A program made the translations under genes and the position numbers. The notes under the pieces are model-generated. The model saw only the letters and a list, made by a program, of their open reading frames with translations, did not search any database and was not told the DNA's origin. DNA of 51,502 nt, taken from positions 1 to 51,502 of IMG/VR virus record IMGVR_UViG_3300046722_000334; one strand, given 5' to 3'. Shown here in pieces: positions 1-51,502 of the stretch. Source of the stretch: a virus. Each line of letters begins with the position of its first letter. Position 1 is the first letter of the stretch.

Positions 1-51
1 AGGAGGAGGAGGAGGAGGAGGAGGAGGAGGAGGAGGAGGAGGAGGTTCTTT
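1..51. repeat. Terminal direct repeat, left copy
   Basis: Fifteen AGG triplets followed by TTCTTT, identical to the last 51 bases of the window (51452-51502). The simplest reading is that the sequence is a closed circle (or circularly permuted) cut inside a low-complexity tract. The gene on the minus strand stays in frame when the two ends are joined, which supports true adjacency. On the minus strand the triplets are CCT codons for proline. Confidence 0.9.
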
Positions 52-720
52 CTCTTTAGTTCTTTCTGTTCTTTCTTCCTTATATATGCGTGGCTTTTTT
101 GGCTGCGCGCGATTACCGTTTAAGCGGCGCGCGATTACCTCTTCGAGCTCTCGGTAAGCGCGCGCGAGCTCCGCGAGCTCCGCGAGCTCCTCGGGGTTAT
201 CGAGCGCGATTACCTCATAACTCGAAGCCTTTATTTTCCAACGTTTTATGAGTGGTTTTAGGGGATTCCAGGACTCTGGAAACCAGGAAGGTAGTAATCG
301 CGCGCGATTACTACTTTTTTCCTTACCCTCTTGGGGGGTCGCCCACGAATATAACCGAAGTTGGTCCTTTCGTAAAGGCCCCCCCTCCAAAAATCTTCGT
401 TCTGCTAGACCGTATCCTTCGAGTTCTGACAGGCCGCGGGCTACGTTCTGCTTCAGTAACCCCGTTTGCTTGGCGATGTCGCTCTGCGTCAGAGGTCGCA
501 ACTTGCCGCCTATCTTCGTCAGGGCCATCTCCTGCTGGAACCCCATCGTGGCCAGTTCCAGACAGGCGTAGACGCGGCGCGCCTCGTTCGACAGCGAATT
601 GAGCATCATGCGCTCAGCGCGGTCTTTGGTATTGAAGTAATACCTGCCATCCTCAATCACAATCGGCTTCGAGTCCGCTCCTGTGATTCGGAATCCCTTG
701 CTGGCGGCTTTGGGCGTCAT
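1..720 (-). CDS. Replication-initiator-like winged-helix protein, N-terminal part; continues across the circle junction to 51053
   Basis: Reading leftward from ATG at 720, the frame is open to base 1 and continues in frame through the end of the window to a TGA at 51055-51053, giving about 372 residues with one copy of the CCT tract. Residues about 75-110 form a helix-turn-helix (LTQSDIAKQTGLLKQNVARG followed by LSELEGYGLA), of the type seen in phage O-like replication proteins and replisome organisers. A linker with ELA repeats and a lysine/arginine-rich stretch follows, then about 17 prolines. The start overlaps the stop of the upstream gene (ATGA). Position in a leftward early operon with a DnaA-like gene fits DNA replication. 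The assignment to replication is inference from the HTH, the context and the repeats embedded in the gene; another DNA-binding regulator is the main alternative. Confidence 0.72.
   Translation of the reverse strand, partial: MTPKAASKGFRITGADSKPIVIEDGRYYFNTKDRAERMMLNSLSNEARRVYACLELATMGFQQEMALTKIGGKLRPLTQSDIAKQTGLLKQNVARGLSELEGYGLAERRFLEGGPLRKDQLRLYSWATPQEGKEKSSNRARLLPSWFPESWNPLKPLIKRWKIKASSYEVIALDNPEELAELAELARAYRELEEVIARRLNGNRAQPKKPRIYKEERTERTKEKEPPPPPPPPPPPPPPP
107..311. other. Candidate replication origin: iteron-like repeats inside the initiator gene
   Basis: The 10-mer GCGCGATTAC (GTAATCGCGC on the coding strand) occurs at 107-116, 129-138, 204-213 and 302-311, plus once inverted at 294-303. 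The gene reads the repeat in two different frames: copies at 129 and 204 encode V-I-A, copies at 107 and 302 encode N-R-A. This argues that the DNA word rather than the peptide is conserved. To the left lie a T/pyrimidine-rich stretch (46-100) and the AGG tract. Lambda-type phages place their iterons and an AT-rich unwinding region inside gene O; this resembles that layout. Binding by the encoded protein is inference. Confidence 0.5.
164..190. repeat. Three tandem copies of a 9-bp repeat, GCGAGCTCC
   Basis: Perfect tandem copies at 164-172, 173-181 and 182-190, each containing the palindrome GAGCTC. On the minus strand they encode E-L-A three times, part of an amphipathic helix in the initiator linker. 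They lie between two of the iteron-like 10-mers. Confidence 0.8.
291..314. repeat. 24-bp perfect palindrome
   Basis: The half-site GTAGTAATCGCG is followed directly by its exact complement, so two copies of the GTAATCGCGC word face each other. Six T residues follow on the plus strand. With no spare loop bases, and lying inside an antisense coding region, it fits a dimer binding site better than a terminator. Confidence 0.7.
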
Positions 721-986
721 TCAGTTGCCCCTTTCCTCGCGTAGGCATAATGCGCCTCGGAAGTGTCTCGTCCAAAGAACATGTGCTCGAAGAATTCCGC
801 ACCCGCCTCTTCCATCGAATCGCCAACTGCGATGTAGTTTTTGCAGAAGTTGCAGCGCATAACCCAAACCAACTGGCCATCCTGAGCGCCAGCGAATATT
901 GACGCAAGTGGTGTTTTTGGGACAGATAGAGGCTTTCCGTTGCCCGTCCGGTAGGCCTCGTTGTCGAAGTGAACGCCGCTCCCCAT
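717..986 (-). CDS. Small protein with a CxxC pair, unknown function
   Basis: About 89 residues from ATG at 986, preceded by GGAGG with an eight-base spacer; a TTG at 992 would add two residues. The stop overlaps the ATG of the initiator gene (ATGA), indicating translational coupling. Two cysteines (RCNFCKNYI) follow a hydrophobic strand, and the rest is mixed acidic and aromatic (EEAGAEFFEHMFFG). The pattern suggests a small zinc- or DNA-associated protein, but I recognise no family. Confidence 0.7.
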   Translation of the reverse strand: MGSGVHFDNEAYRTGNGKPLSVPKTPLASIFAGAQDGQLVWVMRCNFCKNYIAVGDSMEEAGAEFFEHMFFGRDTSEAHYAYARKGATE

Positions 987-988
987 AT

Positions 989-1216
989 TCAATTCCTCCC
1001 TATCACGGCGGTGCAGCTTCCCCGCCCGAACACCTCGCCGCCGGCATGCAGCCCGTGGCAGTCCAGCACCACAGTGATGAGGTGCGGGAAAGCCTTCAGG
1101 TCGATCACCGTGACGCGCGTTGCAAATAGTTCTGCCAGGGCCTGGTTCACCAACTCCCGGGCGTATACCTGGATGGCAGCATCCATCCTTCTCGTCTCCC
1201 TCTGTAACTCACGCAT
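989..1216 (-). CDS. Small protein, first gene of the leftward operon
   Basis: 75 residues from ATG at 1216, preceded by a G-rich Shine-Dalgarno (AAGGGGGG) at good spacing. The first half is predicted helical and charged (MRELQRETRR), the second half beta-like with V-I-D-L and V-V-L-D-C. The stop lies just before the next start. No family recognised. Its position right after a 376-bp gene-free region makes it the likely first leftward early gene. Confidence 0.65.
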   Translation of the reverse strand: MRELQRETRRMDAAIQVYARELVNQALAELFATRVTVIDLKAFPHLITVVLDCHGLHAGGEVFGRGSCTAVIGRN

Positions 1217-1592
1217 AAAACCCCCCTTAATTTGGGTACTCGGTCAAAAAGTGGATTGCACTACAGGTGGGAATATGGCAGGCTAAAAGCAGCCGTAACC
1301 CTCTCCAGTAGCGCGCCAGCTCATCGCTGCATCATTCCGCCAAAGAACCTGCAGCAGTGAGAAAAAAACGCAAGCTGGGAGGGCCTCTCTCGCGGCTATC
1401 TGGTTGGGCGGCATTCGCTCGGAGGCGGTACAATCCGAGTTTGTCACTCCTCGGAAATCCCTGATCCTGGTACCTATCCCCCCATAAAATCTTTCGATAC
1501 TTGACGCACCGCGCGCTAAGGTAGGACCGGGCCACGGCGATGCTGATGACATTACCGCAGCCCTGACCATTAGCCAGAAAGGATCTCGGGCC
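1217..1592. promoter_or_regulatory. Divergent intergenic region between the leftward operon and integrase
   Basis: 376 bp without a convincing gene, so it should hold promoters for both directions. On the plus strand TTGACG at 1501-1506 has no good -10 at 17 bp. TACAAT at 1429-1434 has a TTGGGC 19 bp upstream, a weak match. An inverted pair CCGAG/CTCGG brackets the bases around 1435-1454. An attachment site could lie here or at 2535-2763, but no repeat proves it. A 413-residue antisense frame that enters this region is judged a shadow of integrase. Confidence 0.4.
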
Positions 1593-2534
1593 ATGGCTGC
1601 TATAGAGTCTACTCTCGTCCTGCAACTCGCGCGTGATAAGTTCACTGCCGCTCTGGTCGCTCCGAATACCGAACGCGGCTATCGCTACGACTGGCAGGCC
1701 TTCGAACGGTGGTGTGAAACCGTAAACCGAAGCGCGCTTCCCTGCTCCGCCGAAACTCTGGGGCAGTATGTGGCGCACCGCCTGGAGGAAGGACGCAAAA
1801 CTTCGACCGTCGCGCGCAATGTAGGAGCCATCGTCAACGCTCATCGCTCGCGGAAGTTCAAACCACCAGCCACAGACGAAGCTCGCAGCCTGTTGCGTGG
1901 AGCGCGCCGCCTGCGAGCGGAACACCTCCGCACAGTGCGGCCGTTGTCGCTTGCCGATCTGCGCGCCATAGTAGCACCACCAGACGGAGCCTCCGATCTC
2001 CGGGCCGTCCGTGATCGCACTATCGTGCTGATCGGCTTCGCTTCGAGCCTGCGCACTGCGAATCTCAGCTCGCTGCAATTGAACGACGTCGAATTCTCGG
2101 ACCAGGGGGCCACCCTCCGCATTGGCCGCGAGAAACAAGACCAAGAAGGCAAGGGCCGCTTGATTGGCTTGCCCTATGGGAAACATCCGGAGACGTGCCC
2201 GGTGGGCGCCCTGCGCTCTTGGATTGCGCAGCGCGGGCAATTTCCCGGGCCGTTGTTCATCCGGCTTTGCAACAATCAGCCAATCGAAAAGCCGATGCAG
2301 CCGGAGAGAATCGGCCAGATCGTGCAGCAGTGCGTGGCGCGGATTGGTTTGAACTGGCGGGAATACGGGGGGCACAGCCTGCGCGCTGGCTTTGTCACTG
2401 CGGCGGGCGAGGCAGGCATCGGTGAGTTGCTGATCGCGGCGCAGACCGGACACCATGACATGGCGACCTTGCGGCGGTACTTTCGCAGAACGGACGTCTT
2501 CCGGGCGAACGCCTGCGGACTCTTGGATCTTTAG
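1593..2534 (+). CDS. int: Tyrosine recombinase / integrase
   Basis: 313 residues. An N-terminal SAM-like DNA-binding domain (about 10-115) is followed by a phage-integrase catalytic domain. Visible catalytic residues are R154 (SSLRTANL), a lysine around K181-K187, H261 and R264 (GGHSLRAGF), H287 (QTGHHDM) and the tyrosine nucleophile Y296 (RRYFRR). Length and spacing are normal for the family. AAAGGA lies about nine bases before the ATG. Such enzymes integrate and excise temperate phage genomes at attP/attB; related xerC-like enzymes resolve dimers. Without an attP core I cannot name the target site. The convergent neighbour at 2764 is a LuxR-type HTH gene. Confidence 0.93.
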   Translation: MAAIESTLVLQLARDKFTAALVAPNTERGYRYDWQAFERWCETVNRSALPCSAETLGQYVAHRLEEGRKTSTVARNVGAIVNAHRSRKFKPPATDEARSLLRGARRLRAEHLRTVRPLSLADLRAIVAPPDGASDLRAVRDRTIVLIGFASSLRTANLSSLQLNDVEFSDQGATLRIGREKQDQEGKGRLIGLPYGKHPETCPVGALRSWIAQRGQFPGPLFIRLCNNQPIEKPMQPERIGQIVQQCVARIGLNWREYGGHSLRAGFVTAAGEAGIGELLIAAQTGHHDMATLRRYFRRTDVFRANACGLLDL

Positions 2535-2763
2535 AACGGTTCGGGGTGTAGAAGGTTCCAACACAAAGCCCACCGAAACAAGCTTGAGGAGCCTCCACGT
2601 TTCGGCGATGGAAGCTCCACCAAAGCTGAGCTACTACTCGGTAAGGCTGGCCGGCCTCACCGAGCAAGAAGATCATGGCACAACCCGCGCCAGAATTTCA
2701 AGAGGTCCGGTACAAATCATGTGTCAATTACCGTACGCTCTTTTAGCGATAATCGCAATGGGC

Positions 2764-3075
2764 CTAGGCCGCTTCTTCGCGCAATGCCGTACAGAAGGGA
2801 CTCTCGCAAGGGCAATTCATGGGATGGAGTCCTGGTAAGCAGCCGATCCTCTGCAAACTCATCGGATGCTGGAGAATCCAGCAGCTCACCTCGCCCCGAT
2901 TCGCCACCTGCAGCAATTGGCACATTGCCGTGACGGCGGCCGAGACGGTTCCCTTCTCCAGCCCGAACGCCCAAGCGATCTGTTTATCGGTCTCGCCGCG
3001 GCATAACAGCCGGGCGACAGTGACCTGGCGGGCGGTTAACAACACGTTCGGGAGTGCCGTCATCCGGCTCCCCAT
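2764..3075 (-). CDS. Small LuxR/GerE-type helix-turn-helix protein
   Basis: 103 residues, mostly one DNA-binding domain. Residues 12-68 match the LuxR pattern (LLTARQVTVARLLCRGETDK, then IAWAFGLEKGTVSAAVTAM). There is no receiver or autoinducer domain, so activity is presumably set by abundance or a partner. The tail is Cys/Pro-rich. GGAG stands eight bases before the ATG. It is convergent with integrase and divergent from the 3201 gene, a position suited to a regulator. Whether it represses or activates cannot be read from the sequence. The gap from 2535 to 2763 holds no gene I can support. Confidence 0.75.
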   Translation of the reverse strand: MGSRMTALPNVLLTARQVTVARLLCRGETDKQIAWAFGLEKGTVSAAVTAMCQLLQVANRGEVSCWILQHPMSLQRIGCLPGLHPMNCPCESPFCTALREEAA

Positions 3076-3200
3076 AAAGCATCTCCGCCCTGGTGCAGGG
3101 GCCCCAAATGCGAGTCCGGTGAACGGGCTCCATAGTACATTAACCCTATCAGAATTACGGGTATGAATCTATTGAGCAAAGTTGCACACTAGGGCCAGCG

Positions 3201-3623
3201 ATGTCATCTCCCCAAGTAGCGGCCCCCACGCGGGCCGCGAAAATCGATGAATTTGGTGAGCTCGACCGGCAACTTTCCCTCCTCGAACCCCGTTATAAAG
3301 TCCTCGCCGCCGAGATCCGCTCCTGGTCTACCGATCAGCCGGCGGCCGAGGCGGTATCCTTCACCGGCAAATCGTACACCGTCCAGCTCACCGCGTGCGC
3401 GAAAAAGCGCTCCATCTTCGACACTTTCAAGGCCTTACAGTTCCTCAAGCGCGCCGTCAAAGAGGCGGGCGAAGAGCTGCACCAGGTAGTCACGATACCT
3501 TTCGGCGTCCTGGACAAATACGTCCCCGAAGCCCTGCACGCTCAATGTGTTAGCGAGGAGCGCACGGGCGCGCGCCTGATCACTGCGGTCCCTTTGGCTC
3601 CCCCAGCCAAGAAGCCCGCATAG
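3201..3623 (+). CDS. Hypothetical protein, helical
   Basis: 140 residues. The N-terminal half is a charged helix (IDEFGELDRQLSLLEPRYKV). A short beta segment follows (FTGKSYTVQLTACAKKRSI), then a helix and a Pro/Ala/Lys tail. The beta segment followed by helices recalls small phage proteins that act on DNA or nucleases, but the match is too weak to name. First rightward gene after the LuxR-type regulator; the ribosome-binding site is poor. Confidence 0.65.
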   Translation: MSSPQVAAPTRAAKIDEFGELDRQLSLLEPRYKVLAAEIRSWSTDQPAAEAVSFTGKSYTVQLTACAKKRSIFDTFKALQFLKRAVKEAGEELHQVVTIPFGVLDKYVPEALHAQCVSEERTGARLITAVPLAPPAKKPA

Positions 3624-3683
3624 CTCGGCAGGGCGAGGATAATTTCCCTGGAGGCATTTACGCCAAAAGTTCATCGGGTCTTA

Positions 3684-3995
3684 GTGTGTGTGTGCGAGAA
3701 CGGGATCACGCATGCCGTCGATATCGTGGACCAGGCCCGGGCCCAGCGGCTCTCCCTGGCGCCCAATGTCCGCATCGTCCGGCGACGGAAAGACAAGCGG
3801 ATCATGGAAGTCCACATCCTGAGCTTCGGAGACGACTCGAAGCAGGCCGGCAAGCGCGGAAATCCGCTCAGCTATTCCAATTTCGTAAGGCAGGAAACCG
3901 AGTACGAGCCAACCGGCATGTGGGCCTTGAAGCATCTGGCGAATGAGACGGCACCGTTATTCGATGAAGTGGTAAGGAGTTGTATCCCAGCATGA
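3684..3995 (+). CDS. Hypothetical protein
   Basis: Up to 103 residues from GTG in a GTGTGTGTGTG run, so the exact start is uncertain. A central basic beta hairpin (NVRIVRRRKDKRIMEVHILS) and a helical C-terminus are visible. The stop overlaps the ATG of the next gene by ATGA, which supports real translation. No family recognised. Confidence 0.55.
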   Translation: MCVCENGITHAVDIVDQARAQRLSLAPNVRIVRRRKDKRIMEVHILSFGDDSKQAGKRGNPLSYSNFVRQETEYEPTGMWALKHLANETAPLFDEVVRSCIPA

Positions 3996-4234
3996 ACTAT
4001 AAATGGCAAGCCTTCCTGGCGGCGCTTCAGATCGTAGCTGTCGCCAACACCAACCCGCAGAAAGCCGCTGCAATCGTCTCGCTGGCGATCGAGAACACGG
4101 ATGCCATCGGCTGGAGCGTGCGCGGGTACGCCAAGCCAGCCAGCGACATGGCCCTGGATTTCGTGAACTTCCAACTGGGCCGCACTCCGGCACCAGAGTG
4201 GTGGGCACATTCCGCTACGCAGCCCGAAGGGTAA
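3992..4234 (+). CDS. Small hypothetical protein
   Basis: 80 residues from ATG 3992, with AAGGAG 12 bases upstream, coupled to the previous stop. The N-terminal helix is hydrophobic and Ala-rich (WQAFLAALQIVAVANTNPQK); the C-terminal part is polar and ends in WWAHSATQPEG. Hydrophobicity is too interrupted to call a membrane segment with confidence. It lies beside a two-segment membrane protein, so membership of a lysis or membrane cassette is possible. Confidence 0.55.
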   Translation: MNYKWQAFLAALQIVAVANTNPQKAAAIVSLAIENTDAIGWSVRGYAKPASDMALDFVNFQLGRTPAPEWWAHSATQPEG

Positions 4235-4237
4235 TCG

Positions 4238-4618
4238 TTGAACACTCCCGCTCTCCTCGTTGCGGCTGTTGTGGCGGCCCTCGCCTTCGTCTCCGTGCCC
4301 TTGCTGACTTCCCAGCCCTCATCGGGCGAGCGGTTAGCTATCGTGCAAAACCGCCAGAAGATCAACGAGGATCGCATCCTGGATCTGGAGCACCGCATCA
4401 CGTTCATGGAGCAGGCGCAGAAGCCTCAGGATATCGCCATGGCCACCTTAGCAGTGCGAATCGAAGATTTGAGCAAGGTCAACGGCTGGATCGTATACCT
4501 GTTGAGCGGCATGTTTGCCCTCGTAATCGGCAAAGGCGGTTGGGACGTCATCAACGCCAATCGGATCGGCGTCAGAGCGGACCGATTACAGGCAGCGGTG
4601 GACAAACAAGCCAAATAG
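4238..4618 (+). CDS. Two-segment membrane protein with coiled coil, holin or spanin candidate
   Basis: 126 residues from TTG at 4238, four bases after the previous stop. Residues about 4-22 are a hydrophobic N-terminal anchor. Residues about 30-65 are heptad-like (NRQKINEDRILDLEHRITFM). A second membrane segment at about 84-102 (IVYLLSGMFALVIG) precedes a basic tail. This arrangement occurs in phage holins and in membrane-anchored spanin-like proteins. No catalytic motif is present. It is my best lysis candidate in a genome without a recognisable endolysin, but the function is inference. Confidence 0.55.
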   Translation: MNTPALLVAAVVAALAFVSVPLLTSQPSSGERLAIVQNRQKINEDRILDLEHRITFMEQAQKPQDIAMATLAVRIEDLSKVNGWIVYLLSGMFALVIGKGGWDVINANRIGVRADRLQAAVDKQAK

Positions 4619-4645
4619 GATGGTTCGAAAACCAGTGGGCGTCTC

Positions 4646-4876
4646 ATGTTCGAAGAAGTCCTGTGCCCCAAGTTGTATCCGCCGTTGCGGATTCCTCACG
4701 CGGTCTACATCGGTGAGGCGTCCATAGCCGACGTGCTGTTTGAGCAGTTGGAATTCCTGACGTCCCATCGAGCGGCCCACCGGGATGTCGAGTGCTCTCC
4801 CGCTTGTGAGGATTGCTTGCGCCTGCAGATGGTTCGGAACTGGTTACTTCTGCCCTTCCGTGAATCCACGCATTAG
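4646..4876 (+). CDS. Small Cys-containing hypothetical protein
   Basis: 76 residues from ATG 4646. It carries two cysteines near the middle (CSPACEDC) plus C7, giving a possible metal site, and a hydrophobic tail (LLLPFRES). The stop overlaps the stop of the convergent minus-strand gene by four bases. No family recognised. Confidence 0.55.
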   Translation: MFEEVLCPKLYPPLRIPHAVYIGEASIADVLFEQLEFLTSHRAAHRDVECSPACEDCLRLQMVRNWLLLPFRESTH

Positions 4877-5229
4877 CCGGCCGGCGTGTTGGCGGCGATG
4901 GCGGCGGCCAGGTCGTCATCGCTGGCTTTGACTGCGGTGTTCAGATCGTTGAGCGACTTTAACTGAGCGGGCGTCGCCCCGGCGGCCTGGGCTGCCGCGA
5001 TCGCTGCCGCCAGTTGGGCGGAAAAGCCGTTGATCATGGTAACGGCCGAGCCGGTCACGGTGGTGTTGGCCGTAACCTGGGCGGTCAAGGCGGTTATGGA
5101 ATCGTCCATCTGTGACATTTCTAAAGTCTCCTTGTTGAGAAGCGATTCGATCCGGTCGAGTTGAGCCTGCCTCCCGGGTGGTTCGTCGGTCACGAGGATC
5201 ACGCCGTCAGGCTGGATGGTCAACTGCAT
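4873..5229 (-). CDS. Ala-rich helical phage protein of conserved unknown type
   Basis: 118 residues on the strand opposite its neighbours. Residues 1-35 form a short beta/acidic lead (MQLTIQPDGVILVTDEPPGR). From about 38 the sequence has a pattern common in phages and bacteria: ALTAQVTANTTVTGSAV, then an Ala/Gln helix and SLNDLNTAVKASDDDLAAAI. Such proteins are usually annotated as hypothetical. An internal ATG at 5118 (MSQMDDSITAL) would give the short form typical of the family. Divergent from 5268. Confidence 0.7.
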   Translation of the reverse strand: MQLTIQPDGVILVTDEPPGRQAQLDRIESLLNKETLEMSQMDDSITALTAQVTANTTVTGSAVTMINGFSAQLAAAIAAAQAAGATPAQLKSLNDLNTAVKASDDDLAAAIAANTPAG

Positions 5230-5267
5230 TTCCAGGCTTCATTCTACGCGCTTTGAAAGGTGAAAAT

Positions 5268-5474
5268 ATGTTCCCTGCGATACTGCTTGAAGTTCTGCTG
5301 GTGCTCCTGGTAGTGGGCGTGATTCTCTGGGGATTGTCGCAATTCCCGATCGACGCCACAATCGCGCGCCTGATCCGCGTCGTGGTGATCGTGCTGGTGG
5401 CGATCTGGCTGATCTACCTGCTCTTCGGCCTGCTGGGCGGCGCGGCTCCGCTGACGTATCGCCCGCTGAGATAG
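5268..5474 (+). CDS. Thivi_2564-like small membrane protein
   Basis: 68 residues with two hydrophobic segments (about 5-24 and 32-58) around a short FPIDATIARLIRV loop. This resembles the small two-helix Thivi_2564 family of membrane proteins, whose function is unknown. GGTG lies shortly before the ATG. It would sit in the inner membrane. Given the size and location it could also be a holin-like protein. Confidence 0.65.
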   Translation: MFPAILLEVLLVLLVVGVILWGLSQFPIDATIARLIRVVVIVLVAIWLIYLLFGLLGGAAPLTYRPLR

Positions 5475-5491
5475 GAAAGGAAATTCATGAA

Positions 5492-5638
5492 ATGGACACC
5501 CTCACCATAGCGCTCGGCGCCATCAAAGCCTACTTTGAATTTCTGTCCACCCCCGAGGGCCAGAAATTCGCCGCCGATGGGCGCACTCTGATTTGGGATC
5601 CGCTCGCGGCCCTAGTTCCGAAGCAGCCGCTGAAGTGA
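5492..5638 (+). CDS. 48-residue small protein
   Basis: Short frame from ATG 5492, with AAGGAAA upstream, ending in a TGA that overlaps the GTG start of the next gene (GTGA). The peptide is amphipathic (MDTLTIALGAIKAYFEFLST) and ends in PKQPLK. Evidence is the upstream purine-rich site and the coupled overlap. Confidence 0.5.
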   Translation: MDTLTIALGAIKAYFEFLSTPEGQKFAADGRTLIWDPLAALVPKQPLK

Positions 5639-5994
5639 ACCTCCAGCAAGCAGCCCGCTATCAAGGCGAGCTCCGGACCTGCTGCCGGTGCGGTATAGAA
5701 TTCCTGTCCGACCGCAGCACGAAAAGAGTCTGCGGCACTTGCAAACGCCCCGCCGTGCGGCCGTACTGCCCGGTAGCCTCGCTACTCGGCAAGCCGCTCT
5801 CACCGCGCGAACGGCAGATCGGCAAACTGCTAGTCGAAGGCCTGCCCAACAAAGAAATCGCCTGGTGCCTCAAATTGAGCATAGGAACTATCAAGGTGTA
5901 CTCGTCGGCGCTGTTCGGCAAGCTGGGATCGCGCAACCGCATGCACGCCGCTGTTATGTTGGCGACTACGGCGGCCGATCGGCTTCTCGTTTGA
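5635..5994 (+). CDS. Zinc-ribbon plus LuxR-type HTH protein
   Basis: 119 residues from GTG 5635. Cys pairs at 16/19 and 33/36 (CCRCG, CGTCK) form a likely zinc ribbon. Residues about 54-104 are a LuxR/GerE DNA-binding domain (LSPRERQIGKLLVEGLPNKE, then IAWCLKLSIGTIKVYSS). It lies directly upstream of the terminase genes, a location where a late-gene activator would be useful. It shares the fold but little sequence with the minus-strand protein at 2764. A role as late regulator is inference from position. Confidence 0.75.
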   Translation: MNLQQAARYQGELRTCCRCGIEFLSDRSTKRVCGTCKRPAVRPYCPVASLLGKPLSPRERQIGKLLVEGLPNKEIAWCLKLSIGTIKVYSSALFGKLGSRNRMHAAVMLATTAADRLLV

Positions 5995-6072
5995 GACTCA
6001 CGCCATGTTTGGAACCTCAGAGCCGACCCTCGACGCCGATGACGAACCAGAGGTATACGAAATCTTTTTCGC

Positions 6073-6537
6073 ATGGGACGACTGCGGCCTTTCGGGCCTA
6101 AAACAAGAGCCTTCCTCGCGGCAATCCGCCAGGTTCCCTCAATCACCCGCGCGGCGAAGGCGGCCGGGATCAGCCGGGAGCTCCATCCCCACCGGCTGAA
6201 ACAGCAGTACTCCGACGATCCGGAGAAAAGAGCCTACGCGCTGCGCTATAAGGCGGCCTTTGAAGAGGCCTGGGAAGTTGGCTGCAACTCGCTCGAATCG
6301 ACGGCCATCGAGCGCTGCATGTTGGGCGTGGACGAGCCGGTGTTTTATCAAGGCGAAGAATGCGGATACGTGACCCGCTACTATCACACCGAATTTCTAC
6401 TGCGCGGGGCCAAGCCCGAAAAGTACCGGGAACGCATCGAGCACAAAGTAGAGCCCGGCGAAGGGATGAAGAAATTTGCAGGGACCATGGAAGAGCTGCT
6501 GGGCGTGTACCGGGAATTGACGCAGGCGAGTGAATGA
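6073..6537 (+). CDS. terS: Terminase small subunit-like HTH protein
   Basis: 154 residues. An N-terminal HTH (FLAAIRQVPSITRAAKAAGI) is followed by a helical region and the segment LRGAKPEKYRERIEHKVEPG, often seen in phage small terminase proteins. Small subunits bind packaging-site DNA and load the large-subunit motor. The stop overlaps the ATG of the large subunit (ATGA), which supports the call. The reading frame opens after a TGA at 6040 and ATG 6073 is its first start codon. The same HTH pattern recurs in the protein at 43902. Confidence 0.8.
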   Translation: MGRLRPFGPKTRAFLAAIRQVPSITRAAKAAGISRELHPHRLKQQYSDDPEKRAYALRYKAAFEEAWEVGCNSLESTAIERCMLGVDEPVFYQGEECGYVTRYYHTEFLLRGAKPEKYRERIEHKVEPGEGMKKFAGTMEELLGVYRELTQASE

Positions 6538-8252
6538 CCGCAACCCTGTCGCCCGCCGAAGCCGCCGCGTTGATCCGGGGATTCTCGGATCACAGCAAAT
6601 TCTGCGAGCACCTGACCATCCGGAACAAGGAAGGCGTTGCGGTTCCCTACCGGACCTCGCCCGCGGGTCTCAAGCTCAACCGCGCGATCCGGAAGCAGGA
6701 ACAGGCCGGCCAGCCGGTGCGCATCGCCATGCTGAAGGCCTCCCAGGTCTTCGCCTCGAGCGCCGTCGCTACTGAGATTTTCCGCCGTGTCCCGTTTTTC
6801 CCGGGCCGCCGCGCCCTGGTGCTCGCGGACACGGACCAGCATGCAGGCCTCGTTTTCGAGTATTACCAGCAGTACATTCGCAGCTATGAAGACAACCCCT
6901 ACGGCTCGGAGTTCGACTCGGCCGTCAAGCTCCCCGAGCTGGTGAAGGACACAGACCGGCATATCCGATGGGGCAACGATTCCTCGATCCTGGTAGGGAC
7001 CGCGAACAATGTGGAAGTGGGCAGAAGCGCCCCGTACAACTGGGTGCAGCTCTCCGAAGCGGCCTTCTACCGGGACATGGGAACGCTCATGACCGGCCTG
7101 ATGCAGCGCGTCCCGAATTCCCCCGATTCGGGCGTCATCGTAGAATCGACCGCCAACGGCATGGGGGGCGACTTTTACGACCTCTGCCAGCGCGCCATGA
7201 ACCCGCGGCAGGCGAGCGGCTGGGCCTTCGTCTTCTTTGCGTATTGGGAGCATCCGGAATACCGGTTAACGCCGGAGCCCGGCTTCAAAATCACGGCGGA
7301 AGAGCTGGGGGAGTTGCAGAAGTACAACCTCCGCCTCGATCAAATCGCCTGGAGACGCCGGCAGATCGAGACGGCCTGTGAAGGCAAGATCGAACGCTTC
7401 CGGCAGGAGTTCCCCGGCAACGCGCAGGAGGCATTCCAGGCGTCCGGTCGGACTATCTTCGACCTGGCGGCCATCGCCCGCATGCCGGTAGTGGACGACG
7501 CCCCCAGGGGCAAACTCGAAGTGGTCGAAGTAGGAATCGAGAAGCGGGTACAGTTCGTTCAAGGACTCGACGGACGCGGAGAAGTTGTCATTTACAAGAT
7601 GCCGCGCAAGGGAGGCCGCTACATAATCGGCGCGGACCATGCCGAGGGGATCGACCCCAACGCGAAGATGGGCTCTTCGGACCCCGATTATTCTTCCGCC
7701 ACTGTGATAGACGCGGATACCGGCGAAGAGGTCGCGAAGCTCAAAGAGCGCTACGAGCCGCATCCGTGGGCCACGCGGCTCTACTGGCTTGGCAAGTTTT
7801 ACAACTGGGCCTTCATTTGCCCGGAGCAGAAGGCGGTAGGGAAAGCGGTAATCGGGCATCTGCTTACCCTTCAGTATCCGCTGGAACTGATCTACTCAAA
7901 GCAGCGCGACCCGAGCGACCGCAGAAGCCCCATGCTCCAGGAACTCGGCTTCGACACCAACACCGTGTTTCGGCCGGTGCTGATCTCCGGACTAGACCAG
8001 GCGCTCCGCGAAAGCTCGATCCGCCTCCACGACCCGGAGACGATTGCGCAGTTGCGGCAATTCGTGCGGAAGCCGAACGGCCGGGAAGAGGGCATCAGCC
8101 ACGATGACGATGTGTTCGGCTTGGCCCTGTGCGTCGAAGGCCTCCCGTACGCGCGCAAGGCATTCCTCTACCGGGAAGCGCAGGACAAGCAGACCAGCAC
8201 CTGGAAACCGCAGCGGTACGGACAGCAAGCGAGAGATGACGATGACGACTGA
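6534..8252 (+). CDS. terL: Terminase large subunit (packaging ATPase-nuclease)
   Basis: 572 residues. The P-loop position is deviant (MLKASQVFASSAVAT, about 66-80), lacking the usual Gly-Lys-Ser/Thr signature. A Walker B-like strand carries E175 (WVQLSEAAFY) and a coupling motif follows (VIVESTANG, 201-209). The C-terminal nuclease half shows acidic residues D368 (YIIGADHAEG), D383/D385 and the D524-D526 cluster (SHDDDVFGLALC), consistent with an RuvC/RNase H-like metal site. It translocates DNA into the prohead and cuts concatemers. Length and neighbours are typical. Confidence 0.92.
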   Translation: MTATLSPAEAAALIRGFSDHSKFCEHLTIRNKEGVAVPYRTSPAGLKLNRAIRKQEQAGQPVRIAMLKASQVFASSAVATEIFRRVPFFPGRRALVLADTDQHAGLVFEYYQQYIRSYEDNPYGSEFDSAVKLPELVKDTDRHIRWGNDSSILVGTANNVEVGRSAPYNWVQLSEAAFYRDMGTLMTGLMQRVPNSPDSGVIVESTANGMGGDFYDLCQRAMNPRQASGWAFVFFAYWEHPEYRLTPEPGFKITAEELGELQKYNLRLDQIAWRRRQIETACEGKIERFRQEFPGNAQEAFQASGRTIFDLAAIARMPVVDDAPRGKLEVVEVGIEKRVQFVQGLDGRGEVVIYKMPRKGGRYIIGADHAEGIDPNAKMGSSDPDYSSATVIDADTGEEVAKLKERYEPHPWATRLYWLGKFYNWAFICPEQKAVGKAVIGHLLTLQYPLELIYSKQRDPSDRRSPMLQELGFDTNTVFRPVLISGLDQALRESSIRLHDPETIAQLRQFVRKPNGREEGISHDDDVFGLALCVEGLPYARKAFLYREAQDKQTSTWKPQRYGQQARDDDDD

Positions 8253-8472
8253 ACTAGTGAGCAGACCCTACCAGCCGGATCCGGCGCAGTGCTGCGAGGC
8301 TTGCGTATTCGGAATGGGGCACCACGCGAAATGGTGCGAACACGCCTGGTGTTTCTGCGGACGCGAACGGACGAAATTGCAGGGCGTGATGGACGGATCC
8401 ACGGGACAGTTGCACTACGAGATGCGCTGTCCTGTCCATTTCTTCCTCTCCTATGAAGCGGCGCATGCCTAA
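8236..8472 (+). CDS. Small Cys-rich protein, paralogue of the next gene
   Basis: 78 residues from ATG 8236, overlapping the terminase end by 17 bases. Cysteines cluster as CCEACVFGMGHHAKWCEHAW and CFC, with a later C-P-V-H, so metal binding is likely. The block PDPAQCCEACVF...WC is repeated in the next gene as PDPQQCCDACVF...WC, showing a tandem duplication. No named family. Confidence 0.6.
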   Translation: MTMTTELVSRPYQPDPAQCCEACVFGMGHHAKWCEHAWCFCGRERTKLQGVMDGSTGQLHYEMRCPVHFFLSYEAAHA

Positions 8473-8647
8473 ATCCTTCCAGATCCAGCCGGACCCGCAG
8501 CAGTGCTGCGATGCCTGTGTCTTCAAGAGCGGGAAGCATGCCGACTGGTGCCCCGTTGCGGAAGCATGGCGGCAATACTACGCGCCCATCGAAGCAGCGG
8601 GAGGCATGTCTTATCAATACAACCCGCTCAACGGACTTCCAAAATAG
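8465..8647 (+). CDS. Small Cys-rich protein, paralogue of the previous gene
   Basis: About 60 residues from ATG 8465; an ATG at 8453 is also possible. It shares PDPxQCCxACVF and a downstream W-C with the gene before it. Its first seven codons after the start are part of a 21-bp sequence repeated at the start of the portal gene. The TAG stop overlaps the GTG of the portal gene. Confidence 0.6.
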   Translation: MPKSFQIQPDPQQCCDACVFKSGKHADWCPVAEAWRQYYAPIEAAGGMSYQYNPLNGLPK

Positions 8648-10872
8648 TGCCTAAATCCTTCCAGATCCTTCTTTCCACCGCGGAACGGTCCAAGCTCGTA
8701 ACCCGCATTGAGCAGGACGCGGGCAACTGCCTGGCGACGCATCGGCGCTGGGCCGACCGCTGCGCCGGCTGGATGCAGAAGTGGGAAGCGCGCGCGGATC
8801 CTCCGGCAAAGCCCGGCGAGGAATCGAATCCCAACCACGTCGTACCGCTGCTGCAGTGGCAGTGCTTCAACAAGCTGGCGCGGGATCTGCAGGCGCTGCT
8901 GGGCGAGGACGCGGAGATCACCGCGCGCCCCACGGGCCCGCAGGACCAGAAGAATGTGGCGAAGATCGGCCGCTACATGACCAGCCGCGTGTTCGACCAG
9001 ATGGAGCTGATTAACCCTCTGTGCGAATTCGAGTTTCGCCGCATCCTGAACGGGTGGGCGGCGGCCTATCGTCCCTGGTGGCGCCGGGAGTACGACTCCA
9101 TCATCGGCGGCAAGCGCCAGCGCGTGTGCGACTACGAAGGTCCCGGCTTCTTCCCGCTAGAGCCCGACCATTTGATGGTCCCTCCGGAGCGCGGCGTGCG
9201 CTCGATCCAGGAATTCAGCCACGTGATTCGCCGCGTGCGCGTCACGATAGACGATCTGGTGCGAGGCGATGGCACGCTCTACCAAGGAACCAGCAAGCCC
9301 GAGATGATCGCCCGGCTCATCAACTGGGCGAAGACCGCACCGACCAACGATTACACCCTGCAGGGGCAAGCCCCCGTGATTGCAGAGCGCGAGAGATCCG
9401 AAGGCGTGGACTATGAGAACTTCATGCTGGGCCGCCGGTCTCTCTGGATCTGGGAGTGGTACGGTTTTTGGCGCCCACTGAAGAAGCGGACGAGGGACGC
9501 GGAGATTGACGACCTCGAGAACCGCGCGCAGTACGAAACCGACTTCGTGATCAAGTTCATCCCGGGGATGCGCGAAATCATCGGCGTGCAGGACCTGCTC
9601 GAGCTGTACCCCAAGATGCGCAAGCGCCGCCCATTCGTGGAATCGACGCTAATCAAGGACGGCACCTACAGGCCTAAGGGCTTTGGGGCGCTGCTCGAGG
9701 ACATCGAAGACGAGCTCACCGCCAACTCCCGCCTATTCGCCGCGGCCGGCGAGCTTTCGGTGTGGCCTATCGTGTTCTTCAAGCCCGGCGGCGCGCTCAA
9801 CCCAGGCCCGATGAAAATGGGCCCGCGCATGGCCTACCCAACCGACGATCCCGCCAGCGTCAACGTCATCAAGCTGAATCCGAATCTCGACTTTGCAGTC
9901 GCCCGCCAGCAAGACTTGATCACTACAGCCGAGCGGGTCACCAACATCAACGATCAGTCCATGGGCCGCGCCATGTCGCAGCCCAACGCGCCCAAGACGG
10001 CGACCGGCCAGCTCGCCTTAATCGAAGAAGGCAACGTGCGCGCCTATCTGGACTCGACGATTCTCCGTGAGGACATGGAGCAAATCATCGGGGATTTCTG
10101 GGACCTCGACGTGGATATGGTTCCCAAGACCGAGCCGGGGTTGTTCTTCCGCGTGACCGAGGAGCAAGCCAATGGGTTGTTCGATGTAAAGCAGGGCGGG
10201 GCCTTCATGAAACCCGATGAATTCGGAGGACGCTACGACTTCCGCCTGAAATTCGCTACCAGCGTCTACGCGCGCCAGCAGAAGAAAGCCGAATTCTTCA
10301 CCTTCTACCAGGCCGCAGTGCTCAATCCGCTGGTGATGCAGAATCCCAAGGCCCTGTGGGTGCTGCTCAACCGCCTAGCGAAAGAGTGCGGCATCGATGA
10401 CTTCGAGAGCTTCATTCCGAAGCCCCCGGATCTCGACACGCCCAAAGATCCCAAGGACGAATGGGCCGAAATGTTGCAAGGGGAGACCGTCGAGGTCAAC
10501 CCGCAAGACAACGACCAGGCGCATGTGCAACAGCACGTCATGGATCTCGAAGACGAGCGCAAAGATCCAGACCGCGACGTGCAGGCCATCCAGTTAATGG
10601 TGAAACATATCCTGGACCACCACCAGCAGATGCGCATTAAGATGCTAATGCAGGCCCAGGTGCAGCAGTTGGCGCAGCACATGGCCGCCAACCCCGGGGC
10701 GCTCCAGGAACTGCAACAGCTCTACCAGCCGCAGAACCCCCAGCAGCCCGGCGGCGCCGCCAACAAAACCCCGCTCGGCGCTCCGCCGGCCGGTGCGCCC
10801 GGATCGGTCCCGCCGCCGCCCGGCCAGGTCGGATCGAGCGCCGCCCCGCAGCCGCATGAGGGGATGCTGTGA
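8647..10872 (+). CDS. Portal protein, P22-type
   Basis: 741 residues from GTG 8647, close to the P22 portal length. The body is the mixed alpha/beta portal fold: basic, aromatic N-terminal region (PWWRREYDSIIGGKRQRV), a long conserved middle (DLITTAERVTNINDQSMGRA), and a helical barrel-like C-terminus rich in Gln (VKHILDHHQQMRIKMLMQAQ), then a Pro/Gly tail. Portals form the dodecameric vertex through which terminase pumps DNA and to which the tail attaches. The start follows from overlap with the previous TAG and loss of sensible sequence upstream. The next gene overlaps by GTGA. Confidence 0.88.
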   Translation: MPKSFQILLSTAERSKLVTRIEQDAGNCLATHRRWADRCAGWMQKWEARADPPAKPGEESNPNHVVPLLQWQCFNKLARDLQALLGEDAEITARPTGPQDQKNVAKIGRYMTSRVFDQMELINPLCEFEFRRILNGWAAAYRPWWRREYDSIIGGKRQRVCDYEGPGFFPLEPDHLMVPPERGVRSIQEFSHVIRRVRVTIDDLVRGDGTLYQGTSKPEMIARLINWAKTAPTNDYTLQGQAPVIAERERSEGVDYENFMLGRRSLWIWEWYGFWRPLKKRTRDAEIDDLENRAQYETDFVIKFIPGMREIIGVQDLLELYPKMRKRRPFVESTLIKDGTYRPKGFGALLEDIEDELTANSRLFAAAGELSVWPIVFFKPGGALNPGPMKMGPRMAYPTDDPASVNVIKLNPNLDFAVARQQDLITTAERVTNINDQSMGRAMSQPNAPKTATGQLALIEEGNVRAYLDSTILREDMEQIIGDFWDLDVDMVPKTEPGLFFRVTEEQANGLFDVKQGGAFMKPDEFGGRYDFRLKFATSVYARQQKKAEFFTFYQAAVLNPLVMQNPKALWVLLNRLAKECGIDDFESFIPKPPDLDTPKDPKDEWAEMLQGETVEVNPQDNDQAHVQQHVMDLEDERKDPDRDVQAIQLMVKHILDHHQQMRIKMLMQAQVQQLAQHMAANPGALQELQQLYQPQNPQQPGGAANKTPLGAPPAGAPGSVPPPPGQVGSSAAPQPHEGML

Positions 10873-11111
10873 CCCCTGAGCCGTACGACTCCGCCGAACT
10901 CGACGCATTGATCGAGTTGGAACGCTCCCCCGGCTATGCACTCATCCGGGCGCGGTACGAATTCATGCTCGAGCGGAAGCGTCAGGAACTCGAGAAGCCG
11001 CACGATGAAGCCAAGACGGCGCAGATCCGGGGCGAGATTGCGATGCTGCGCGATGTCTTTTGGATCATCGAGAACTTGAAACAGGAAATCCTCGCGCAGT
11101 TGAAGGAGTAA
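10869..11111 (+). CDS. Small coiled-coil protein after portal
   Basis: 80 residues from GTG 10869, coupled to the portal stop. Almost entirely charged helix (ARYEFMLERKRQELEKPHDE) with heptads continuing to the C-terminus (IIENLKQEILAQLKE). Small helical proteins at this place may help head assembly; no family recognised. Confidence 0.65.
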   Translation: MTPEPYDSAELDALIELERSPGYALIRARYEFMLERKRQELEKPHDEAKTAQIRGEIAMLRDVFWIIENLKQEILAQLKE

Positions 11112-11115
11112 ATCT

Positions 11116-11364
11116 ATGGCGAAATTGACGATGGCGCAACGGCGCGCCCTTCCCAAATCCGACTTTGCGGTCCCCTCGAAAGCCCCTGGTCCGGGATCGT
11201 ACCCGATGCCCGACAAAGGCCACATGGTGGCGGCCAAGAGCATGTCGTCGCGCTTCGGAAGCCCCGCAGACAAGGCCGCCGTGGCGAAAAAAGCAAAGAA
11301 CAAATTTGGAAAGCCCAAGTCCGCCTGGGCCGGTGTCGCCAATCAGATGTTAGGAAGGCAATGA
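11116..11364 (+). CDS. Small basic phage protein with ALPKSDFAVP motif
   Basis: 82 residues. Begins MAKLTMAQRRALPKSDFAVP, then a Gly/Ser/Pro stretch ending in a Y-P-x-P-D-K-G-H motif, and a basic Ala/Lys tail. Small proteins with ALP-S-F / YP--D--H patterns occur near portal genes in many tailed phages, with function unknown. GGAG lies eight bases before the start. The stop overlaps the next start (ATGA). Confidence 0.75.
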   Translation: MAKLTMAQRRALPKSDFAVPSKAPGPGSYPMPDKGHMVAAKSMSSRFGSPADKAAVAKKAKNKFGKPKSAWAGVANQMLGRQ

Positions 11365-11510
11365 GGATCGGATTCCGTAAGCCGGGGCTGGTTTTTGTGG
11401 TCTACCTCAGACGCCAGTTTTCGCTCGAAGTGTGGATCAGGCGGGTAGGATTCGGTTTCGGGATGAATCCTAAGTTTGAGGTGTGGCACTACTGGGGACC
11501 TTCCAGATGA
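11361..11510 (+). CDS. 49-residue small protein
   Basis: Starts at ATG 11361 inside the stop of the previous gene and ends at a TGA overlapping ATG 11507, so it is coupled at both ends. The peptide is aromatic and basic (KPGLVFVVYLRRQFSLEVWI), with one hydrophobic strand. No family. Confidence 0.5.
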   Translation: MRIGFRKPGLVFVVYLRRQFSLEVWIRRVGFGFGMNPKFEVWHYWGPSR

Positions 11511-11740
11511 ACCGCGGCGGCCCGCTGCTGATCGTGGCGGCGCTGATTGCAGGCTTCTTCGTGGGTGGCCGGCTGGCGGCGGGAAATGCCGGTTTCGAGC
11601 TGCCTATGCGCTGGAATCTCTTCGCCCGCCACGCCAATGCCTATATCCAAGTGCTCGAAGCGAACCCCGCGAAACGGCAGCAGAACAAAGACCGGCTTAA
11701 CCGCGAGTGGGAGGCATTGTACCGCTGTGAGTGTTTTTAG
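11507..11740 (+). CDS. Single-pass small membrane protein
   Basis: 77 residues from ATG 11507 (a GTG at 11483 is possible). Residues about 5-25 form a Gly/Ala membrane segment (LLIVAALIAGFFVGGRLAAG), followed by a polar, helical tail with C-E-C near the end. Could be a membrane protein used in infection or lysis; no family recognised. Confidence 0.6.
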   Translation: MNRGGPLLIVAALIAGFFVGGRLAAGNAGFELPMRWNLFARHANAYIQVLEANPAKRQQNKDRLNREWEALYRCECF

Positions 11741-12077
11741 CCCAGCCTTCTATATCGGCGTCCGCTGCCATTATTGCAACAAATTCCGAGCGCCTTTCGA
11801 CATCCTGCACCAGCCGGGCGGCGTACAGATCTGCACCGGCTGCGAGCAGCGGCACCTGGAAGCGCTCGAAGCCATCGGTACCGGCAACTTTCTGGGGGAG
11901 TGCTCGGAGTGCCACAAGACCGCAGAGCAGTTGCACAGTCCGAGCGGCCAGATGGCAATGCACTTTGAAGACGGCAAGTACCGGGCTATGTGCGTCGAGT
12001 GCGATCGCGCATACGTCCCCAAGCGCCGCGAGTTGTACGGGGAAACCGAGTACGGCCACGGTCTCAAATTGAAGTAG
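11727..12077 (+). CDS. Double zinc-ribbon protein
   Basis: About 116 residues from GTG 11727. Four CxxC pairs are visible: CHYC, CTGC, CSEC and CVEC, giving two zinc-binding sites, with interleaved helices (QRHLEALEAIGTGNF). The C-terminus YVPKRRELYGETEYGHGLKL is basic. No catalytic residues. It sits just before the scaffold-like gene. Binding to nucleic acid or to the transcription machinery is possible; function unknown. Confidence 0.65.
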   Translation: MSVFSPAFYIGVRCHYCNKFRAPFDILHQPGGVQICTGCEQRHLEALEAIGTGNFLGECSECHKTAEQLHSPSGQMAMHFEDGKYRAMCVECDRAYVPKRRELYGETEYGHGLKLK

Positions 12078-12240
12078 GCCGGATTAACGGCGGAAGTCCG
12101 AAGATCATTCGTTCCTCGGCTTCAACTCTGTCGCGTATGGACTGCGCCAACGTTTCACAAATCTGATCCTCGATAACTCCCCGTCTGGTGACCTCTTTCG
12201 ATAAGAGCACCTCATCCGGGATGATTGCCCGCCCGTCCAT
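12064..12240 (-). CDS. 58-residue antisense small protein
   Basis: On the strand opposite the head genes, in the 249-bp gap between two rightward genes. Reads MDGRAIIPDEVLLSKEV, then helical and charged (IEDQICETLAQSIRDRVEAE) and a hydrophobic end (MIFGLPPLIRP). It overlaps the end of the upstream gene by 14 bases. The nearest purine-rich site is rather far from the ATG. Composition is protein-like, but the call is tentative. Confidence 0.4.
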   Translation of the reverse strand: MDGRAIIPDEVLLSKEVTRRGVIEDQICETLAQSIRDRVEAEERMIFGLPPLIRPTSI

Positions 12241-12326
12241 AGAACCAGTTTAACGTCCTCTCTGCCGATGCGCGAACGTCTCCACCGGAGCTTCGAGCAC
12301 GCGCAGGTAATACCAAAAAGGAGAAT

Positions 12327-13184
12327 ATGATACCCGAGCCAGTGGTCGAAGCCGACCCTAAAAACCCTCCTGCGTCCCAACCGGGCCAGGGCAAAGATAA
12401 AGACGCCTACACGCCTTTGAGTAAAGAACAGGCAGAGTCGCTACAACGCGAACGCGATGAAGCCAAAGAATCGGAGCGCTACTGGGCGGGAATGGCGCGC
12501 AACGGCGGCGGGAGACAGGCCGAGTCCGCCGGGGAAGTGAACAACGATCCCGACGCCAACGAGTTCCTGGACCCCGAGGCCAACGGCGGAATCGACGGCG
12601 ACACCCCGGAGCAATTGGTGGATGAACTGGCGGCCAAGGGCGTAGGGGCCCTCAAGGCGCGCGGCTTCGTGACCGCGGCAGACGCCCAGAGGCTGGCCAC
12701 GGACATAGCCCTGAAGGTCTCCCGGGAATTGATCGCCCGGGAACGTGGCAAGATTACCAGCGACAACACGCTCATGTCGGACTTCCCTGAGTTGCGGGAC
12801 AACGAATCGGATCTCTTCAAGGCAACCAGGGCCATCTACCAGAAAGCCATCGCCATGGACCCAGAGGCCCGCAAAACGCCGGTAGCCCTGTATCTGGCGG
12901 CCACCGCAGCCAAAGCGGCGCTCAAACCGAAAGCGCCGGCCAAACCCGCGGCGCTCGACCCGGAGGAAGAGGACCTGTACGAGCGGGCGGGCGAAACCGA
13001 AGCCGAACGTCGGCAGCGCATCGCCTCGCAGACCCCCAACAGAAACCGGGGCGACCTCGACGACAGCGATACCGCGATCGGGCCCGAAGCGCGGGCGGTG
13101 CTGAAACAGATGGGCGGAGTTACGGATGAACAGTTCCTAGCGTCCAGGAAAGAGACGGCCAATATGCGAGGGAGGCGAAGGTAA
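12327..13184 (+). CDS. Scaffold-like head assembly protein
   Basis: 285 residues, very acidic and helical, with disordered Pro/Gly/Asp ends. A coiled segment (KEQAESLQRERDEAKESERY) is followed by a central helical region and the C-terminus FLASRKETANMRGRRR, whose basic tail resembles coat-binding tails of P22-type scaffolds. AAAAAGGAG stands five bases before the ATG, the strongest site in the head module, as expected for an abundant protein. Scaffold proteins guide coat assembly and then leave. Assignment rests on position between portal and coat genes and on composition. Confidence 0.65.
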   Translation: MIPEPVVEADPKNPPASQPGQGKDKDAYTPLSKEQAESLQRERDEAKESERYWAGMARNGGGRQAESAGEVNNDPDANEFLDPEANGGIDGDTPEQLVDELAAKGVGALKARGFVTAADAQRLATDIALKVSRELIARERGKITSDNTLMSDFPELRDNESDLFKATRAIYQKAIAMDPEARKTPVALYLAATAAKAALKPKAPAKPAALDPEEEDLYERAGETEAERRQRIASQTPNRNRGDLDDSDTAIGPEARAVLKQMGGVTDEQFLASRKETANMRGRRR

Positions 13185-13819
13185 TGTCGAAATCGAAAAG
13201 CGAGCAGATCCGCGAGAACCAGGAGGCGGCCGGCATTCCCGACTCGCGCACGTTTACGGCGCCGGACGGCGAACTGGAAGGCGGCGTGTCCCGGATCCGC
13301 CAGTGTCACATCAACGGCGTACTCATTGGCGAGATGCCCTTGGGGCCGGAAGTGCTCTCCGCGCTGGACTACTGGGCGACCGATGAGGGTATCGCCGAAC
13401 GCAACGCACGGCCGGAGATGCGCGAACCGAGCGGTATTTCACTGGGAGTCGACGGCTTCGGCAAAGCCTTGCAACAGCGGCGCGATGACGTGAAAGACCG
13501 CGACATCAATCTCTACGAGGCCCGCGACCCCTTCAAAGAAGCGGCCCAATTCGCAGGCCCGAACATGCGGCCCAAGATGCTCTCCGGGGACGCCATCAAA
13601 AACGGGGGCACCGGGGACTGGGACATCGTGAAGTATCCAACAGACCACGCGCGGGCCGGCGAACCGGTGAAAGTGCGCGACATGGTACTGGGCCAGATGC
13701 CCGAAGCCAAAGCGAAGGCGCGTAACGAGCATTACCGCGCCCGCGGCAACAATATGCTGAAGCAGATCAGTGAAAAGTGGAAGGCCGAAGGCGGCAAGAC
13801 CGCCGTAGCCGATCAGTAA
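13184..13819 (+). CDS. Head-module protein of unknown function
   Basis: 211 residues, TAATG overlap with the scaffold-like gene. Hydrophilic, with a middle part LDYWATDEGIAERNARPEMR and the C-terminus KWKAEGGKTAVADQ. The last 24 bases of the gene are repeated exactly about 215 bp downstream. Co-transcription with scaffold and coat suggests a minor head protein. Confidence 0.65.
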   Translation: MSKSKSEQIRENQEAAGIPDSRTFTAPDGELEGGVSRIRQCHINGVLIGEMPLGPEVLSALDYWATDEGIAERNARPEMREPSGISLGVDGFGKALQQRRDDVKDRDINLYEARDPFKEAAQFAGPNMRPKMLSGDAIKNGGTGDWDIVKYPTDHARAGEPVKVRDMVLGQMPEAKAKARNEHYRARGNNMLKQISEKWKAEGGKTAVADQ

Positions 13820-14277
13820 ATCAAGTGTTTGTGATCGGGGCACAAGAAGAGCATTTGGGGCATAAGGAAGTTCCAGCCTTCCCCTAAATCGTCCGCCGGT
13901 AACAGACGGCGGCAACTCTTCACAGCGCAGTAAATCGGCCTCAGATCCTCTAACGTCAGTCTGATCATCCGCACTAGTTCAACGTACCACGCGAAGCAGG
14001 CGCGTCCAGCGGTAAGACCGCCGTAGCCGATCAGTAAGCACCAAACGGGACAGGGGTACGGGCCTTACTCGGCAACCGATATCGGCTAGCCGACCATACC
14101 GTCCTTCGGCTCTCCGCCCCGTCTGGTCTGCGCAGTAAGCGACTTTTATTAGAACACGCGAAGCAGGCGCGTCCAGCAGTACCGTCCCTCTAGGGCACCC
14201 GGACGCGGTTTCCACCTCGACCCAGCCAAGGTCTTCGCTCCTTTGAGGCAATCGCAAATCACAGGAGTGAAATCTCT
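13820..14277. repeat. 458-bp gene-free region with two pairs of direct repeats
   Basis: Two direct repeats are visible. The 24-bp end of the preceding gene (AAGACCGCCGTAGCC... through its TAA) recurs at about 14014-14037. A 23-bp word (CACGCGAAGCAGGCGCGTCC plus three bases) occurs at 13988-14010 and 14155-14177. CCGCCG at 13893-13898 pairs with CGGCGG at 13907-13912, and CCGATATCGG at 14076-14085 is palindromic. No open frame looks real. It separates the early head genes from the coat genes and may carry a coat promoter or RNA structure. Confidence 0.6.
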
Positions 14278-14817
14278 ATGGCAAACGTAAACTCGGTCTT
14301 CGGCTTCCGGCCGACGATGCGAACATTCACCGGAGGCTCGGGCACCGGGATTCCGGCTCACAAAATCGTGGGCGATGGCGTGGCTCTCTACATCGGAGAT
14401 GCTGTCAACCAGGCCAACGGCGCCACCAAATCCACCCGCGCCATCAAGGCCGCAGCCAACGCCGGGACGAGCGTCGTTCTGGGCGTCAACCTGATCTACG
14501 GCGCCGTCTCGACGCTCACCGACCACATCATCGTGCTGGCCGCCAGCGCCATCTTCCTGGCGCAGTTGGACGGTTCGTCCAACAACTACACCAACGCCAA
14601 AGCCAGCTACAACGCGAACCTCAACTTTTCGGCGGGCAGCGCCACGACCAAGATCTCTGGTATGGCTTTGGTCGAATCGACCATCGCCACCACCAACACG
14701 CTCGACGCCAAGATGCGCGGCCTCTACCAGTCGCCCAACAACACGTCCGGTCAGTACGCGGTCGTGTATATGAGCTTCAACAACTTGGTCGATGCGGACC
14801 AGAAGGCGGGCATCTAA
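14278..14817 (+). CDS. Capsid decoration-type head protein
   Basis: 179 residues. Begins MANVNSVFGFRPTMRTFTGG, a start shared with many small phage head proteins, followed by a Gly/Ala/Thr-rich beta domain including DGVALYIGDAVNQANG. AGGAG lies upstream. It precedes the coat gene by zero bases (TAA then ATG). A capsid-surface or cement role is inferred from position and composition. Confidence 0.65.
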   Translation: MANVNSVFGFRPTMRTFTGGSGTGIPAHKIVGDGVALYIGDAVNQANGATKSTRAIKAAANAGTSVVLGVNLIYGAVSTLTDHIIVLAASAIFLAQLDGSSNNYTNAKASYNANLNFSAGSATTKISGMALVESTIATTNTLDAKMRGLYQSPNNTSGQYAVVYMSFNNLVDADQKAGI

Positions 14818-15762
14818 ATGCAAATCAGAGGCCAATTTTCCGATTTCTTCTTTGAAACGATGCTCCCGGCTCTCAATGCCAAGATCTGGGCCAACTTCAA
14901 AGCCAAGCCCCCGATGTATACCAGGGTGCTCAACACCGACACCACCGCGCGCTCCATCGAGCAGTTCTCGCAGATGGTCGGAGTCGGATTGCCTACTGCG
15001 GTAGGCGAAACCGAAGACACCCCCACGGACAACTTCATTCAGGGGTTCAACAAGACGTTCCGCCCCTTGAAATACGGGCTGGGGATCGCCGCCTCGCAAG
15101 AGTTGGTCGAAGACGATAAGGTCGGCATCATCAGCCGCCGCTCAGTCGCTCTCGCCAATTCCATCGCCCAGGCGCGCGAGATTCAAGCAGCCAGCGTTAT
15201 CAACAACGGCTTCTCCTCGACGGATGCCAACGGCAACAGCACGCTTTGCCCGGATGGCAAGGTGCTTTTTGCCTCCGACCATCCTCTGATCAAATCCGGC
15301 GGCACGCAATCGAACCTGCTCTCGAGTGCGGCCGACCTGGACGTCACCTCGCTCGAGCTGGCGCTGACCGACTGGGAACTGATCAAGACGCATGAAGGCT
15401 TCTACCAGATGCTGCCCACACCCCGCGTGCTGGTAGCCTCGCAAAACAGGTGGAACGTGGCGGAAATCCTGAAGTCTCAGATGCGCTCCGACACACCGAA
15501 CCACACTGCCAACGCTTTCCAGTACACCGAAACCGGCGGCACTATCGAATCCATGTGCTGGGCCGGATTCCTCACAGATCCGGATGCCTGGTTCCTGATC
15601 GCTCCTCCCGACCAGACCGAGTTGCTCTGGCTCGACCGCAAAGCTCCCTACACCAAAGCCGATTACATCGAGAAATCGGAAACCGGGATCATTTACATGC
15701 GGTATCGCGCGACCTTCGGCAATCACGGCTGGGCCGGCGTCTACGGCACTCCCGGCGCGTAG
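14818..15762 (+). CDS. Major capsid protein
   Basis: 314 residues, typical for a coat protein. Helical N-terminus, then ARSIEQFSQMVGVG and PLKYGLGIAASQELVEDDKV, followed by the region LFASDHPLIKSGGTQSN and LPTPRVLVASQNRWNVAEIL, which is the pattern of Mu gpT-like and other HK97-fold heads. The C-terminus IIYMRYRATFGNHGWAGVYG is also usual. A strong terminator follows directly, consistent with high expression. Confidence 0.85.
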   Translation: MQIRGQFSDFFFETMLPALNAKIWANFKAKPPMYTRVLNTDTTARSIEQFSQMVGVGLPTAVGETEDTPTDNFIQGFNKTFRPLKYGLGIAASQELVEDDKVGIISRRSVALANSIAQAREIQAASVINNGFSSTDANGNSTLCPDGKVLFASDHPLIKSGGTQSNLLSSAADLDVTSLELALTDWELIKTHEGFYQMLPTPRVLVASQNRWNVAEILKSQMRSDTPNHTANAFQYTETGGTIESMCWAGFLTDPDAWFLIAPPDQTELLWLDRKAPYTKADYIEKSETGIIYMRYRATFGNHGWAGVYGTPGA

Positions 15763-15783
15763 TTCGTTTCCTCTCCTTGCTCC

Positions 15784-15816
15784 GCGGGGAGTTCTCAACC
15801 GCTCCCCGCTTTTTTT
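15784..15816 (+). terminator. Rho-independent terminator after the capsid gene
   Basis: Perfect 8-bp stem GCGGGGAG (15784-15791) with CTCCCCGC (15802-15809), a ten-base loop, and seven T residues (15810-15816). Confidence 0.9.
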
Positions 15817-15852
15817 CAACCCACTCACCAACACAGAACAGACGGGACCACC

Positions 15853-16668
15853 ATGTCATTTCCATCGGATACGCAGCGGGGCATTCCCGCTTGGCTTGCC
15901 AAATTCGGGCCGACGCTCTTCAGGGCCCGCTATCGCGCTTCGGTAGGCGACTCCAACGCCGCCACCAAAGTGCCCGTGATCATTCAAGGGGCGCCCTCGC
16001 AGACCGCCAACCTGTTCGAGTGCTACGACTCGGCCAAGAACCTGCTGGCCGCGATCGACGCCTCGGGCGTGGTGACTTCCGCCGGCGGCGTGACCAATCC
16101 CTCCGCCAATAGCCTTGCCATCTCGACGCTAGTGCGGGGTACCAACGGGCAACTGCTGATCGGGCAGACCGGGGCAGCGACGGCGTACGAGACCGTGACC
16201 GGGGACGTCGGCATCACCGCGGGCGGGGTTACCGCCCTCGCCTCGAGCGTATTGAAAGTGGTCAGCGTCAGTTTGACCAACGCCAATATCAAGAACCTGC
16301 GAGCCACGCCGTTTCAACTCGTTGCGGCACCCGCCGCCAACTTCATGCTGGAGTTCATTTCCGCCAAATTGCTGCTGGTGGCGGGAATCAATGTGCTCAC
16401 CGAAGCGGGCTACAACCTGGCGGTGAAGTTCACCGACGGCTCGGGCGCGCAAGTGTCCCAGACCATCGAATGCACGGGGTTCATCGATCAGGCGACCAAC
16501 ACGATTACTAACGGGCTCCCCAAGATCGACGCCATCGTGCCGGCCGCCTCCGCGTCCGCCGCGGCGCTGGTGCTCCATAACCTGGGCGGCGCTGAATTCG
16601 GCGGCAATGCGGGCGTCGACGCCACCATGAAAATCGACATCGTGTACCGCGTACACGCGACGAACTAA
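15853..16668 (+). CDS. Structural protein with beta-rich C-terminal domain
   Basis: 271 residues. The first half is Ala/Gly/Thr-rich with VTGDVGITAGGVTALASSVL, a repeat-like pattern common in phage fibre and head fibre proteins. The second half, from about 145, is a compact beta domain (FMLEFISAKLLLVAGINVLT). It sits directly after the capsid terminator. Possible head fibre or tail component; no named family. Confidence 0.6.
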   Translation: MSFPSDTQRGIPAWLAKFGPTLFRARYRASVGDSNAATKVPVIIQGAPSQTANLFECYDSAKNLLAAIDASGVVTSAGGVTNPSANSLAISTLVRGTNGQLLIGQTGAATAYETVTGDVGITAGGVTALASSVLKVVSVSLTNANIKNLRATPFQLVAAPAANFMLEFISAKLLLVAGINVLTEAGYNLAVKFTDGSGAQVSQTIECTGFIDQATNTITNGLPKIDAIVPAASASAAALVLHNLGGAEFGGNAGVDATMKIDIVYRVHATN

Positions 16669-16680
16669 AAGGACCAACCT

Positions 16681-17064
16681 ATGTCAACCGTCCAATCCGA
16701 CGCCACCGTTACGATTGCCGCCGGGGCTACCGGCCTATCCACCGCCGTCAACGTGGGCAACAAAGTTCCGGTAGCCGTGTTTGTTCCGGCGGCCTGGGTC
16801 TCGGCTGCGCTGAGTTTCCAGGTCTCCTACGACCAGGGCACCACCTGGGCCGACTATTTCAATTCCGCCGGCGTCGAGGTCTCCGTGTCGGCCGCCATCA
16901 TGGGCGCGGCGGCGACGGCGGCGCGGCCGGTCACGCTCGACCCCTCGGACTTCGCCGGCGTCATGTTCCTCAAACTGCGCTCGGGCGTCTCTGGCGCCGC
17001 GGTGGATCAGACCGCCAGCCGGAAGGTGCAGATCTACACCCGCAAATTCTACCCGGTAGGCTAA
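16681..17064 (+). CDS. Small beta-rich structural protein
   Basis: 127 residues, nearly all beta-strand and small residues (VTIAAGATGLSTAVNVGNKV), with a central LSFQVSYDQGTTWADYFNS that resembles carbohydrate-binding-like or Ig-like strands. Ends in QIYTRKFYPVG. Likely a virion component by location. Confidence 0.6.
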   Translation: MSTVQSDATVTIAAGATGLSTAVNVGNKVPVAVFVPAAWVSAALSFQVSYDQGTTWADYFNSAGVEVSVSAAIMGAAATAARPVTLDPSDFAGVMFLKLRSGVSGAAVDQTASRKVQIYTRKFYPVG

Positions 17065-17066
17065 CC

Positions 17067-17960
17067 ATGCGAAAACTCTGGCTCCTTCTTTTCATAGCCC
17101 TGCCTCTTTCCGCTCAGTTTGGCAACAATGCCAAGAAGTGGATGGGGCTATCGTTGTGCCCCAGCATGTCGACCGTCTCAACCAACCTCTGGATACCGCA
17201 GTGGGACTCCACGAACTTGTGCTGGAAAGCTGCGGCCAACGGGGGCGCTTCCGGGAGCGGCCTATCCTCCTTCACGTCGCCCAACTCCTCGGTGACCATC
17301 GGCGGCACTCTGCTTGATCCCACGGCAGATATCAATACGACCTATACCAACGGCCTCTATCCGCAATTGGGCGCGGGCAATACCTACACGGCGGGATCTA
17401 AGCAGAGCTTCAATCCGAGCGCGACAACGGCCGGTGCGCGCATCGTTCCAGGGGCTTGGTTTAGTGCCCCCATTGCCGGGGATCAAGGAGTCAATGCGGC
17501 GGGAGATTTCGGAACCAACGACGGCGTAAACAACCGATTTTATTTTTACATTAACGCCGCCGATCCTAACGCTCCCGGACTCCCGACCGGCACAGATCTT
17601 TTGCTTCGACCTTGCGAAATTGTCATCGGCAGTTTGGGCACGGGCTCTACCGCATTGGCGACAGACAACACGCCGGTCAGTCTATGCGACAGCCCCTTCA
17701 CCGGATCTCTGAAGATCACCGAGGTCAAGTGCTATGCAGACTCCTCCACAGGAGCGCCAGCGGTGGAACCGAAGATCACAGGCGGCGCGGCGACCTCGAT
17801 TCTGACTGGCCCAATCGCCTGCGGAAACGGCGCGTTTGGGAGCGCGGGCACGCTCAACGGATCTCCGGTGCAAACCACCGATCAGAGTATTGACGGCGTG
17901 ATCACCACGGCGGGCGGAACGGCGAAGTACATCATCATCCGAATCAAGAGGTCCCTGTGA
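17067..17960 (+). CDS. Predicted secreted beta-rich protein, tail region
   Basis: 297 residues beginning with a Sec-type signal peptide: MRKLWLLLFIALPLSAQF, with likely cleavage at S-A before Q. The mature part is Gly/Ser/Thr/Asn-rich with C-terminal beta strands and cysteine pairs (LRPCEIVIGS, CGNGAFG) that could form disulphides outside the cytoplasm. The stop overlaps the next start (GTGA). Position says tail protein, the leader says exported protein; see findings. Confidence 0.7.
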   Translation: MRKLWLLLFIALPLSAQFGNNAKKWMGLSLCPSMSTVSTNLWIPQWDSTNLCWKAAANGGASGSGLSSFTSPNSSVTIGGTLLDPTADINTTYTNGLYPQLGAGNTYTAGSKQSFNPSATTAGARIVPGAWFSAPIAGDQGVNAAGDFGTNDGVNNRFYFYINAADPNAPGLPTGTDLLLRPCEIVIGSLGTGSTALATDNTPVSLCDSPFTGSLKITEVKCYADSSTGAPAVEPKITGGAATSILTGPIACGNGAFGSAGTLNGSPVQTTDQSIDGVITTAGGTAKYIIIRIKRSL

Positions 17961-18652
17961 GACTGGCCATTTTACTTTGCATCGCTTCGCGTCTTTTCGG
18001 AGCGCAGGGATTTGTGAACGCGGCAATTCATGAGGCCTTAGACGACGTTAGTGTGAGTATCTCGTTGACCTCGCCAAACGCCGTTTACTGCCTAACGCAG
18101 GCGAGCAACACCTCCGTGATTACTTCCGTGGGTGCCGATGATGGAGCGGGACATACATTCAGCCTTACCGGAGCAACGCAATTCTCCGATATCGCCAACA
18201 TGCAGTGGTTTTATGCCATTCGCGTGGTAACCACAGCCACGTATACGATCACGTCATCTTATACGGCTGGCGGCACTTTTCGGGCCATCACTTGCTACGA
18301 GGTGTCTGGTGTTCCTGCGACAGGGGTGGTGGACGTCAATAACGCCGCTGGAACTGCCGGGTCGGGAACATCGTGTACGACCGCTTCCTTCAGCACGGCT
18401 CAGGCGAGCGAGGTGGTGGTGGTTGGCGTGGCCCCGGCCGCAGCATCCCAAACCTTTAGCGCGGGAGCTGGGTATACGATGCCGGCTATTTCTATGACGT
18501 TTTCGGGAAGCGAATACCAGGCATTCTCATCGCCACAGGCCGGGGTTGCCGCGACGGACAACTACAGTTCCAACGTTGCCAGTATGTGCCTGGCGTTCAG
18601 CATGAAGGACAATGCCGCGACTGCCTCCATACCGATGAGGAGCATTCAATGA
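17957..18652 (+). CDS. Predicted secreted beta-sandwich protein
   Basis: 231 residues from GTG 17957. Signal peptide MRLAILLCIASRLFGAQ. The mature domain alternates strands and Ser/Thr/Gly turns, with a core (YTITSSYTAGGTFRAITCYE, then a G-S-G-T-S turn and ASEVVVVGVAPAA) that resembles a segment of the next protein at about residues 780-905. Likely an Ig-like or lectin-like adhesion domain. Overlaps the following gene by ATGA. Confidence 0.65.
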   Translation: MRLAILLCIASRLFGAQGFVNAAIHEALDDVSVSISLTSPNAVYCLTQASNTSVITSVGADDGAGHTFSLTGATQFSDIANMQWFYAIRVVTTATYTITSSYTAGGTFRAITCYEVSGVPATGVVDVNNAAGTAGSGTSCTTASFSTAQASEVVVVGVAPAAASQTFSAGAGYTMPAISMTFSGSEYQAFSSPQAGVAATDNYSSNVASMCLAFSMKDNAATASIPMRSIQ

Positions 18653-21600
18653 AACTTGCCCTCTGCCTCTTGCTTTCTGGCATCGCATGGGGCCAGTTGA
18701 GCCCCTACACGGACCAGACCGTCCTACTTCTGGACGTGGGCGCGAAGGACGTAGCCGTAACCAACCTCGACGCCTTGGGCGGCGTGCAGCATATTCCTCT
18801 GCCGGTGGACGGGACGCACCGGGCTAGAGTGTGGCTGTCGCGGTACTCTCCCTGTCCAGGATCTACGGTTCCGGGATTTACAGACACGCATTGCACTGCA
18901 CCGGGGGGTTCCGCGACTGCCTGCACTGGTTCTTGCGCGATCTCTCTACATCAGGAGTATGGGCCGTACTCCCGCCGCTTCTCGATTTGTGATTTGGCTG
19001 GGACTACCTGTGGAACCCCAAGCTCCTTCGAGCGCATGCCAGCGGTCAATCCGGCTCCCACCAATTCTCCCTATACCGTCCCGCTCTACATTTATGGGAC
19101 CGGGGGAAACCAGAAAAGTTTCAACGTCCCAATTGCTGGCGGGCAGACCGTGAGCGGTTTACGGCTATGGACATGGTTGTTCCAGACGCCGCGCCGAAAA
19201 TTGAGCGTTGGCTTCAACTCGCAGCCGATGAAGCTGATCGACACGGTAAACGTAATTAAGGTGACCACTAGCGGGACCGTCTGCACGATGGTAACCGACC
19301 GTCCGCACGGCTTGAGCAATGGGCAGTTGGCACAACTTAACTTCTTCAATACCACATGGTTCAGCGATGGCGGCCAAGCACAACTAAATGGAAACTTTAA
19401 CGTGACCGTTGTGGACGATTCCACGTTTACCGTGCCCTGCACTCTGAGCGCAGACGCTAGCGGAACGCATTGGACCACAGGCTCCAATTGGAATGCCGAC
19501 CTGCCCCCAGCCCAGGTGGGCTACGCAACAGGGAAGACGGTGAGCGGAACGGTGTTCTATTCAAGTGAGGAGAAATTCTTTGGCGGGATGGATTCCAACG
19601 GACAGGCTTTTATGGCCACCGTGCCTATCGGCGCATCTGAATTGACGGCAGGGGCAACAAACGTCGTGAAGTTCCAATACAACGGAGCACCCACAGGAGC
19701 CAGCCTGAACCAATGGGTGCTTGACTGGAACGTCGTAGAGCCCGACAAAGAATTGGACCAGATCGTGGTGACCGGCCTCAATGCCGTGGCGCGGACCACC
19801 ACGAACTTCACCTGCGTAGTGGGCGATACGTACATTATCCAGAATGCTCCTGGCCCACTATGGCGCTTCAATCTGGAACGGGTCGTTACGGCTTGTCCGG
19901 ACGGAACTGGCGCGAATGCCAGCACGCATTTTACGTTCTTGTGGGGACCAGACACGGACGGATTTCAAGAATATGAAACTCTGACGCAGACGCCGAGCAC
20001 TACGTCCACCGATCCGTTCTATACTGCACCTGGAACCTACGTGGTGCGCACGGCTCGCGACACAACGATCACACCGAACCAGCATATGTACGCAGCGCGA
20101 GCGATTATCGCCAAGAGCAATTTCGTAGCGTATAAACCATCGGTGGAAAATCGCGTCTCCGCTGGAAGCGTGAGCAACGGGCACACGCTATTCGATACGG
20201 TTCCGATAAAGACCAGGAATCCCTATTTCAACCACCAGGAACTTACGCCATGCGCTGGTTGTCACATGGATGGAGGCTTCTCGTTTAAGTACGGCCAGGC
20301 TCCTTCTGACGTGATCCACTTCGGCGCGGTGCAGGACGGGTTCTCAGATTCTGACGCAGAGGATATTCTCGCCTACATTCAAAGCAATACCCTCACCCCG
20401 CCCGTGCGAAGCCGGTGGTGGAATCCTCTGCTACAGGGGGGTAAGACCTGCGGCAGTATTTCGTCGGCCGATCGTTTGGCAGGAAATGGCATCCGCTGGA
20501 AGTTGGTGTACGATCAAGACCTACCAGAGTACCTGATCCCTGGAGGCTCGTTTGCCAAGTGGGCGGCGAACCAAAACTTGGATTTTTTCTGCATCCCGTT
20601 GCCGATCACCAACCCGCATTGGATTCGCTGGTTCCCAGCAGAACACCCCTTGGATTTCTTTGCGTCGCTCGGCCTGGACTTCACCGCACAGGCGGCCTGG
20701 ACAGATTACGTGGCATACAAGGCGGCGCTTAAATTTGGCGCAGCGAACAATTTCACGCAACTCGAAAAAGGAACCCTGGGGGGGTCCGGTGTGGCTTACC
20801 GGATCGGTGCAGCGGCAGGAACCGACGATGCAAAATTGACGGCCCCAAACACGCAGGCTTGGGACTTGAACGGTTTGGCATTCAAGACTACAGGCGTGGG
20901 AAGCTGCACTTCCACTAATGTTGAGGTGGGCGCTGGAGGCGCATCGTCCAACGCCGTCTCGATCACGGAAACTCTGCACCATAGCCTCTTCGTCCTCACC
21001 ACGTCAACATCAGGGGCCACCGCTACAATAGGAGACACAAAAGGCGAGACCTTCGTTGCGACGCTAGGATCTCCGTACAGCGGGAGCGCGGGTCTTCCGA
21101 CGCTCTATTATTCCTGGTACGTCAAGGACACCGGGGCGGGAGCCAATACGATCACGGCAGCGTACTCAGGGAGCAATCAGTACCCGGCGTTATCGGTCGT
21201 AGATTGCTCCAACGTGGACCACGTGAACACCTTCGACGCGCAGCACTCGGCCAGCGGATCGGGTACGGCAGGCTACGTTAGTAGCGGAAACTTCACAACG
21301 TCGGCGGCAGGCGACATCATCATCGGCTGGGGAAACTACGCGGCGGCTGGAGGATTTCCGGCCCCCTCGATCTTGACCGCCTACGAAGGCAACGCAAACT
21401 ATCTCGGCAATCTCGTTTCTCCGTCCCCGGATATTAGTGCGGCGAAGGCAGCCACTGGCATTTTCGATTATAAGAACACTCCGAGCCGTGGAATGGCCTG
21501 CTATCAAGCCCCGACCTTTGTGTGCCAGGCTAGCCACTACCTCAGCATTTGGTGGTCTAACCGAACTCTCGAACTGATCCAGGCCATCGCGGGACTGGGA

Positions 21601-22476
21601 GGCAAGCACGATACGATCATTGCCGACTACATGTTATCCAGCCAGGGATTGACGCTCGATTCACATTCCGGGGCTTACACTCCAAACGGCTATTTCACCA
21701 ATGCCCTATTCGACACTGGCCCGCATAAAGCAAATATCGGAGACAACTGCTTCCATCTCCAATTTCAAGGGCTCTTCACCTGCGCGAATACGATCCTGGA
21801 TACGGCGATGTGGTATATGCTGCAGTTCCAGCAGGGCAACCGGAACCACTTCGCCAGTGGAGACAATCCGATCGACGTTCCCTATAACTACCTTTTCACT
21901 GGAGGCCTGTCGGGCTCTCGCTCTATGTTCTGGATGAGTTGGATGGGCAATTCGCAGAACGCTCAAATGACGTGGGGTTGGCCGAACATGAACAACATGG
22001 ACATGACCTATTTAGCCGGCAAGTTCATGATCGGCGGGCTAAACACCCAAGGTCACGATCAATTCATCACCGAAGCGGAAAAGGCCACGGTGATGAACGA
22101 GTGGGTGCAGCAATTCTTAGAGCTTAAAGCGCGGTTCACGGTCGCCGCCGATTGGCAGACTAAGTTCCCCTGTACGTCACCATTGGCTGGCGGCGCAGCG
22201 TTGGCTTGGGGCACCAGTTCTAGTCAAATCTGCCAGGATTGGGCCATGACGCTGCCGATCCTCAACCACTACAACAGCGGAAATTTCGCTGGGGGACCCA
22301 ACCCAGCCGATATCGACACCATCCAGGACTGGCTGCAAACGCTCTACCCGACTCCAGGCGGCGTGGCCTACAACTGGACCACGGAGCGCAACGAGCCGTG
22401 CTCGTTCAACTGGGGGTCGATTGGGGTTGGTGGCAATAACAATCCGCCTGTGCTGTTGTCTTGCACCTTCCAGTAA
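18649..22476 (+). CDS. Large predicted secreted protein with cytochrome c-like CxxCH motif
   Basis: 1,275 residues from ATG 18649, coupled to the previous stop. Signal peptide MKLALCLLLSGIAWGQ. Residues about 20-510 are beta-rich. At C535-x-x-C538-H539 (LTPCAGCHMDGGF) lies a canonical haem c attachment motif, followed about 30 residues later by a helix of the cytochrome c C-terminal type (DSDAEDILAYIQSN). H or M in the intervening loop could be the sixth ligand. Residues about 780-905 resemble the beta domain of the preceding protein. The C-terminal 350 residues are Trp/Met/Asn-rich (FWMSWMGNSQNAQMTWGWPN). An exported, possibly haem-binding protein inside a phage tail module is unusual; role unknown. 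Confidence 0.7.
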   Translation: MKLALCLLLSGIAWGQLSPYTDQTVLLLDVGAKDVAVTNLDALGGVQHIPLPVDGTHRARVWLSRYSPCPGSTVPGFTDTHCTAPGGSATACTGSCAISLHQEYGPYSRRFSICDLAGTTCGTPSSFERMPAVNPAPTNSPYTVPLYIYGTGGNQKSFNVPIAGGQTVSGLRLWTWLFQTPRRKLSVGFNSQPMKLIDTVNVIKVTTSGTVCTMVTDRPHGLSNGQLAQLNFFNTTWFSDGGQAQLNGNFNVTVVDDSTFTVPCTLSADASGTHWTTGSNWNADLPPAQVGYATGKTVSGTVFYSSEEKFFGGMDSNGQAFMATVPIGASELTAGATNVVKFQYNGAPTGASLNQWVLDWNVVEPDKELDQIVVTGLNAVARTTTNFTCVVGDTYIIQNAPGPLWRFNLERVVTACPDGTGANASTHFTFLWGPDTDGFQEYETLTQTPSTTSTDPFYTAPGTYVVRTARDTTITPNQHMYAARAIIAKSNFVAYKPSVENRVSAGSVSNGHTLFDTVPIKTRNPYFNHQELTPCAGCHMDGGFSFKYGQAPSDVIHFGAVQDGFSDSDAEDILAYIQSNTLTPPVRSRWWNPLLQGGKTCGSISSADRLAGNGIRWKLVYDQDLPEYLIPGGSFAKWAANQNLDFFCIPLPITNPHWIRWFPAEHPLDFFASLGLDFTAQAAWTDYVAYKAALKFGAANNFTQLEKGTLGGSGVAYRIGAAAGTDDAKLTAPNTQAWDLNGLAFKTTGVGSCTSTNVEVGAGGASSNAVSITETLHHSLFVLTTSTSGATATIGDTKGETFVATLGSPYSGSAGLPTLYYSWYVKDTGAGANTITAAYSGSNQYPALSVVDCSNVDHVNTFDAQHSASGSGTAGYVSSGNFTTSAAGDIIIGWGNYAAAGGFPAPSILTAYEGNANYLGNLVSPSPDISAAKAATGIFDYKNTPSRGMACYQAPTFVCQASHYLSIWWSNRTLELIQAIAGLGGKHDTIIADYMLSSQGLTLDSHSGAYTPNGYFTNALFDTGPHKANIGDNCFHLQFQGLFTCANTILDTAMWYMLQFQQGNRNHFASGDNPIDVPYNYLFTGGLSGSRSMFWMSWMGNSQNAQMTWGWPNMNNMDMTYLAGKFMIGGLNTQGHDQFITEAEKATVMNEWVQQFLELKARFTVAADWQTKFPCTSPLAGGAALAWGTSSSQICQDWAMTLPILNHYNSGNFAGGPNPADIDTIQDWLQTLYPTPGGVAYNWTTERNEPCSFNWGSIGVGGNNNPPVLLSCTFQ

Positions 22477-22479
22477 CCA

Positions 22480-22620
22480 TCATGGCTGCGGCGGCTTCTC
22501 CAAAATAGCTTTGCCGTGATCGAGATGCGGCGCATGGTAGGCCTCTACGAAATAGTCAATACCGGTTGGCCAATGCAGCGCTCGTCTTGCGCGAGTAATC
22601 CAGTCTCGAATGGTTCTCAT
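22480..22620 (-). CDS. 46-residue antisense small protein
   Basis: Minus-strand frame in the 215-bp gap between two tail genes, from ATG 22620, with GGGGG six bases upstream. Reads MRTIRDWITRARRALHWPTG and then DYFVEAYHAPHLDH, ending in KPPQP. Basic amphipathic helix followed by a His/Asp-rich part. Good ribosome-binding site and natural composition; no family known. Confidence 0.5.
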   Translation of the reverse strand: MRTIRDWITRARRALHWPTGIDYFVEAYHAPHLDHGKAILEKPPQP

Positions 22621-22691
22621 TTTGAACCCCCGTCACACCCCAGTCTAGCGCGCTCTGCGGACGCCTGATCTATCTCAATAGGAAAACCCGA

Positions 22692-23552
22692 ATGAGCACT
22701 TACGGCGATACCCGATTACGCTGCGTCAAAGAAGTTCCGGGGATAGACTTTGCCCTATGGGATGGATACCTCTTAGACCGCTATACAGCGATCCTGGACC
22801 GCTTGCAGTGGGCCCGCCTGGATGAGCAATCCATTCTCACCACCGTGGCCCCCTACGCGACGGGAACCGTGGCGCTCGTCCAAGGAGCCAATAGCATAGC
22901 CTTGACCGGAGGGACGTTCACGACGGGCATGACGGGCCGTGGTTTCCGGGTGCCGGGCCGCGACGAATGGTACAGCTTCACGTACGTGGGCGCCGCTTCA
23001 GGCCTCCTCGATCGCCTCTACGAAGGCCCGACCAATGCCCTCTCCCAGTACAAAATCTATCAGGCCATCTACGCCCTGAGCGCAACTACAAAGCTGGTCA
23101 AGAGCCTCACGCTGCCCGGCTGGGGGCCGCTCACCCGCACCAGCCCCGGCGAGTTGAACGCCAGCGCCCCCAGCCGCACCACCTTCGCGGCACCCTCGAG
23201 CTTCGCGCCTTACATGGACGACTCGGAAGACCCCCCGCATCTGCAGATCGAACTCTACCCAGTTCCCGATGCGGTGTACAGTATCATGCTGGCCTCTACC
23301 GCGGAGGCTCGGGGAATCTCCGGCACCGGCACTACCCTGCTGCCGTGGATGCGGCCGAGTTGCCTGTTCGCCGGCGCGGTAGCCGATGCTTTCCTCCATG
23401 CGAAAGACATCAACTCGGCCATGGCCTGGGAAGTGAAATACAAGGAACGCCTAGCGGATATGGTGCGCACCGAGAACGCCTCGAGCGGGCCGCTGGTGAT
23501 GACGCTGGACGACTATTACACAAGACATCGGATGCGCCGCTTTCAACGCTAG
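22692..23552 (+). CDS. Adaptor-like tail protein
   Basis: 286 residues. Helical N-terminus with DRYTAILDRLQWARLDEQ, then beta region (TGTVALVQGANSIALTGGTF) typical of podovirus tail or head-tail proteins, and a C-terminus with a helical array (FLHAKDINSAMAWEVKYKER). The general plan, beta module then alpha-helical end, is shared with the proteins at 25550 and 29026. Likely part of the connector or tail hub; identity not certain. Confidence 0.6.
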   Translation: MSTYGDTRLRCVKEVPGIDFALWDGYLLDRYTAILDRLQWARLDEQSILTTVAPYATGTVALVQGANSIALTGGTFTTGMTGRGFRVPGRDEWYSFTYVGAASGLLDRLYEGPTNALSQYKIYQAIYALSATTKLVKSLTLPGWGPLTRTSPGELNASAPSRTTFAAPSSFAPYMDDSEDPPHLQIELYPVPDAVYSIMLASTAEARGISGTGTTLLPWMRPSCLFAGAVADAFLHAKDINSAMAWEVKYKERLADMVRTENASSGPLVMTLDDYYTRHRMRRFQR

Positions 23553-23579
23553 AATCCCCCCTTTCAGGAGACAAACAAA

Positions 23580-24029
23580 ATGGCTGCAGCAGGACCGTGG
23601 GTACTTTACAACGATTTCAAGCTGAACGCCTTCAAGAAGCTGATGGACTTGTCGGCGGACAGCTTCAAGCTGGCCCTGGTCACCTCGGCCTCGACGGCAA
23701 TCAGCGCCACTCTGACGCCGGCTACCTATGCCGGATTCAATAACGAGGTTTCCAATGCCAACGGCTACACGACCGGAGGCGCGGCGGCCGGCTCACCCAC
23801 GCTTACCGGAGGGGGAGCCACGGCCACGATCACCTTCGACCTTGCCGATGTGCCTTGGACAGCCTCGGCCTCCGGAATCACGGCACGCGCCGCGGTCCTC
23901 TACGACGACACGGCGACGTCCAAGAACCTCATTGCGTACTGCCTGCTCGATTCCACCCCGGCCGATGTCGTAGTGGCGGCGGGGAACACTCTCACCGTGC
24001 AGATCACCAACGTATTCACCGACGCATAG
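23580..24029 (+). CDS. Small structural protein
   Basis: 149 residues. Begins MAAAGPWVLYNDFKLNAFKK, then FKLALVTSASTAISA, a pattern found in small phage tail or head structural proteins, with a beta-rich remainder (ATITFDLADVPWTASASGIT) ending in TVQITNVFTDA. AGGAG sits upstream. Virion component by pattern and place. Confidence 0.65.
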   Translation: MAAAGPWVLYNDFKLNAFKKLMDLSADSFKLALVTSASTAISATLTPATYAGFNNEVSNANGYTTGGAAAGSPTLTGGGATATITFDLADVPWTASASGITARAAVLYDDTATSKNLIAYCLLDSTPADVVVAAGNTLTVQITNVFTDA

Positions 24030-24038
24030 GGCTAACCC

Positions 24039-25553
24039 TTGGCGACTACTTTCAACCAGACGCAGTTTCGCGGGCGCAATGACGACGGCACCCAGGTTAC
24101 CGCCACCTGGATTGCGGCTACTAATGCGAACTGGGGCCAAAAGCCGGGGGTCACCTTCCGGCTCCGCTTCACCATCTCCCAGACGAGTACCGCCGGGACC
24201 TTGGCGGGGCAACTGCAGGTACAGAAGAACGCGCTCGGCTGGGCCTCCGTGACGGGTTCCTCCTCGGTAGCCAAAGCCGTGGCATCCGGAACGGTTACTG
24301 ACGGCACGGCCACCACGCAGTTAATCAGCACAGGAACGTTCGTCGCCGGATCAACCGATACCGCGGATGGGCTGTGCGCCACCACCGGCTCTATCGCCAG
24401 CGGCTCTTTTACCGAGTTGGAATTCTGCCTTCAGATCAACACGGCGGATGTAACCGCGGCTGATACGGTTACGTTCAGGGTCGTACGGTCCACAGCTACG
24501 ATCTTTATCGGCACGTACCTGAGCCCTGTCGTCAATCTGAAGATCACGAAATCTCCGGCCGCTGTCGCCGCCAGTTTCACCGCAGCCACCCCAGCTCTGA
24601 AACTGACCGTCAAGCCCGCGACCGTTGCCGAAGTCTTCACGGCGGCCACGCCCACGGTTAAGAACGGACTGACCAAGACCCCGGCAACGGTCGCGGCCAG
24701 TTTTAGCGCCGCCACGCCAACTCTCAAGCTGACGGTAAAGCCTGCCACGGTTGCCGCCACCTTCGCAGGCGCTACGCCCACGGTCAAAAACGGGCCGGTC
24801 AAGGCACCGTCGACGGTTGCCGCGAGCTTCAGCGCCGCCACGCCTGCATTAAAGCTCACTGTTAAGCCGGCGACGGTTGCGGCCACGTTCACCCCGGCCA
24901 CCCCGATCGTCAAGAGGGTAGCCAAGCCCGCCACGGTTGCAGCCACATTTGCCGCGGCCACCCCGGCTCTGAAACTGACCGTCAAACCCGCGACGGTCGC
25001 CGCTACATTTGCCGCCGCCACCCCCATCGTGAAACGGGTTGCCAAACCCGCGACGGTCGCCGCTACGTTCACTGGGGCGGCAGTGAAATGGAAACTTACC
25101 GTCAATCCCGCGACCGTGGCGGAAACTTTCACCAGCGCCGCAACAGCGTGGAAACTGACGGTCAAGCCTTCTACGGTTGCGGCCACGTTCACGCCCGCGA
25201 GTCCGGCGGTGGCAGTCGGAACTCCGTCGATCGCCAAGACTCCGGCCACGGTAGCGGCCTACTTTTCGGCCGCGACTCCCGCGCTCCAGTTCACGTTACG
25301 GCCGCCCACAGGCACGGCCCTCTATGCAATGGGGAATCCGGCTCTCGGCCTGTGGGTAACTCCAGCCACGGCGCCAGCGCTCCTCTTCACGGGCGGCGAG
25401 GTAGTGTTCGTCTCCGCCCTCGGCCCTCAGCCCCAGGCGGGCCTCTTCGGTAGTGCGATGGCGCCTGTTGGCGGGAGCATGGACTTTCAGGCGCCCCCTG
25501 TTGGCGGCTCTTGCGCGTATGGCACCGCCCCTGTCGGCGGGAGCGTGCTTTGA
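24039..25553 (+). CDS. Tandem-repeat tail protein with 20-residue units
   Basis: 504 residues from TTG 24039. Residues 1-165 form a beta domain. From about 170 to 455 there are about 13 imperfect units of 20-21 residues with consensus KPATVAATFxxATPxxKLTV; alternating units end in K-L-T-V, V-K-N-G or V-K-R-V-A. The end carries PVGGS three times (about 476-503). Long regular repeats like this occur in phage fibres or tail-tip proteins, where unit number can vary by recombination. The complement strand is also open across the repeats, judged a by-product of codon periodicity. Confidence 0.75.
   Translation: MATTFNQTQFRGRNDDGTQVTATWIAATNANWGQKPGVTFRLRFTISQTSTAGTLAGQLQVQKNALGWASVTGSSSVAKAVASGTVTDGTATTQLISTGTFVAGSTDTADGLCATTGSIASGSFTELEFCLQINTADVTAADTVTFRVVRSTATIFIGTYLSPVVNLKITKSPAAVAASFTAATPALKLTVKPATVAEVFTAATPTVKNGLTKTPATVAASFSAATPTLKLTVKPATVAATFAGATPTVKNGPVKAPSTVAASFSAATPALKLTVKPATVAATFTPATPIVKRVAKPATVAATFAAATPALKLTVKPATVAATFAAATPIVKRVAKPATVAATFTGAAVKWKLTVNPATVAETFTSAATAWKLTVKPSTVAATFTPASPAVAVGTPSIAKTPATVAAYFSAATPALQFTLRPPTGTALYAMGNPALGLWVTPATAPALLFTGGEVVFVSALGPQPQAGLFGSAMAPVGGSMDFQAPPVGGSCAYGTAPVGGSVL
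24548..25400 (+). repeat. Coding minisatellite, about 13 units of 60-63 bp
   Basis: Tandem units encode KPATVAATFxxATPxxKLTV-type repeats. Neighbouring units are more alike at DNA level near 24890-25075, suggesting recent duplication there. Confidence 0.75.
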
Positions 25554-26230
25554 CTGTCAGCGAGTTAACGGCGCGCGTCGAGCAGAGAATCGATGACGAT
25601 ACGACCGCACCGGCCACGGTGCAGCCGGGCGAGATACTGGCAGCGCTCAATGAAGGACAGGACCTGGCCTCATGGCTGACACTCTGCCTGGAAAGCGTCG
25701 TTTCCTGGACCCTGCCGTCTCTCGCAACGTTTCTTTCGATCCGCGCCACCTTCCCGGATTTCCTGGTTCCGTTGCGTCTCGAGATCGCCGGCGCGCGGAT
25801 CCGGCCGGCCACGGTCGCGGACCTCGACGCCGAAAACAGCAACTGGCAGGCGACGGTTGGCACGCCCAAGCGGTATTTCACCTTCGGCTGGAACTTCGCC
25901 GGGGTGACGCCGCAACCGTTGAACGACACCGTGGCTACGTTGACCTACGCGCGGGCACCAGTGCAGCTCGTTGGAGATGCTTTCCCTGAATTGCCGGTCC
26001 AGTACGACGAATCCCTAATCTGCTACGCGATCTACAAGGTCCGTCTCAAAGAGGGAGCACAAGGGTTAGAGAGGGGCTTGAAATACCTCAACAAGGCCCT
26101 GGACGACTGGACCGAACTAGGAGATTTCATCCGCAATCGTTCGCGGGCTGCACGATATGACGTCTTACCGTGGGAGCTGAGGATGTTCGACCGTTCCCGT
26201 TTAGCTGCACCGAAGCCGCCTAGAAAGTAA
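25550..26230 (+). CDS. Adaptor-like tail or connector protein
   Basis: 226 residues from TTG 25550, overlapping the previous stop. An N-terminal helix (ELTARVEQRIDDD) is followed by beta strands with PLNDTVATLTYARAPVQL and a long helical C-terminus (YAIYKVRLKEGAQGLERGLK). This plan is common in phage adaptor proteins that join head and tail. Similar in style to the proteins at 22692 and 29026. Confidence 0.6.
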   Translation: MTVSELTARVEQRIDDDTTAPATVQPGEILAALNEGQDLASWLTLCLESVVSWTLPSLATFLSIRATFPDFLVPLRLEIAGARIRPATVADLDAENSNWQATVGTPKRYFTFGWNFAGVTPQPLNDTVATLTYARAPVQLVGDAFPELPVQYDESLICYAIYKVRLKEGAQGLERGLKYLNKALDDWTELGDFIRNRSRAARYDVLPWELRMFDRSRLAAPKPPRK

Positions 26231-26254
26231 TCCCCCTCGAGGTTTTCCATTCCT

Positions 26255-29029
26255 ATGCTGCGCTCTATTCGCTTGATCCTCGTCTGCGCGTTGGGGCTTT
26301 CCGCCCAGACCGCCCGCTATCCCAACGCCATCGCCACAAATACCGACCTCACCGACCTGGCCGACCGCGCGCAGACCACTTTGAACGGCTCGGCCATGAA
26401 CGCCTCGCAGACGTTCGCCACCGTGGTATCGAGTTCCAAGTTCACAACGAACATGATCATCACGATCGATAACGAACAGATGAAAATCTGCTCGATCTCG
26501 CCTGCGAATCAGTTGAATTTCGGCAACGCCTCTTGTCCCAACGTGGACGGCCGCGGCTGGGCGGGAACCACGGCCACCTCGCACCAGACGGCGGTGCTCG
26601 TCTCGGATTACTTCACGGCCTATCAGTTCAAAGCCCTGCGGGAAGAGATCAAAGCCATCGAGTCGACGCTGGGCACGAATCTTTCGAACGCCGGCGTCAG
26701 TTACTTCGCGGATGCCAAAAACATGGCGTTTACCCCGCTCACCCCGGGCGGCGCGCTGGCGAACGGCAACAATACCGTGACCCTTTCTCTAGTCCCCCCA
26801 GGAGTGAACGGTTCCGATGCCAACCACTGGCTGTGGGTCTCGGGCGGCACAGGCACGGCGGAACCGTGCAAGGTCAACGGCGGAACCGGCGTAGCCTCCC
26901 AAGTGAATGGGCAGATCATCCTGGCTTGCACCGGCTCACACACCAACGCCTGGACCGTCCAGAGCGCCACTGGAGGCATCCAGGAAGCCATGCAGGCGGC
27001 TTCGACCGCGGGCGGCGGCACGGCCCTAGCGCGCGTGGGCACGTATCCCCTTTACGCGGCGCCGCGCGTTCTATCGAATGTGACGCTGTGGCTCATGCCT
27101 GGCGCCACGATGCAGGTTGTCGCCAACCAGTGGCCCGCGACTCCCACTGCGCCTTGGACCGGCAGTTCGGGCGGCGCGAACACGCCAATCGGGCTCCTCA
27201 GCGGCTATCTGGCGGTGAACTGCACCATCCGCGGCGGCATCTTCGACGCCAACGGGGCGAATCAAGGGAACGCGACGTATGGGCAGGACATCGGATTGGA
27301 TGCTGCGACCAATTGTCTGGTGGAGGGAACCGAGGTCATCAATTCATATCACGATGGCGCCATGTTCGCCGCGCTGGATAGCGTTTCCCCGTTGGGCTCC
27401 GGGAACCGGTTTCTCAATGTGACGGGTCATGGCCCCTCGCGCACGGTCGGAAACTGCCCGGGCGGCGTCTTCTCGCAATCTCCCAATACCACAGTAGACA
27501 ATCCGGTCCTAGATGGCATGTGCGACGAGGGGATCGTCGCCAATGGACCGCAAGCTGTCGGTTTCTCGCTGCACGGCGGCAAAATTACCGGCAACGTCAA
27601 TGCCGTGGTGAACGGGGCCCACGCCGAGAATAGCTCGAACACCAGCTTCGAAGGCTTGCACTGCTACGGCAGGGTGGGGAATTGTGTCTTGTTCGCGCCG
27701 AGCGATTCGGGTGGCTCGAACATGCACACTTTGAGCGCCGTGGACATCAAGGCCTTCACCGATGGCACGTATTCACCCACCACGCTCGTAGGCATCACCG
27801 ACGATATGAACGGCCATATTGTCTCCGACTGGAGCGTGATCGGCGGCTCGATCGACCGCGGCTCCTCGCGCGGCGTTCTGGTCTATCCCAATGCTTCCGG
27901 CGGCGTCACCAACGGCCTGGTTAGCGGCGTAGTGATCCGCAATACTGCGTCCAACGGCCTCGAGATCCGGGCTCCCGCGACCAAAATCAACGTGGCCAAC
28001 AACACGGTTACGGGCAGCATTTCCGGCTCGGATATCCTGATGTGCGCCCCGGCGACCAACTGCCCGGGCTCCGTGGTTTCGTTCAACCACACCACCGATG
28101 CCTTCGATAACCTGCTGGTTACCGCACAGCAACCGCTCTTTCAAGCCACGCACGCCACCGCCCCGGCGTTCGCATGGGTCACGACGGCAGCGCCGGCCAA
28201 TCAGAAGAACTGGTATTTCGCCATCAATGGAGGCGATCCTACGCAACTCACGTTGCTCTCCGCCAACGATGCGGGCAGTTCCACGAGCCCGTTTCTGACG
28301 TTCAACCGCTCGGGAGCTTCCTACACAGCTTCCTCGATCAACGTCTTTACGCCGCTTTCCGTTTCCACCCTGGCAAATTCCGCCGATCAAGGCCTCTATA
28401 GCTTCGCGCCCAATGGGTCATTCATCAAGAAACTGCCTTCTGCGAGCGCGGGTCTCTATAATCCGCTCGTTCAAAATCTGGACCAGCTCGTTACGGATGC
28501 CGCCGGGTCCGGGGCGATCAACACCGGGGGATTCTGCTTCCCTTGCCCGTATTCCACGTCGTCATTCGGGGCACGCTGGGACAACGTAGCCAAGAGCCTG
28601 AATGTCTACGCGGTTACTCACACGTTCAATACGACCGCCAATTCCTCCGACGATAACCTGTCCGCGAAAGCCCCCAACGGCGCGTATATCCGGTTCTTGC
28701 CCCACACCGCGGGAGCCCTGCAAGCGCTTTCCTCTGCGGGAGTCGCAGGCGCCATCGATACCGGAGTGCTCAGCCTGAGCCCCTTCTCTACGACGGCGTT
28801 CACGCTAAACATGGACAATGTGACGAAGCGAATCAACGCCACGGGGCTGATGCGCATGACGCCCGTTTTATTTGGCGCCTTGCCCGCTTGCGCTGCGGGT
28901 TCCGAGGGCGCGTACGCCTCCGTCACGGATGCGAGCGCAGCCACTTGGGGAACTACCATCACCGGATCGAGCACCAACCATGTGCTCGTCTACTGCGATG
29001 GCACGAATTGGAGCGTGGCAGGGAAATGA
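26255..29029 (+). CDS. Beta-helix tailspike-like protein with signal peptide
   Basis: 924 residues. Signal peptide MLRSIRLILVCALGLSAQ. Residues about 65-140 have the pattern MIITIDNEQMKIC...RGWAGTTATSH, seen in phage tail proteins near receptor-binding domains. Residues about 330-620 read as a right-handed parallel beta-helix (VNCTIRGGIFDANGANQGN; SVIGGSIDRGSSRGVLVYP), the fold of tailspikes that bind or cut surface polysaccharide. The C-terminus is Gly/Ser-rich beta. No catalytic acid pair can be assigned. Likely host-recognition spike; the leader peptide is odd. Confidence 0.7.
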   Translation: MLRSIRLILVCALGLSAQTARYPNAIATNTDLTDLADRAQTTLNGSAMNASQTFATVVSSSKFTTNMIITIDNEQMKICSISPANQLNFGNASCPNVDGRGWAGTTATSHQTAVLVSDYFTAYQFKALREEIKAIESTLGTNLSNAGVSYFADAKNMAFTPLTPGGALANGNNTVTLSLVPPGVNGSDANHWLWVSGGTGTAEPCKVNGGTGVASQVNGQIILACTGSHTNAWTVQSATGGIQEAMQAASTAGGGTALARVGTYPLYAAPRVLSNVTLWLMPGATMQVVANQWPATPTAPWTGSSGGANTPIGLLSGYLAVNCTIRGGIFDANGANQGNATYGQDIGLDAATNCLVEGTEVINSYHDGAMFAALDSVSPLGSGNRFLNVTGHGPSRTVGNCPGGVFSQSPNTTVDNPVLDGMCDEGIVANGPQAVGFSLHGGKITGNVNAVVNGAHAENSSNTSFEGLHCYGRVGNCVLFAPSDSGGSNMHTLSAVDIKAFTDGTYSPTTLVGITDDMNGHIVSDWSVIGGSIDRGSSRGVLVYPNASGGVTNGLVSGVVIRNTASNGLEIRAPATKINVANNTVTGSISGSDILMCAPATNCPGSVVSFNHTTDAFDNLLVTAQQPLFQATHATAPAFAWVTTAAPANQKNWYFAINGGDPTQLTLLSANDAGSSTSPFLTFNRSGASYTASSINVFTPLSVSTLANSADQGLYSFAPNGSFIKKLPSASAGLYNPLVQNLDQLVTDAAGSGAINTGGFCFPCPYSTSSFGARWDNVAKSLNVYAVTHTFNTTANSSDDNLSAKAPNGAYIRFLPHTAGALQALSSAGVAGAIDTGVLSLSPFSTTAFTLNMDNVTKRINATGLMRMTPVLFGALPACAAGSEGAYASVTDASAATWGTTITGSSTNHVLVYCDGTNWSVAGK

Positions 29030-29724
29030 GTCTGGGCAATAGCGCACTCTGGGGCAACGTCCTCCCCGGCGGACCGCTCACCGACGTACAGGCGGGGAAC
29101 CTGGACTCGACGCAGGTTGTTGACGAGCTGCTCCCGGCACTCCATGCGGCCTCACGTGCCGATCTGACGTTCTGGGTCGAAGGGGATATCATCAACTGGA
29201 TGGACGAGTGCTTGAAGCGTCTCGCGCGTCTCGCGTGCGTGTTCGCGGGCCGGGAGCAATCGACACTCACCGTGCCAGGGCAAGCCAACTACACCCAGCC
29301 GCCCCAACATATCTCGACGTTGCACGTGAGCGTCGACGGATTTCCGTTACGACCCGCCAACACCCTGGAGATGGAAGCGCGGGACGATGGTTTCCGCACC
29401 ACGCCCTGCATTTCCCCGAATCCGCCTACCGACTGGTACGAAGACATGGTGGGCGTCGACGCGATCGCGTTTGCGCCTGTGCCGGCCGATGAGCTGCCCT
29501 TGGCGCGCATCTATGAGGGCTGGCCGCCTACGCTGGACGCCGGCGGGCAGCAGACCCTGGTAGCGGCGCCGGGCCCGCTGAAAGGGTATTTGACATTTGC
29601 AGTGCTCGGGGAAGCTTACGGGAAAGAGGGCATGGCCGAAGCGCCGGAGATCGCCGCTCATTGCAAGGGGCGAGCAGCCATGTACGAGGCGCTATTTACC
29701 CAGTATTACGGGGCTGGAACATAG
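29026..29724 (+). CDS. Adaptor-like structural protein
   Basis: 232 residues from ATG 29026, coupled to the spike stop. Helical start (VVDELLPALHAASRADLTFW), then beta strands (HISTLHVSVDGFPLRP) and a helical C-terminus (GYLTFAVLGEAYGKEGMAEA). Third protein of this plan in the tail module. Assignment as adaptor is tentative. Confidence 0.55.
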   Translation: MSLGNSALWGNVLPGGPLTDVQAGNLDSTQVVDELLPALHAASRADLTFWVEGDIINWMDECLKRLARLACVFAGREQSTLTVPGQANYTQPPQHISTLHVSVDGFPLRPANTLEMEARDDGFRTTPCISPNPPTDWYEDMVGVDAIAFAPVPADELPLARIYEGWPPTLDAGGQQTLVAAPGPLKGYLTFAVLGEAYGKEGMAEAPEIAAHCKGRAAMYEALFTQYYGAGT

Positions 29725-31941
29725 ATGGCCTACACTCTCAAAGAACTCCAGATCGAACCAGGCGGGCTCAATTTAGTTGCGCCAGTAGACCAAGTGCCAG
29801 AGCTCGACAGCCTCCAGCTCGACGGCTTTTGGCCCGGCACTGCCGGCAAGCTGCAATCCGGCCCGGGGTTCGAACTCAAGAACGGCTCGCCCTTCCCGTT
29901 CGTGGCGCTCGATACCGTCTCCTATTCCGGCGCGGGGATCTTCTACGGCGGCGGCGGAGGCCTGGGGCGCGTCGGGGTAGCTCCCGGAGGTCATTGGTAC
30001 GTTGACAACGGCTACGACGGCTCGCCTCTCGGGATTCTCCCTTACAGAGAGTACCTCTGGGTGATCAATCCGGCCACCGGCAAGCAGCGCCGCATCGACC
30101 TGGGGTCCAGCGCAGCCTCCAACTGGACCGTAGAAACGCCCACGATTCCCGGGGGAGCGACGGCGGGCGGCGGATCCCTAGCCGATGGGGATTACGACTA
30201 CTATGTGACCTTCGAGGACGTGAACGGCTACGAGGGCAACCCCTCGCCGCCGGTTACCGTCACGGCGGCCTCCGGAGGCACAGCCACCAACACTATTACC
30301 AGGCCTAATGCTACAGAAACCGATTCGTTAGGAGCACAGGTAGTTACGGGCTGGAATCTGTATCGCCAATCGGTATCAAACGGCATGGTGGTGGCGTACC
30401 GGCTGAATCAGGCGGTGAAGGCGTACGCGTCGACTACCATCGATGACTTCGGGACGCCGGGCCTGCAGGACGACGCCTCGATCATTAAGTTCGACATCCC
30501 CATCGAATTCGACCACGATGCACCGCCCAAAGCCGCGGTGATGGCGAACCAGCTCTTTAACGGCCGTATCGCCGTGGCGAACTCGGCCGACTACCCAAAC
30601 CGCATCTGGTTCACTAACGCCTTGCAGCCCGGGTGGTTCCCTGGGGCGCCGAACGATGCGCTGGGGAATTGGGTGGACGTCGGCACGGATTCGGGCGATG
30701 CCGTCCTGGCTATGCTGGTGCGGCCGGGCATGATGGTGATTTACCGCCAGCGCTCGATCTGGGTGCAGCGGGGCGATTTCGACGATCCCAACGGACTGTT
30801 GCAGGTGATGGTTCCGGGCATGGGGATTGTGGGGCGGCGCGCGGCCGTCTCTTCCGCGGGAGGCGATTTCTTCTGTAACGGCGGCAACCTCTATCTGCTG
30901 GCCGATTGGCCCATCCCGGTTGCAGAGAACATCGAAAGCATCTTCCGCCAGTCCGTGAACTTGCGGCGCGCGGCCATGGACAGCGCCGGCCAGATGGACG
31001 AAGGCACGCGGACGAGCTGCGCGCTGGGCTTCGACGGGTCGCGGCTGTGGTTCTCGTATTCCACAAGCGCATCCACCGGCAACGAGCAGACCTTCGTCTA
31101 TCACATCTCGACCAAACGCTGGTTCCATCACCCTCTGGGCTACGGCGCATTCTCGATGGGCGGCAACATCGAAGTGGGCGATTTCCTGGGCGTTGACGCG
31201 GCGGGCAATGTGTTTGCGATCAATACCACGCAGCAGAGCCAATACATGACCTGGCAGGGGCGCTACGAGGACTGCGGCCACCCTGACCGGGAGAAGACCT
31301 TCGCGGACCTGGTGATCCCGAATCAGATCTCGGGTGGAGGGCTGACCGTCACGGCGAAGCTGAACAAGGGCGCGGAGAGCTGGGACGTGGACACTCTGGC
31401 GAATCCGACCCTCACGCGGCAGACCATTCCGCTGATCTATCCTTCAGGCCCCAACTCAGGCTTGCCCCTCAAGGCGCGTAACCTCTCGGTGTTCGTGGAA
31501 GGGCAAGGCGGACCGCTGATGTCTACCCTCGAGACGCCCTTCCTGCTGCACTACTACTTGGAAGCGCGCCGAGGCCGGACCTTCGATACCGGAAATATCA
31601 ACCATGGCACGGTCCAGCCCAAGAGTATCGATTGGTTCGAATTCGACATCGACACCACAGAGGGCGCCGTGGCTTTGACCATCTGGAGCGACATCCCCGG
31701 AGGATTGCTCACCATTCGCGGTGCGCCTATTCCGATTCCCCAGGTGGTCGGCCGCAACGTGGCGCGCATTGTGCTGCCCGACGATATCGACGGACGTTTG
31801 TTCCGGTATTTCTTGCAATCGGCCGGCGACTGGGACTTCGCGCTGTATGGCTACCGCGTGCGCGTGCTGCCGATCGGGGTATATGTGGATGGGACGATGG
31901 GCGAGTTCTGGGACATTCAACCGCTCAGCATCGGAGTCTAA
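29725..31941 (+). CDS. P22 gp10-like tail/DNA-stabilisation protein with extra C-terminal beta domain
   Basis: 738 residues. Residues about 50-480 have the repetitive beta pattern of gp10-like tail accessory factors (ANSADYPNRIWFTNALQPGW; VLAMLVRPGMMVIYRQRSIW). These proteins plug the portal and carry the tail needle. The C-terminal 130 residues form a separate beta domain (DWFEFDIDTTEGAVALTIWS, then IPGG, then IGVYVDGTMGEFWDIQPLSI) related to the next two plus-strand genes. It ends four bases inside the convergent HNH gene. Confidence 0.7.
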   Translation: MAYTLKELQIEPGGLNLVAPVDQVPELDSLQLDGFWPGTAGKLQSGPGFELKNGSPFPFVALDTVSYSGAGIFYGGGGGLGRVGVAPGGHWYVDNGYDGSPLGILPYREYLWVINPATGKQRRIDLGSSAASNWTVETPTIPGGATAGGGSLADGDYDYYVTFEDVNGYEGNPSPPVTVTAASGGTATNTITRPNATETDSLGAQVVTGWNLYRQSVSNGMVVAYRLNQAVKAYASTTIDDFGTPGLQDDASIIKFDIPIEFDHDAPPKAAVMANQLFNGRIAVANSADYPNRIWFTNALQPGWFPGAPNDALGNWVDVGTDSGDAVLAMLVRPGMMVIYRQRSIWVQRGDFDDPNGLLQVMVPGMGIVGRRAAVSSAGGDFFCNGGNLYLLADWPIPVAENIESIFRQSVNLRRAAMDSAGQMDEGTRTSCALGFDGSRLWFSYSTSASTGNEQTFVYHISTKRWFHHPLGYGAFSMGGNIEVGDFLGVDAAGNVFAINTTQQSQYMTWQGRYEDCGHPDREKTFADLVIPNQISGGGLTVTAKLNKGAESWDVDTLANPTLTRQTIPLIYPSGPNSGLPLKARNLSVFVEGQGGPLMSTLETPFLLHYYLEARRGRTFDTGNINHGTVQPKSIDWFEFDIDTTEGAVALTIWSDIPGGLLTIRGAPIPIPQVVGRNVARIVLPDDIDGRLFRYFLQSAGDWDFALYGYRVRVLPIGVYVDGTMGEFWDIQPLSIGV

Positions 31942-32849
31942 TGCCAGTTCTCGTAACGTATCACGGAATGAATGCAAGAACGGCTTACGCCATATTGTTC
32001 GCCAAGTTCGCGCTGAGCGTACTTGCCCGTTGCGTACTTTTCACGAATTTCAGCGACTTGTTTCCACGAGAGAATAGCGCGGTTGCTGTTTTCTCCAGAA
32101 ACGTCCTGGGGGTTTCGTTCCCATCTCTGCCGCTGATTATCGAGGGCAGTTCCAAGGGAGAGATGAGCCGGATTGCAGCAACGCCTGTTGTCGCACGAAT
32201 GACAGACAAGCAAGCCGTGAGGATCAATTCCAGTGTGCAAGAAGAAAGCGATCCGGTGGGCCTGCCAGTTCTGATAGTTGACGCGAATTTTACCGTAGCC
32301 GCTGGGCTGCACATGGGCCTTCCACGGCCAGCACTCATCGGAACCGCGCCTTTCAATCTTGGCCAGGAACTTCTTTACCCCCCTCTCGTTCAAGACCGGA
32401 AGAGGCCGATAAGTAATGTGAGGCGTTCTGCTGGCTGGCGGTGCAGGCAGCGTGCCGTTGGCGTGACCGCGCGGCTCCGGCCGAAAGCGTTTAATCCAAC
32501 GCGCGCCGCCTCTATTGGTACGGCCCCGTTCCCGCTGCTGCTGTCCGTTATCGGCATAGGTTCCCAGCGACAGATGTGCAGGATTGCAACGTAGGGGATT
32601 GTCGCAGGAGTGGCAAACGATCCATTCTCCCGGATCGGTTCTGGTCGCAAGAAAAAAAGCTACTCGGCTGGCAACGAGTCTCGTTCGGCTGTTTAACCCG
32701 AAGCTGCCGTAATTGTTGGGTGGATCACTAAAAGTTCCGGCTGTCCACGGCCAGCATTCATCGGCTTCTCGCTGGTCCACCTTGGACCAGAAGCGGCCAA
32801 TTTGGGCTTCATTCAGTTCCGGTAACGGCTTGTGGGGTCGTTGCGCCAC
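31938..32849 (-). CDS. Tandem-domain HNH endonuclease with HTH tail, probable free-standing homing endonuclease
   Basis: 303 residues from GTG 32849. Two similar HNH domains: DECWPW at 30-35 and VCHSCDN/CNPAHL at 78-93, then DECWPW at 171-176 and VCHSCDN/CNPAHL at 215-230. Conserved Cys, His and Asn fit a zinc-bound HNH nuclease. Residues 259-300 form a helix-turn-helix (SWKQVAEIREKYATGKYAQR), as in homing endonucleases with DNA-binding repeats. It lies antisense between a gp10-like gene and a partial copy of its C-terminal domain, a typical site for a mobile intergenic endonuclease. Confidence 0.85.
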   Translation of the reverse strand: MAQRPHKPLPELNEAQIGRFWSKVDQREADECWPWTAGTFSDPPNNYGSFGLNSRTRLVASRVAFFLATRTDPGEWIVCHSCDNPLRCNPAHLSLGTYADNGQQQRERGRTNRGGARWIKRFRPEPRGHANGTLPAPPASRTPHITYRPLPVLNERGVKKFLAKIERRGSDECWPWKAHVQPSGYGKIRVNYQNWQAHRIAFFLHTGIDPHGLLVCHSCDNRRCCNPAHLSLGTALDNQRQRWERNPQDVSGENSNRAILSWKQVAEIREKYATGKYAQRELGEQYGVSRSCIHSVIRYENWH

Positions 32850-33314
32850 CAGAATAATAATGAAGCCAGCAGCCAGTGTTTACAAGGGCCAAACGTACTT
32901 TATGAGTACCGGCCCGATCTACGAAAGAAGGGTATCTATATCGCCTTCAGGAAAACTGCGCAGTTCAAGGAAGTTTCGCTCGAATACGTCTCTGCTTCCG
33001 GGGCGAGCACGTTTCGTTTTTTCACCGACATGCCCGGCGGCCACCTGGCGGACCGCACCGGGGTCGCCGGCAAACCGTTGCCGCAGACCAACCCCGACCG
33101 GACGCCGGCCACGGTGACGATTCCATTGATCGACGCCAACGGGGCTCCGCTCGAAGGCACGCTCTTCTATCCGCGGGTCGAGCCGTTTGCTACGTCTGCC
33201 TCGGGAGGGACGCAGTTACGTTCTGGGGTCGTGTGGCTGCGTACCATCGGAGTCTATTTGGATGGAGCGTTGAACGAGTTCTGGGAGACCTTACCTCAGA
33301 GTATTGGCGTGTAG
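32832..33314 (+). CDS. Partial tail-domain protein downstream of the HNH gene
   Basis: Up to 160 residues; the start is uncertain (GTG 32832 overlaps the HNH start). The real domain begins near KKGIYIAFRKTAQFKEVSLE, with FFTDMPGG and LRTIGVYLDGALNEFWETLP, then QSIGV. It matches the end of the gp10-like protein (IGVYVDGTMGEFWDIQP, then LSIGV). It may be an independent short tail protein or the 3' piece of a gene cut off by the HNH insertion. The first 25 codons look less natural. Confidence 0.6.
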   Translation: MGSLRHQNNNEASSQCLQGPNVLYEYRPDLRKKGIYIAFRKTAQFKEVSLEYVSASGASTFRFFTDMPGGHLADRTGVAGKPLPQTNPDRTPATVTIPLIDANGAPLEGTLFYPRVEPFATSASGGTQLRSGVVWLRTIGVYLDGALNEFWETLPQSIGV

Positions 33315-33745
33315 TTCAGTTTGTAGGTTTTGAGCTGGTACACTTTGCCGGGGTAGGGGTCGGGGTACATTGTCCATGAATCTGGATCGGTCAGATAATC
33401 CGGGATGCCTTCGTTTTCGTAAGCCCGCTGTTTTTCCGCCTACTTTTTCCGCTCCGCCTCTTGCACGTGCGCCACGGCGACCGGATCGGCGGGGGTCAAA
33501 GCCACGCGCGGGATGGCATAAGGGACATTGTGTCGAGAGCAGGCCGGATTCACGCAGATCATGTACAGATGCTCGGTCGAAAGATCAGACTTGTAATTCC
33601 AATCCGATTCCACGGCAAACACCCATCCACATTCGCACTCGGGGATGCGCATCCTCGCCGTCGCCTGAGCGGGAGCCGGCGCCAGCGCTGCGGCAGGCAA
33701 AGCGGCGGCAGGAAGCAGCGAACAGAAAAACGAGCGTCGGTCCAT
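33296..33745 (-). pseudogene. Tat-like leader plus zinc-ribbon protein interrupted by an in-frame TAG
   Basis: From ATG 33745, 101 residues: twin-arginine-type leader MDRRSFFCSLLPAAAL... ending APAPAQA, then ECECG and CVNPAC zinc pairs. TAG at 33442-33440 ends this frame, but the same frame continues with convincing protein (AEKQRAYENEGIPDYLTDPD, then WTMYPDPYPGKVYQLKTYKL) to TGA at 33298-33296. CAG to TAG would restore ERKKQAEKQ. Other genes here use TAG as a normal stop, so nonsense mutation is likelier than recoding; readthrough is possible. Antisense to tail genes, between two related beta-domain copies. Confidence 0.6.
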
Positions 33746-33756
33746 AGCCCAATTGT

Positions 33757-34269
33757 ATGCCCTTAGTCGCCCTGTTCGGCACCATCGAAATAGACATGGA
33801 GTCGAACGCCCAATCCACGCTCACGCTGTCTACCGACATGCCAGGAGCTCCGGGGGCAGGCCTCGCCGTGCGCGAGACCAAGTTGATTGCGCCCCAAGCG
33901 CGCGACTGGGCGCGGTTCCGCCTGAACGGTACCACCAAAGGCAAGCTGTACACCGTCAAGCTGGTTCCTGTGGCGCAAGCGCGCATTTACGGCGCGCGCA
34001 TCTGGGCGCGCGTGCTGGGCCCTGCCGCAGCGGCGTGGCAGTGGTATCCGGTGCAGATTATCGAGACGCCCAACGAGTGGACGCCGGTCAAGTTGGCGAT
34101 TCCACCGATGGGCGAGTGGGAGCCGCGCTCGTTACAGGTTCCCCCGATGGGCGAGTGGACGCCGCAGGCCTTAGGCGTGCCGATGGTGACGGACTGGATG
34201 CCCACCAAATTGCCGATCAGTCCCACGCCGATTACGCCCGAGTGGTATGCAGTCGAGGTGGATGAGTGA
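33757..34269 (+). CDS. Tail beta-domain protein with Pro/Trp repeats
   Basis: 170 residues. The N-terminal 105 residues (IEIDMESNAQSTLTLSTDMP, then IYGARIWARVLG) are a third version of the beta domain at the end of the gp10-like protein. The rest has four short repeats around EWTPVKLAIPPMGEW, EWEPRSLQVPPMGEW, EWTPQALGVPM and DWMPTKLPI. The repeats suggest a flexible, extended tail. Confidence 0.65.
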   Translation: MPLVALFGTIEIDMESNAQSTLTLSTDMPGAPGAGLAVRETKLIAPQARDWARFRLNGTTKGKLYTVKLVPVAQARIYGARIWARVLGPAAAAWQWYPVQIIETPNEWTPVKLAIPPMGEWEPRSLQVPPMGEWTPQALGVPMVTDWMPTKLPISPTPITPEWYAVEVDE

Positions 34270-34271
34270 GA

Positions 34272-34328
34272 CGGGAGGGCGGAGTCGAACCGCCTAGCTC
34301 TGGAGCCACCGTTATCCCGCCACTCCCA
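34272..34328 (-). ncRNA. tRNA-like element lacking an anticodon arm
   Basis: On the minus strand the 57 nt begin TGGGAGT and end CCTCCCG, which pair over six of seven positions as an acceptor stem. Before the 3' arm lies a perfect T arm: stem GGCGG/CCGCC with loop TTCGACT. The 5' half carries ATAACGGT, a D-loop-like word, with a possible short stem GGC/GCT. Only nine bases separate the D and T parts, so no anticodon arm fits. No CCA is encoded. Degenerate tRNA, tRNA-like processing signal or chance are all possible. Confidence 0.45.
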
Positions 34329-34330
34329 TT

Positions 34331-34987
34331 ATGACCATTGCCATCCTGCCCGCGATCGCCGGCGTTCCGGACGAGTTGATCCGCGCGCTTAACGACCGGT
34401 TCCGCCAGGCGATGCAAGATACGGCCACGTCGAAGCAGCCCACCCTGCTGGTAGGTACGAGCAACCAGCGCATGCAGAGCGATATGTTCAAGGCCGCGGA
34501 CCAGGCCGTGGGAACCCTGTTCACAGAAACGGATACCGGGCTGATCTGGCAGAACCAGGCGGGCATGGGCTGGGTGCAACTGGCGGTAGGTTCAGGCGCC
34601 GCCCAGTTGGCATACGCCAGCGCGGGTTTGACGCTTACCGGATCGTATCAGGCGATCACGGGCGCTACCTTGACGCTGGCGAAGGCGGGGACGTACCTGA
34701 TCACCGGGATTTTCGGCTTTACTATGAGCCTGGCGCTCGATGACAACTGGGTGATGCACGGGCGACTCGTAGCCGATGGCGTGGCGCAAACGCAGATCGC
34801 GCAATGCTCGGCACATCTGGGCGTCGGGTTTACGGTCGAACTCGCTGTAGTCGCGCAGCAGTGGATTTACCAGCCCACCGTCGCGGGTAAGGTAGTGAAG
34901 TTAGAAGCCGAGAAGTCGGGGGGCACCGGATCGAGCTTCACGCGCAACCCGGATACCTGTATTTCCGCGGTATGGATCGGGCCGTAA
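34331..34987 (+). CDS. Tail protein with C-terminal jelly-roll-like domain
   Basis: 218 residues. The N-terminal 85 residues hold helix and TDTGLIWQNQAGMGWVQLAV, a pattern seen in phage tail proteins. The C-terminal 125 residues read as a beta jelly-roll (GATLTLAKAGTYLITGIFGF) similar in style to C1q/TNF-like receptor-binding heads. Stop overlaps the next start. Confidence 0.6.
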   Translation: MTIAILPAIAGVPDELIRALNDRFRQAMQDTATSKQPTLLVGTSNQRMQSDMFKAADQAVGTLFTETDTGLIWQNQAGMGWVQLAVGSGAAQLAYASAGLTLTGSYQAITGATLTLAKAGTYLITGIFGFTMSLALDDNWVMHGRLVADGVAQTQIAQCSAHLGVGFTVELAVVAQQWIYQPTVAGKVVKLEAEKSGGTGSSFTRNPDTCISAVWIGP

Positions 34988-35649
34988 TGCAGATCGAAGT
35001 CGTTTCTCCTTTCCCTTTCGAAGCCTTGCCGCGCGTATTCCGCTGGATGCAGACCTTCCGCCATAAAGTCTCGGATGATTTTAGCCCGCAAACTCTGGAT
35101 GCGTTTGTCCTGGAGATGTCCGCGAAGTGGGATCGCACTAAAACCTGGGCCGTGTATGGCGATGGCGAGCTGGGAGGCCTGATCACGTTCGAACAGTTGT
35201 CGCCCTGGTTGGGGACCGCGCATTGCCTGTTCAAGCCTTCCTTCCAGGGCAAGGGGATTGCACCGGATGCCTGCCGCGTGGCGCTCACGGAGATGTTCAC
35301 GCTCGTGGGCAAGCTGGAGTTTTACGTGAACAGCGGCAATAAGGCCATTGGCTCGATGCTCGTGAATCTGGGAGCGAAGCGCGAAGGCCTCCTCGAAAAA
35401 CATACTCTGTGCGGAGGGAAGCCCACAGACCTGATCATCTACGGACTTCCCAAGGACCGGTTCCATGTCATTTCTAACGACGACCACAAGCAAATCGAGC
35501 AACCAGTCAAACAAAACGCTGATGCCGGGGACGGAGGGCACGTTCAACTCCCTAAACTCGTACATCTCGGATGCGATGCTGGGCCAGAACAATCCGGCGC
35601 TGGCCAAACTGAAGACCACGGCGCAGCAGAACATCAACGCGGGCTATAG
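34987..35649 (+). CDS. GNAT-family acetyltransferase, C-terminus overprinted on the next gene
   Basis: 220 residues from ATG 34987. The body (about 1-160) has GNAT features: strand AVYGDGELGGLITFE, acetyl-CoA binding loop KPSFQGKGIAPDACRVALTE and late strands LEFYVNSGNKAIGSMLVNLG and LIIYGLPKDR. Phage GNAT proteins are often in tail modules; substrate unknown. The last 61 codons overlap the start of the next gene in another frame for 185 bp and look like low-complexity overprint, so a former stop near 35465 may have been lost. Confidence 0.75.
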   Translation: MQIEVVSPFPFEALPRVFRWMQTFRHKVSDDFSPQTLDAFVLEMSAKWDRTKTWAVYGDGELGGLITFEQLSPWLGTAHCLFKPSFQGKGIAPDACRVALTEMFTLVGKLEFYVNSGNKAIGSMLVNLGAKREGLLEKHTLCGGKPTDLIIYGLPKDRFHVISNDDHKQIEQPVKQNADAGDGGHVQLPKLVHLGCDAGPEQSGAGQTEDHGAAEHQRGL

Positions 35650-36025
35650 GAGCGCTCCCCAGGCGCTGGCCACGAATTTAGCGCGCCGCGGCCTCGGTTC
35701 CTCAGGGCTTGCGGGTAAGGGCATGACCGCGCTCGAGACCTCGCGGCTGGGCGACTTCTCCAACCTCGAAGGAACCATGGCGGGCTTGTCTCTCGATCAA
35801 CAGAATAAAGGCGCGAGCCTCGCTGAACAAATGTTGGGCATGACCATGGGCACACAGTCCACCGGCACGCAGACTGACAGCGGCATGGGCGGGCTGATGA
35901 AGTTGATCGGCACGCTGGGCGGCGCGTTTTTGACCGGCGGCGGCGGAATGTCTGCCAATGCGGCGAGCGGCGGCTACAACGCCAACCCCAACGGCCTCGG
36001 GATTTCTAATGGTTTCGGAGGATAA
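35465..36025 (+). CDS. Small Gly/Ala-rich virion protein, ejection module
   Basis: 186 residues. Helical N-terminus with AQQNINAGYRSAPQALATNL and a Gly-rich end (GGGGMSANAASGGYNANPNG). Such proteins before large internal virion proteins often belong to the DNA ejection set of podoviruses. The long overlap with the acetyltransferase frame is unusual; this frame has the more natural composition. Confidence 0.6.
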   Translation: MSFLTTTTSKSSNQSNKTLMPGTEGTFNSLNSYISDAMLGQNNPALAKLKTTAQQNINAGYRSAPQALATNLARRGLGSSGLAGKGMTALETSRLGDFSNLEGTMAGLSLDQQNKGASLAEQMLGMTMGTQSTGTQTDSGMGGLMKLIGTLGGAFLTGGGGMSANAASGGYNANPNGLGISNGFGG

Positions 36026-36026
36026 C

Positions 36027-37301
36027 ATGGCGGCTCAATCGGGTTTCGAAGGTCTCTCAGAAGGTCTGCTCCAAGGCATGACCGTGCGCGCAATGATTCA
36101 GCGGCAGCAGGACGAGCACCAGGCCATGCTGACCAACCAGGCGCTCCACGATCAGCAAATGTCGGTGCAGGACATAATGAACCGGCAGTACGTGACCTCG
36201 CATTCCAGGCCGGTCGTGGGTGGCACGATCCAGGATCAGATGACGCTGCCCGATACCGGGAAGCCCACCGCGGAGCCTAGCACGATTGGCGATTACGGTG
36301 GCGCCCCGAGCACCCCGCCCACCGGCAACGACACCGGCCAGGGTGGTACGGCGGCCGGCCGCGTAATTCCGTTCGCGCGCAAGCCGGATGCTTCCCGCAC
36401 TATCAAGCTGAAAGACTCGCAAGGCGGAGTGACGCAGCACGAACTATTCACGCCAGAGGAAGAGACCCAGCGGGCGTTGAAGGCCTCGACCAACACGATC
36501 ACAGCGGACGCAATGGCAAAAGCGGACGCCGCGCAAAAGGTGCGCCAGCAATACGGCATCGCGCCCGCTTCCGGTGTGAACACCAGCATCGGCGTGCCCG
36601 AAGGGACCAAATGGTTACCGGCGGAGTGGGACAAGATCGCGGAGAAGATCATCTCGGCTACCAAGACGCCGAACCTGCATTTCCAATCGCACGATACCGG
36701 CGATGGCCATTATGTGGTGCAGGGATTCGATCCCCAAACTGGAGCATTGAAGAGCACCACCCAAACGACCGGCAAGCCAACCGACAAGGAAGCCCAAGGA
36801 ACAGCTACCGACGATAACGGCAACGTCACCCACTACTCGATCAAAGACGGCAAAATCACCAAAACGCCGCTCGGCGCAATCGGCAAGACAAAGACCCAGC
36901 CCAGCCTGACTCCAGGCGAAACATTGACTGATACCCGCTTGCGCCAAAGGCAAGCGGAAGAAGACCTGAAAGCCAAAAAGAAAGACATGGAGGCGGTCCA
37001 GCAGAAAGAAGACGACGAACACGCCACACGGCTGAGCCTCGGCGCCCAATTGGCCGACCCGAGTCTCACGCAGGCCAAGAGCGACGACCCGAAGGCGAAC
37101 GCCCGCCGGAGCGAACTCAACGCCTCAATGACGGCCAGCACGTTCAAAATCAAGGCGTATCAGTCACGCAAAGCAGCGATTGCAGGCGCACAAGTCCCCG
37201 ATCAACAAGCCCAATCCCGCATGGCGGAGGGCCAGCAACGGCCCGCTCCTGACGGGCACGTGTGGGAGAAAAAGGGCGGCATCGTCTACTTCGTGAAGTG
37301 A
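36027..37301 (+). CDS. Ejection/internal virion protein, helical
   Basis: 424 residues from ATG 36027, preceded by CGGAGG. Hydrophilic, helical N-terminus (MIQRQQDEHQAMLTNQALHD), a middle beta part (HYVVQGFDPQTGALKSTTQT), and a coiled coil (RLRQRQAEEDLKAKKKDMEA). The end reads GHVWEKKGGIVYFVK. Likely released with the DNA during infection; assignment by position before the giant protein and by composition. Confidence 0.6.
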   Translation: MAAQSGFEGLSEGLLQGMTVRAMIQRQQDEHQAMLTNQALHDQQMSVQDIMNRQYVTSHSRPVVGGTIQDQMTLPDTGKPTAEPSTIGDYGGAPSTPPTGNDTGQGGTAAGRVIPFARKPDASRTIKLKDSQGGVTQHELFTPEEETQRALKASTNTITADAMAKADAAQKVRQQYGIAPASGVNTSIGVPEGTKWLPAEWDKIAEKIISATKTPNLHFQSHDTGDGHYVVQGFDPQTGALKSTTQTTGKPTDKEAQGTATDDNGNVTHYSIKDGKITKTPLGAIGKTKTQPSLTPGETLTDTRLRQRQAEEDLKAKKKDMEAVQQKEDDEHATRLSLGAQLADPSLTQAKSDDPKANARRSELNASMTASTFKIKAYQSRKAAIAGAQVPDQQAQSRMAEGQQRPAPDGHVWEKKGGIVYFVK

Positions 37302-37323
37302 CCCTATGCCGGCCTGAAATAAA

Positions 37324-40300
37324 ATGCCTAGTTCCTTCAGCACTTGGGCGGACGAACCGTCCCCGGCCAAAAGCGCCCCGCCTCCGCCAGCCCCAGCCCC
37401 CCCCGGCGCACGCTTCAGCGCCTGGGCGGACGAGCAGCCGTCCGGCGTCACCGCTTCCCCCTTGCCCGCCGCTCCCGGCGCCACCGGTCCCGGCACACCG
37501 CCGGCCAGCGGCCCGCCTACCGTCTACGGCCCCCGGAATCCCGATCTGCGCAGCGTGAAGCCGCCGTACGCGCCAGCGGCCCCGCCTCCCGCCGCTGCGA
37601 CCCCCCGCACCGGCCCACAGATTCTCGCAGAAGAGCCCGCTTCGCTCCCAAAGCCACTGGATGTCTACCGCCGTCAGCCCGGCACCCCTCAGTACACGGG
37701 TCCACAAGGGCAAACGGTAGATACATCGCATCTGGCATCTACCAACACCGACAGCCTCGCTCAAGCTGGAGCGGATCTGCGCGACCTCTTGCTTGGTCCC
37801 GCCTATGGCAACCCGTTAAAAGCCGCGTCGACCACCGAAAAAGTATTAAACGGCGTGCTCCGCGCCACCGCCTCCATCTCCACCCCGGAAAGCATCGCTC
37901 TATGGCTTACCGGCGTCGGCGTTGCTGCGCAATTACCTAAGTTGGCGGAGACCGTAACGGGCGCGCGTATACTCTCCCAGAATCCCCGGCTCCGTAACGC
38001 CGTAGACATCGTGACCCGTAACGCGGTTCCTTTGGCTTTCGGCACCCAACAAACCGCAGTGGGTGTGCCGGAGACGATCCAGGGCATCCAAGCAGGCGAT
38101 CCGGAGCGAACCACGCAAGGACTGGCCAGTCTTGCCTTGGGAGGCGCCGGACTCTATGCCGGGGCCCGCGGCATGGCCGAAACCGCCGGCACGCGGGAAG
38201 CGCTCCAGACCCGCTTGAACGCCGAAGAGACCGCCCGCGCCACTGCCGAACGCCAGGCTACCGCCCGCGCGCCGCGCTTGGCCGCTGCCGGGGAACCCTC
38301 GCCTCCCGCTCCTGGAACGCCCCCCCCCGCGCCGCCTCCCGTACAGGACCTTGGGAAAGGATGGTCGACCTCTCCAGCAATCAGTAAGCTCGAATCCACA
38401 ATTCAAGAAGCGGAACAACAAGCCGTAAGCGAACGTGCGCCTGCTCCGGCTTCAGGCGTCCGAGTACGTCCGACCTCTCCAGTCGTGCCGGTTATGCCTC
38501 CGAGCCCTGCCGCGGAACCTGCTGGCGCGCAAGGGACCGCACCGCAGGAAACAGGGATACAGGCACCGCCGAGGGAGCAGACCGCCGAGGAGCAGCAACG
38601 CAGCGACTTTTACGCGCCTGGCAATATCATCTACACCCACTACTGGCACAAGTACGATCGCGTGCTTGAATCCTGGCAGGCTACCGACCGTCCGCAGGGA
38701 GACTGGGGAGTCTTGGTGCAGGAGTCCGACAAGTACGGGAATCCGGTTCCTGGCACTGAACCCCGCTGGCATCGCACACAACCGGATCCACGCGACAAAA
38801 TCGTGGGAAAAGTACAAGCGCAACCCGTTACCCCACAAATCGCCGCGCCGCAGGAAACGGGAGTACCGGCACCGCCGGTTGAAACGGGGCCTCCTCCAAA
38901 CCAAGAACTCCCCGAGCAAGTGGCACAGAATCAGCCGATCGCGGAAACGAAACCACCAGAAACCACAACTCCCCCACAAGATCTAGGGAAAGGATGGACT
39001 ACACCAGTTCCAGAGGTTAGCCCTTCGAGCCCTGCTCCGGAAGCTGAGGCCGCACGTGTGTCGGGAGCGCAGGAGCCGAAACTTATCACTGCGCGGCCAT
39101 CTCTCGGCACGACAGGAAGGGATATTTACCAGGGCTGGAAAGCTCTTACAGAGACCACTAGCCCGCCACGAGCCACCATCGAGGGATACGTTCCAGGTAC
39201 AGGGCGCTTTGATTTTCGCAACGGCAAGATAGTCAGGCTGCAAACGGAAAGCACTAGGCGCGGCAACGTGAGCACTTATCGAGATGCGACTCCTGCGGAA
39301 ATCGGAGAAATCCACGATGCTATCGACCGCGGCCAGTTCCAGGTAGAACAGCGCACGATCAGGGGCGCTCTTGGGGTCCGGCAATTCAGTGACGCTGGAG
39401 CCCTTGAAAAGGTGTTTCACCAAGCAACAGGCCGCCCGCTTCCAGAATTCCTTGGTACCAAAGAAGGGCAAGATTGGGCGCGGCGCACGCACTATCGGGA
39501 AGAGCCCCCTGTCCAGTCCCCCGCTCCAGAAACCATCACAAAACCCGAAGATTCGCTCAACACAGCCTTACGAAACCGGGCAAAAGTAGTTGCCGAGTCT
39601 CAGCGTCAAGAGCAGTCTCCCGAACCCGGGCCCGTCATCTTTGGTAAGCCGGGGACCTACTCCGGTACGATCCGCATTGAAGCGCGTTCAGGTGATCCGA
39701 TCTACGGTGATCGCGTGTATCTAGAGAAAAGGAAGGGATCAAAAGAGTGGAGCGTGAGAGCGAGGGACTATGAAACGCTTCCCGGTGAGAAGTTCCCGGC
39801 GCACTTGGAACAGACAATTGCATCAGGCCTGACACTGAAGCAGGCAAAAGCCCTCTCTCAGCAGCGATTGCAGTCTGGTGAGACGTTTGACAGGACCCGA
39901 CCCGCGTATCACCCAAACGGCAAGGCCGTAACGCTTCCGCCTCGGCAGCAGGCAGCGGGTAGCCCTCCGAGCCACTCCCTAGCTCCTGTGGAAGCGAAGC
40001 CCTCCCGCCGCCCCACCCAGCGCGGCAGTTTCAGCCGCAAGCCCAACAAGCCCCCCCAGCAGGGCACCATCGAAGAGCTGAGCGCCGCCATTGGCGAGCA
40101 CGGCGCCCCGGAAAGGCCCTCCTCCGAGAAGGTAACAACCGTAGGCGATGCCCGCGAGCGCGTCAAGGAGGCCGTAGACAAGTTCAAGGGCAGCATGAAG
40201 GCCTTAGGCAAGGCCTACACGAATCCCCGCAGCTCGATCCTGCTCCCTGCCAGCGGCAAGGATGTGAGCGACTACGAGCGCGCCTTGGGCCACTGGTCCG

Positions 40301-42228
40301 GAGCCGATAACCGCGCCGCCTTCCTGCTATATCGCTTCCGGAAAGCCGCAGAAGAAGCCGTGCCCTCACCAGCCGTGCGCGAGGCAATGACCAACTGGAT
40401 CCAGGCGGGCGGCGATGACAAGCTGCTCGCCCAGCGCGCGGCAGACTCGCGGCGCGGCCTGAAGACCCACCGCTACGCCAAGGGCTACGAGGACGCCCAG
40501 CATCTCACCCAGGAAGAGAAGCACGTGGCCAAGGACATCATCGGCTACAACGACCGCGTATTGCGCCAGATGCAGGAAGCCGGGATCTTGTCAGAAGGCG
40601 TCGTAAATTACGTGACGCAGTTGTACGAGAAAGAGCCCGTGATCCTCAACAAGGTGATGGCGCAGGCCAACCTAGATGGGCTGATGACGCGACCGTACTT
40701 CGTGAACAAGCGGACGTTTGAGAGCTACTTCGACGCCGAGCAGGCCGGGTTCAAGCCGCGCAACAAGGATGTCTTCTACCTGGCTGCAGCGCATGACCGG
40801 GCTTTGCAGGAGGCGCTGGCGGCGCGTGAGTTCGTCAAACGGCTGAAGGATGGAGAAGCCTCCGACGGTCGGCCGCTGGCGATTACCTCATGGGCCACCG
40901 CGCGGGAAGTTCCCGCCGAGAATGAACCCGGCAAGGCGCTCATGATCTCGCCCAACACGAGCAAGGAAGGCGAATTCGCGGATTACCTGCCGCTCGATCA
41001 TCCCGCTTTGCGCGGCTGGCGCTGGGCCGCGGAAGACTCCAAAGGCCAGTCTATTGTGGTCAAGGGCGATGTACTGGTGCATCCCGAGATTCACCGGCAC
41101 TTGAAAAACAACCTCAGCAAGGGCGGTATCTCCAATTTCTCATTTGAGGCTGGCGGCCAGGTCTGGAAGCCCGGCGAGCGCGCGCTGCGCATCAACGCCG
41201 GACTGAAGCACGCCATCTTCATGCTGAGCCGGTTCCACGAGACGACCCTAGAGTCGCATGCGCTAGAGCACCGCACGAACCCCTGGAACCTAGTCGACCT
41301 GGACATGCAAGACCCCAACCAACGCGCGCTGATAAACGGCGGCTTGATGGTGGCGCACTACGAAGGCATGGACGCCTTCTCCGAAGGACTCACCGGTCCG
41401 AACCTCCGCAATGTACCAGGCATCGGGCCTTTCCTGCACGGCTACGTGGACCATCTCTTCAAGGAAAAGATACCTGCCTTGGCGATGAACGTGGGACTGC
41501 ACGCGCTCGAGCGCAACCGGGCCCGCTACGCTGGCCAGTTCACCGACGCGAAGATTGCGCAGATCACCGCCAAGCAAATGAATGCGGCCTTTGGCACCAT
41601 CAACTACCGGCTGCTGGGCCGCAACCGGACGCTACAAGAAACGCTGCGCCTGCTCTTCATGGCACCGCAATTCCTCGAGGGGCGCGCCAAGTTCGTGGCT
41701 CAGGCTTTCCGGCCGCAAGGGCGGGAGCAGCTCTGGGCGTACCTGCTGGGCGCGGCCGGATTTCTGACGCTGGCTCAGGTTGCTAACATCCTCGTCAACG
41801 GAAAGCCTGACTGGGAAGATCCGTTTGCGGCTAAGATCTTCGGCAAGATCATTTCGATGCGCTCGGTCCAAGAGGACACTTGGCAGGCGCTGACCGAGAC
41901 GGGCCGCTTCCTCCACAACCGCCTGGGACCGCCGGCCAGTTTCCTACACGATTACATCGGAAGCAAAAACATCTTCGGCGGGAAACAGACCTTGGGGCAA
42001 GGGGCACTCGAGGCCGCACGGCGCAACGTGCCGATCCCAGTGCAACCCTGGACCCGCACCAGCAAAGCTACGGTCGAGGAACGTATTGCGGAGACCATCC
42101 TGCGGGCCATCGGCATTAACATCCGCAACCCGCGGGTGAAGGCGGCGCCGGCCGGCCGACCGCCCGCCCGCGATCCGGCCGCTGCGATGCGGCGCCGCCA
42201 AAAGCAGTTGACCCGACCGCCCCGCTAG
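37324..42228 (+). CDS. Giant ejection/internal virion protein
   Basis: 1,634 residues. The first ~330 residues are Pro/Ala-rich with FSTWADE/FSAWADE near the start. Pro-rich repeats recur (QDLGKGW at about residues 340 and 555; PQETGxxAPP twice). A long conserved helical region spans about 930-1600, with FLLYRFRKAAEEAVPSPAVR, ESHALEHRTNPWNLVDLDMQ and one hydrophobic stretch (LWAYLLGAAGFLTLAQVANI, about 1470). Size and plan fit podovirus internal virion proteins that form a transenvelope channel. No lytic transglycosylase motif is obvious. Last gene of the late operon. Confidence 0.7.
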   Translation: MPSSFSTWADEPSPAKSAPPPPAPAPPGARFSAWADEQPSGVTASPLPAAPGATGPGTPPASGPPTVYGPRNPDLRSVKPPYAPAAPPPAAATPRTGPQILAEEPASLPKPLDVYRRQPGTPQYTGPQGQTVDTSHLASTNTDSLAQAGADLRDLLLGPAYGNPLKAASTTEKVLNGVLRATASISTPESIALWLTGVGVAAQLPKLAETVTGARILSQNPRLRNAVDIVTRNAVPLAFGTQQTAVGVPETIQGIQAGDPERTTQGLASLALGGAGLYAGARGMAETAGTREALQTRLNAEETARATAERQATARAPRLAAAGEPSPPAPGTPPPAPPPVQDLGKGWSTSPAISKLESTIQEAEQQAVSERAPAPASGVRVRPTSPVVPVMPPSPAAEPAGAQGTAPQETGIQAPPREQTAEEQQRSDFYAPGNIIYTHYWHKYDRVLESWQATDRPQGDWGVLVQESDKYGNPVPGTEPRWHRTQPDPRDKIVGKVQAQPVTPQIAAPQETGVPAPPVETGPPPNQELPEQVAQNQPIAETKPPETTTPPQDLGKGWTTPVPEVSPSSPAPEAEAARVSGAQEPKLITARPSLGTTGRDIYQGWKALTETTSPPRATIEGYVPGTGRFDFRNGKIVRLQTESTRRGNVSTYRDATPAEIGEIHDAIDRGQFQVEQRTIRGALGVRQFSDAGALEKVFHQATGRPLPEFLGTKEGQDWARRTHYREEPPVQSPAPETITKPEDSLNTALRNRAKVVAESQRQEQSPEPGPVIFGKPGTYSGTIRIEARSGDPIYGDRVYLEKRKGSKEWSVRARDYETLPGEKFPAHLEQTIASGLTLKQAKALSQQRLQSGETFDRTRPAYHPNGKAVTLPPRQQAAGSPPSHSLAPVEAKPSRRPTQRGSFSRKPNKPPQQGTIEELSAAIGEHGAPERPSSEKVTTVGDARERVKEAVDKFKGSMKALGKAYTNPRSSILLPASGKDVSDYERALGHWSGADNRAAFLLYRFRKAAEEAVPSPAVREAMTNWIQAGGDDKLLAQRAADSRRGLKTHRYAKGYEDAQHLTQEEKHVAKDIIGYNDRVLRQMQEAGILSEGVVNYVTQLYEKEPVILNKVMAQANLDGLMTRPYFVNKRTFESYFDAEQAGFKPRNKDVFYLAAAHDRALQEALAAREFVKRLKDGEASDGRPLAITSWATAREVPAENEPGKALMISPNTSKEGEFADYLPLDHPALRGWRWAAEDSKGQSIVVKGDVLVHPEIHRHLKNNLSKGGISNFSFEAGGQVWKPGERALRINAGLKHAIFMLSRFHETTLESHALEHRTNPWNLVDLDMQDPNQRALINGGLMVAHYEGMDAFSEGLTGPNLRNVPGIGPFLHGYVDHLFKEKIPALAMNVGLHALERNRARYAGQFTDAKIAQITAKQMNAAFGTINYRLLGRNRTLQETLRLLFMAPQFLEGRAKFVAQAFRPQGREQLWAYLLGAAGFLTLAQVANILVNGKPDWEDPFAAKIFGKIISMRSVQEDTWQALTETGRFLHNRLGPPASFLHDYIGSKNIFGGKQTLGQGALEAARRNVPIPVQPWTRTSKATVEERIAETILRAIGINIRNPRVKAAPAGRPPARDPAAAMRRRQKQLTRPPR

Positions 42229-42284
42229 GGCGGGTTACTCCCGCCGATGATCCATTCCCAGACCTGGCTGATCCATTCCCACAT
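42225..42284 (-). CDS. 19-residue micropeptide with two WEWI repeats
   Basis: From ATG 42284, with AGGAGG nine bases upstream; that site overlaps the TAA of the upstream minus gene (TAAGGAGG). Sequence MWEWISQVWEWIIGGSNPP, a Trp-rich amphipathic helix in two related halves. Its stop overlaps the end of the giant gene. The strong ribosome-binding site makes translation likely. Confidence 0.45.
   Translation of the reverse strand: MWEWISQVWEWIIGGSNPP
42229..42245. terminator. GC hairpin at the convergent gene ends
   Basis: GGCGGG (42229-42234) pairs with CCCGCC (42240-42245) across TTACT, directly after the giant gene stop. No T-run follows on either strand, so a factor-dependent or weak bidirectional terminator is the most that can be said. 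Confidence 0.4.
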
Positions 42285-42298
42285 TTGGAACCGCCTCC

Positions 42299-42535
42299 TT
42301 ACCCGCCAGCGCCGCGAGTGGACCCGATCAGGCTTCGCGCCCAAGTCCGGATACCCTCCGCCTCCGTGCCGGTGAAGTCCAAATAGCTGGGTAGGCCGCC
42401 CCCTACTACAGAAGGCGGCTGAATGTACACCCGCACTCCCATTCCGGCGCCGATCGGCTGTTGCAAGCTGATCGGTCCGATGAGCTGCTCCGGGATCGCG
42501 TACGACCCTAGCTGCACAAAGATTGGCATAGCCAA
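42299..42535 (-). CDS. Small beta-rich hypothetical protein
   Basis: 78 residues from TTG 42535, preceded by AAGGAG at six bases; ATG 42529 is the alternative. Composition is Pro/Gly/Val (FVQLGSYAIPEQLIGPISLQ), possibly a single beta domain. Divergent from the recombinase gene and followed by the WEWI micropeptide. Confidence 0.55.
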   Translation of the reverse strand: MAMPIFVQLGSYAIPEQLIGPISLQQPIGAGMGVRVYIQPPSVVGGGLPSYLDFTGTEAEGIRTWARSLIGSTRGAGG

Positions 42536-42576
42536 GTGATTCTCCTTTGGAATCAGCGTATCATCTCATCAGCCAT

Positions 42577-43173
42577 ATGAGAGCCGCTATTTACGCCCGC
42601 GTTTCGACAAAAGATAAAGGACAGGAGACCGAGAACCAACTCGTCCAGCAGCGCGCCTACGCCAAGGCCTTGGGCTGGGAAGTCCGAGAGTTCATCGACC
42701 ATGATCACGGAGACCGCAGCGACCGCGAACAGTTCCAGGCCATCTTTACGGCCGCCTCAAGGCGTGAAATCGATGTAGTGCTCGTCTGGGCGCTCGACCG
42801 ATTCACCCGCGAAGGTGTCGCCGAAACCTTCATCCACATCAAGAAGCTCCTGGACTACGGCGTGCAGTTCGAAAGCTTGACCGAGCCGCACTTCCGCACC
42901 ACCGGGCCCGCCGGCGAGCTCATGATCGCCATCGCCGCCTGGATTGCCAAGCAGGAGCGTATCCGCATCTCGGAGCGCACCAAGGCCGGCCTGGCGATCG
43001 CGCGAGCCAAAGGTCACATTCCCGGCCGGCGCCCCAAGGTCTTCGACCGCGACCGCGCCCGCAGCTTGCGCAACCAGACGCCGCCGGTTAGCTGGCGCGC
43101 GATCGCCCGCGAGCTCGGTGTGGCCGAATCCTCCATCCGGGCCGTGCTCAACCGCAGCACCGTGCCCGGCTAA
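42577..43173 (+). CDS. Serine recombinase (resolvase/invertase type)
   Basis: 198 residues from ATG 42577. Begins MRAAIYARVSTKDKGQETEN with catalytic S10. Typical resolvase motifs follow: DVVLVWALDRFTREGVAETF, then FESLTEPHFRTTGPAGELMI. A helix runs into a C-terminal HTH (PPVSWRAIARELGVAESSIR). Such enzymes resolve, invert or move DNA segments. TCTCA and TGAGA flank the start region (about 42564-42582) and may be an operator. Function as dimer resolvase or as switch for a tail segment cannot be decided. Confidence 0.9.
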   Translation: MRAAIYARVSTKDKGQETENQLVQQRAYAKALGWEVREFIDHDHGDRSDREQFQAIFTAASRREIDVVLVWALDRFTREGVAETFIHIKKLLDYGVQFESLTEPHFRTTGPAGELMIAIAAWIAKQERIRISERTKAGLAIARAKGHIPGRRPKVFDRDRARSLRNQTPPVSWRAIARELGVAESSIRAVLNRSTVPG

Positions 43174-43269
43174 ACCCTAGCCTTCGCTTTTCCTTCAAGA
43201 ATCTTTGCATCTACGCTGTTTTTGTCTTTACATCGCACGCTGTTTGTGTCACACTACAAGTAGAGAGAG

Positions 43270-43294
43270 CCGCTACCAGCGGCAGGAGAAAAAA
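43270..43294 (+). promoter_or_regulatory. Hairpin plus ribosome-binding-site leader, copy 1
   Basis: The 25-bp leader has stem CCGCT/AGCGG with loop ACC, then CAGGAG and a run of A directly before the ATG of the 62-residue gene. The exact same 25 bp occurs at 43493-43517. Confidence 0.75.
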
Positions 43295-43483
43295 ATGAAA
43301 AACACGAGCAAACAAGTAACGATCTCTGTGCGAACAGTGGGCCAATCGTTCGGCTGCGAAGGAATCCTGAGATGCGGTTCGCGTGTGATTTGGACGAGCC
43401 GAGTGTACCCCTTCGGCTTCCGCGCCAATGCGTACACGGCGGCAGAGGATAAAGCAAAAGCTGAAGGATGGGCGGTCAGATAA
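43295..43483 (+). CDS. Small beta-type protein, paired gene 1
   Basis: 62 residues: MKNTSKQVTISVRTVGQSFG with a later Cys pair (CEGILRCG) and a helix at the end (YTAAEDKAKAEGWAVR). Start set by the hairpin leader. The end resembles that of the protein at 43902 (SDKAKAEGAVAAG). No family. Confidence 0.65.
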   Translation: MKNTSKQVTISVRTVGQSFGCEGILRCGSRVIWTSRVYPFGFRANAYTAAEDKAKAEGWAVR

Positions 43484-43492
43484 CGCCACGTT

Positions 43493-43517
43493 CCGCTACC
43501 AGCGGCAGGAGAAAAAA
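43493..43517 (+). promoter_or_regulatory. Hairpin plus ribosome-binding-site leader, copy 2
   Basis: Exact copy of the 25-bp leader at 43270-43294, two bases before ATG 43519. Same stem-loop and CAGGAG. Confidence 0.75.
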
Positions 43518-43518
43518 G

Positions 43519-43749
43519 ATGAAAATCCAATACACCAACGGACAAGCGGCGCAAGAAGTGGACGACTATGGTGCCGCGGTCGACCTTATCGAGGCATCTT
43601 ATCCCGACGCGATCTTTACGCGACGCGATGGTTGGGACGGCGAGCCGGACGAATCCACCAGCGTCCTTGTATGGCGAAATGAGGCCGAGGCGGGCCCTAA
43701 TGGTCATGGTGACGATGGATCGCGAGCAATCGCGGAGATCAGTTTGTAA
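43519..43749 (+). CDS. Small acidic protein, paired gene 2
   Basis: 76 residues: MKIQYTNGQAAQEVDDYGAA, then YPDAIFTRRDGWDG and an acidic middle, ending IAEISL. Beta-alpha-beta mini-domain; the acidic character would suit DNA mimicry, but that is speculation. The next ATG directly follows the TAA. Confidence 0.65.
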   Translation: MKIQYTNGQAAQEVDDYGAAVDLIEASYPDAIFTRRDGWDGEPDESTSVLVWRNEAEAGPNGHGDDGSRAIAEISL

Positions 43750-43905
43750 ATGCCACGCTCCCTCACTTCCGCCCAGGCCCGCAACCTCGCCAAGTTGCGC
43801 AAAACCTACGGGGCTGGCACCGGCCGGCCCCGATCCGGAAAGCCCCGCTGCCAGTGCGGCGCTATGACCGCCAAGCGCGCCAAAGCCCGCTTCCATCACT
43901 GCTAG
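43750..43905 (+). CDS. 51-residue basic Cys/His protein
   Basis: MPRSLTSAQARNLAKLRKTY, then a G-R-P-R-S-G-K-P turn, CQCG and a final FHHC. Two Cys plus His/Cys at the end could bind zinc. Basic charge suggests nucleic acid binding. ATG directly follows the previous TAA. The stop overlaps the convergent minus gene. Confidence 0.65.
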   Translation: MPRSLTSAQARNLAKLRKTYGAGTGRPRSGKPRCQCGAMTAKRAKARFHHC

Positions 43906-44297
43906 AGCTCCGCGTCCACCCCAAGCAGATAGTACGGGCGCCCTTCCGCGATTCCGGCTGCAACCGCCCCTTCAGCTTTGGCCTTGTCGCTGAATACTTT
44001 GACCGGCCGCCGTGCGTACCCCTTCCTATTCCCCTTTACCGCCCCAGTCCCCTTCACCATCACAACCCACACCGTCACCGCCCCACCGCTAATGGCCAGC
44101 CTATCCATCACCGCCTTCCTGTGTTCGCGCGTTTCACTGCACACCTCCTGAAATTCTCGCGCGAATTCCGGATCCTTTTTTTTCCACCGCGAAGGTACCC
44201 CCTGCGTGATTCCGGCTGCCCGAGCGGCGCCTTTAATGTTTCCGGTAATCCGAAAGGCGGCCAGGAAACAATCTTTGTTGAAACGGTTGTAAGGCAT
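43902..44297 (-). CDS. HTH protein related to the small terminase fold
   Basis: 131 residues from ATG 44297; an in-frame start at 44420 adds a less natural 41-residue leader. An HTH at residues about 8-30 (FLAAFRITGNIKGAARAAGI) resembles the small terminase at 6073. A helix (KKKDPEFAREFQEVCSETRE) follows, then a beta tail with VYVV-like VTVWVVMVKGTG. A regulator or DNA-packaging accessory are both possible. Between 44298 and 44563 only the leader of this gene is seen. Confidence 0.7.
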   Translation of the reverse strand: MPYNRFNKDCFLAAFRITGNIKGAARAAGITQGVPSRWKKKDPEFAREFQEVCSETREHRKAVMDRLAISGGAVTVWVVMVKGTGAVKGNRKGYARRPVKVFSDKAKAEGAVAAGIAEGRPYYLLGVDAEL

Positions 44298-44563
44298 CGG
44301 TTCTTTTTTCTTCTGCTGCAAAAGAAGCAAAAAACTCTGGACCCCCCTCCGGACGTGCCGTGTACTCGTGTGGCGTGGTTTTTCGCCGTTTTTCGCGGGA
44401 TTTCCGCGCCCGCCGCGCATCCTCTTTATGTCGTTGACGGCGCGTGGGTTAGACCGCCCTGCGTACTACCGCTCGATAGTGCTCAGTAAAACGCTGAAAC
44501 GTCAGGGCTTATTTGCAACGCGGAATCCAGCGTTTTCGGGATACGTTTGCTGCGCACCCTGTT

Positions 44564-44737
44564 TTAGCCGGTTTTCGCCCGTTTCGTCTTCTTTCCCTTC
44601 CACCGCGCCTTGCCGCCCATCGATTGAATCCTCTTCTTTTCGGCCGCACTCATCCGAGCTAGTCCCTTCGGCACTCTCTTGCTCCCGCCTTCTCGGCCCA
44701 TCTGCGCCGCGGCTTGGCTCAATCCCTTCTTCGTCAT
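44564..44737 (-). CDS. Small basic GREGG/KARW protein
   Basis: 57 residues: MTKKGLSQAAAQMGREGGSK, then LARMSAAEKKRIQSMGGKAR and WKGKKTKRAKTG. The pattern GREGGS...AAEKKR...GGKARW is common in small basic, nucleic acid-binding-like proteins of phages and bacteria. It begins just left of the strong promoter region and is probably expressed leftward from it. Confidence 0.7.
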   Translation of the reverse strand: MTKKGLSQAAAQMGREGGSKRVPKGLARMSAAEKKRIQSMGGKARWKGKKTKRAKTG

Positions 44738-44780
44738 GTCCCATAGCCTATCAAAAATCGCTTGCTGCTGTCGATTTCCC

Positions 44781-44818
44781 TATTGACAGAGTAACCGCTT
44801 ATTGCTAAAATGTCAATA
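44781..44818 (+). promoter_or_regulatory. Sigma70 promoter embedded in an inverted repeat operator
   Basis: TTGACA at 44783-44788, spacer of 17 bp, TAAAAT at 44806-44811: a near-consensus promoter for the rightward operon at 44892. The eight-base arms TATTGACA (44781-44788) and TGTCAATA (44811-44818) are exact complements, spaced by 22 bp. They cover the -35 and the -10/start region. On the minus strand the second arm gives TTGACA followed at 17 bp by a weak TACTCT. A repressor acting on this repeat is inference. Confidence 0.8.
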
Positions 44819-44891
44819 GAGATGGAGCAAGGAACGTCCTGGAGACAGGGGCCGGTACGTTAACCCGGCAACGATTCCAAGCGAGGCTCTT

Positions 44892-45218
44892 ATGAACATC
44901 TACGAACGAAGTGCCCACCGCCCTTTGACCGATTCCGAATTTATCGCCCGTGATCACGAGCACGCCATGCGCACCGCCCGGATGCGCCGGGAAGCCGACC
45001 TGCGCACTGAATACGGCGAGGAGCCCGGCTGCACCATGACCAGGAAAGAAATTCTGCAAGGAATTGACGCAATGCAGCGAGTCCAGATGAACAATCCACC
45101 CTCCTCTGAGAAGTGGCAGCGCGCATCGGAGGCCCTACGTAAACTAGCTGGACTCCTGAACCGCACAACCATTACCCCTGAAATGTGGGATGCGGGGGTT
45201 ACGGAGGCGCAATCATGA
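44892..45218 (+). CDS. Hypothetical protein, first gene of the rightward operon
   Basis: 108 residues, helical and charged (ARDHEHAMRTARMRREADLR), with a C-terminal half KEILQGIDAMQRVQMNNPPS and LRKLAGLLNRTTITPEMWD. GAGG lies shortly before the ATG. Stop overlaps the micropeptide start. As the first product of a strong controlled promoter it may be an early regulator, but no family is recognised. Confidence 0.65.
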   Translation: MNIYERSAHRPLTDSEFIARDHEHAMRTARMRREADLRTEYGEEPGCTMTRKEILQGIDAMQRVQMNNPPSSEKWQRASEALRKLAGLLNRTTITPEMWDAGVTEAQS

Positions 45219-45289
45219 GCCACTGGCGGCTGGCGCTGTGGCAGTTGGGGAAGCTATTGAAACTGATGTTTTTGGAGAGGAGGAAGTAA
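45215..45289 (+). CDS. 24-residue basic amphipathic micropeptide
   Basis: MSHWRLALWQLGKLLKLMFL then ERRK. Coupled at both ends: its ATG overlaps the previous TGA, and its TAA overlaps the ATG of the next gene (TAATG). Its last codons contain the GAGAGGAGGAAG ribosome-binding site of that gene. It could be a coupling leader or a membrane-active peptide. Confidence 0.45.
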   Translation: MSHWRLALWQLGKLLKLMFLERRK

Positions 45290-45810
45290 TGGACCGTAGA
45301 CCTTTAAATCCGAGCGGTGCTAGCGAGTTGGACTGGGCATGGCTGGCCGGGATTTGGGAGGGCGAGGGAACCGCAGGCTTGTGGGGACAGAAGGATATCA
45401 GAGGGCTGGTACCTGACCGCCTGTACCTACGAGTTACCATCGCTCAGCGAGAAACGACAATGCTGTCAGAGGTTCACCGAATTGCTGGGGTGGGAACTAT
45501 CCACAAAATTACGAGTGCCAGCCGCAAAGGAAGCGTCCTTTTCATTTGGCAGTGCGCGTGTACACAAGCCAGGACGTTCTTAACTCAACTGCTACTTTAC
45601 GTCAGAAGCCACCACAAAAGACAACAGATCCTAGTGACGCTTGCCAGCGATGTCAACATTCGCAGGGCCGGGAAAGCTCGAAGCCGAGAAGCCAACAGGC
45701 TCTCCAATATCCGCCGTTTCGGCCCAGATGGCCATTGCCCGTGCGGCGTCTGCACGAACTGTAAACGACGTATACGTGAAGCAAAACAGAAACAGAGGTC
45801 AATCGCATGA
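45289..45810 (+). CDS. LAGLIDADG-type homing endonuclease-like protein
   Basis: 173 residues from ATG 45289. The motif WLAGIWEGEGT (residues 18-28) is a LAGLIDADG helix ending in the metal-binding acid (E24/E26). A beta region (YLRVTIAQRETTMLSEVHRI) and a helix with LLLYVRSHHKRQQ follow, as in this fold. A C-terminal Cys cluster (CPCGVCTNCKRR) may bind zinc. Only one LAGLIDADG motif is present, so it should act as a dimer. It is embedded in an operon rather than an intron. Confidence 0.75.
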   Translation: MDRRPLNPSGASELDWAWLAGIWEGEGTAGLWGQKDIRGLVPDRLYLRVTIAQRETTMLSEVHRIAGVGTIHKITSASRKGSVLFIWQCACTQARTFLTQLLLYVRSHHKRQQILVTLASDVNIRRAGKARSREANRLSNIRRFGPDGHCPCGVCTNCKRRIREAKQKQRSIA

Positions 45811-46538
45811 ACCAACCAACTTACGACTACGGCAACAATCCCGAAGCCGCGCCAATCAACGGTACAGCGCACGGAGTTGGGGAGAGGGAGATTGTTGATT
45901 TCGTTCCCAACGTCCCGACGCCAATGAACCAGAAGTACGCCAAACCTAAGCAGATCCAGACGAGGCGCGGAATTCGGTACCTCATCACGACCATGAACAA
46001 CCGAGTGGCTTTCGTGGACGCCGACGTGGCGCAGAAGATCGAGGAACTCCTGGTGAAGCCCGGCGAGGACTTCTGGATCTGCTACCGGCACAACGGCAAA
46101 CGAGCGGATAAGGGCGAGTGGCAGGTTTGGCTGGACCCCGCTGTGGAACGCAAGCGGGCGGACGCCGAAATGCCGCAGCTCGAGCGCCAGCTCCGGGCCA
46201 GCCTGGATCAGATGCAGAGGGGGCAGCAGGAGATACGCCGCGGCGCCGCAACAGGGGACGTGGTTCCTGTCACGGCGCCCACAGCGCCCGGTCTAGAGGA
46301 AATGGCCTCCATCGTCCAACAGAGGCCGCCCGACACCCGCAATCATACTCTCATCACCGATGGAAGGCCAGGAACGAAGCTGGAGGCCGCCCTCAAAACC
46401 GTGGTCTATGCTTGCAAATCGGCTAACGACTACGCGAAAGAGATTGGATATCCCATGCCGGCGTTTAATGGAGATGAACTGGTAAGAATGGTCAACACAC
46501 TTTTGATCAACGATACACAGAGGAATGGACATGCCTGA
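45807..46538 (+). CDS. Hypothetical protein of the rightward operon
   Basis: 243 residues, ATGA overlap with the endonuclease-like gene. N-terminal part with a beta domain (GIRYLITTMNNRVAFVDADV), a charged helix (PQLERQLRASLDQMQRGQQE) and a helical C-terminus (AALKTVVYACKSANDYAKEI). No family. In phages, such middle-operon genes often act on DNA or host enzymes, but nothing specific is visible. Confidence 0.65.
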   Translation: MNQPTYDYGNNPEAAPINGTAHGVGEREIVDFVPNVPTPMNQKYAKPKQIQTRRGIRYLITTMNNRVAFVDADVAQKIEELLVKPGEDFWICYRHNGKRADKGEWQVWLDPAVERKRADAEMPQLERQLRASLDQMQRGQQEIRRGAATGDVVPVTAPTAPGLEEMASIVQQRPPDTRNHTLITDGRPGTKLEAALKTVVYACKSANDYAKEIGYPMPAFNGDELVRMVNTLLINDTQRNGHA

Positions 46539-46839
46539 GAAACCGGAATCGAAACCGAGATGGACGCCAGGGCCGTGGAGACTTGGCCCAATCAATTACG
46601 CCGACGTGTACGGGCCAAATGGTGAGATTGTCGCCTTGATGCCCAAAGGATACCCCACAACCGTGGCCGACGCCCAACTGATCGCCGCCGCTCCGGATCT
46701 GTACGCCGCACTGGCAATCATTTTGGATTGCGTCGATTACACCTCCGACAGTTGCCGGCCGAACGAGTGCGTGGCTGCTGTGTTGCCGCTGGACGTCATA
46801 AGGCTATGCCGCCTGGCTTTGGCGAGGCCTGTCCGATGA
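46531..46839 (+). CDS. Small phage protein of the WTPGPW / AAAPDLY type
   Basis: 102 residues from ATG 46531, which has AGAGGA at seven bases; ATG 46525 is too close. WTPGPW near the N-terminus and VADAQLIAAAPDLYAALAII in the middle are a combination found in many phage genomes, with function unknown. Cysteines near the end may pair. Confidence 0.75.
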   Translation: MPEKPESKPRWTPGPWRLGPINYADVYGPNGEIVALMPKGYPTTVADAQLIAAAPDLYAALAIILDCVDYTSDSCRPNECVAAVLPLDVIRLCRLALARPVR

Positions 46840-47219
46840 TCTCTAACGACGCTCTCGGCCGCTATCTCCACCTACTGATCTGGGAAGAGAAGCCGATGCC
46901 GCGCCGCCGGCAGTCCCGAAAGTCCCTGTTCCGCACCACCCCGCCTCGAAGCTGGAAGTATAAAGCCTGGATCCGCACGCTGCCCTCGGCGGTCTCGGGT
47001 CTGTACGGCTGCGAGGCCTGCCACACCGGCGGCCACGGGCTCTCGGAGAAATCGAGCGACTTCCAGTGCGTGCCGCTGCTACCGGCGGAGCACCGGGAGC
47101 TCGGCGCGGGCGTGCAGGCCTTCCAGGCGCGGTATGGCGTGGATCTGCAGGCCCTGGTGAGACGGCTCAACAGCATCTGGTTTCAATCGTGGAAGATCGA
47201 AGGAGGACAATTCCTGTGA
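46836..47219 (+). CDS. HNH/DUF968-like protein
   Basis: 127 residues from ATG 46836, coupled to the previous stop. The core CEACHTGGHGLSEKSSDFQC with VPLLPAEHRELG resembles DUF968/Ref-type HNH nucleases, where C-x2-C, H and the final H-x-x-L bind metal. A Lys/Arg-rich N-terminus contacts DNA in such enzymes. The CxxCH here belongs to that zinc site and is not a haem motif: no signal peptide is present. Confidence 0.65.
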   Translation: MISNDALGRYLHLLIWEEKPMPRRRQSRKSLFRTTPPRSWKYKAWIRTLPSAVSGLYGCEACHTGGHGLSEKSSDFQCVPLLPAEHRELGAGVQAFQARYGVDLQALVRRLNSIWFQSWKIEGGQFL

Positions 47220-47371
47220 ATTGGGAAGCCGAAGTGCGTTGGAACCTGGCCAAGAGAGCCGATGACGAACTGGGGAACCCTTACGCCGAGGCCCGGATGT
47301 GGCGCCGGCTATGCTGGTTGCTGATCTTCTTCGATGTGATCTTAGGCGGGGTCTACTGGGCGAGCCTGTAG
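47216..47371 (+). CDS. 51-residue small membrane protein
   Basis: From GTG 47216, overlapping the previous TGA. A charged helix (NWEAEVRWNLAKRADDEL) is followed by a C-terminal membrane segment (LCWLLIFFDVILGGVYW). Last gene of the rightward operon; it overlaps the convergent methyltransferase gene by 30 bases. Confidence 0.6.
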   Translation: MNWEAEVRWNLAKRADDELGNPYAEARMWRRLCWLLIFFDVILGGVYWASL

Positions 47372-47980
47372 ATACTCCATTACCTGGCGGCCGATGAATT
47401 CGGAGTAAGCCGGGGGAATAGCTTCCCGTGTTTCGTGGCGACTCATCCAGGGGACTCCCATTTCGTTGCGCCACAATTTCTCGGGATCTTGCCGCCCGAA
47501 CTCCGCGTAGATCCGCTTGCGACTTTCGGACCGATGCGGATTCAAGACCGGCTCGGCGGCGAAACAATCTGGCACCAGCGCGAAAACGAAAGGCGATTCA
47601 AAAAGCCGGTGCCGGTGGACCCGCATGCCAAAATGTGTCCCGCAGAGGATCAGCGGCTCACGAAGCGGCGCTCCGAGCACGTTCTCGATACACCACGCCG
47701 CACCTGAACACTCCAAGCGTTCGCGCATGGCGTCGATAAGCATCGGCTGAGGAGTCGCCAGATGCCGCATTGCTGAGGAGTAGGACTGACACGGCGGGCT
47801 TGCCCAGATGAAATCAAACCCTTCTAGCGGAAACGTGAGTGCATCGGCCTGGTGGAACTCGTCTCCGATGTAACGGGGCTGAGGCTTGATGTCCACGCCT
47901 GTCACGTGGAAGCCTGCCATCTGAAGGCCTTTGGTGGCTCCGCCAGCTCCGCAAAAGAGATCCAGGGCGCGAGGATTCAT
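47342..47980 (-). CDS. DNA (cytosine-5) methyltransferase, short phage type
   Basis: 212 residues from ATG 47980. AdoMet motif I LDLFCGAGGATKGLQMAGF (7-25), motif IV with catalytic C64 (ASPPCQSYS), motif VI ENV (99-101), and a motif X-like end (PPAYSEFIGRQVMEYL). The target-recognition region is very short compared with full-length restriction-type enzymes. Without a partner endonuclease nearby it is an orphan methylase, likely protecting phage DNA from host restriction. Overlap ATGA with the upstream gene. Confidence 0.9.
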   Translation of the reverse strand: MNPRALDLFCGAGGATKGLQMAGFHVTGVDIKPQPRYIGDEFHQADALTFPLEGFDFIWASPPCQSYSSAMRHLATPQPMLIDAMRERLECSGAAWCIENVLGAPLREPLILCGTHFGMRVHRHRLFESPFVFALVPDCFAAEPVLNPHRSESRKRIYAEFGRQDPEKLWRNEMGVPWMSRHETREAIPPAYSEFIGRQVMEYLQARPVDPA

Positions 47981-48189
47981 GACGCTTTCCCCTTCCACGC
48001 CGCACTCCACTGCGGCTGAGTCAGTAGAGGCACGCTGCGCCACTCGAGCCATCCTTCGATAGTTCCCAGCACCATCGCTTCTTGTTCGTCTGGGGAAAGC
48101 TCCGGCCTCACAATTGAGATTGCGTGGAGCAGGAACCCCATGGCGTCTTCTATCGATTCGTCGGTTAAATGGTCAAACTGATGGCTCAT
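47977..48189 (-). CDS. Small hypothetical protein
   Basis: 70 residues, helical and acidic (TDESIEDAMGFLLHAISIVR), with a Trp-rich end (IEGWLEWRSVPLLTQPQW). Coupled at both ends to its neighbours by ATGA overlaps. No family. Confidence 0.6.
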   Translation of the reverse strand: MSHQFDHLTDESIEDAMGFLLHAISIVRPELSPDEQEAMVLGTIEGWLEWRSVPLLTQPQWSAAWKGKAS

Positions 48190-48749
48190 TTCCTACTCCC
48201 CAAGGGTTCAACATTAGGGCAACCACCCAATCGTTTCTCCACATAAATTTTAGCGAGCAACTTGGAGACAAAGCTTCCCCACACGCTGTGTTCCGGACTT
48301 TCCGCATACCAGACACCCGGCTCCATCGTGGGGAACGCTTCTGATACCAAAGCGAGAATTTTCCCGTTTTCGTCAATGCAAGCCTCTGCTCTGTGGTAGG
48401 AATCTGGCAACTCAAACCAGCGCTTGGTATTTTGGGCCACAACCAGCCGCGGTGTCCTATCAGGCTGATAAGCCACAAGGTTTGGTTTTGCGGGTAATCT
48501 CGGCGGGGAACTCCAAAGTTTTAATACCGGCCACACTGCGGCGCACATGTCATCCAGGTCGGCATCGTATAGCAGGTCGATGTCGCCACCAGTAATCCGG
48601 CACCCATCAGGGTGATAGATCGGTGCATAGAGACGTACGGCTTGAAGGGTTGGTACGTGGTGCATTTGATTTAACCTGAGCCCAAGCCACACAGGAGCGG
48701 CAAGAAAAAAACCGATAGTCAACCACTTTGCGATCCGTTGGTTAAACAT
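48186..48749 (-). CDS. Membrane-anchored hypothetical protein
   Basis: 187 residues. N-terminal membrane anchor (about 9-24, WLTIGFFLAAPVWLGLR) and a soluble domain with DLLYDADLDDMCAAVWPVLK and RFELP-like WFELPDSYHRAEACIDENGK. Ends GGCPNVEPLGSRK. Would face the periplasm if the anchor acts as a signal anchor. No family recognised. Confidence 0.6.
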   Translation of the reverse strand: MFNQRIAKWLTIGFFLAAPVWLGLRLNQMHHVPTLQAVRLYAPIYHPDGCRITGGDIDLLYDADLDDMCAAVWPVLKLWSSPPRLPAKPNLVAYQPDRTPRLVVAQNTKRWFELPDSYHRAEACIDENGKILALVSEAFPTMEPGVWYAESPEHSVWGSFVSKLLAKIYVEKRLGGCPNVEPLGSRK

Positions 48750-49103
48750 TTAAGGCTTTCCTCCCTGTGAATCTGACGTGATGCCTGAAGGCGGAGGGGG
48801 ACTGGAGCGCGCGGGAATGATACCCAGGGCCCGCAGTCGCATAGTGATCGCTGTCGCTGTCACATGATCGTAGTTGCTTGGCACATCGTCTGCGAGTTCC
48901 CCTCCGCACGTGAAGCATACGAACCGGCCCGCATATCGGGTGACAAATGCGATGTCATCCTGCGAAGGGTTGTCGTAGAACACTGTGGTTACGACGGCCA
49001 CGTTATTTGAATGATCCGCGCACCGGCACATCTTCCACGTAACCGATTGGGAATCCCGCGTTGCGGTCCCTGCTTCCTCTCCAGGATTCACGTTCTGGTT
49101 CAT
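48750..49103 (-). CDS. Small Cys-containing hypothetical protein
   Basis: 117 residues from ATG 49103 with AAGGAG at eight bases. Contains MCRCADH and FVCFTCGG, two Cys pairs that could bind zinc, then a helix (DHVTATAITMRLRALGIIPA) and a disordered Pro/Ser tail. A stem-loop stands directly upstream of the ribosome-binding site. Confidence 0.65.
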   Translation of the reverse strand: MNQNVNPGEEAGTATRDSQSVTWKMCRCADHSNNVAVVTTVFYDNPSQDDIAFVTRYAGRFVCFTCGGELADDVPSNYDHVTATAITMRLRALGIIPARSSPPPPSGITSDSQGGKP

Positions 49104-49121
49104 AGGCTCAACTCCTTAGAA

Positions 49122-49149
49122 GGGGCCCACTCCAGCAGAAGTGGACCCC
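49122..49149 (-). promoter_or_regulatory. Ten-base-pair stem-loop just upstream of a ribosome-binding site
   Basis: On the minus strand GGGGTCCACT pairs with AGTGGGCCCC (one G-U) around an eight-base loop. AAGGAG of the 49103 gene begins about four bases downstream. On the plus strand the matching position is a mismatch, so the structure favours leftward RNA. Attenuator, processing site or weak terminator are possible. Confidence 0.55.
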
Positions 49150-49210
49150 CTTATTGGCGTGTCTACCAATTCGATGATGCTACGGGCATGCCGGACCCAT
49201 GCCCTGGTCT

Positions 49211-49245
49211 GCTACAGCCACGCCTGTAGCCGCGATCTCGAGATC
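49211..49245. repeat. Hairpin and palindrome in the gap after the Ala-rich gene
   Basis: GCTACAG (49211-49217) and CTGTAGC (49224-49230) form a perfect 7-bp stem with a six-base loop. GATCTCGAGATC (49234-49245) is a perfect 12-bp palindrome three bases before the stop of the Ala-rich gene. Confidence 0.6.
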
Positions 49246-49247
49246 CC

Positions 49248-49898
49248 TCAATCTACGCCGAATTTAATGTGCGCGCGCACGATCGCGCACAGGGCCCTGT
49301 GCTCTGAGGGCCTGTCGGTGGTGTGGGCGGCGCCGGCGGCGGCGACGTAGGCGGCGGCGGCGGAGGAGGCGGCGGCGGCGACGGCGAAGTCGGCGGCGGA
49401 GGCGGAGTAGGCCGCGGCGGAGGCGGCGGCGTAGGCGTAGGCTGAGGCGTAGGCGGCGGCGGAGGCGGCGTAGGCTGCAGCGGAGGCTACGGCAGCGGAG
49501 GCGAAGTCGTAGTCGGAGGCGGCAGACGCTGCGGCGTAGGCGGCGGATGAGGCAGCGTAGGAGGCGGCGGAGGCGGCGCAGGCGGAGGCCTTGACCTCCT
49601 CTAGTACTGCCTCTCCGCGCGTCCACCTCTCTGCTGTCTCAATCGCTTGCAGCGGGCCCCGGTCACCAGCGGGTACAAAGCGCAAGGCGCGACGGGCGCA
49701 CTGGCAGGCGCACCACACCAGTTTCCCGCGGTCCACCTTTGCTTTGGCTGCCCACCAGAGGAGCCAGTCGGCGCGCTCGCATTGCTCCCACGCTTCAGCA
49801 GCAGTGCGGGACTCTAGCCATTTCATGGCTGCGGCGCATGCGGATTTGCCTTCGAGCCAAGCGCGGAATTCGGTATTCGTTTGTGGAGATAAACTCAT
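49248..49898 (-). CDS. Ala-rich protein similar to putative Imm-like immunity proteins
   Basis: 216 residues. The N-terminal ~100 residues (FRAWLEGKSACAAAMKWLES; CERADWLLWWAAKAKVDR; LQAIETAERWTRGEAVLEEV) match a family widely labelled putative immunity protein. The middle ~85 residues are Ala/Ser/Tyr repeats (SAAYAAASAASDYDFASAAV), a low-complexity helical stack typical of this family. The end is ALCAIVRAHIKFG. GGC/GCGGAGG-rich DNA underlies the repeats. In phages the family function is unknown; toxin immunity is only a database label. Confidence 0.7.
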   Translation of the reverse strand: MSLSPQTNTEFRAWLEGKSACAAAMKWLESRTAAEAWEQCERADWLLWWAAKAKVDRGKLVWCACQCARRALRFVPAGDRGPLQAIETAERWTRGEAVLEEVKASACAASAASYAASSAAYAAASAASDYDFASAAVASAAAYAASAAAYASAYAYAAASAAAYSASAADFAVAAAASSAAAAYVAAAGAAHTTDRPSEHRALCAIVRAHIKFGVD

Positions 49899-50194
49899 AT
49901 CGCCCAGATCCCGCTTTCATCGATAAAGTTTGGATCGTAGGGCTTCTGCCTGGCGGCTTCTTTGGCCACGTGGTAGCAGACCGCCGAGTGGTGGATGTTC
50001 AAATGGCGGCCGATCTCCTCCACGGTCAGCCCCATTTGCCGCAGGTCCCAGCAGGCCTGGCGCCGCGCCATCACGCAGGCGTGCCGATGGCTTCCCGCTA
50101 GAACCTGGCCCAAGGTCACCCCGTAGCGCGCCGCGGATTGAGCGACGATCTCTAGGATTTTCACGCGGGGCTGACGGACGGTACGGAGCCTCAT
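49895..50194 (-). CDS. DnaA domain IV-like helix-turn-helix protein
   Basis: 99 residues from ATG 50194, GAGGAGG eight bases upstream. ILEIVAQSAARYGVTLGQVL, then ARRQACWDLRQMGLTVEEIG and HHSAVCYHV follow the DnaA C-terminal DNA-binding domain (compare the DnaA signature around EIGR and H-S-T-V). There is no ATPase domain. Such stand-alone domains in phages may bind DnaA boxes and steer host replication. It shares the operon with the initiator-like gene, which strengthens that idea. Confidence 0.75.
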   Translation of the reverse strand: MRLRTVRQPRVKILEIVAQSAARYGVTLGQVLAGSHRHACVMARRQACWDLRQMGLTVEEIGRHLNIHHSAVCYHVAKEAARQKPYDPNFIDESGIWAI

Positions 50195-50224
50195 AAGCGG
50201 CCTCCTCGGTACCGGCTCCGTTCG

Positions 50225-50446
50225 TTAGTCGTCGTCGGAATCACAGGCATAAACCTCTTCCTCCTTTTCGACCGAGAATTTGTACTCGTCGTCTTCAATG
50301 GGCCCTCGCTCCAAAAACGGGTCCCCTTCTTCTCTGGTCAATCCCGTATGCGAGTGCAGTAAAGCGTAGAAAGTCTGCTGGCCCGCCAGAGAAATGGTGG
50401 AGAGCTGTTCTTGGGTGTCTTTGCGTAAGATCCGATAGCGCATCAT
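50225..50446 (-). CDS. Small acidic hypothetical protein
   Basis: 73 residues from ATG 50446; AAGGAGG is placed six bases upstream and overlaps the stop of the preceding gene. A beta start (MMRYRILRKDTQEQLSTISL), a helix, then a strongly acidic tail ending in DSDDD. No family. Confidence 0.65.
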   Translation of the reverse strand: MMRYRILRKDTQEQLSTISLAGQQTFYALLHSHTGLTREEGDPFLERGPIEDDEYKFSVEKEEEVYACDSDDD

Positions 50447-50457
50447 GGGTTTCCTCC

Positions 50458-51060
50458 TTAGTCTGGCTTTGGCGGGTCATCAATCCCGAGCCGTTCGAGT
50501 TGTTCGCGTTTTCGCTGTTGCTCTTGTTCCCATAAATGTTGGCCGTCCCGTAATATTCGGTCAACATCAAACTGTGTAAGCGGTTTCCTTTCTAGGCGTG
50601 GTTTTGTTTCGGTCGCTGCAATCCGCCGCTCTACGTCTTCGCGCTCCGCCTCTTCCTTCAGGGCGAGTTGATGCCCCTTAACACCGCCATACTCGCAGTA
50701 GTCATAACGCGGATCGCAGAGAACGCATGGGCGCGCTAGTTTTCCTTGCTCTATCAATTCAGCACGGCCCAACGGAGCAATTTCTTTTTGAGGCGGCGCG
50801 TATTTGCACTGGAACAAAGAGCGCAGTTGCTGCGTCCCTCCGCGATCAGGCCAGCCGTTCTCCCACGTCTCGCGCGCCTCTTCGACCAAGCCCGCGGCCT
50901 GCCTCTCAGGAGACCAGACCACCCCATTGATGACAGCTCCTTTGCACCAACGGATCAGATCCATAGCTGTGGCTTCAATTGCCGCCTGTTGGTAAGGGTG
51001 GCCTATCGACACAAGCGAACCGGCCAAATTGAGAGCCACCTCGTGCCGTAGTTCAGCCAT
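50458..51060 (-). CDS. Hypothetical protein with Cys motif, replication operon
   Basis: 200 residues from ATG 51060, which overlaps the stop of the initiator gene by eight bases; an in-frame ATG at 51135 lies within that gene and is unlikely. Contains EWSPERQ-like VVWSPERQAAGLVEEARETW, a Cys set (PCVLCDPRYDYCEYGG), and a charged coiled coil (LWEQEQQRKREQLERLGIDD). Position after the initiator suggests a replication partner such as a helicase loader, but no loader motif is present. Confidence 0.6.
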   Translation of the reverse strand: MAELRHEVALNLAGSLVSIGHPYQQAAIEATAMDLIRWCKGAVINGVVWSPERQAAGLVEEARETWENGWPDRGGTQQLRSLFQCKYAPPQKEIAPLGRAELIEQGKLARPCVLCDPRYDYCEYGGVKGHQLALKEEAEREDVERRIAATETKPRLERKPLTQFDVDRILRDGQHLWEQEQQRKREQLERLGIDDPPKPD

Positions 51061-51502
51061 TGCCGGCCTCCTTGGCGCGCTCCTCATAAAGTTCGCGGAC
51101 TCGCTGTTCGAAATAACTCTCCTTTGCTGGGCCACGCGGCTTCCCCAGATAAGGCGGCGGGTCCGTCCCGTAGATCTTCAGCCAGTTCGAAGCCAGGGGC
51201 ACCCAGCGGCCTTCGTCGTCCTCTAGCGACCGAATCCATCGTTCGGACTTCCGGTAAACGATCACTTGCTCCAGGACTCGGCATTGCTCCGCGTTGCTCA
51301 GGGCTTCAAAAGCAGGTTTGGTTTTGCCTTCATCGAACTTCTGGCTGGGGTATGCGGTTTTGAATTGTTGATAGAGAGAATCATCCTCCTCGTCCTCCGC
51401 TTTTGCCGGAAGGTGTTCGAGTTGTTGATCTTTTACTAAAGGCAGAGGAGGAGGAGGAGGAGGAGGAGGAGGAGGAGGAGGAGGAGGAGGAGGAGGTTCT
51501 TT
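51053..51502 (-). CDS. Replication-initiator-like protein, C-terminal part (continues from base 1)
   Basis: The frame enters at the window end through 17 CCT proline codons, then LPLVKDQQLEHLPAKAEDEE, a helical segment (YQQFKTAYPSQKFDEGKTKP), FEALSNAEQCRVLEQVIVYR and KSERWIRSLEDDEGRWVPLA, and stops at TGA 51055-51053. The segment NAEQ...VLEQVIVYRKSERW...WVPLASNWL resembles C-terminal regions of phage helix-turn-helix replication proteins. Joined to the part at 1-720 it gives about 372 residues. Confidence 0.7.
   Translation of the reverse strand, partial: KEPPPPPPPPPPPPPPPPPLPLVKDQQLEHLPAKAEDEEDDSLYQQFKTAYPSQKFDEGKTKPAFEALSNAEQCRVLEQVIVYRKSERWIRSLEDDEGRWVPLASNWLKIYGTDPPPYLGKPRGPAKESYFEQRVRELYEERAKEAGNG
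51446..51502. repeat. (AGG)17 tract and right terminal repeat
   Basis: Seventeen AGG triplets (51446-51496) followed by TTCTTT; the last 51 bases equal the first 51 of the window. The right copy is flanked on both sides, so 17 is the better unit count. Homopurine/homopyrimidine mirror repeats of this kind can form triplex or G-rich structures. Encodes poly-proline on the minus strand. Confidence 0.9.

Follow-up and report, generated by a model that had tools for sequence, protein, structure and literature searches.

The open reading frame at 18649-22476 of the window, the whole 51,502-nucleotide stretch analyzed here and the whole of its viral record, appears, with moderate confidence, to encode a c-type cytochrome that is exported and acts outside the cytoplasm. 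This reading is favored by homology, conservation of the haem motif, signal peptides, the location of the gene in phages and its recurrent capture, as well as by the conservation and shift of a second histidine and by beta-domains resembling carbohydrate-binding modules (CBM-like) in 29 of 62 family members. It is weakened by the lack of a structural match for the whole model, by a score for the window domain that falls under the Pfam cut-off, and by cellular gene neighbors that are uninformative.

The gene and its exported cassette

The source of the window is a phage of soil bacteria, with terminase and head genes (Table 1) and a tail protein, a structural protein and a tail spike that span 22692-29029. 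Three genes (17067-17960, 17957-18652 and 18649-22476) are joined by end-to-start overlaps, and all three products carry a signal peptide; signal peptides in the window proteins were read from the sequence. The third gene, on the forward strand, has a 1,275-residue product with the N-terminus MKLALCLLLSGIAWGQ. Its start at 18649 is supported by the GAGGAG Shine-Dalgarno sequence directly 5' of the ATG and by the overlap of this ATG with the preceding stop codon. The export signal is a trait of the family described below, and the product contains 25 cysteines.

Two other IMG/VR contigs carry identical DNA (100% over window 8649-22151 and 8649-22291), and the frame is therefore not an assembly error. 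An earlier note on this DNA had judged an artefact less likely, which these contigs and the genuine phage genes bear out, and had described a signal peptide, the CAGCH motif and a later helix in the product, all of which we confirmed, with the motif codons lying inside the interval it gave. Its phrase "tail module" stands only in part: the coat and tail neighbors are real, but the gene is better described as part of an exported cassette located between the coat and the tail genes, and membership in the virion is unsupported.

Outside the haem domain, the inserted beta-domain is related to the product of the gene immediately upstream (E 9e-6 in a single comparison). The N-terminal region is linked to the phage relatives L018 and L019 by a profile built from the three phage regions, which retrieves only those three; the link is weak because single-sequence searches fail to connect them. 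In the wider family, PF14683 (CBM-like, PL4 domain III) is matched with a best E of 1.8e-6, and the beta-domains suggest a site of action bound to polysaccharide.

Elsewhere in the window, a serine recombinase of the Resolvase type (42547-43173; PF00239, E 3.8e-34) could indicate a temperate phage. The 1,634-residue product of 37324-42228 has no Pfam or PHROG match, and no oxidative polysaccharide enzyme was recognized within the window. Positions 1-51 and 51452-51502 share a common 51-base end, mostly an AGG repeat, so the genome may be circular, or the record may end at a repeat-induced break.

Table 1. Features of the window discussed in the text, in order of position.
Feature	Coordinates	Strand	Basis
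Terminase large subunit	6534..8252	+	phrog_2, E 1.4e-25
Major head protein	14818..15762	+	phrog_371, E 1.1e-12
Exported 297-aa protein (MRKLWLLLFIALPLSAQ), first gene of the cassette	17067..17960	+	N-terminus; no family match
Exported 231-aa protein (VRLAILLCIASRLFGAQ), overlapping both neighboring genes	17957..18652	+	N-terminus; homology to the inserted beta-domain
Exported c-type-cytochrome-like protein, 1,275 aa	18649..22476	+	Open frame, signal peptide, GAGGAG, relatives
Signal peptide MKLALCLLLSGIAWG, likely cleaved before Q16	18649..18693	+	Read from sequence
N-terminal region	18691..19098	+	Aligns only with the same region of phage L018 and L019; absent from cellular loci; weak link
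Cytochrome-c-like domain, residues ~485-592	20101..20424	+	Alignment with 62 relatives, c-type profile matches, pLDDT 67-96 per ten-residue block
Haem-attachment motif C535-A-G-C538-H539 (CAGCH, residues 535-539)	20251..20265	+	Invariant in 62-63 aligned sequences
H558, candidate second haem ligand	20320..20322	+	His displaced from the usual family site (D563); same in L060
C-terminal cytochrome helix DSDAEDILAYIQS, residues 567-579	20347..20385	+	Model helix; weak Pfam Cytochrom_C match here
Family extension, R589-x-W591-N592-P593..Q596-x-G598 and W658..W661-x-P663..H666..D669	20413..20655	+	Invariant or nearly so in alignments A9/A10
Inserted beta-domain, residues ~715-930	20791..21438	+	Homologous to the 17957-18652 product and to parts of long Acidobacteriota proteins
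Tail-spike-like 924-aa protein with N-terminal signal peptide	26255..29029	+	PHROG tail spike, E 6.3e-07

The haem motif and its bacterial family

CAGCH is the only CxxCH in the 1,275-residue protein, where about 0.01 would be expected from composition. The motif is not there by chance, since residues ~485-710 belong to an uncharacterized exported CxxCH family, with homologs in Acidobacteriota, Myxococcota, Burkholderiales, Bacteroidota and Verrucomicrobiota. A tblastn search of plasmids found one relative, a Caballeronia lipoprotein whose CMDCH aligns with CAGCH. The search of phage and plasmid collections with P0001 returned this relative only, and the first genome scan with P0001 returned none. 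Starting from the Caballeronia relative, the wider family was gathered by scanning bacterial genomes and viral contigs, with 80 bacterial loci picked by the patterns RxWNPxxQ and WxxWxP and without the use of CxxCH. Every complete member among those examined has CxxCH, though most were found through other motifs. Across 62 aligned sequences, C, C and H are invariant together with 13 other positions (one Gly, the R-W-N-P-Q-G block, two Gly, W, W, D and a further W), although the window protein has only about 20% identity with the other sequences in the alignment (about 20-30% in comparison with the family); alignments A9 and A10 were made without one row from the plasmid collection.

When the domains were trimmed to ~100 residues, Pfam Cytochrom_C matched 43 of 63 members at E <= 1 (best 2.5e-4), with the window domain alone reaching 15.1 bits, below the 21.3 cut-off. 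A profile search of the PDB with the trimmed domain gave 38 matches, all except about 3 of them named c-type cytochromes or cytochrome subunits (best E 7.7e-4). By score, then, the isolated domain weakly resembles cytochrome c. The untrimmed alignment of the whole family had no match in the PDB, and the whole 1,275-residue protein had none in Pfam, NCBIfam, PHROG or PDB. In a model covering residues 131-1275, overall quality is poor (mean pLDDT 60) but the core is good, with helices at about 508-517, 541-548, 553-562 and 567-579, one before CxxCH and one last; Foldseek with the whole model found no significant match in PDB or BFVD. The earlier note had allowed that the haem residues might be unconserved in phage homologs, or that the fold might have no haem pocket; instead, C535, C538 and H539 are invariant in 62-63 relatives, phage included, and the trimmed domain scores as a cytochrome c.

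The top BLASTP partner of the window protein is L024 (98.6 bits, E 5.5e-22, over the cytochrome and extension region), and its best-scoring relatives are Terriglobia/Bryobacterales (L024, L023, L033, L027, L028 and L035). No match above about 33% identity emerged from 399 genomes searched in the class to which L023 belongs, and the branch of the window protein in the tree, at 9.2 changes per column, is too long for firm placement. The earlier proposal of an exported haem protein acquired from the host agrees with this homology: relatives occur in both phages and bacteria, the best cellular ones are Acidobacteriota, and the cellular relatives share the signal peptide, CxxCH and terminal helix.

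The family represented by L023-L102 is a wide, unnamed bacterial group whose exported proteins have a single CxxCH and in some cases also Ig, CBM-like or dockerin domains, and no Pfam entry covers the whole of its haem region. Among 142 neighbor proteins at ~40 cellular loci, none is conserved that names a function. Exopolysaccharide clusters occur near L023 and L028, but the idea of a link to them was dropped after Pfam analysis of these neighbors showed no common context.

A second haem ligand can be proposed from the same alignments. In 61 of 63 sequences, the last helix is preceded at a short distance by a histidine (HGLT/HGL motif), which is absent from the window protein, which has D563 at this position, and from L060 (Bryobacterales), which has Ser. 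Both of these instead have a histidine five residues earlier, at the H558 column, where only three sequences in all have one; L024 reads SIHTRSMFHGL and has both. This pattern fits a second ligand that moved from the HGL position to the H558 column, and since the shift in L060 and the window protein may be shared by descent, we count it as one event. We infer that the HGL or H558 histidines take part in haem binding. H666 was set aside as a second ligand; L019 has Tyr there. The L060 gene (1413-3611) lies on a contig of only 3.9 kb and may be of prophage origin.

Phage relatives and competing explanations

The family is found in at least six other phage lineages (L009/L011 as one lineage, L012, L018, L019, L108 and L110), with a partial copy in L013, and every phage relative with a readable start has a signal peptide. 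Phage markers include a tape measure in L009 and L011, a head protein in L010 (of the lineage of L011), a tail fibre adjoining L018, and terminases in the L019, L108 and L110 records; no marker was recovered for L012 or L013. In the L010/L011 lineage the L011 gene is likewise situated between genes for coat and tape-measure proteins. Branches to the phage rows are long in the tree, which places L012 with Verrucomicrobiota, L110 with Rhodothermota and L018 with Acidobacteriota. The six phage rows call for six label changes, of which starred (well-supported) branches force at least four. From this tree, the phage copies would mostly be separate captures from bacteria.

The position of the gene could also be explained by a virion adhesin, a tail or surface component whose beta-domains bind host polysaccharide and whose haem domain is structural or simply carried along. 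This reading fits the position of the gene, which is found between coat and tail genes in the window and between coat and tape-measure genes in L010/L011. It also fits the tail-fibre or spike-like genes that adjoin the gene in L018, L019, L009 and L011 and the inserted domain in common with the upstream cassette gene. However, the Sec signal peptide and 25 cysteines indicate an extracytoplasmic site, where particles are not assembled, and C, C and H have been retained despite strong divergence. We consider an adhesin unlikely.

Signal peptides are also seen on fibre- or spike-like proteins in or near the window cassette (17067-17960 and 26255-29029), L018 (6614-8617) and L019 (6208-8535), and on further ones near the cytochrome gene in L009 (278-3484) and L011 (2521-5772). 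Export of fibre-like proteins conflicts with the assembly of particles in the cytoplasm.

Less probable still is lysogenic conversion or superinfection exclusion, in which the exported protein of a lysogen changes the host surface. Export to the surface and the serine recombinase are compatible with it, but the gene sits in overlapping frames among late structural genes and does not form a separately expressed unit. A passenger host gene with no phage function and a dead haem site, which might account for the very long branch and the loss of the usual second-ligand histidine, is very improbable, since CxxCH, WNP..Q.G and W..W.P..H..D are intact across a frame of 1,275 codons, an alternative histidine is present at 558, and at least seven phage lineages carry the family.

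Proposed role and comparison with known systems

Returning to the exported cytochrome, we propose that the phage acquired the gene from a relative of its host within the Acidobacteriota and expresses it from the late structural block. The host would export the product by Sec, and its cytochrome c maturation system would join haem to C535 and C538, with H539 as the first ligand and H558 here, or the HGL histidine in most relatives, as the second. Two histidine ligands would make the haem suited to electron transfer and not to O2 binding. The protein is thus probably a mono-haem, bis-His cytochrome active at the host surface or matrix, where the beta-domains would probably anchor it to polysaccharide, and the periplasmic chain of the host might exchange electrons through it with a partner on the cell surface or within the matrix. 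A surface or matrix altered in this way might aid release, spread or the exclusion of competitors, although the exact benefit to the phage is a guess that we hold to be rather doubtful. More broadly, we suggest only tentatively that phages of several phyla have repeatedly captured exported, polysaccharide-binding mono-haem cytochromes, some of them deployed as a secreted cassette of the late block for redox activity on the host surface or matrix.

Phage c-type cytochromes have seldom been reported. One case is that of the phage-borne SoxD auxiliary genes, which encode c-type cytochrome motifs (PMC8190135); SoxD is a different family from the one described here, a subunit of a sulfur-oxidation enzyme, and two phage SoxD copies are without one or both motifs (PMC8190135). 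Borg elements encode multihaem cytochromes (PMC12660748). The part of the literature that we covered held no report of an exported cytochrome within a phage structural gene block, and a secreted haem protein among structural genes is unusual. Should the haem prove real, phage redox proteins would be passing through the host machinery for export and haem attachment during infection, which would make an extracellular redox role in phage release or spread testable. The finding also draws attention to a widespread bacterial cytochrome family.

The closest comparison is with that family, which has the motifs CxDCHxxDGRDLKYFNYSN, RPWNPPYQPGPG and LPDWNHWLPxxHP and is exemplified by the Caballeronia plasmid lipoprotein (NZ_CP049317.1, 1700948-1703254). 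The window protein shares its signal peptide, beta-domain, single CxxCH, terminal cytochrome helix, RxWNP and WxxWxP motifs and helical C-terminal part, and differs in its inserted beta-domain, its own N-terminal region and the shifted second histidine. Like the class I c-type cytochromes (PF00034, PF13442), it has CxxCH after the first helix, the usual last helix and profile matches to them, while the distance from CxxCH to the last helix is short, the second ligand is probably His and not Met, and the matches are weak (best 2.5e-4 within the family). In layout, as distinct from homology, the protein may be compared with Cbp2D of Cellvibrio japonicus, a secreted CBM protein with the cytochrome domains X183 and X132, of which X183 reduces LPMOs (PMC8981238). 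Cbp2D is secreted and joins a carbohydrate-binding domain to single-CxxCH cytochrome domains, a layout that the family described here appears to share, the second ligand of X183 in Cbp2D being Met, unlike that proposed for this family (PMC8981238).
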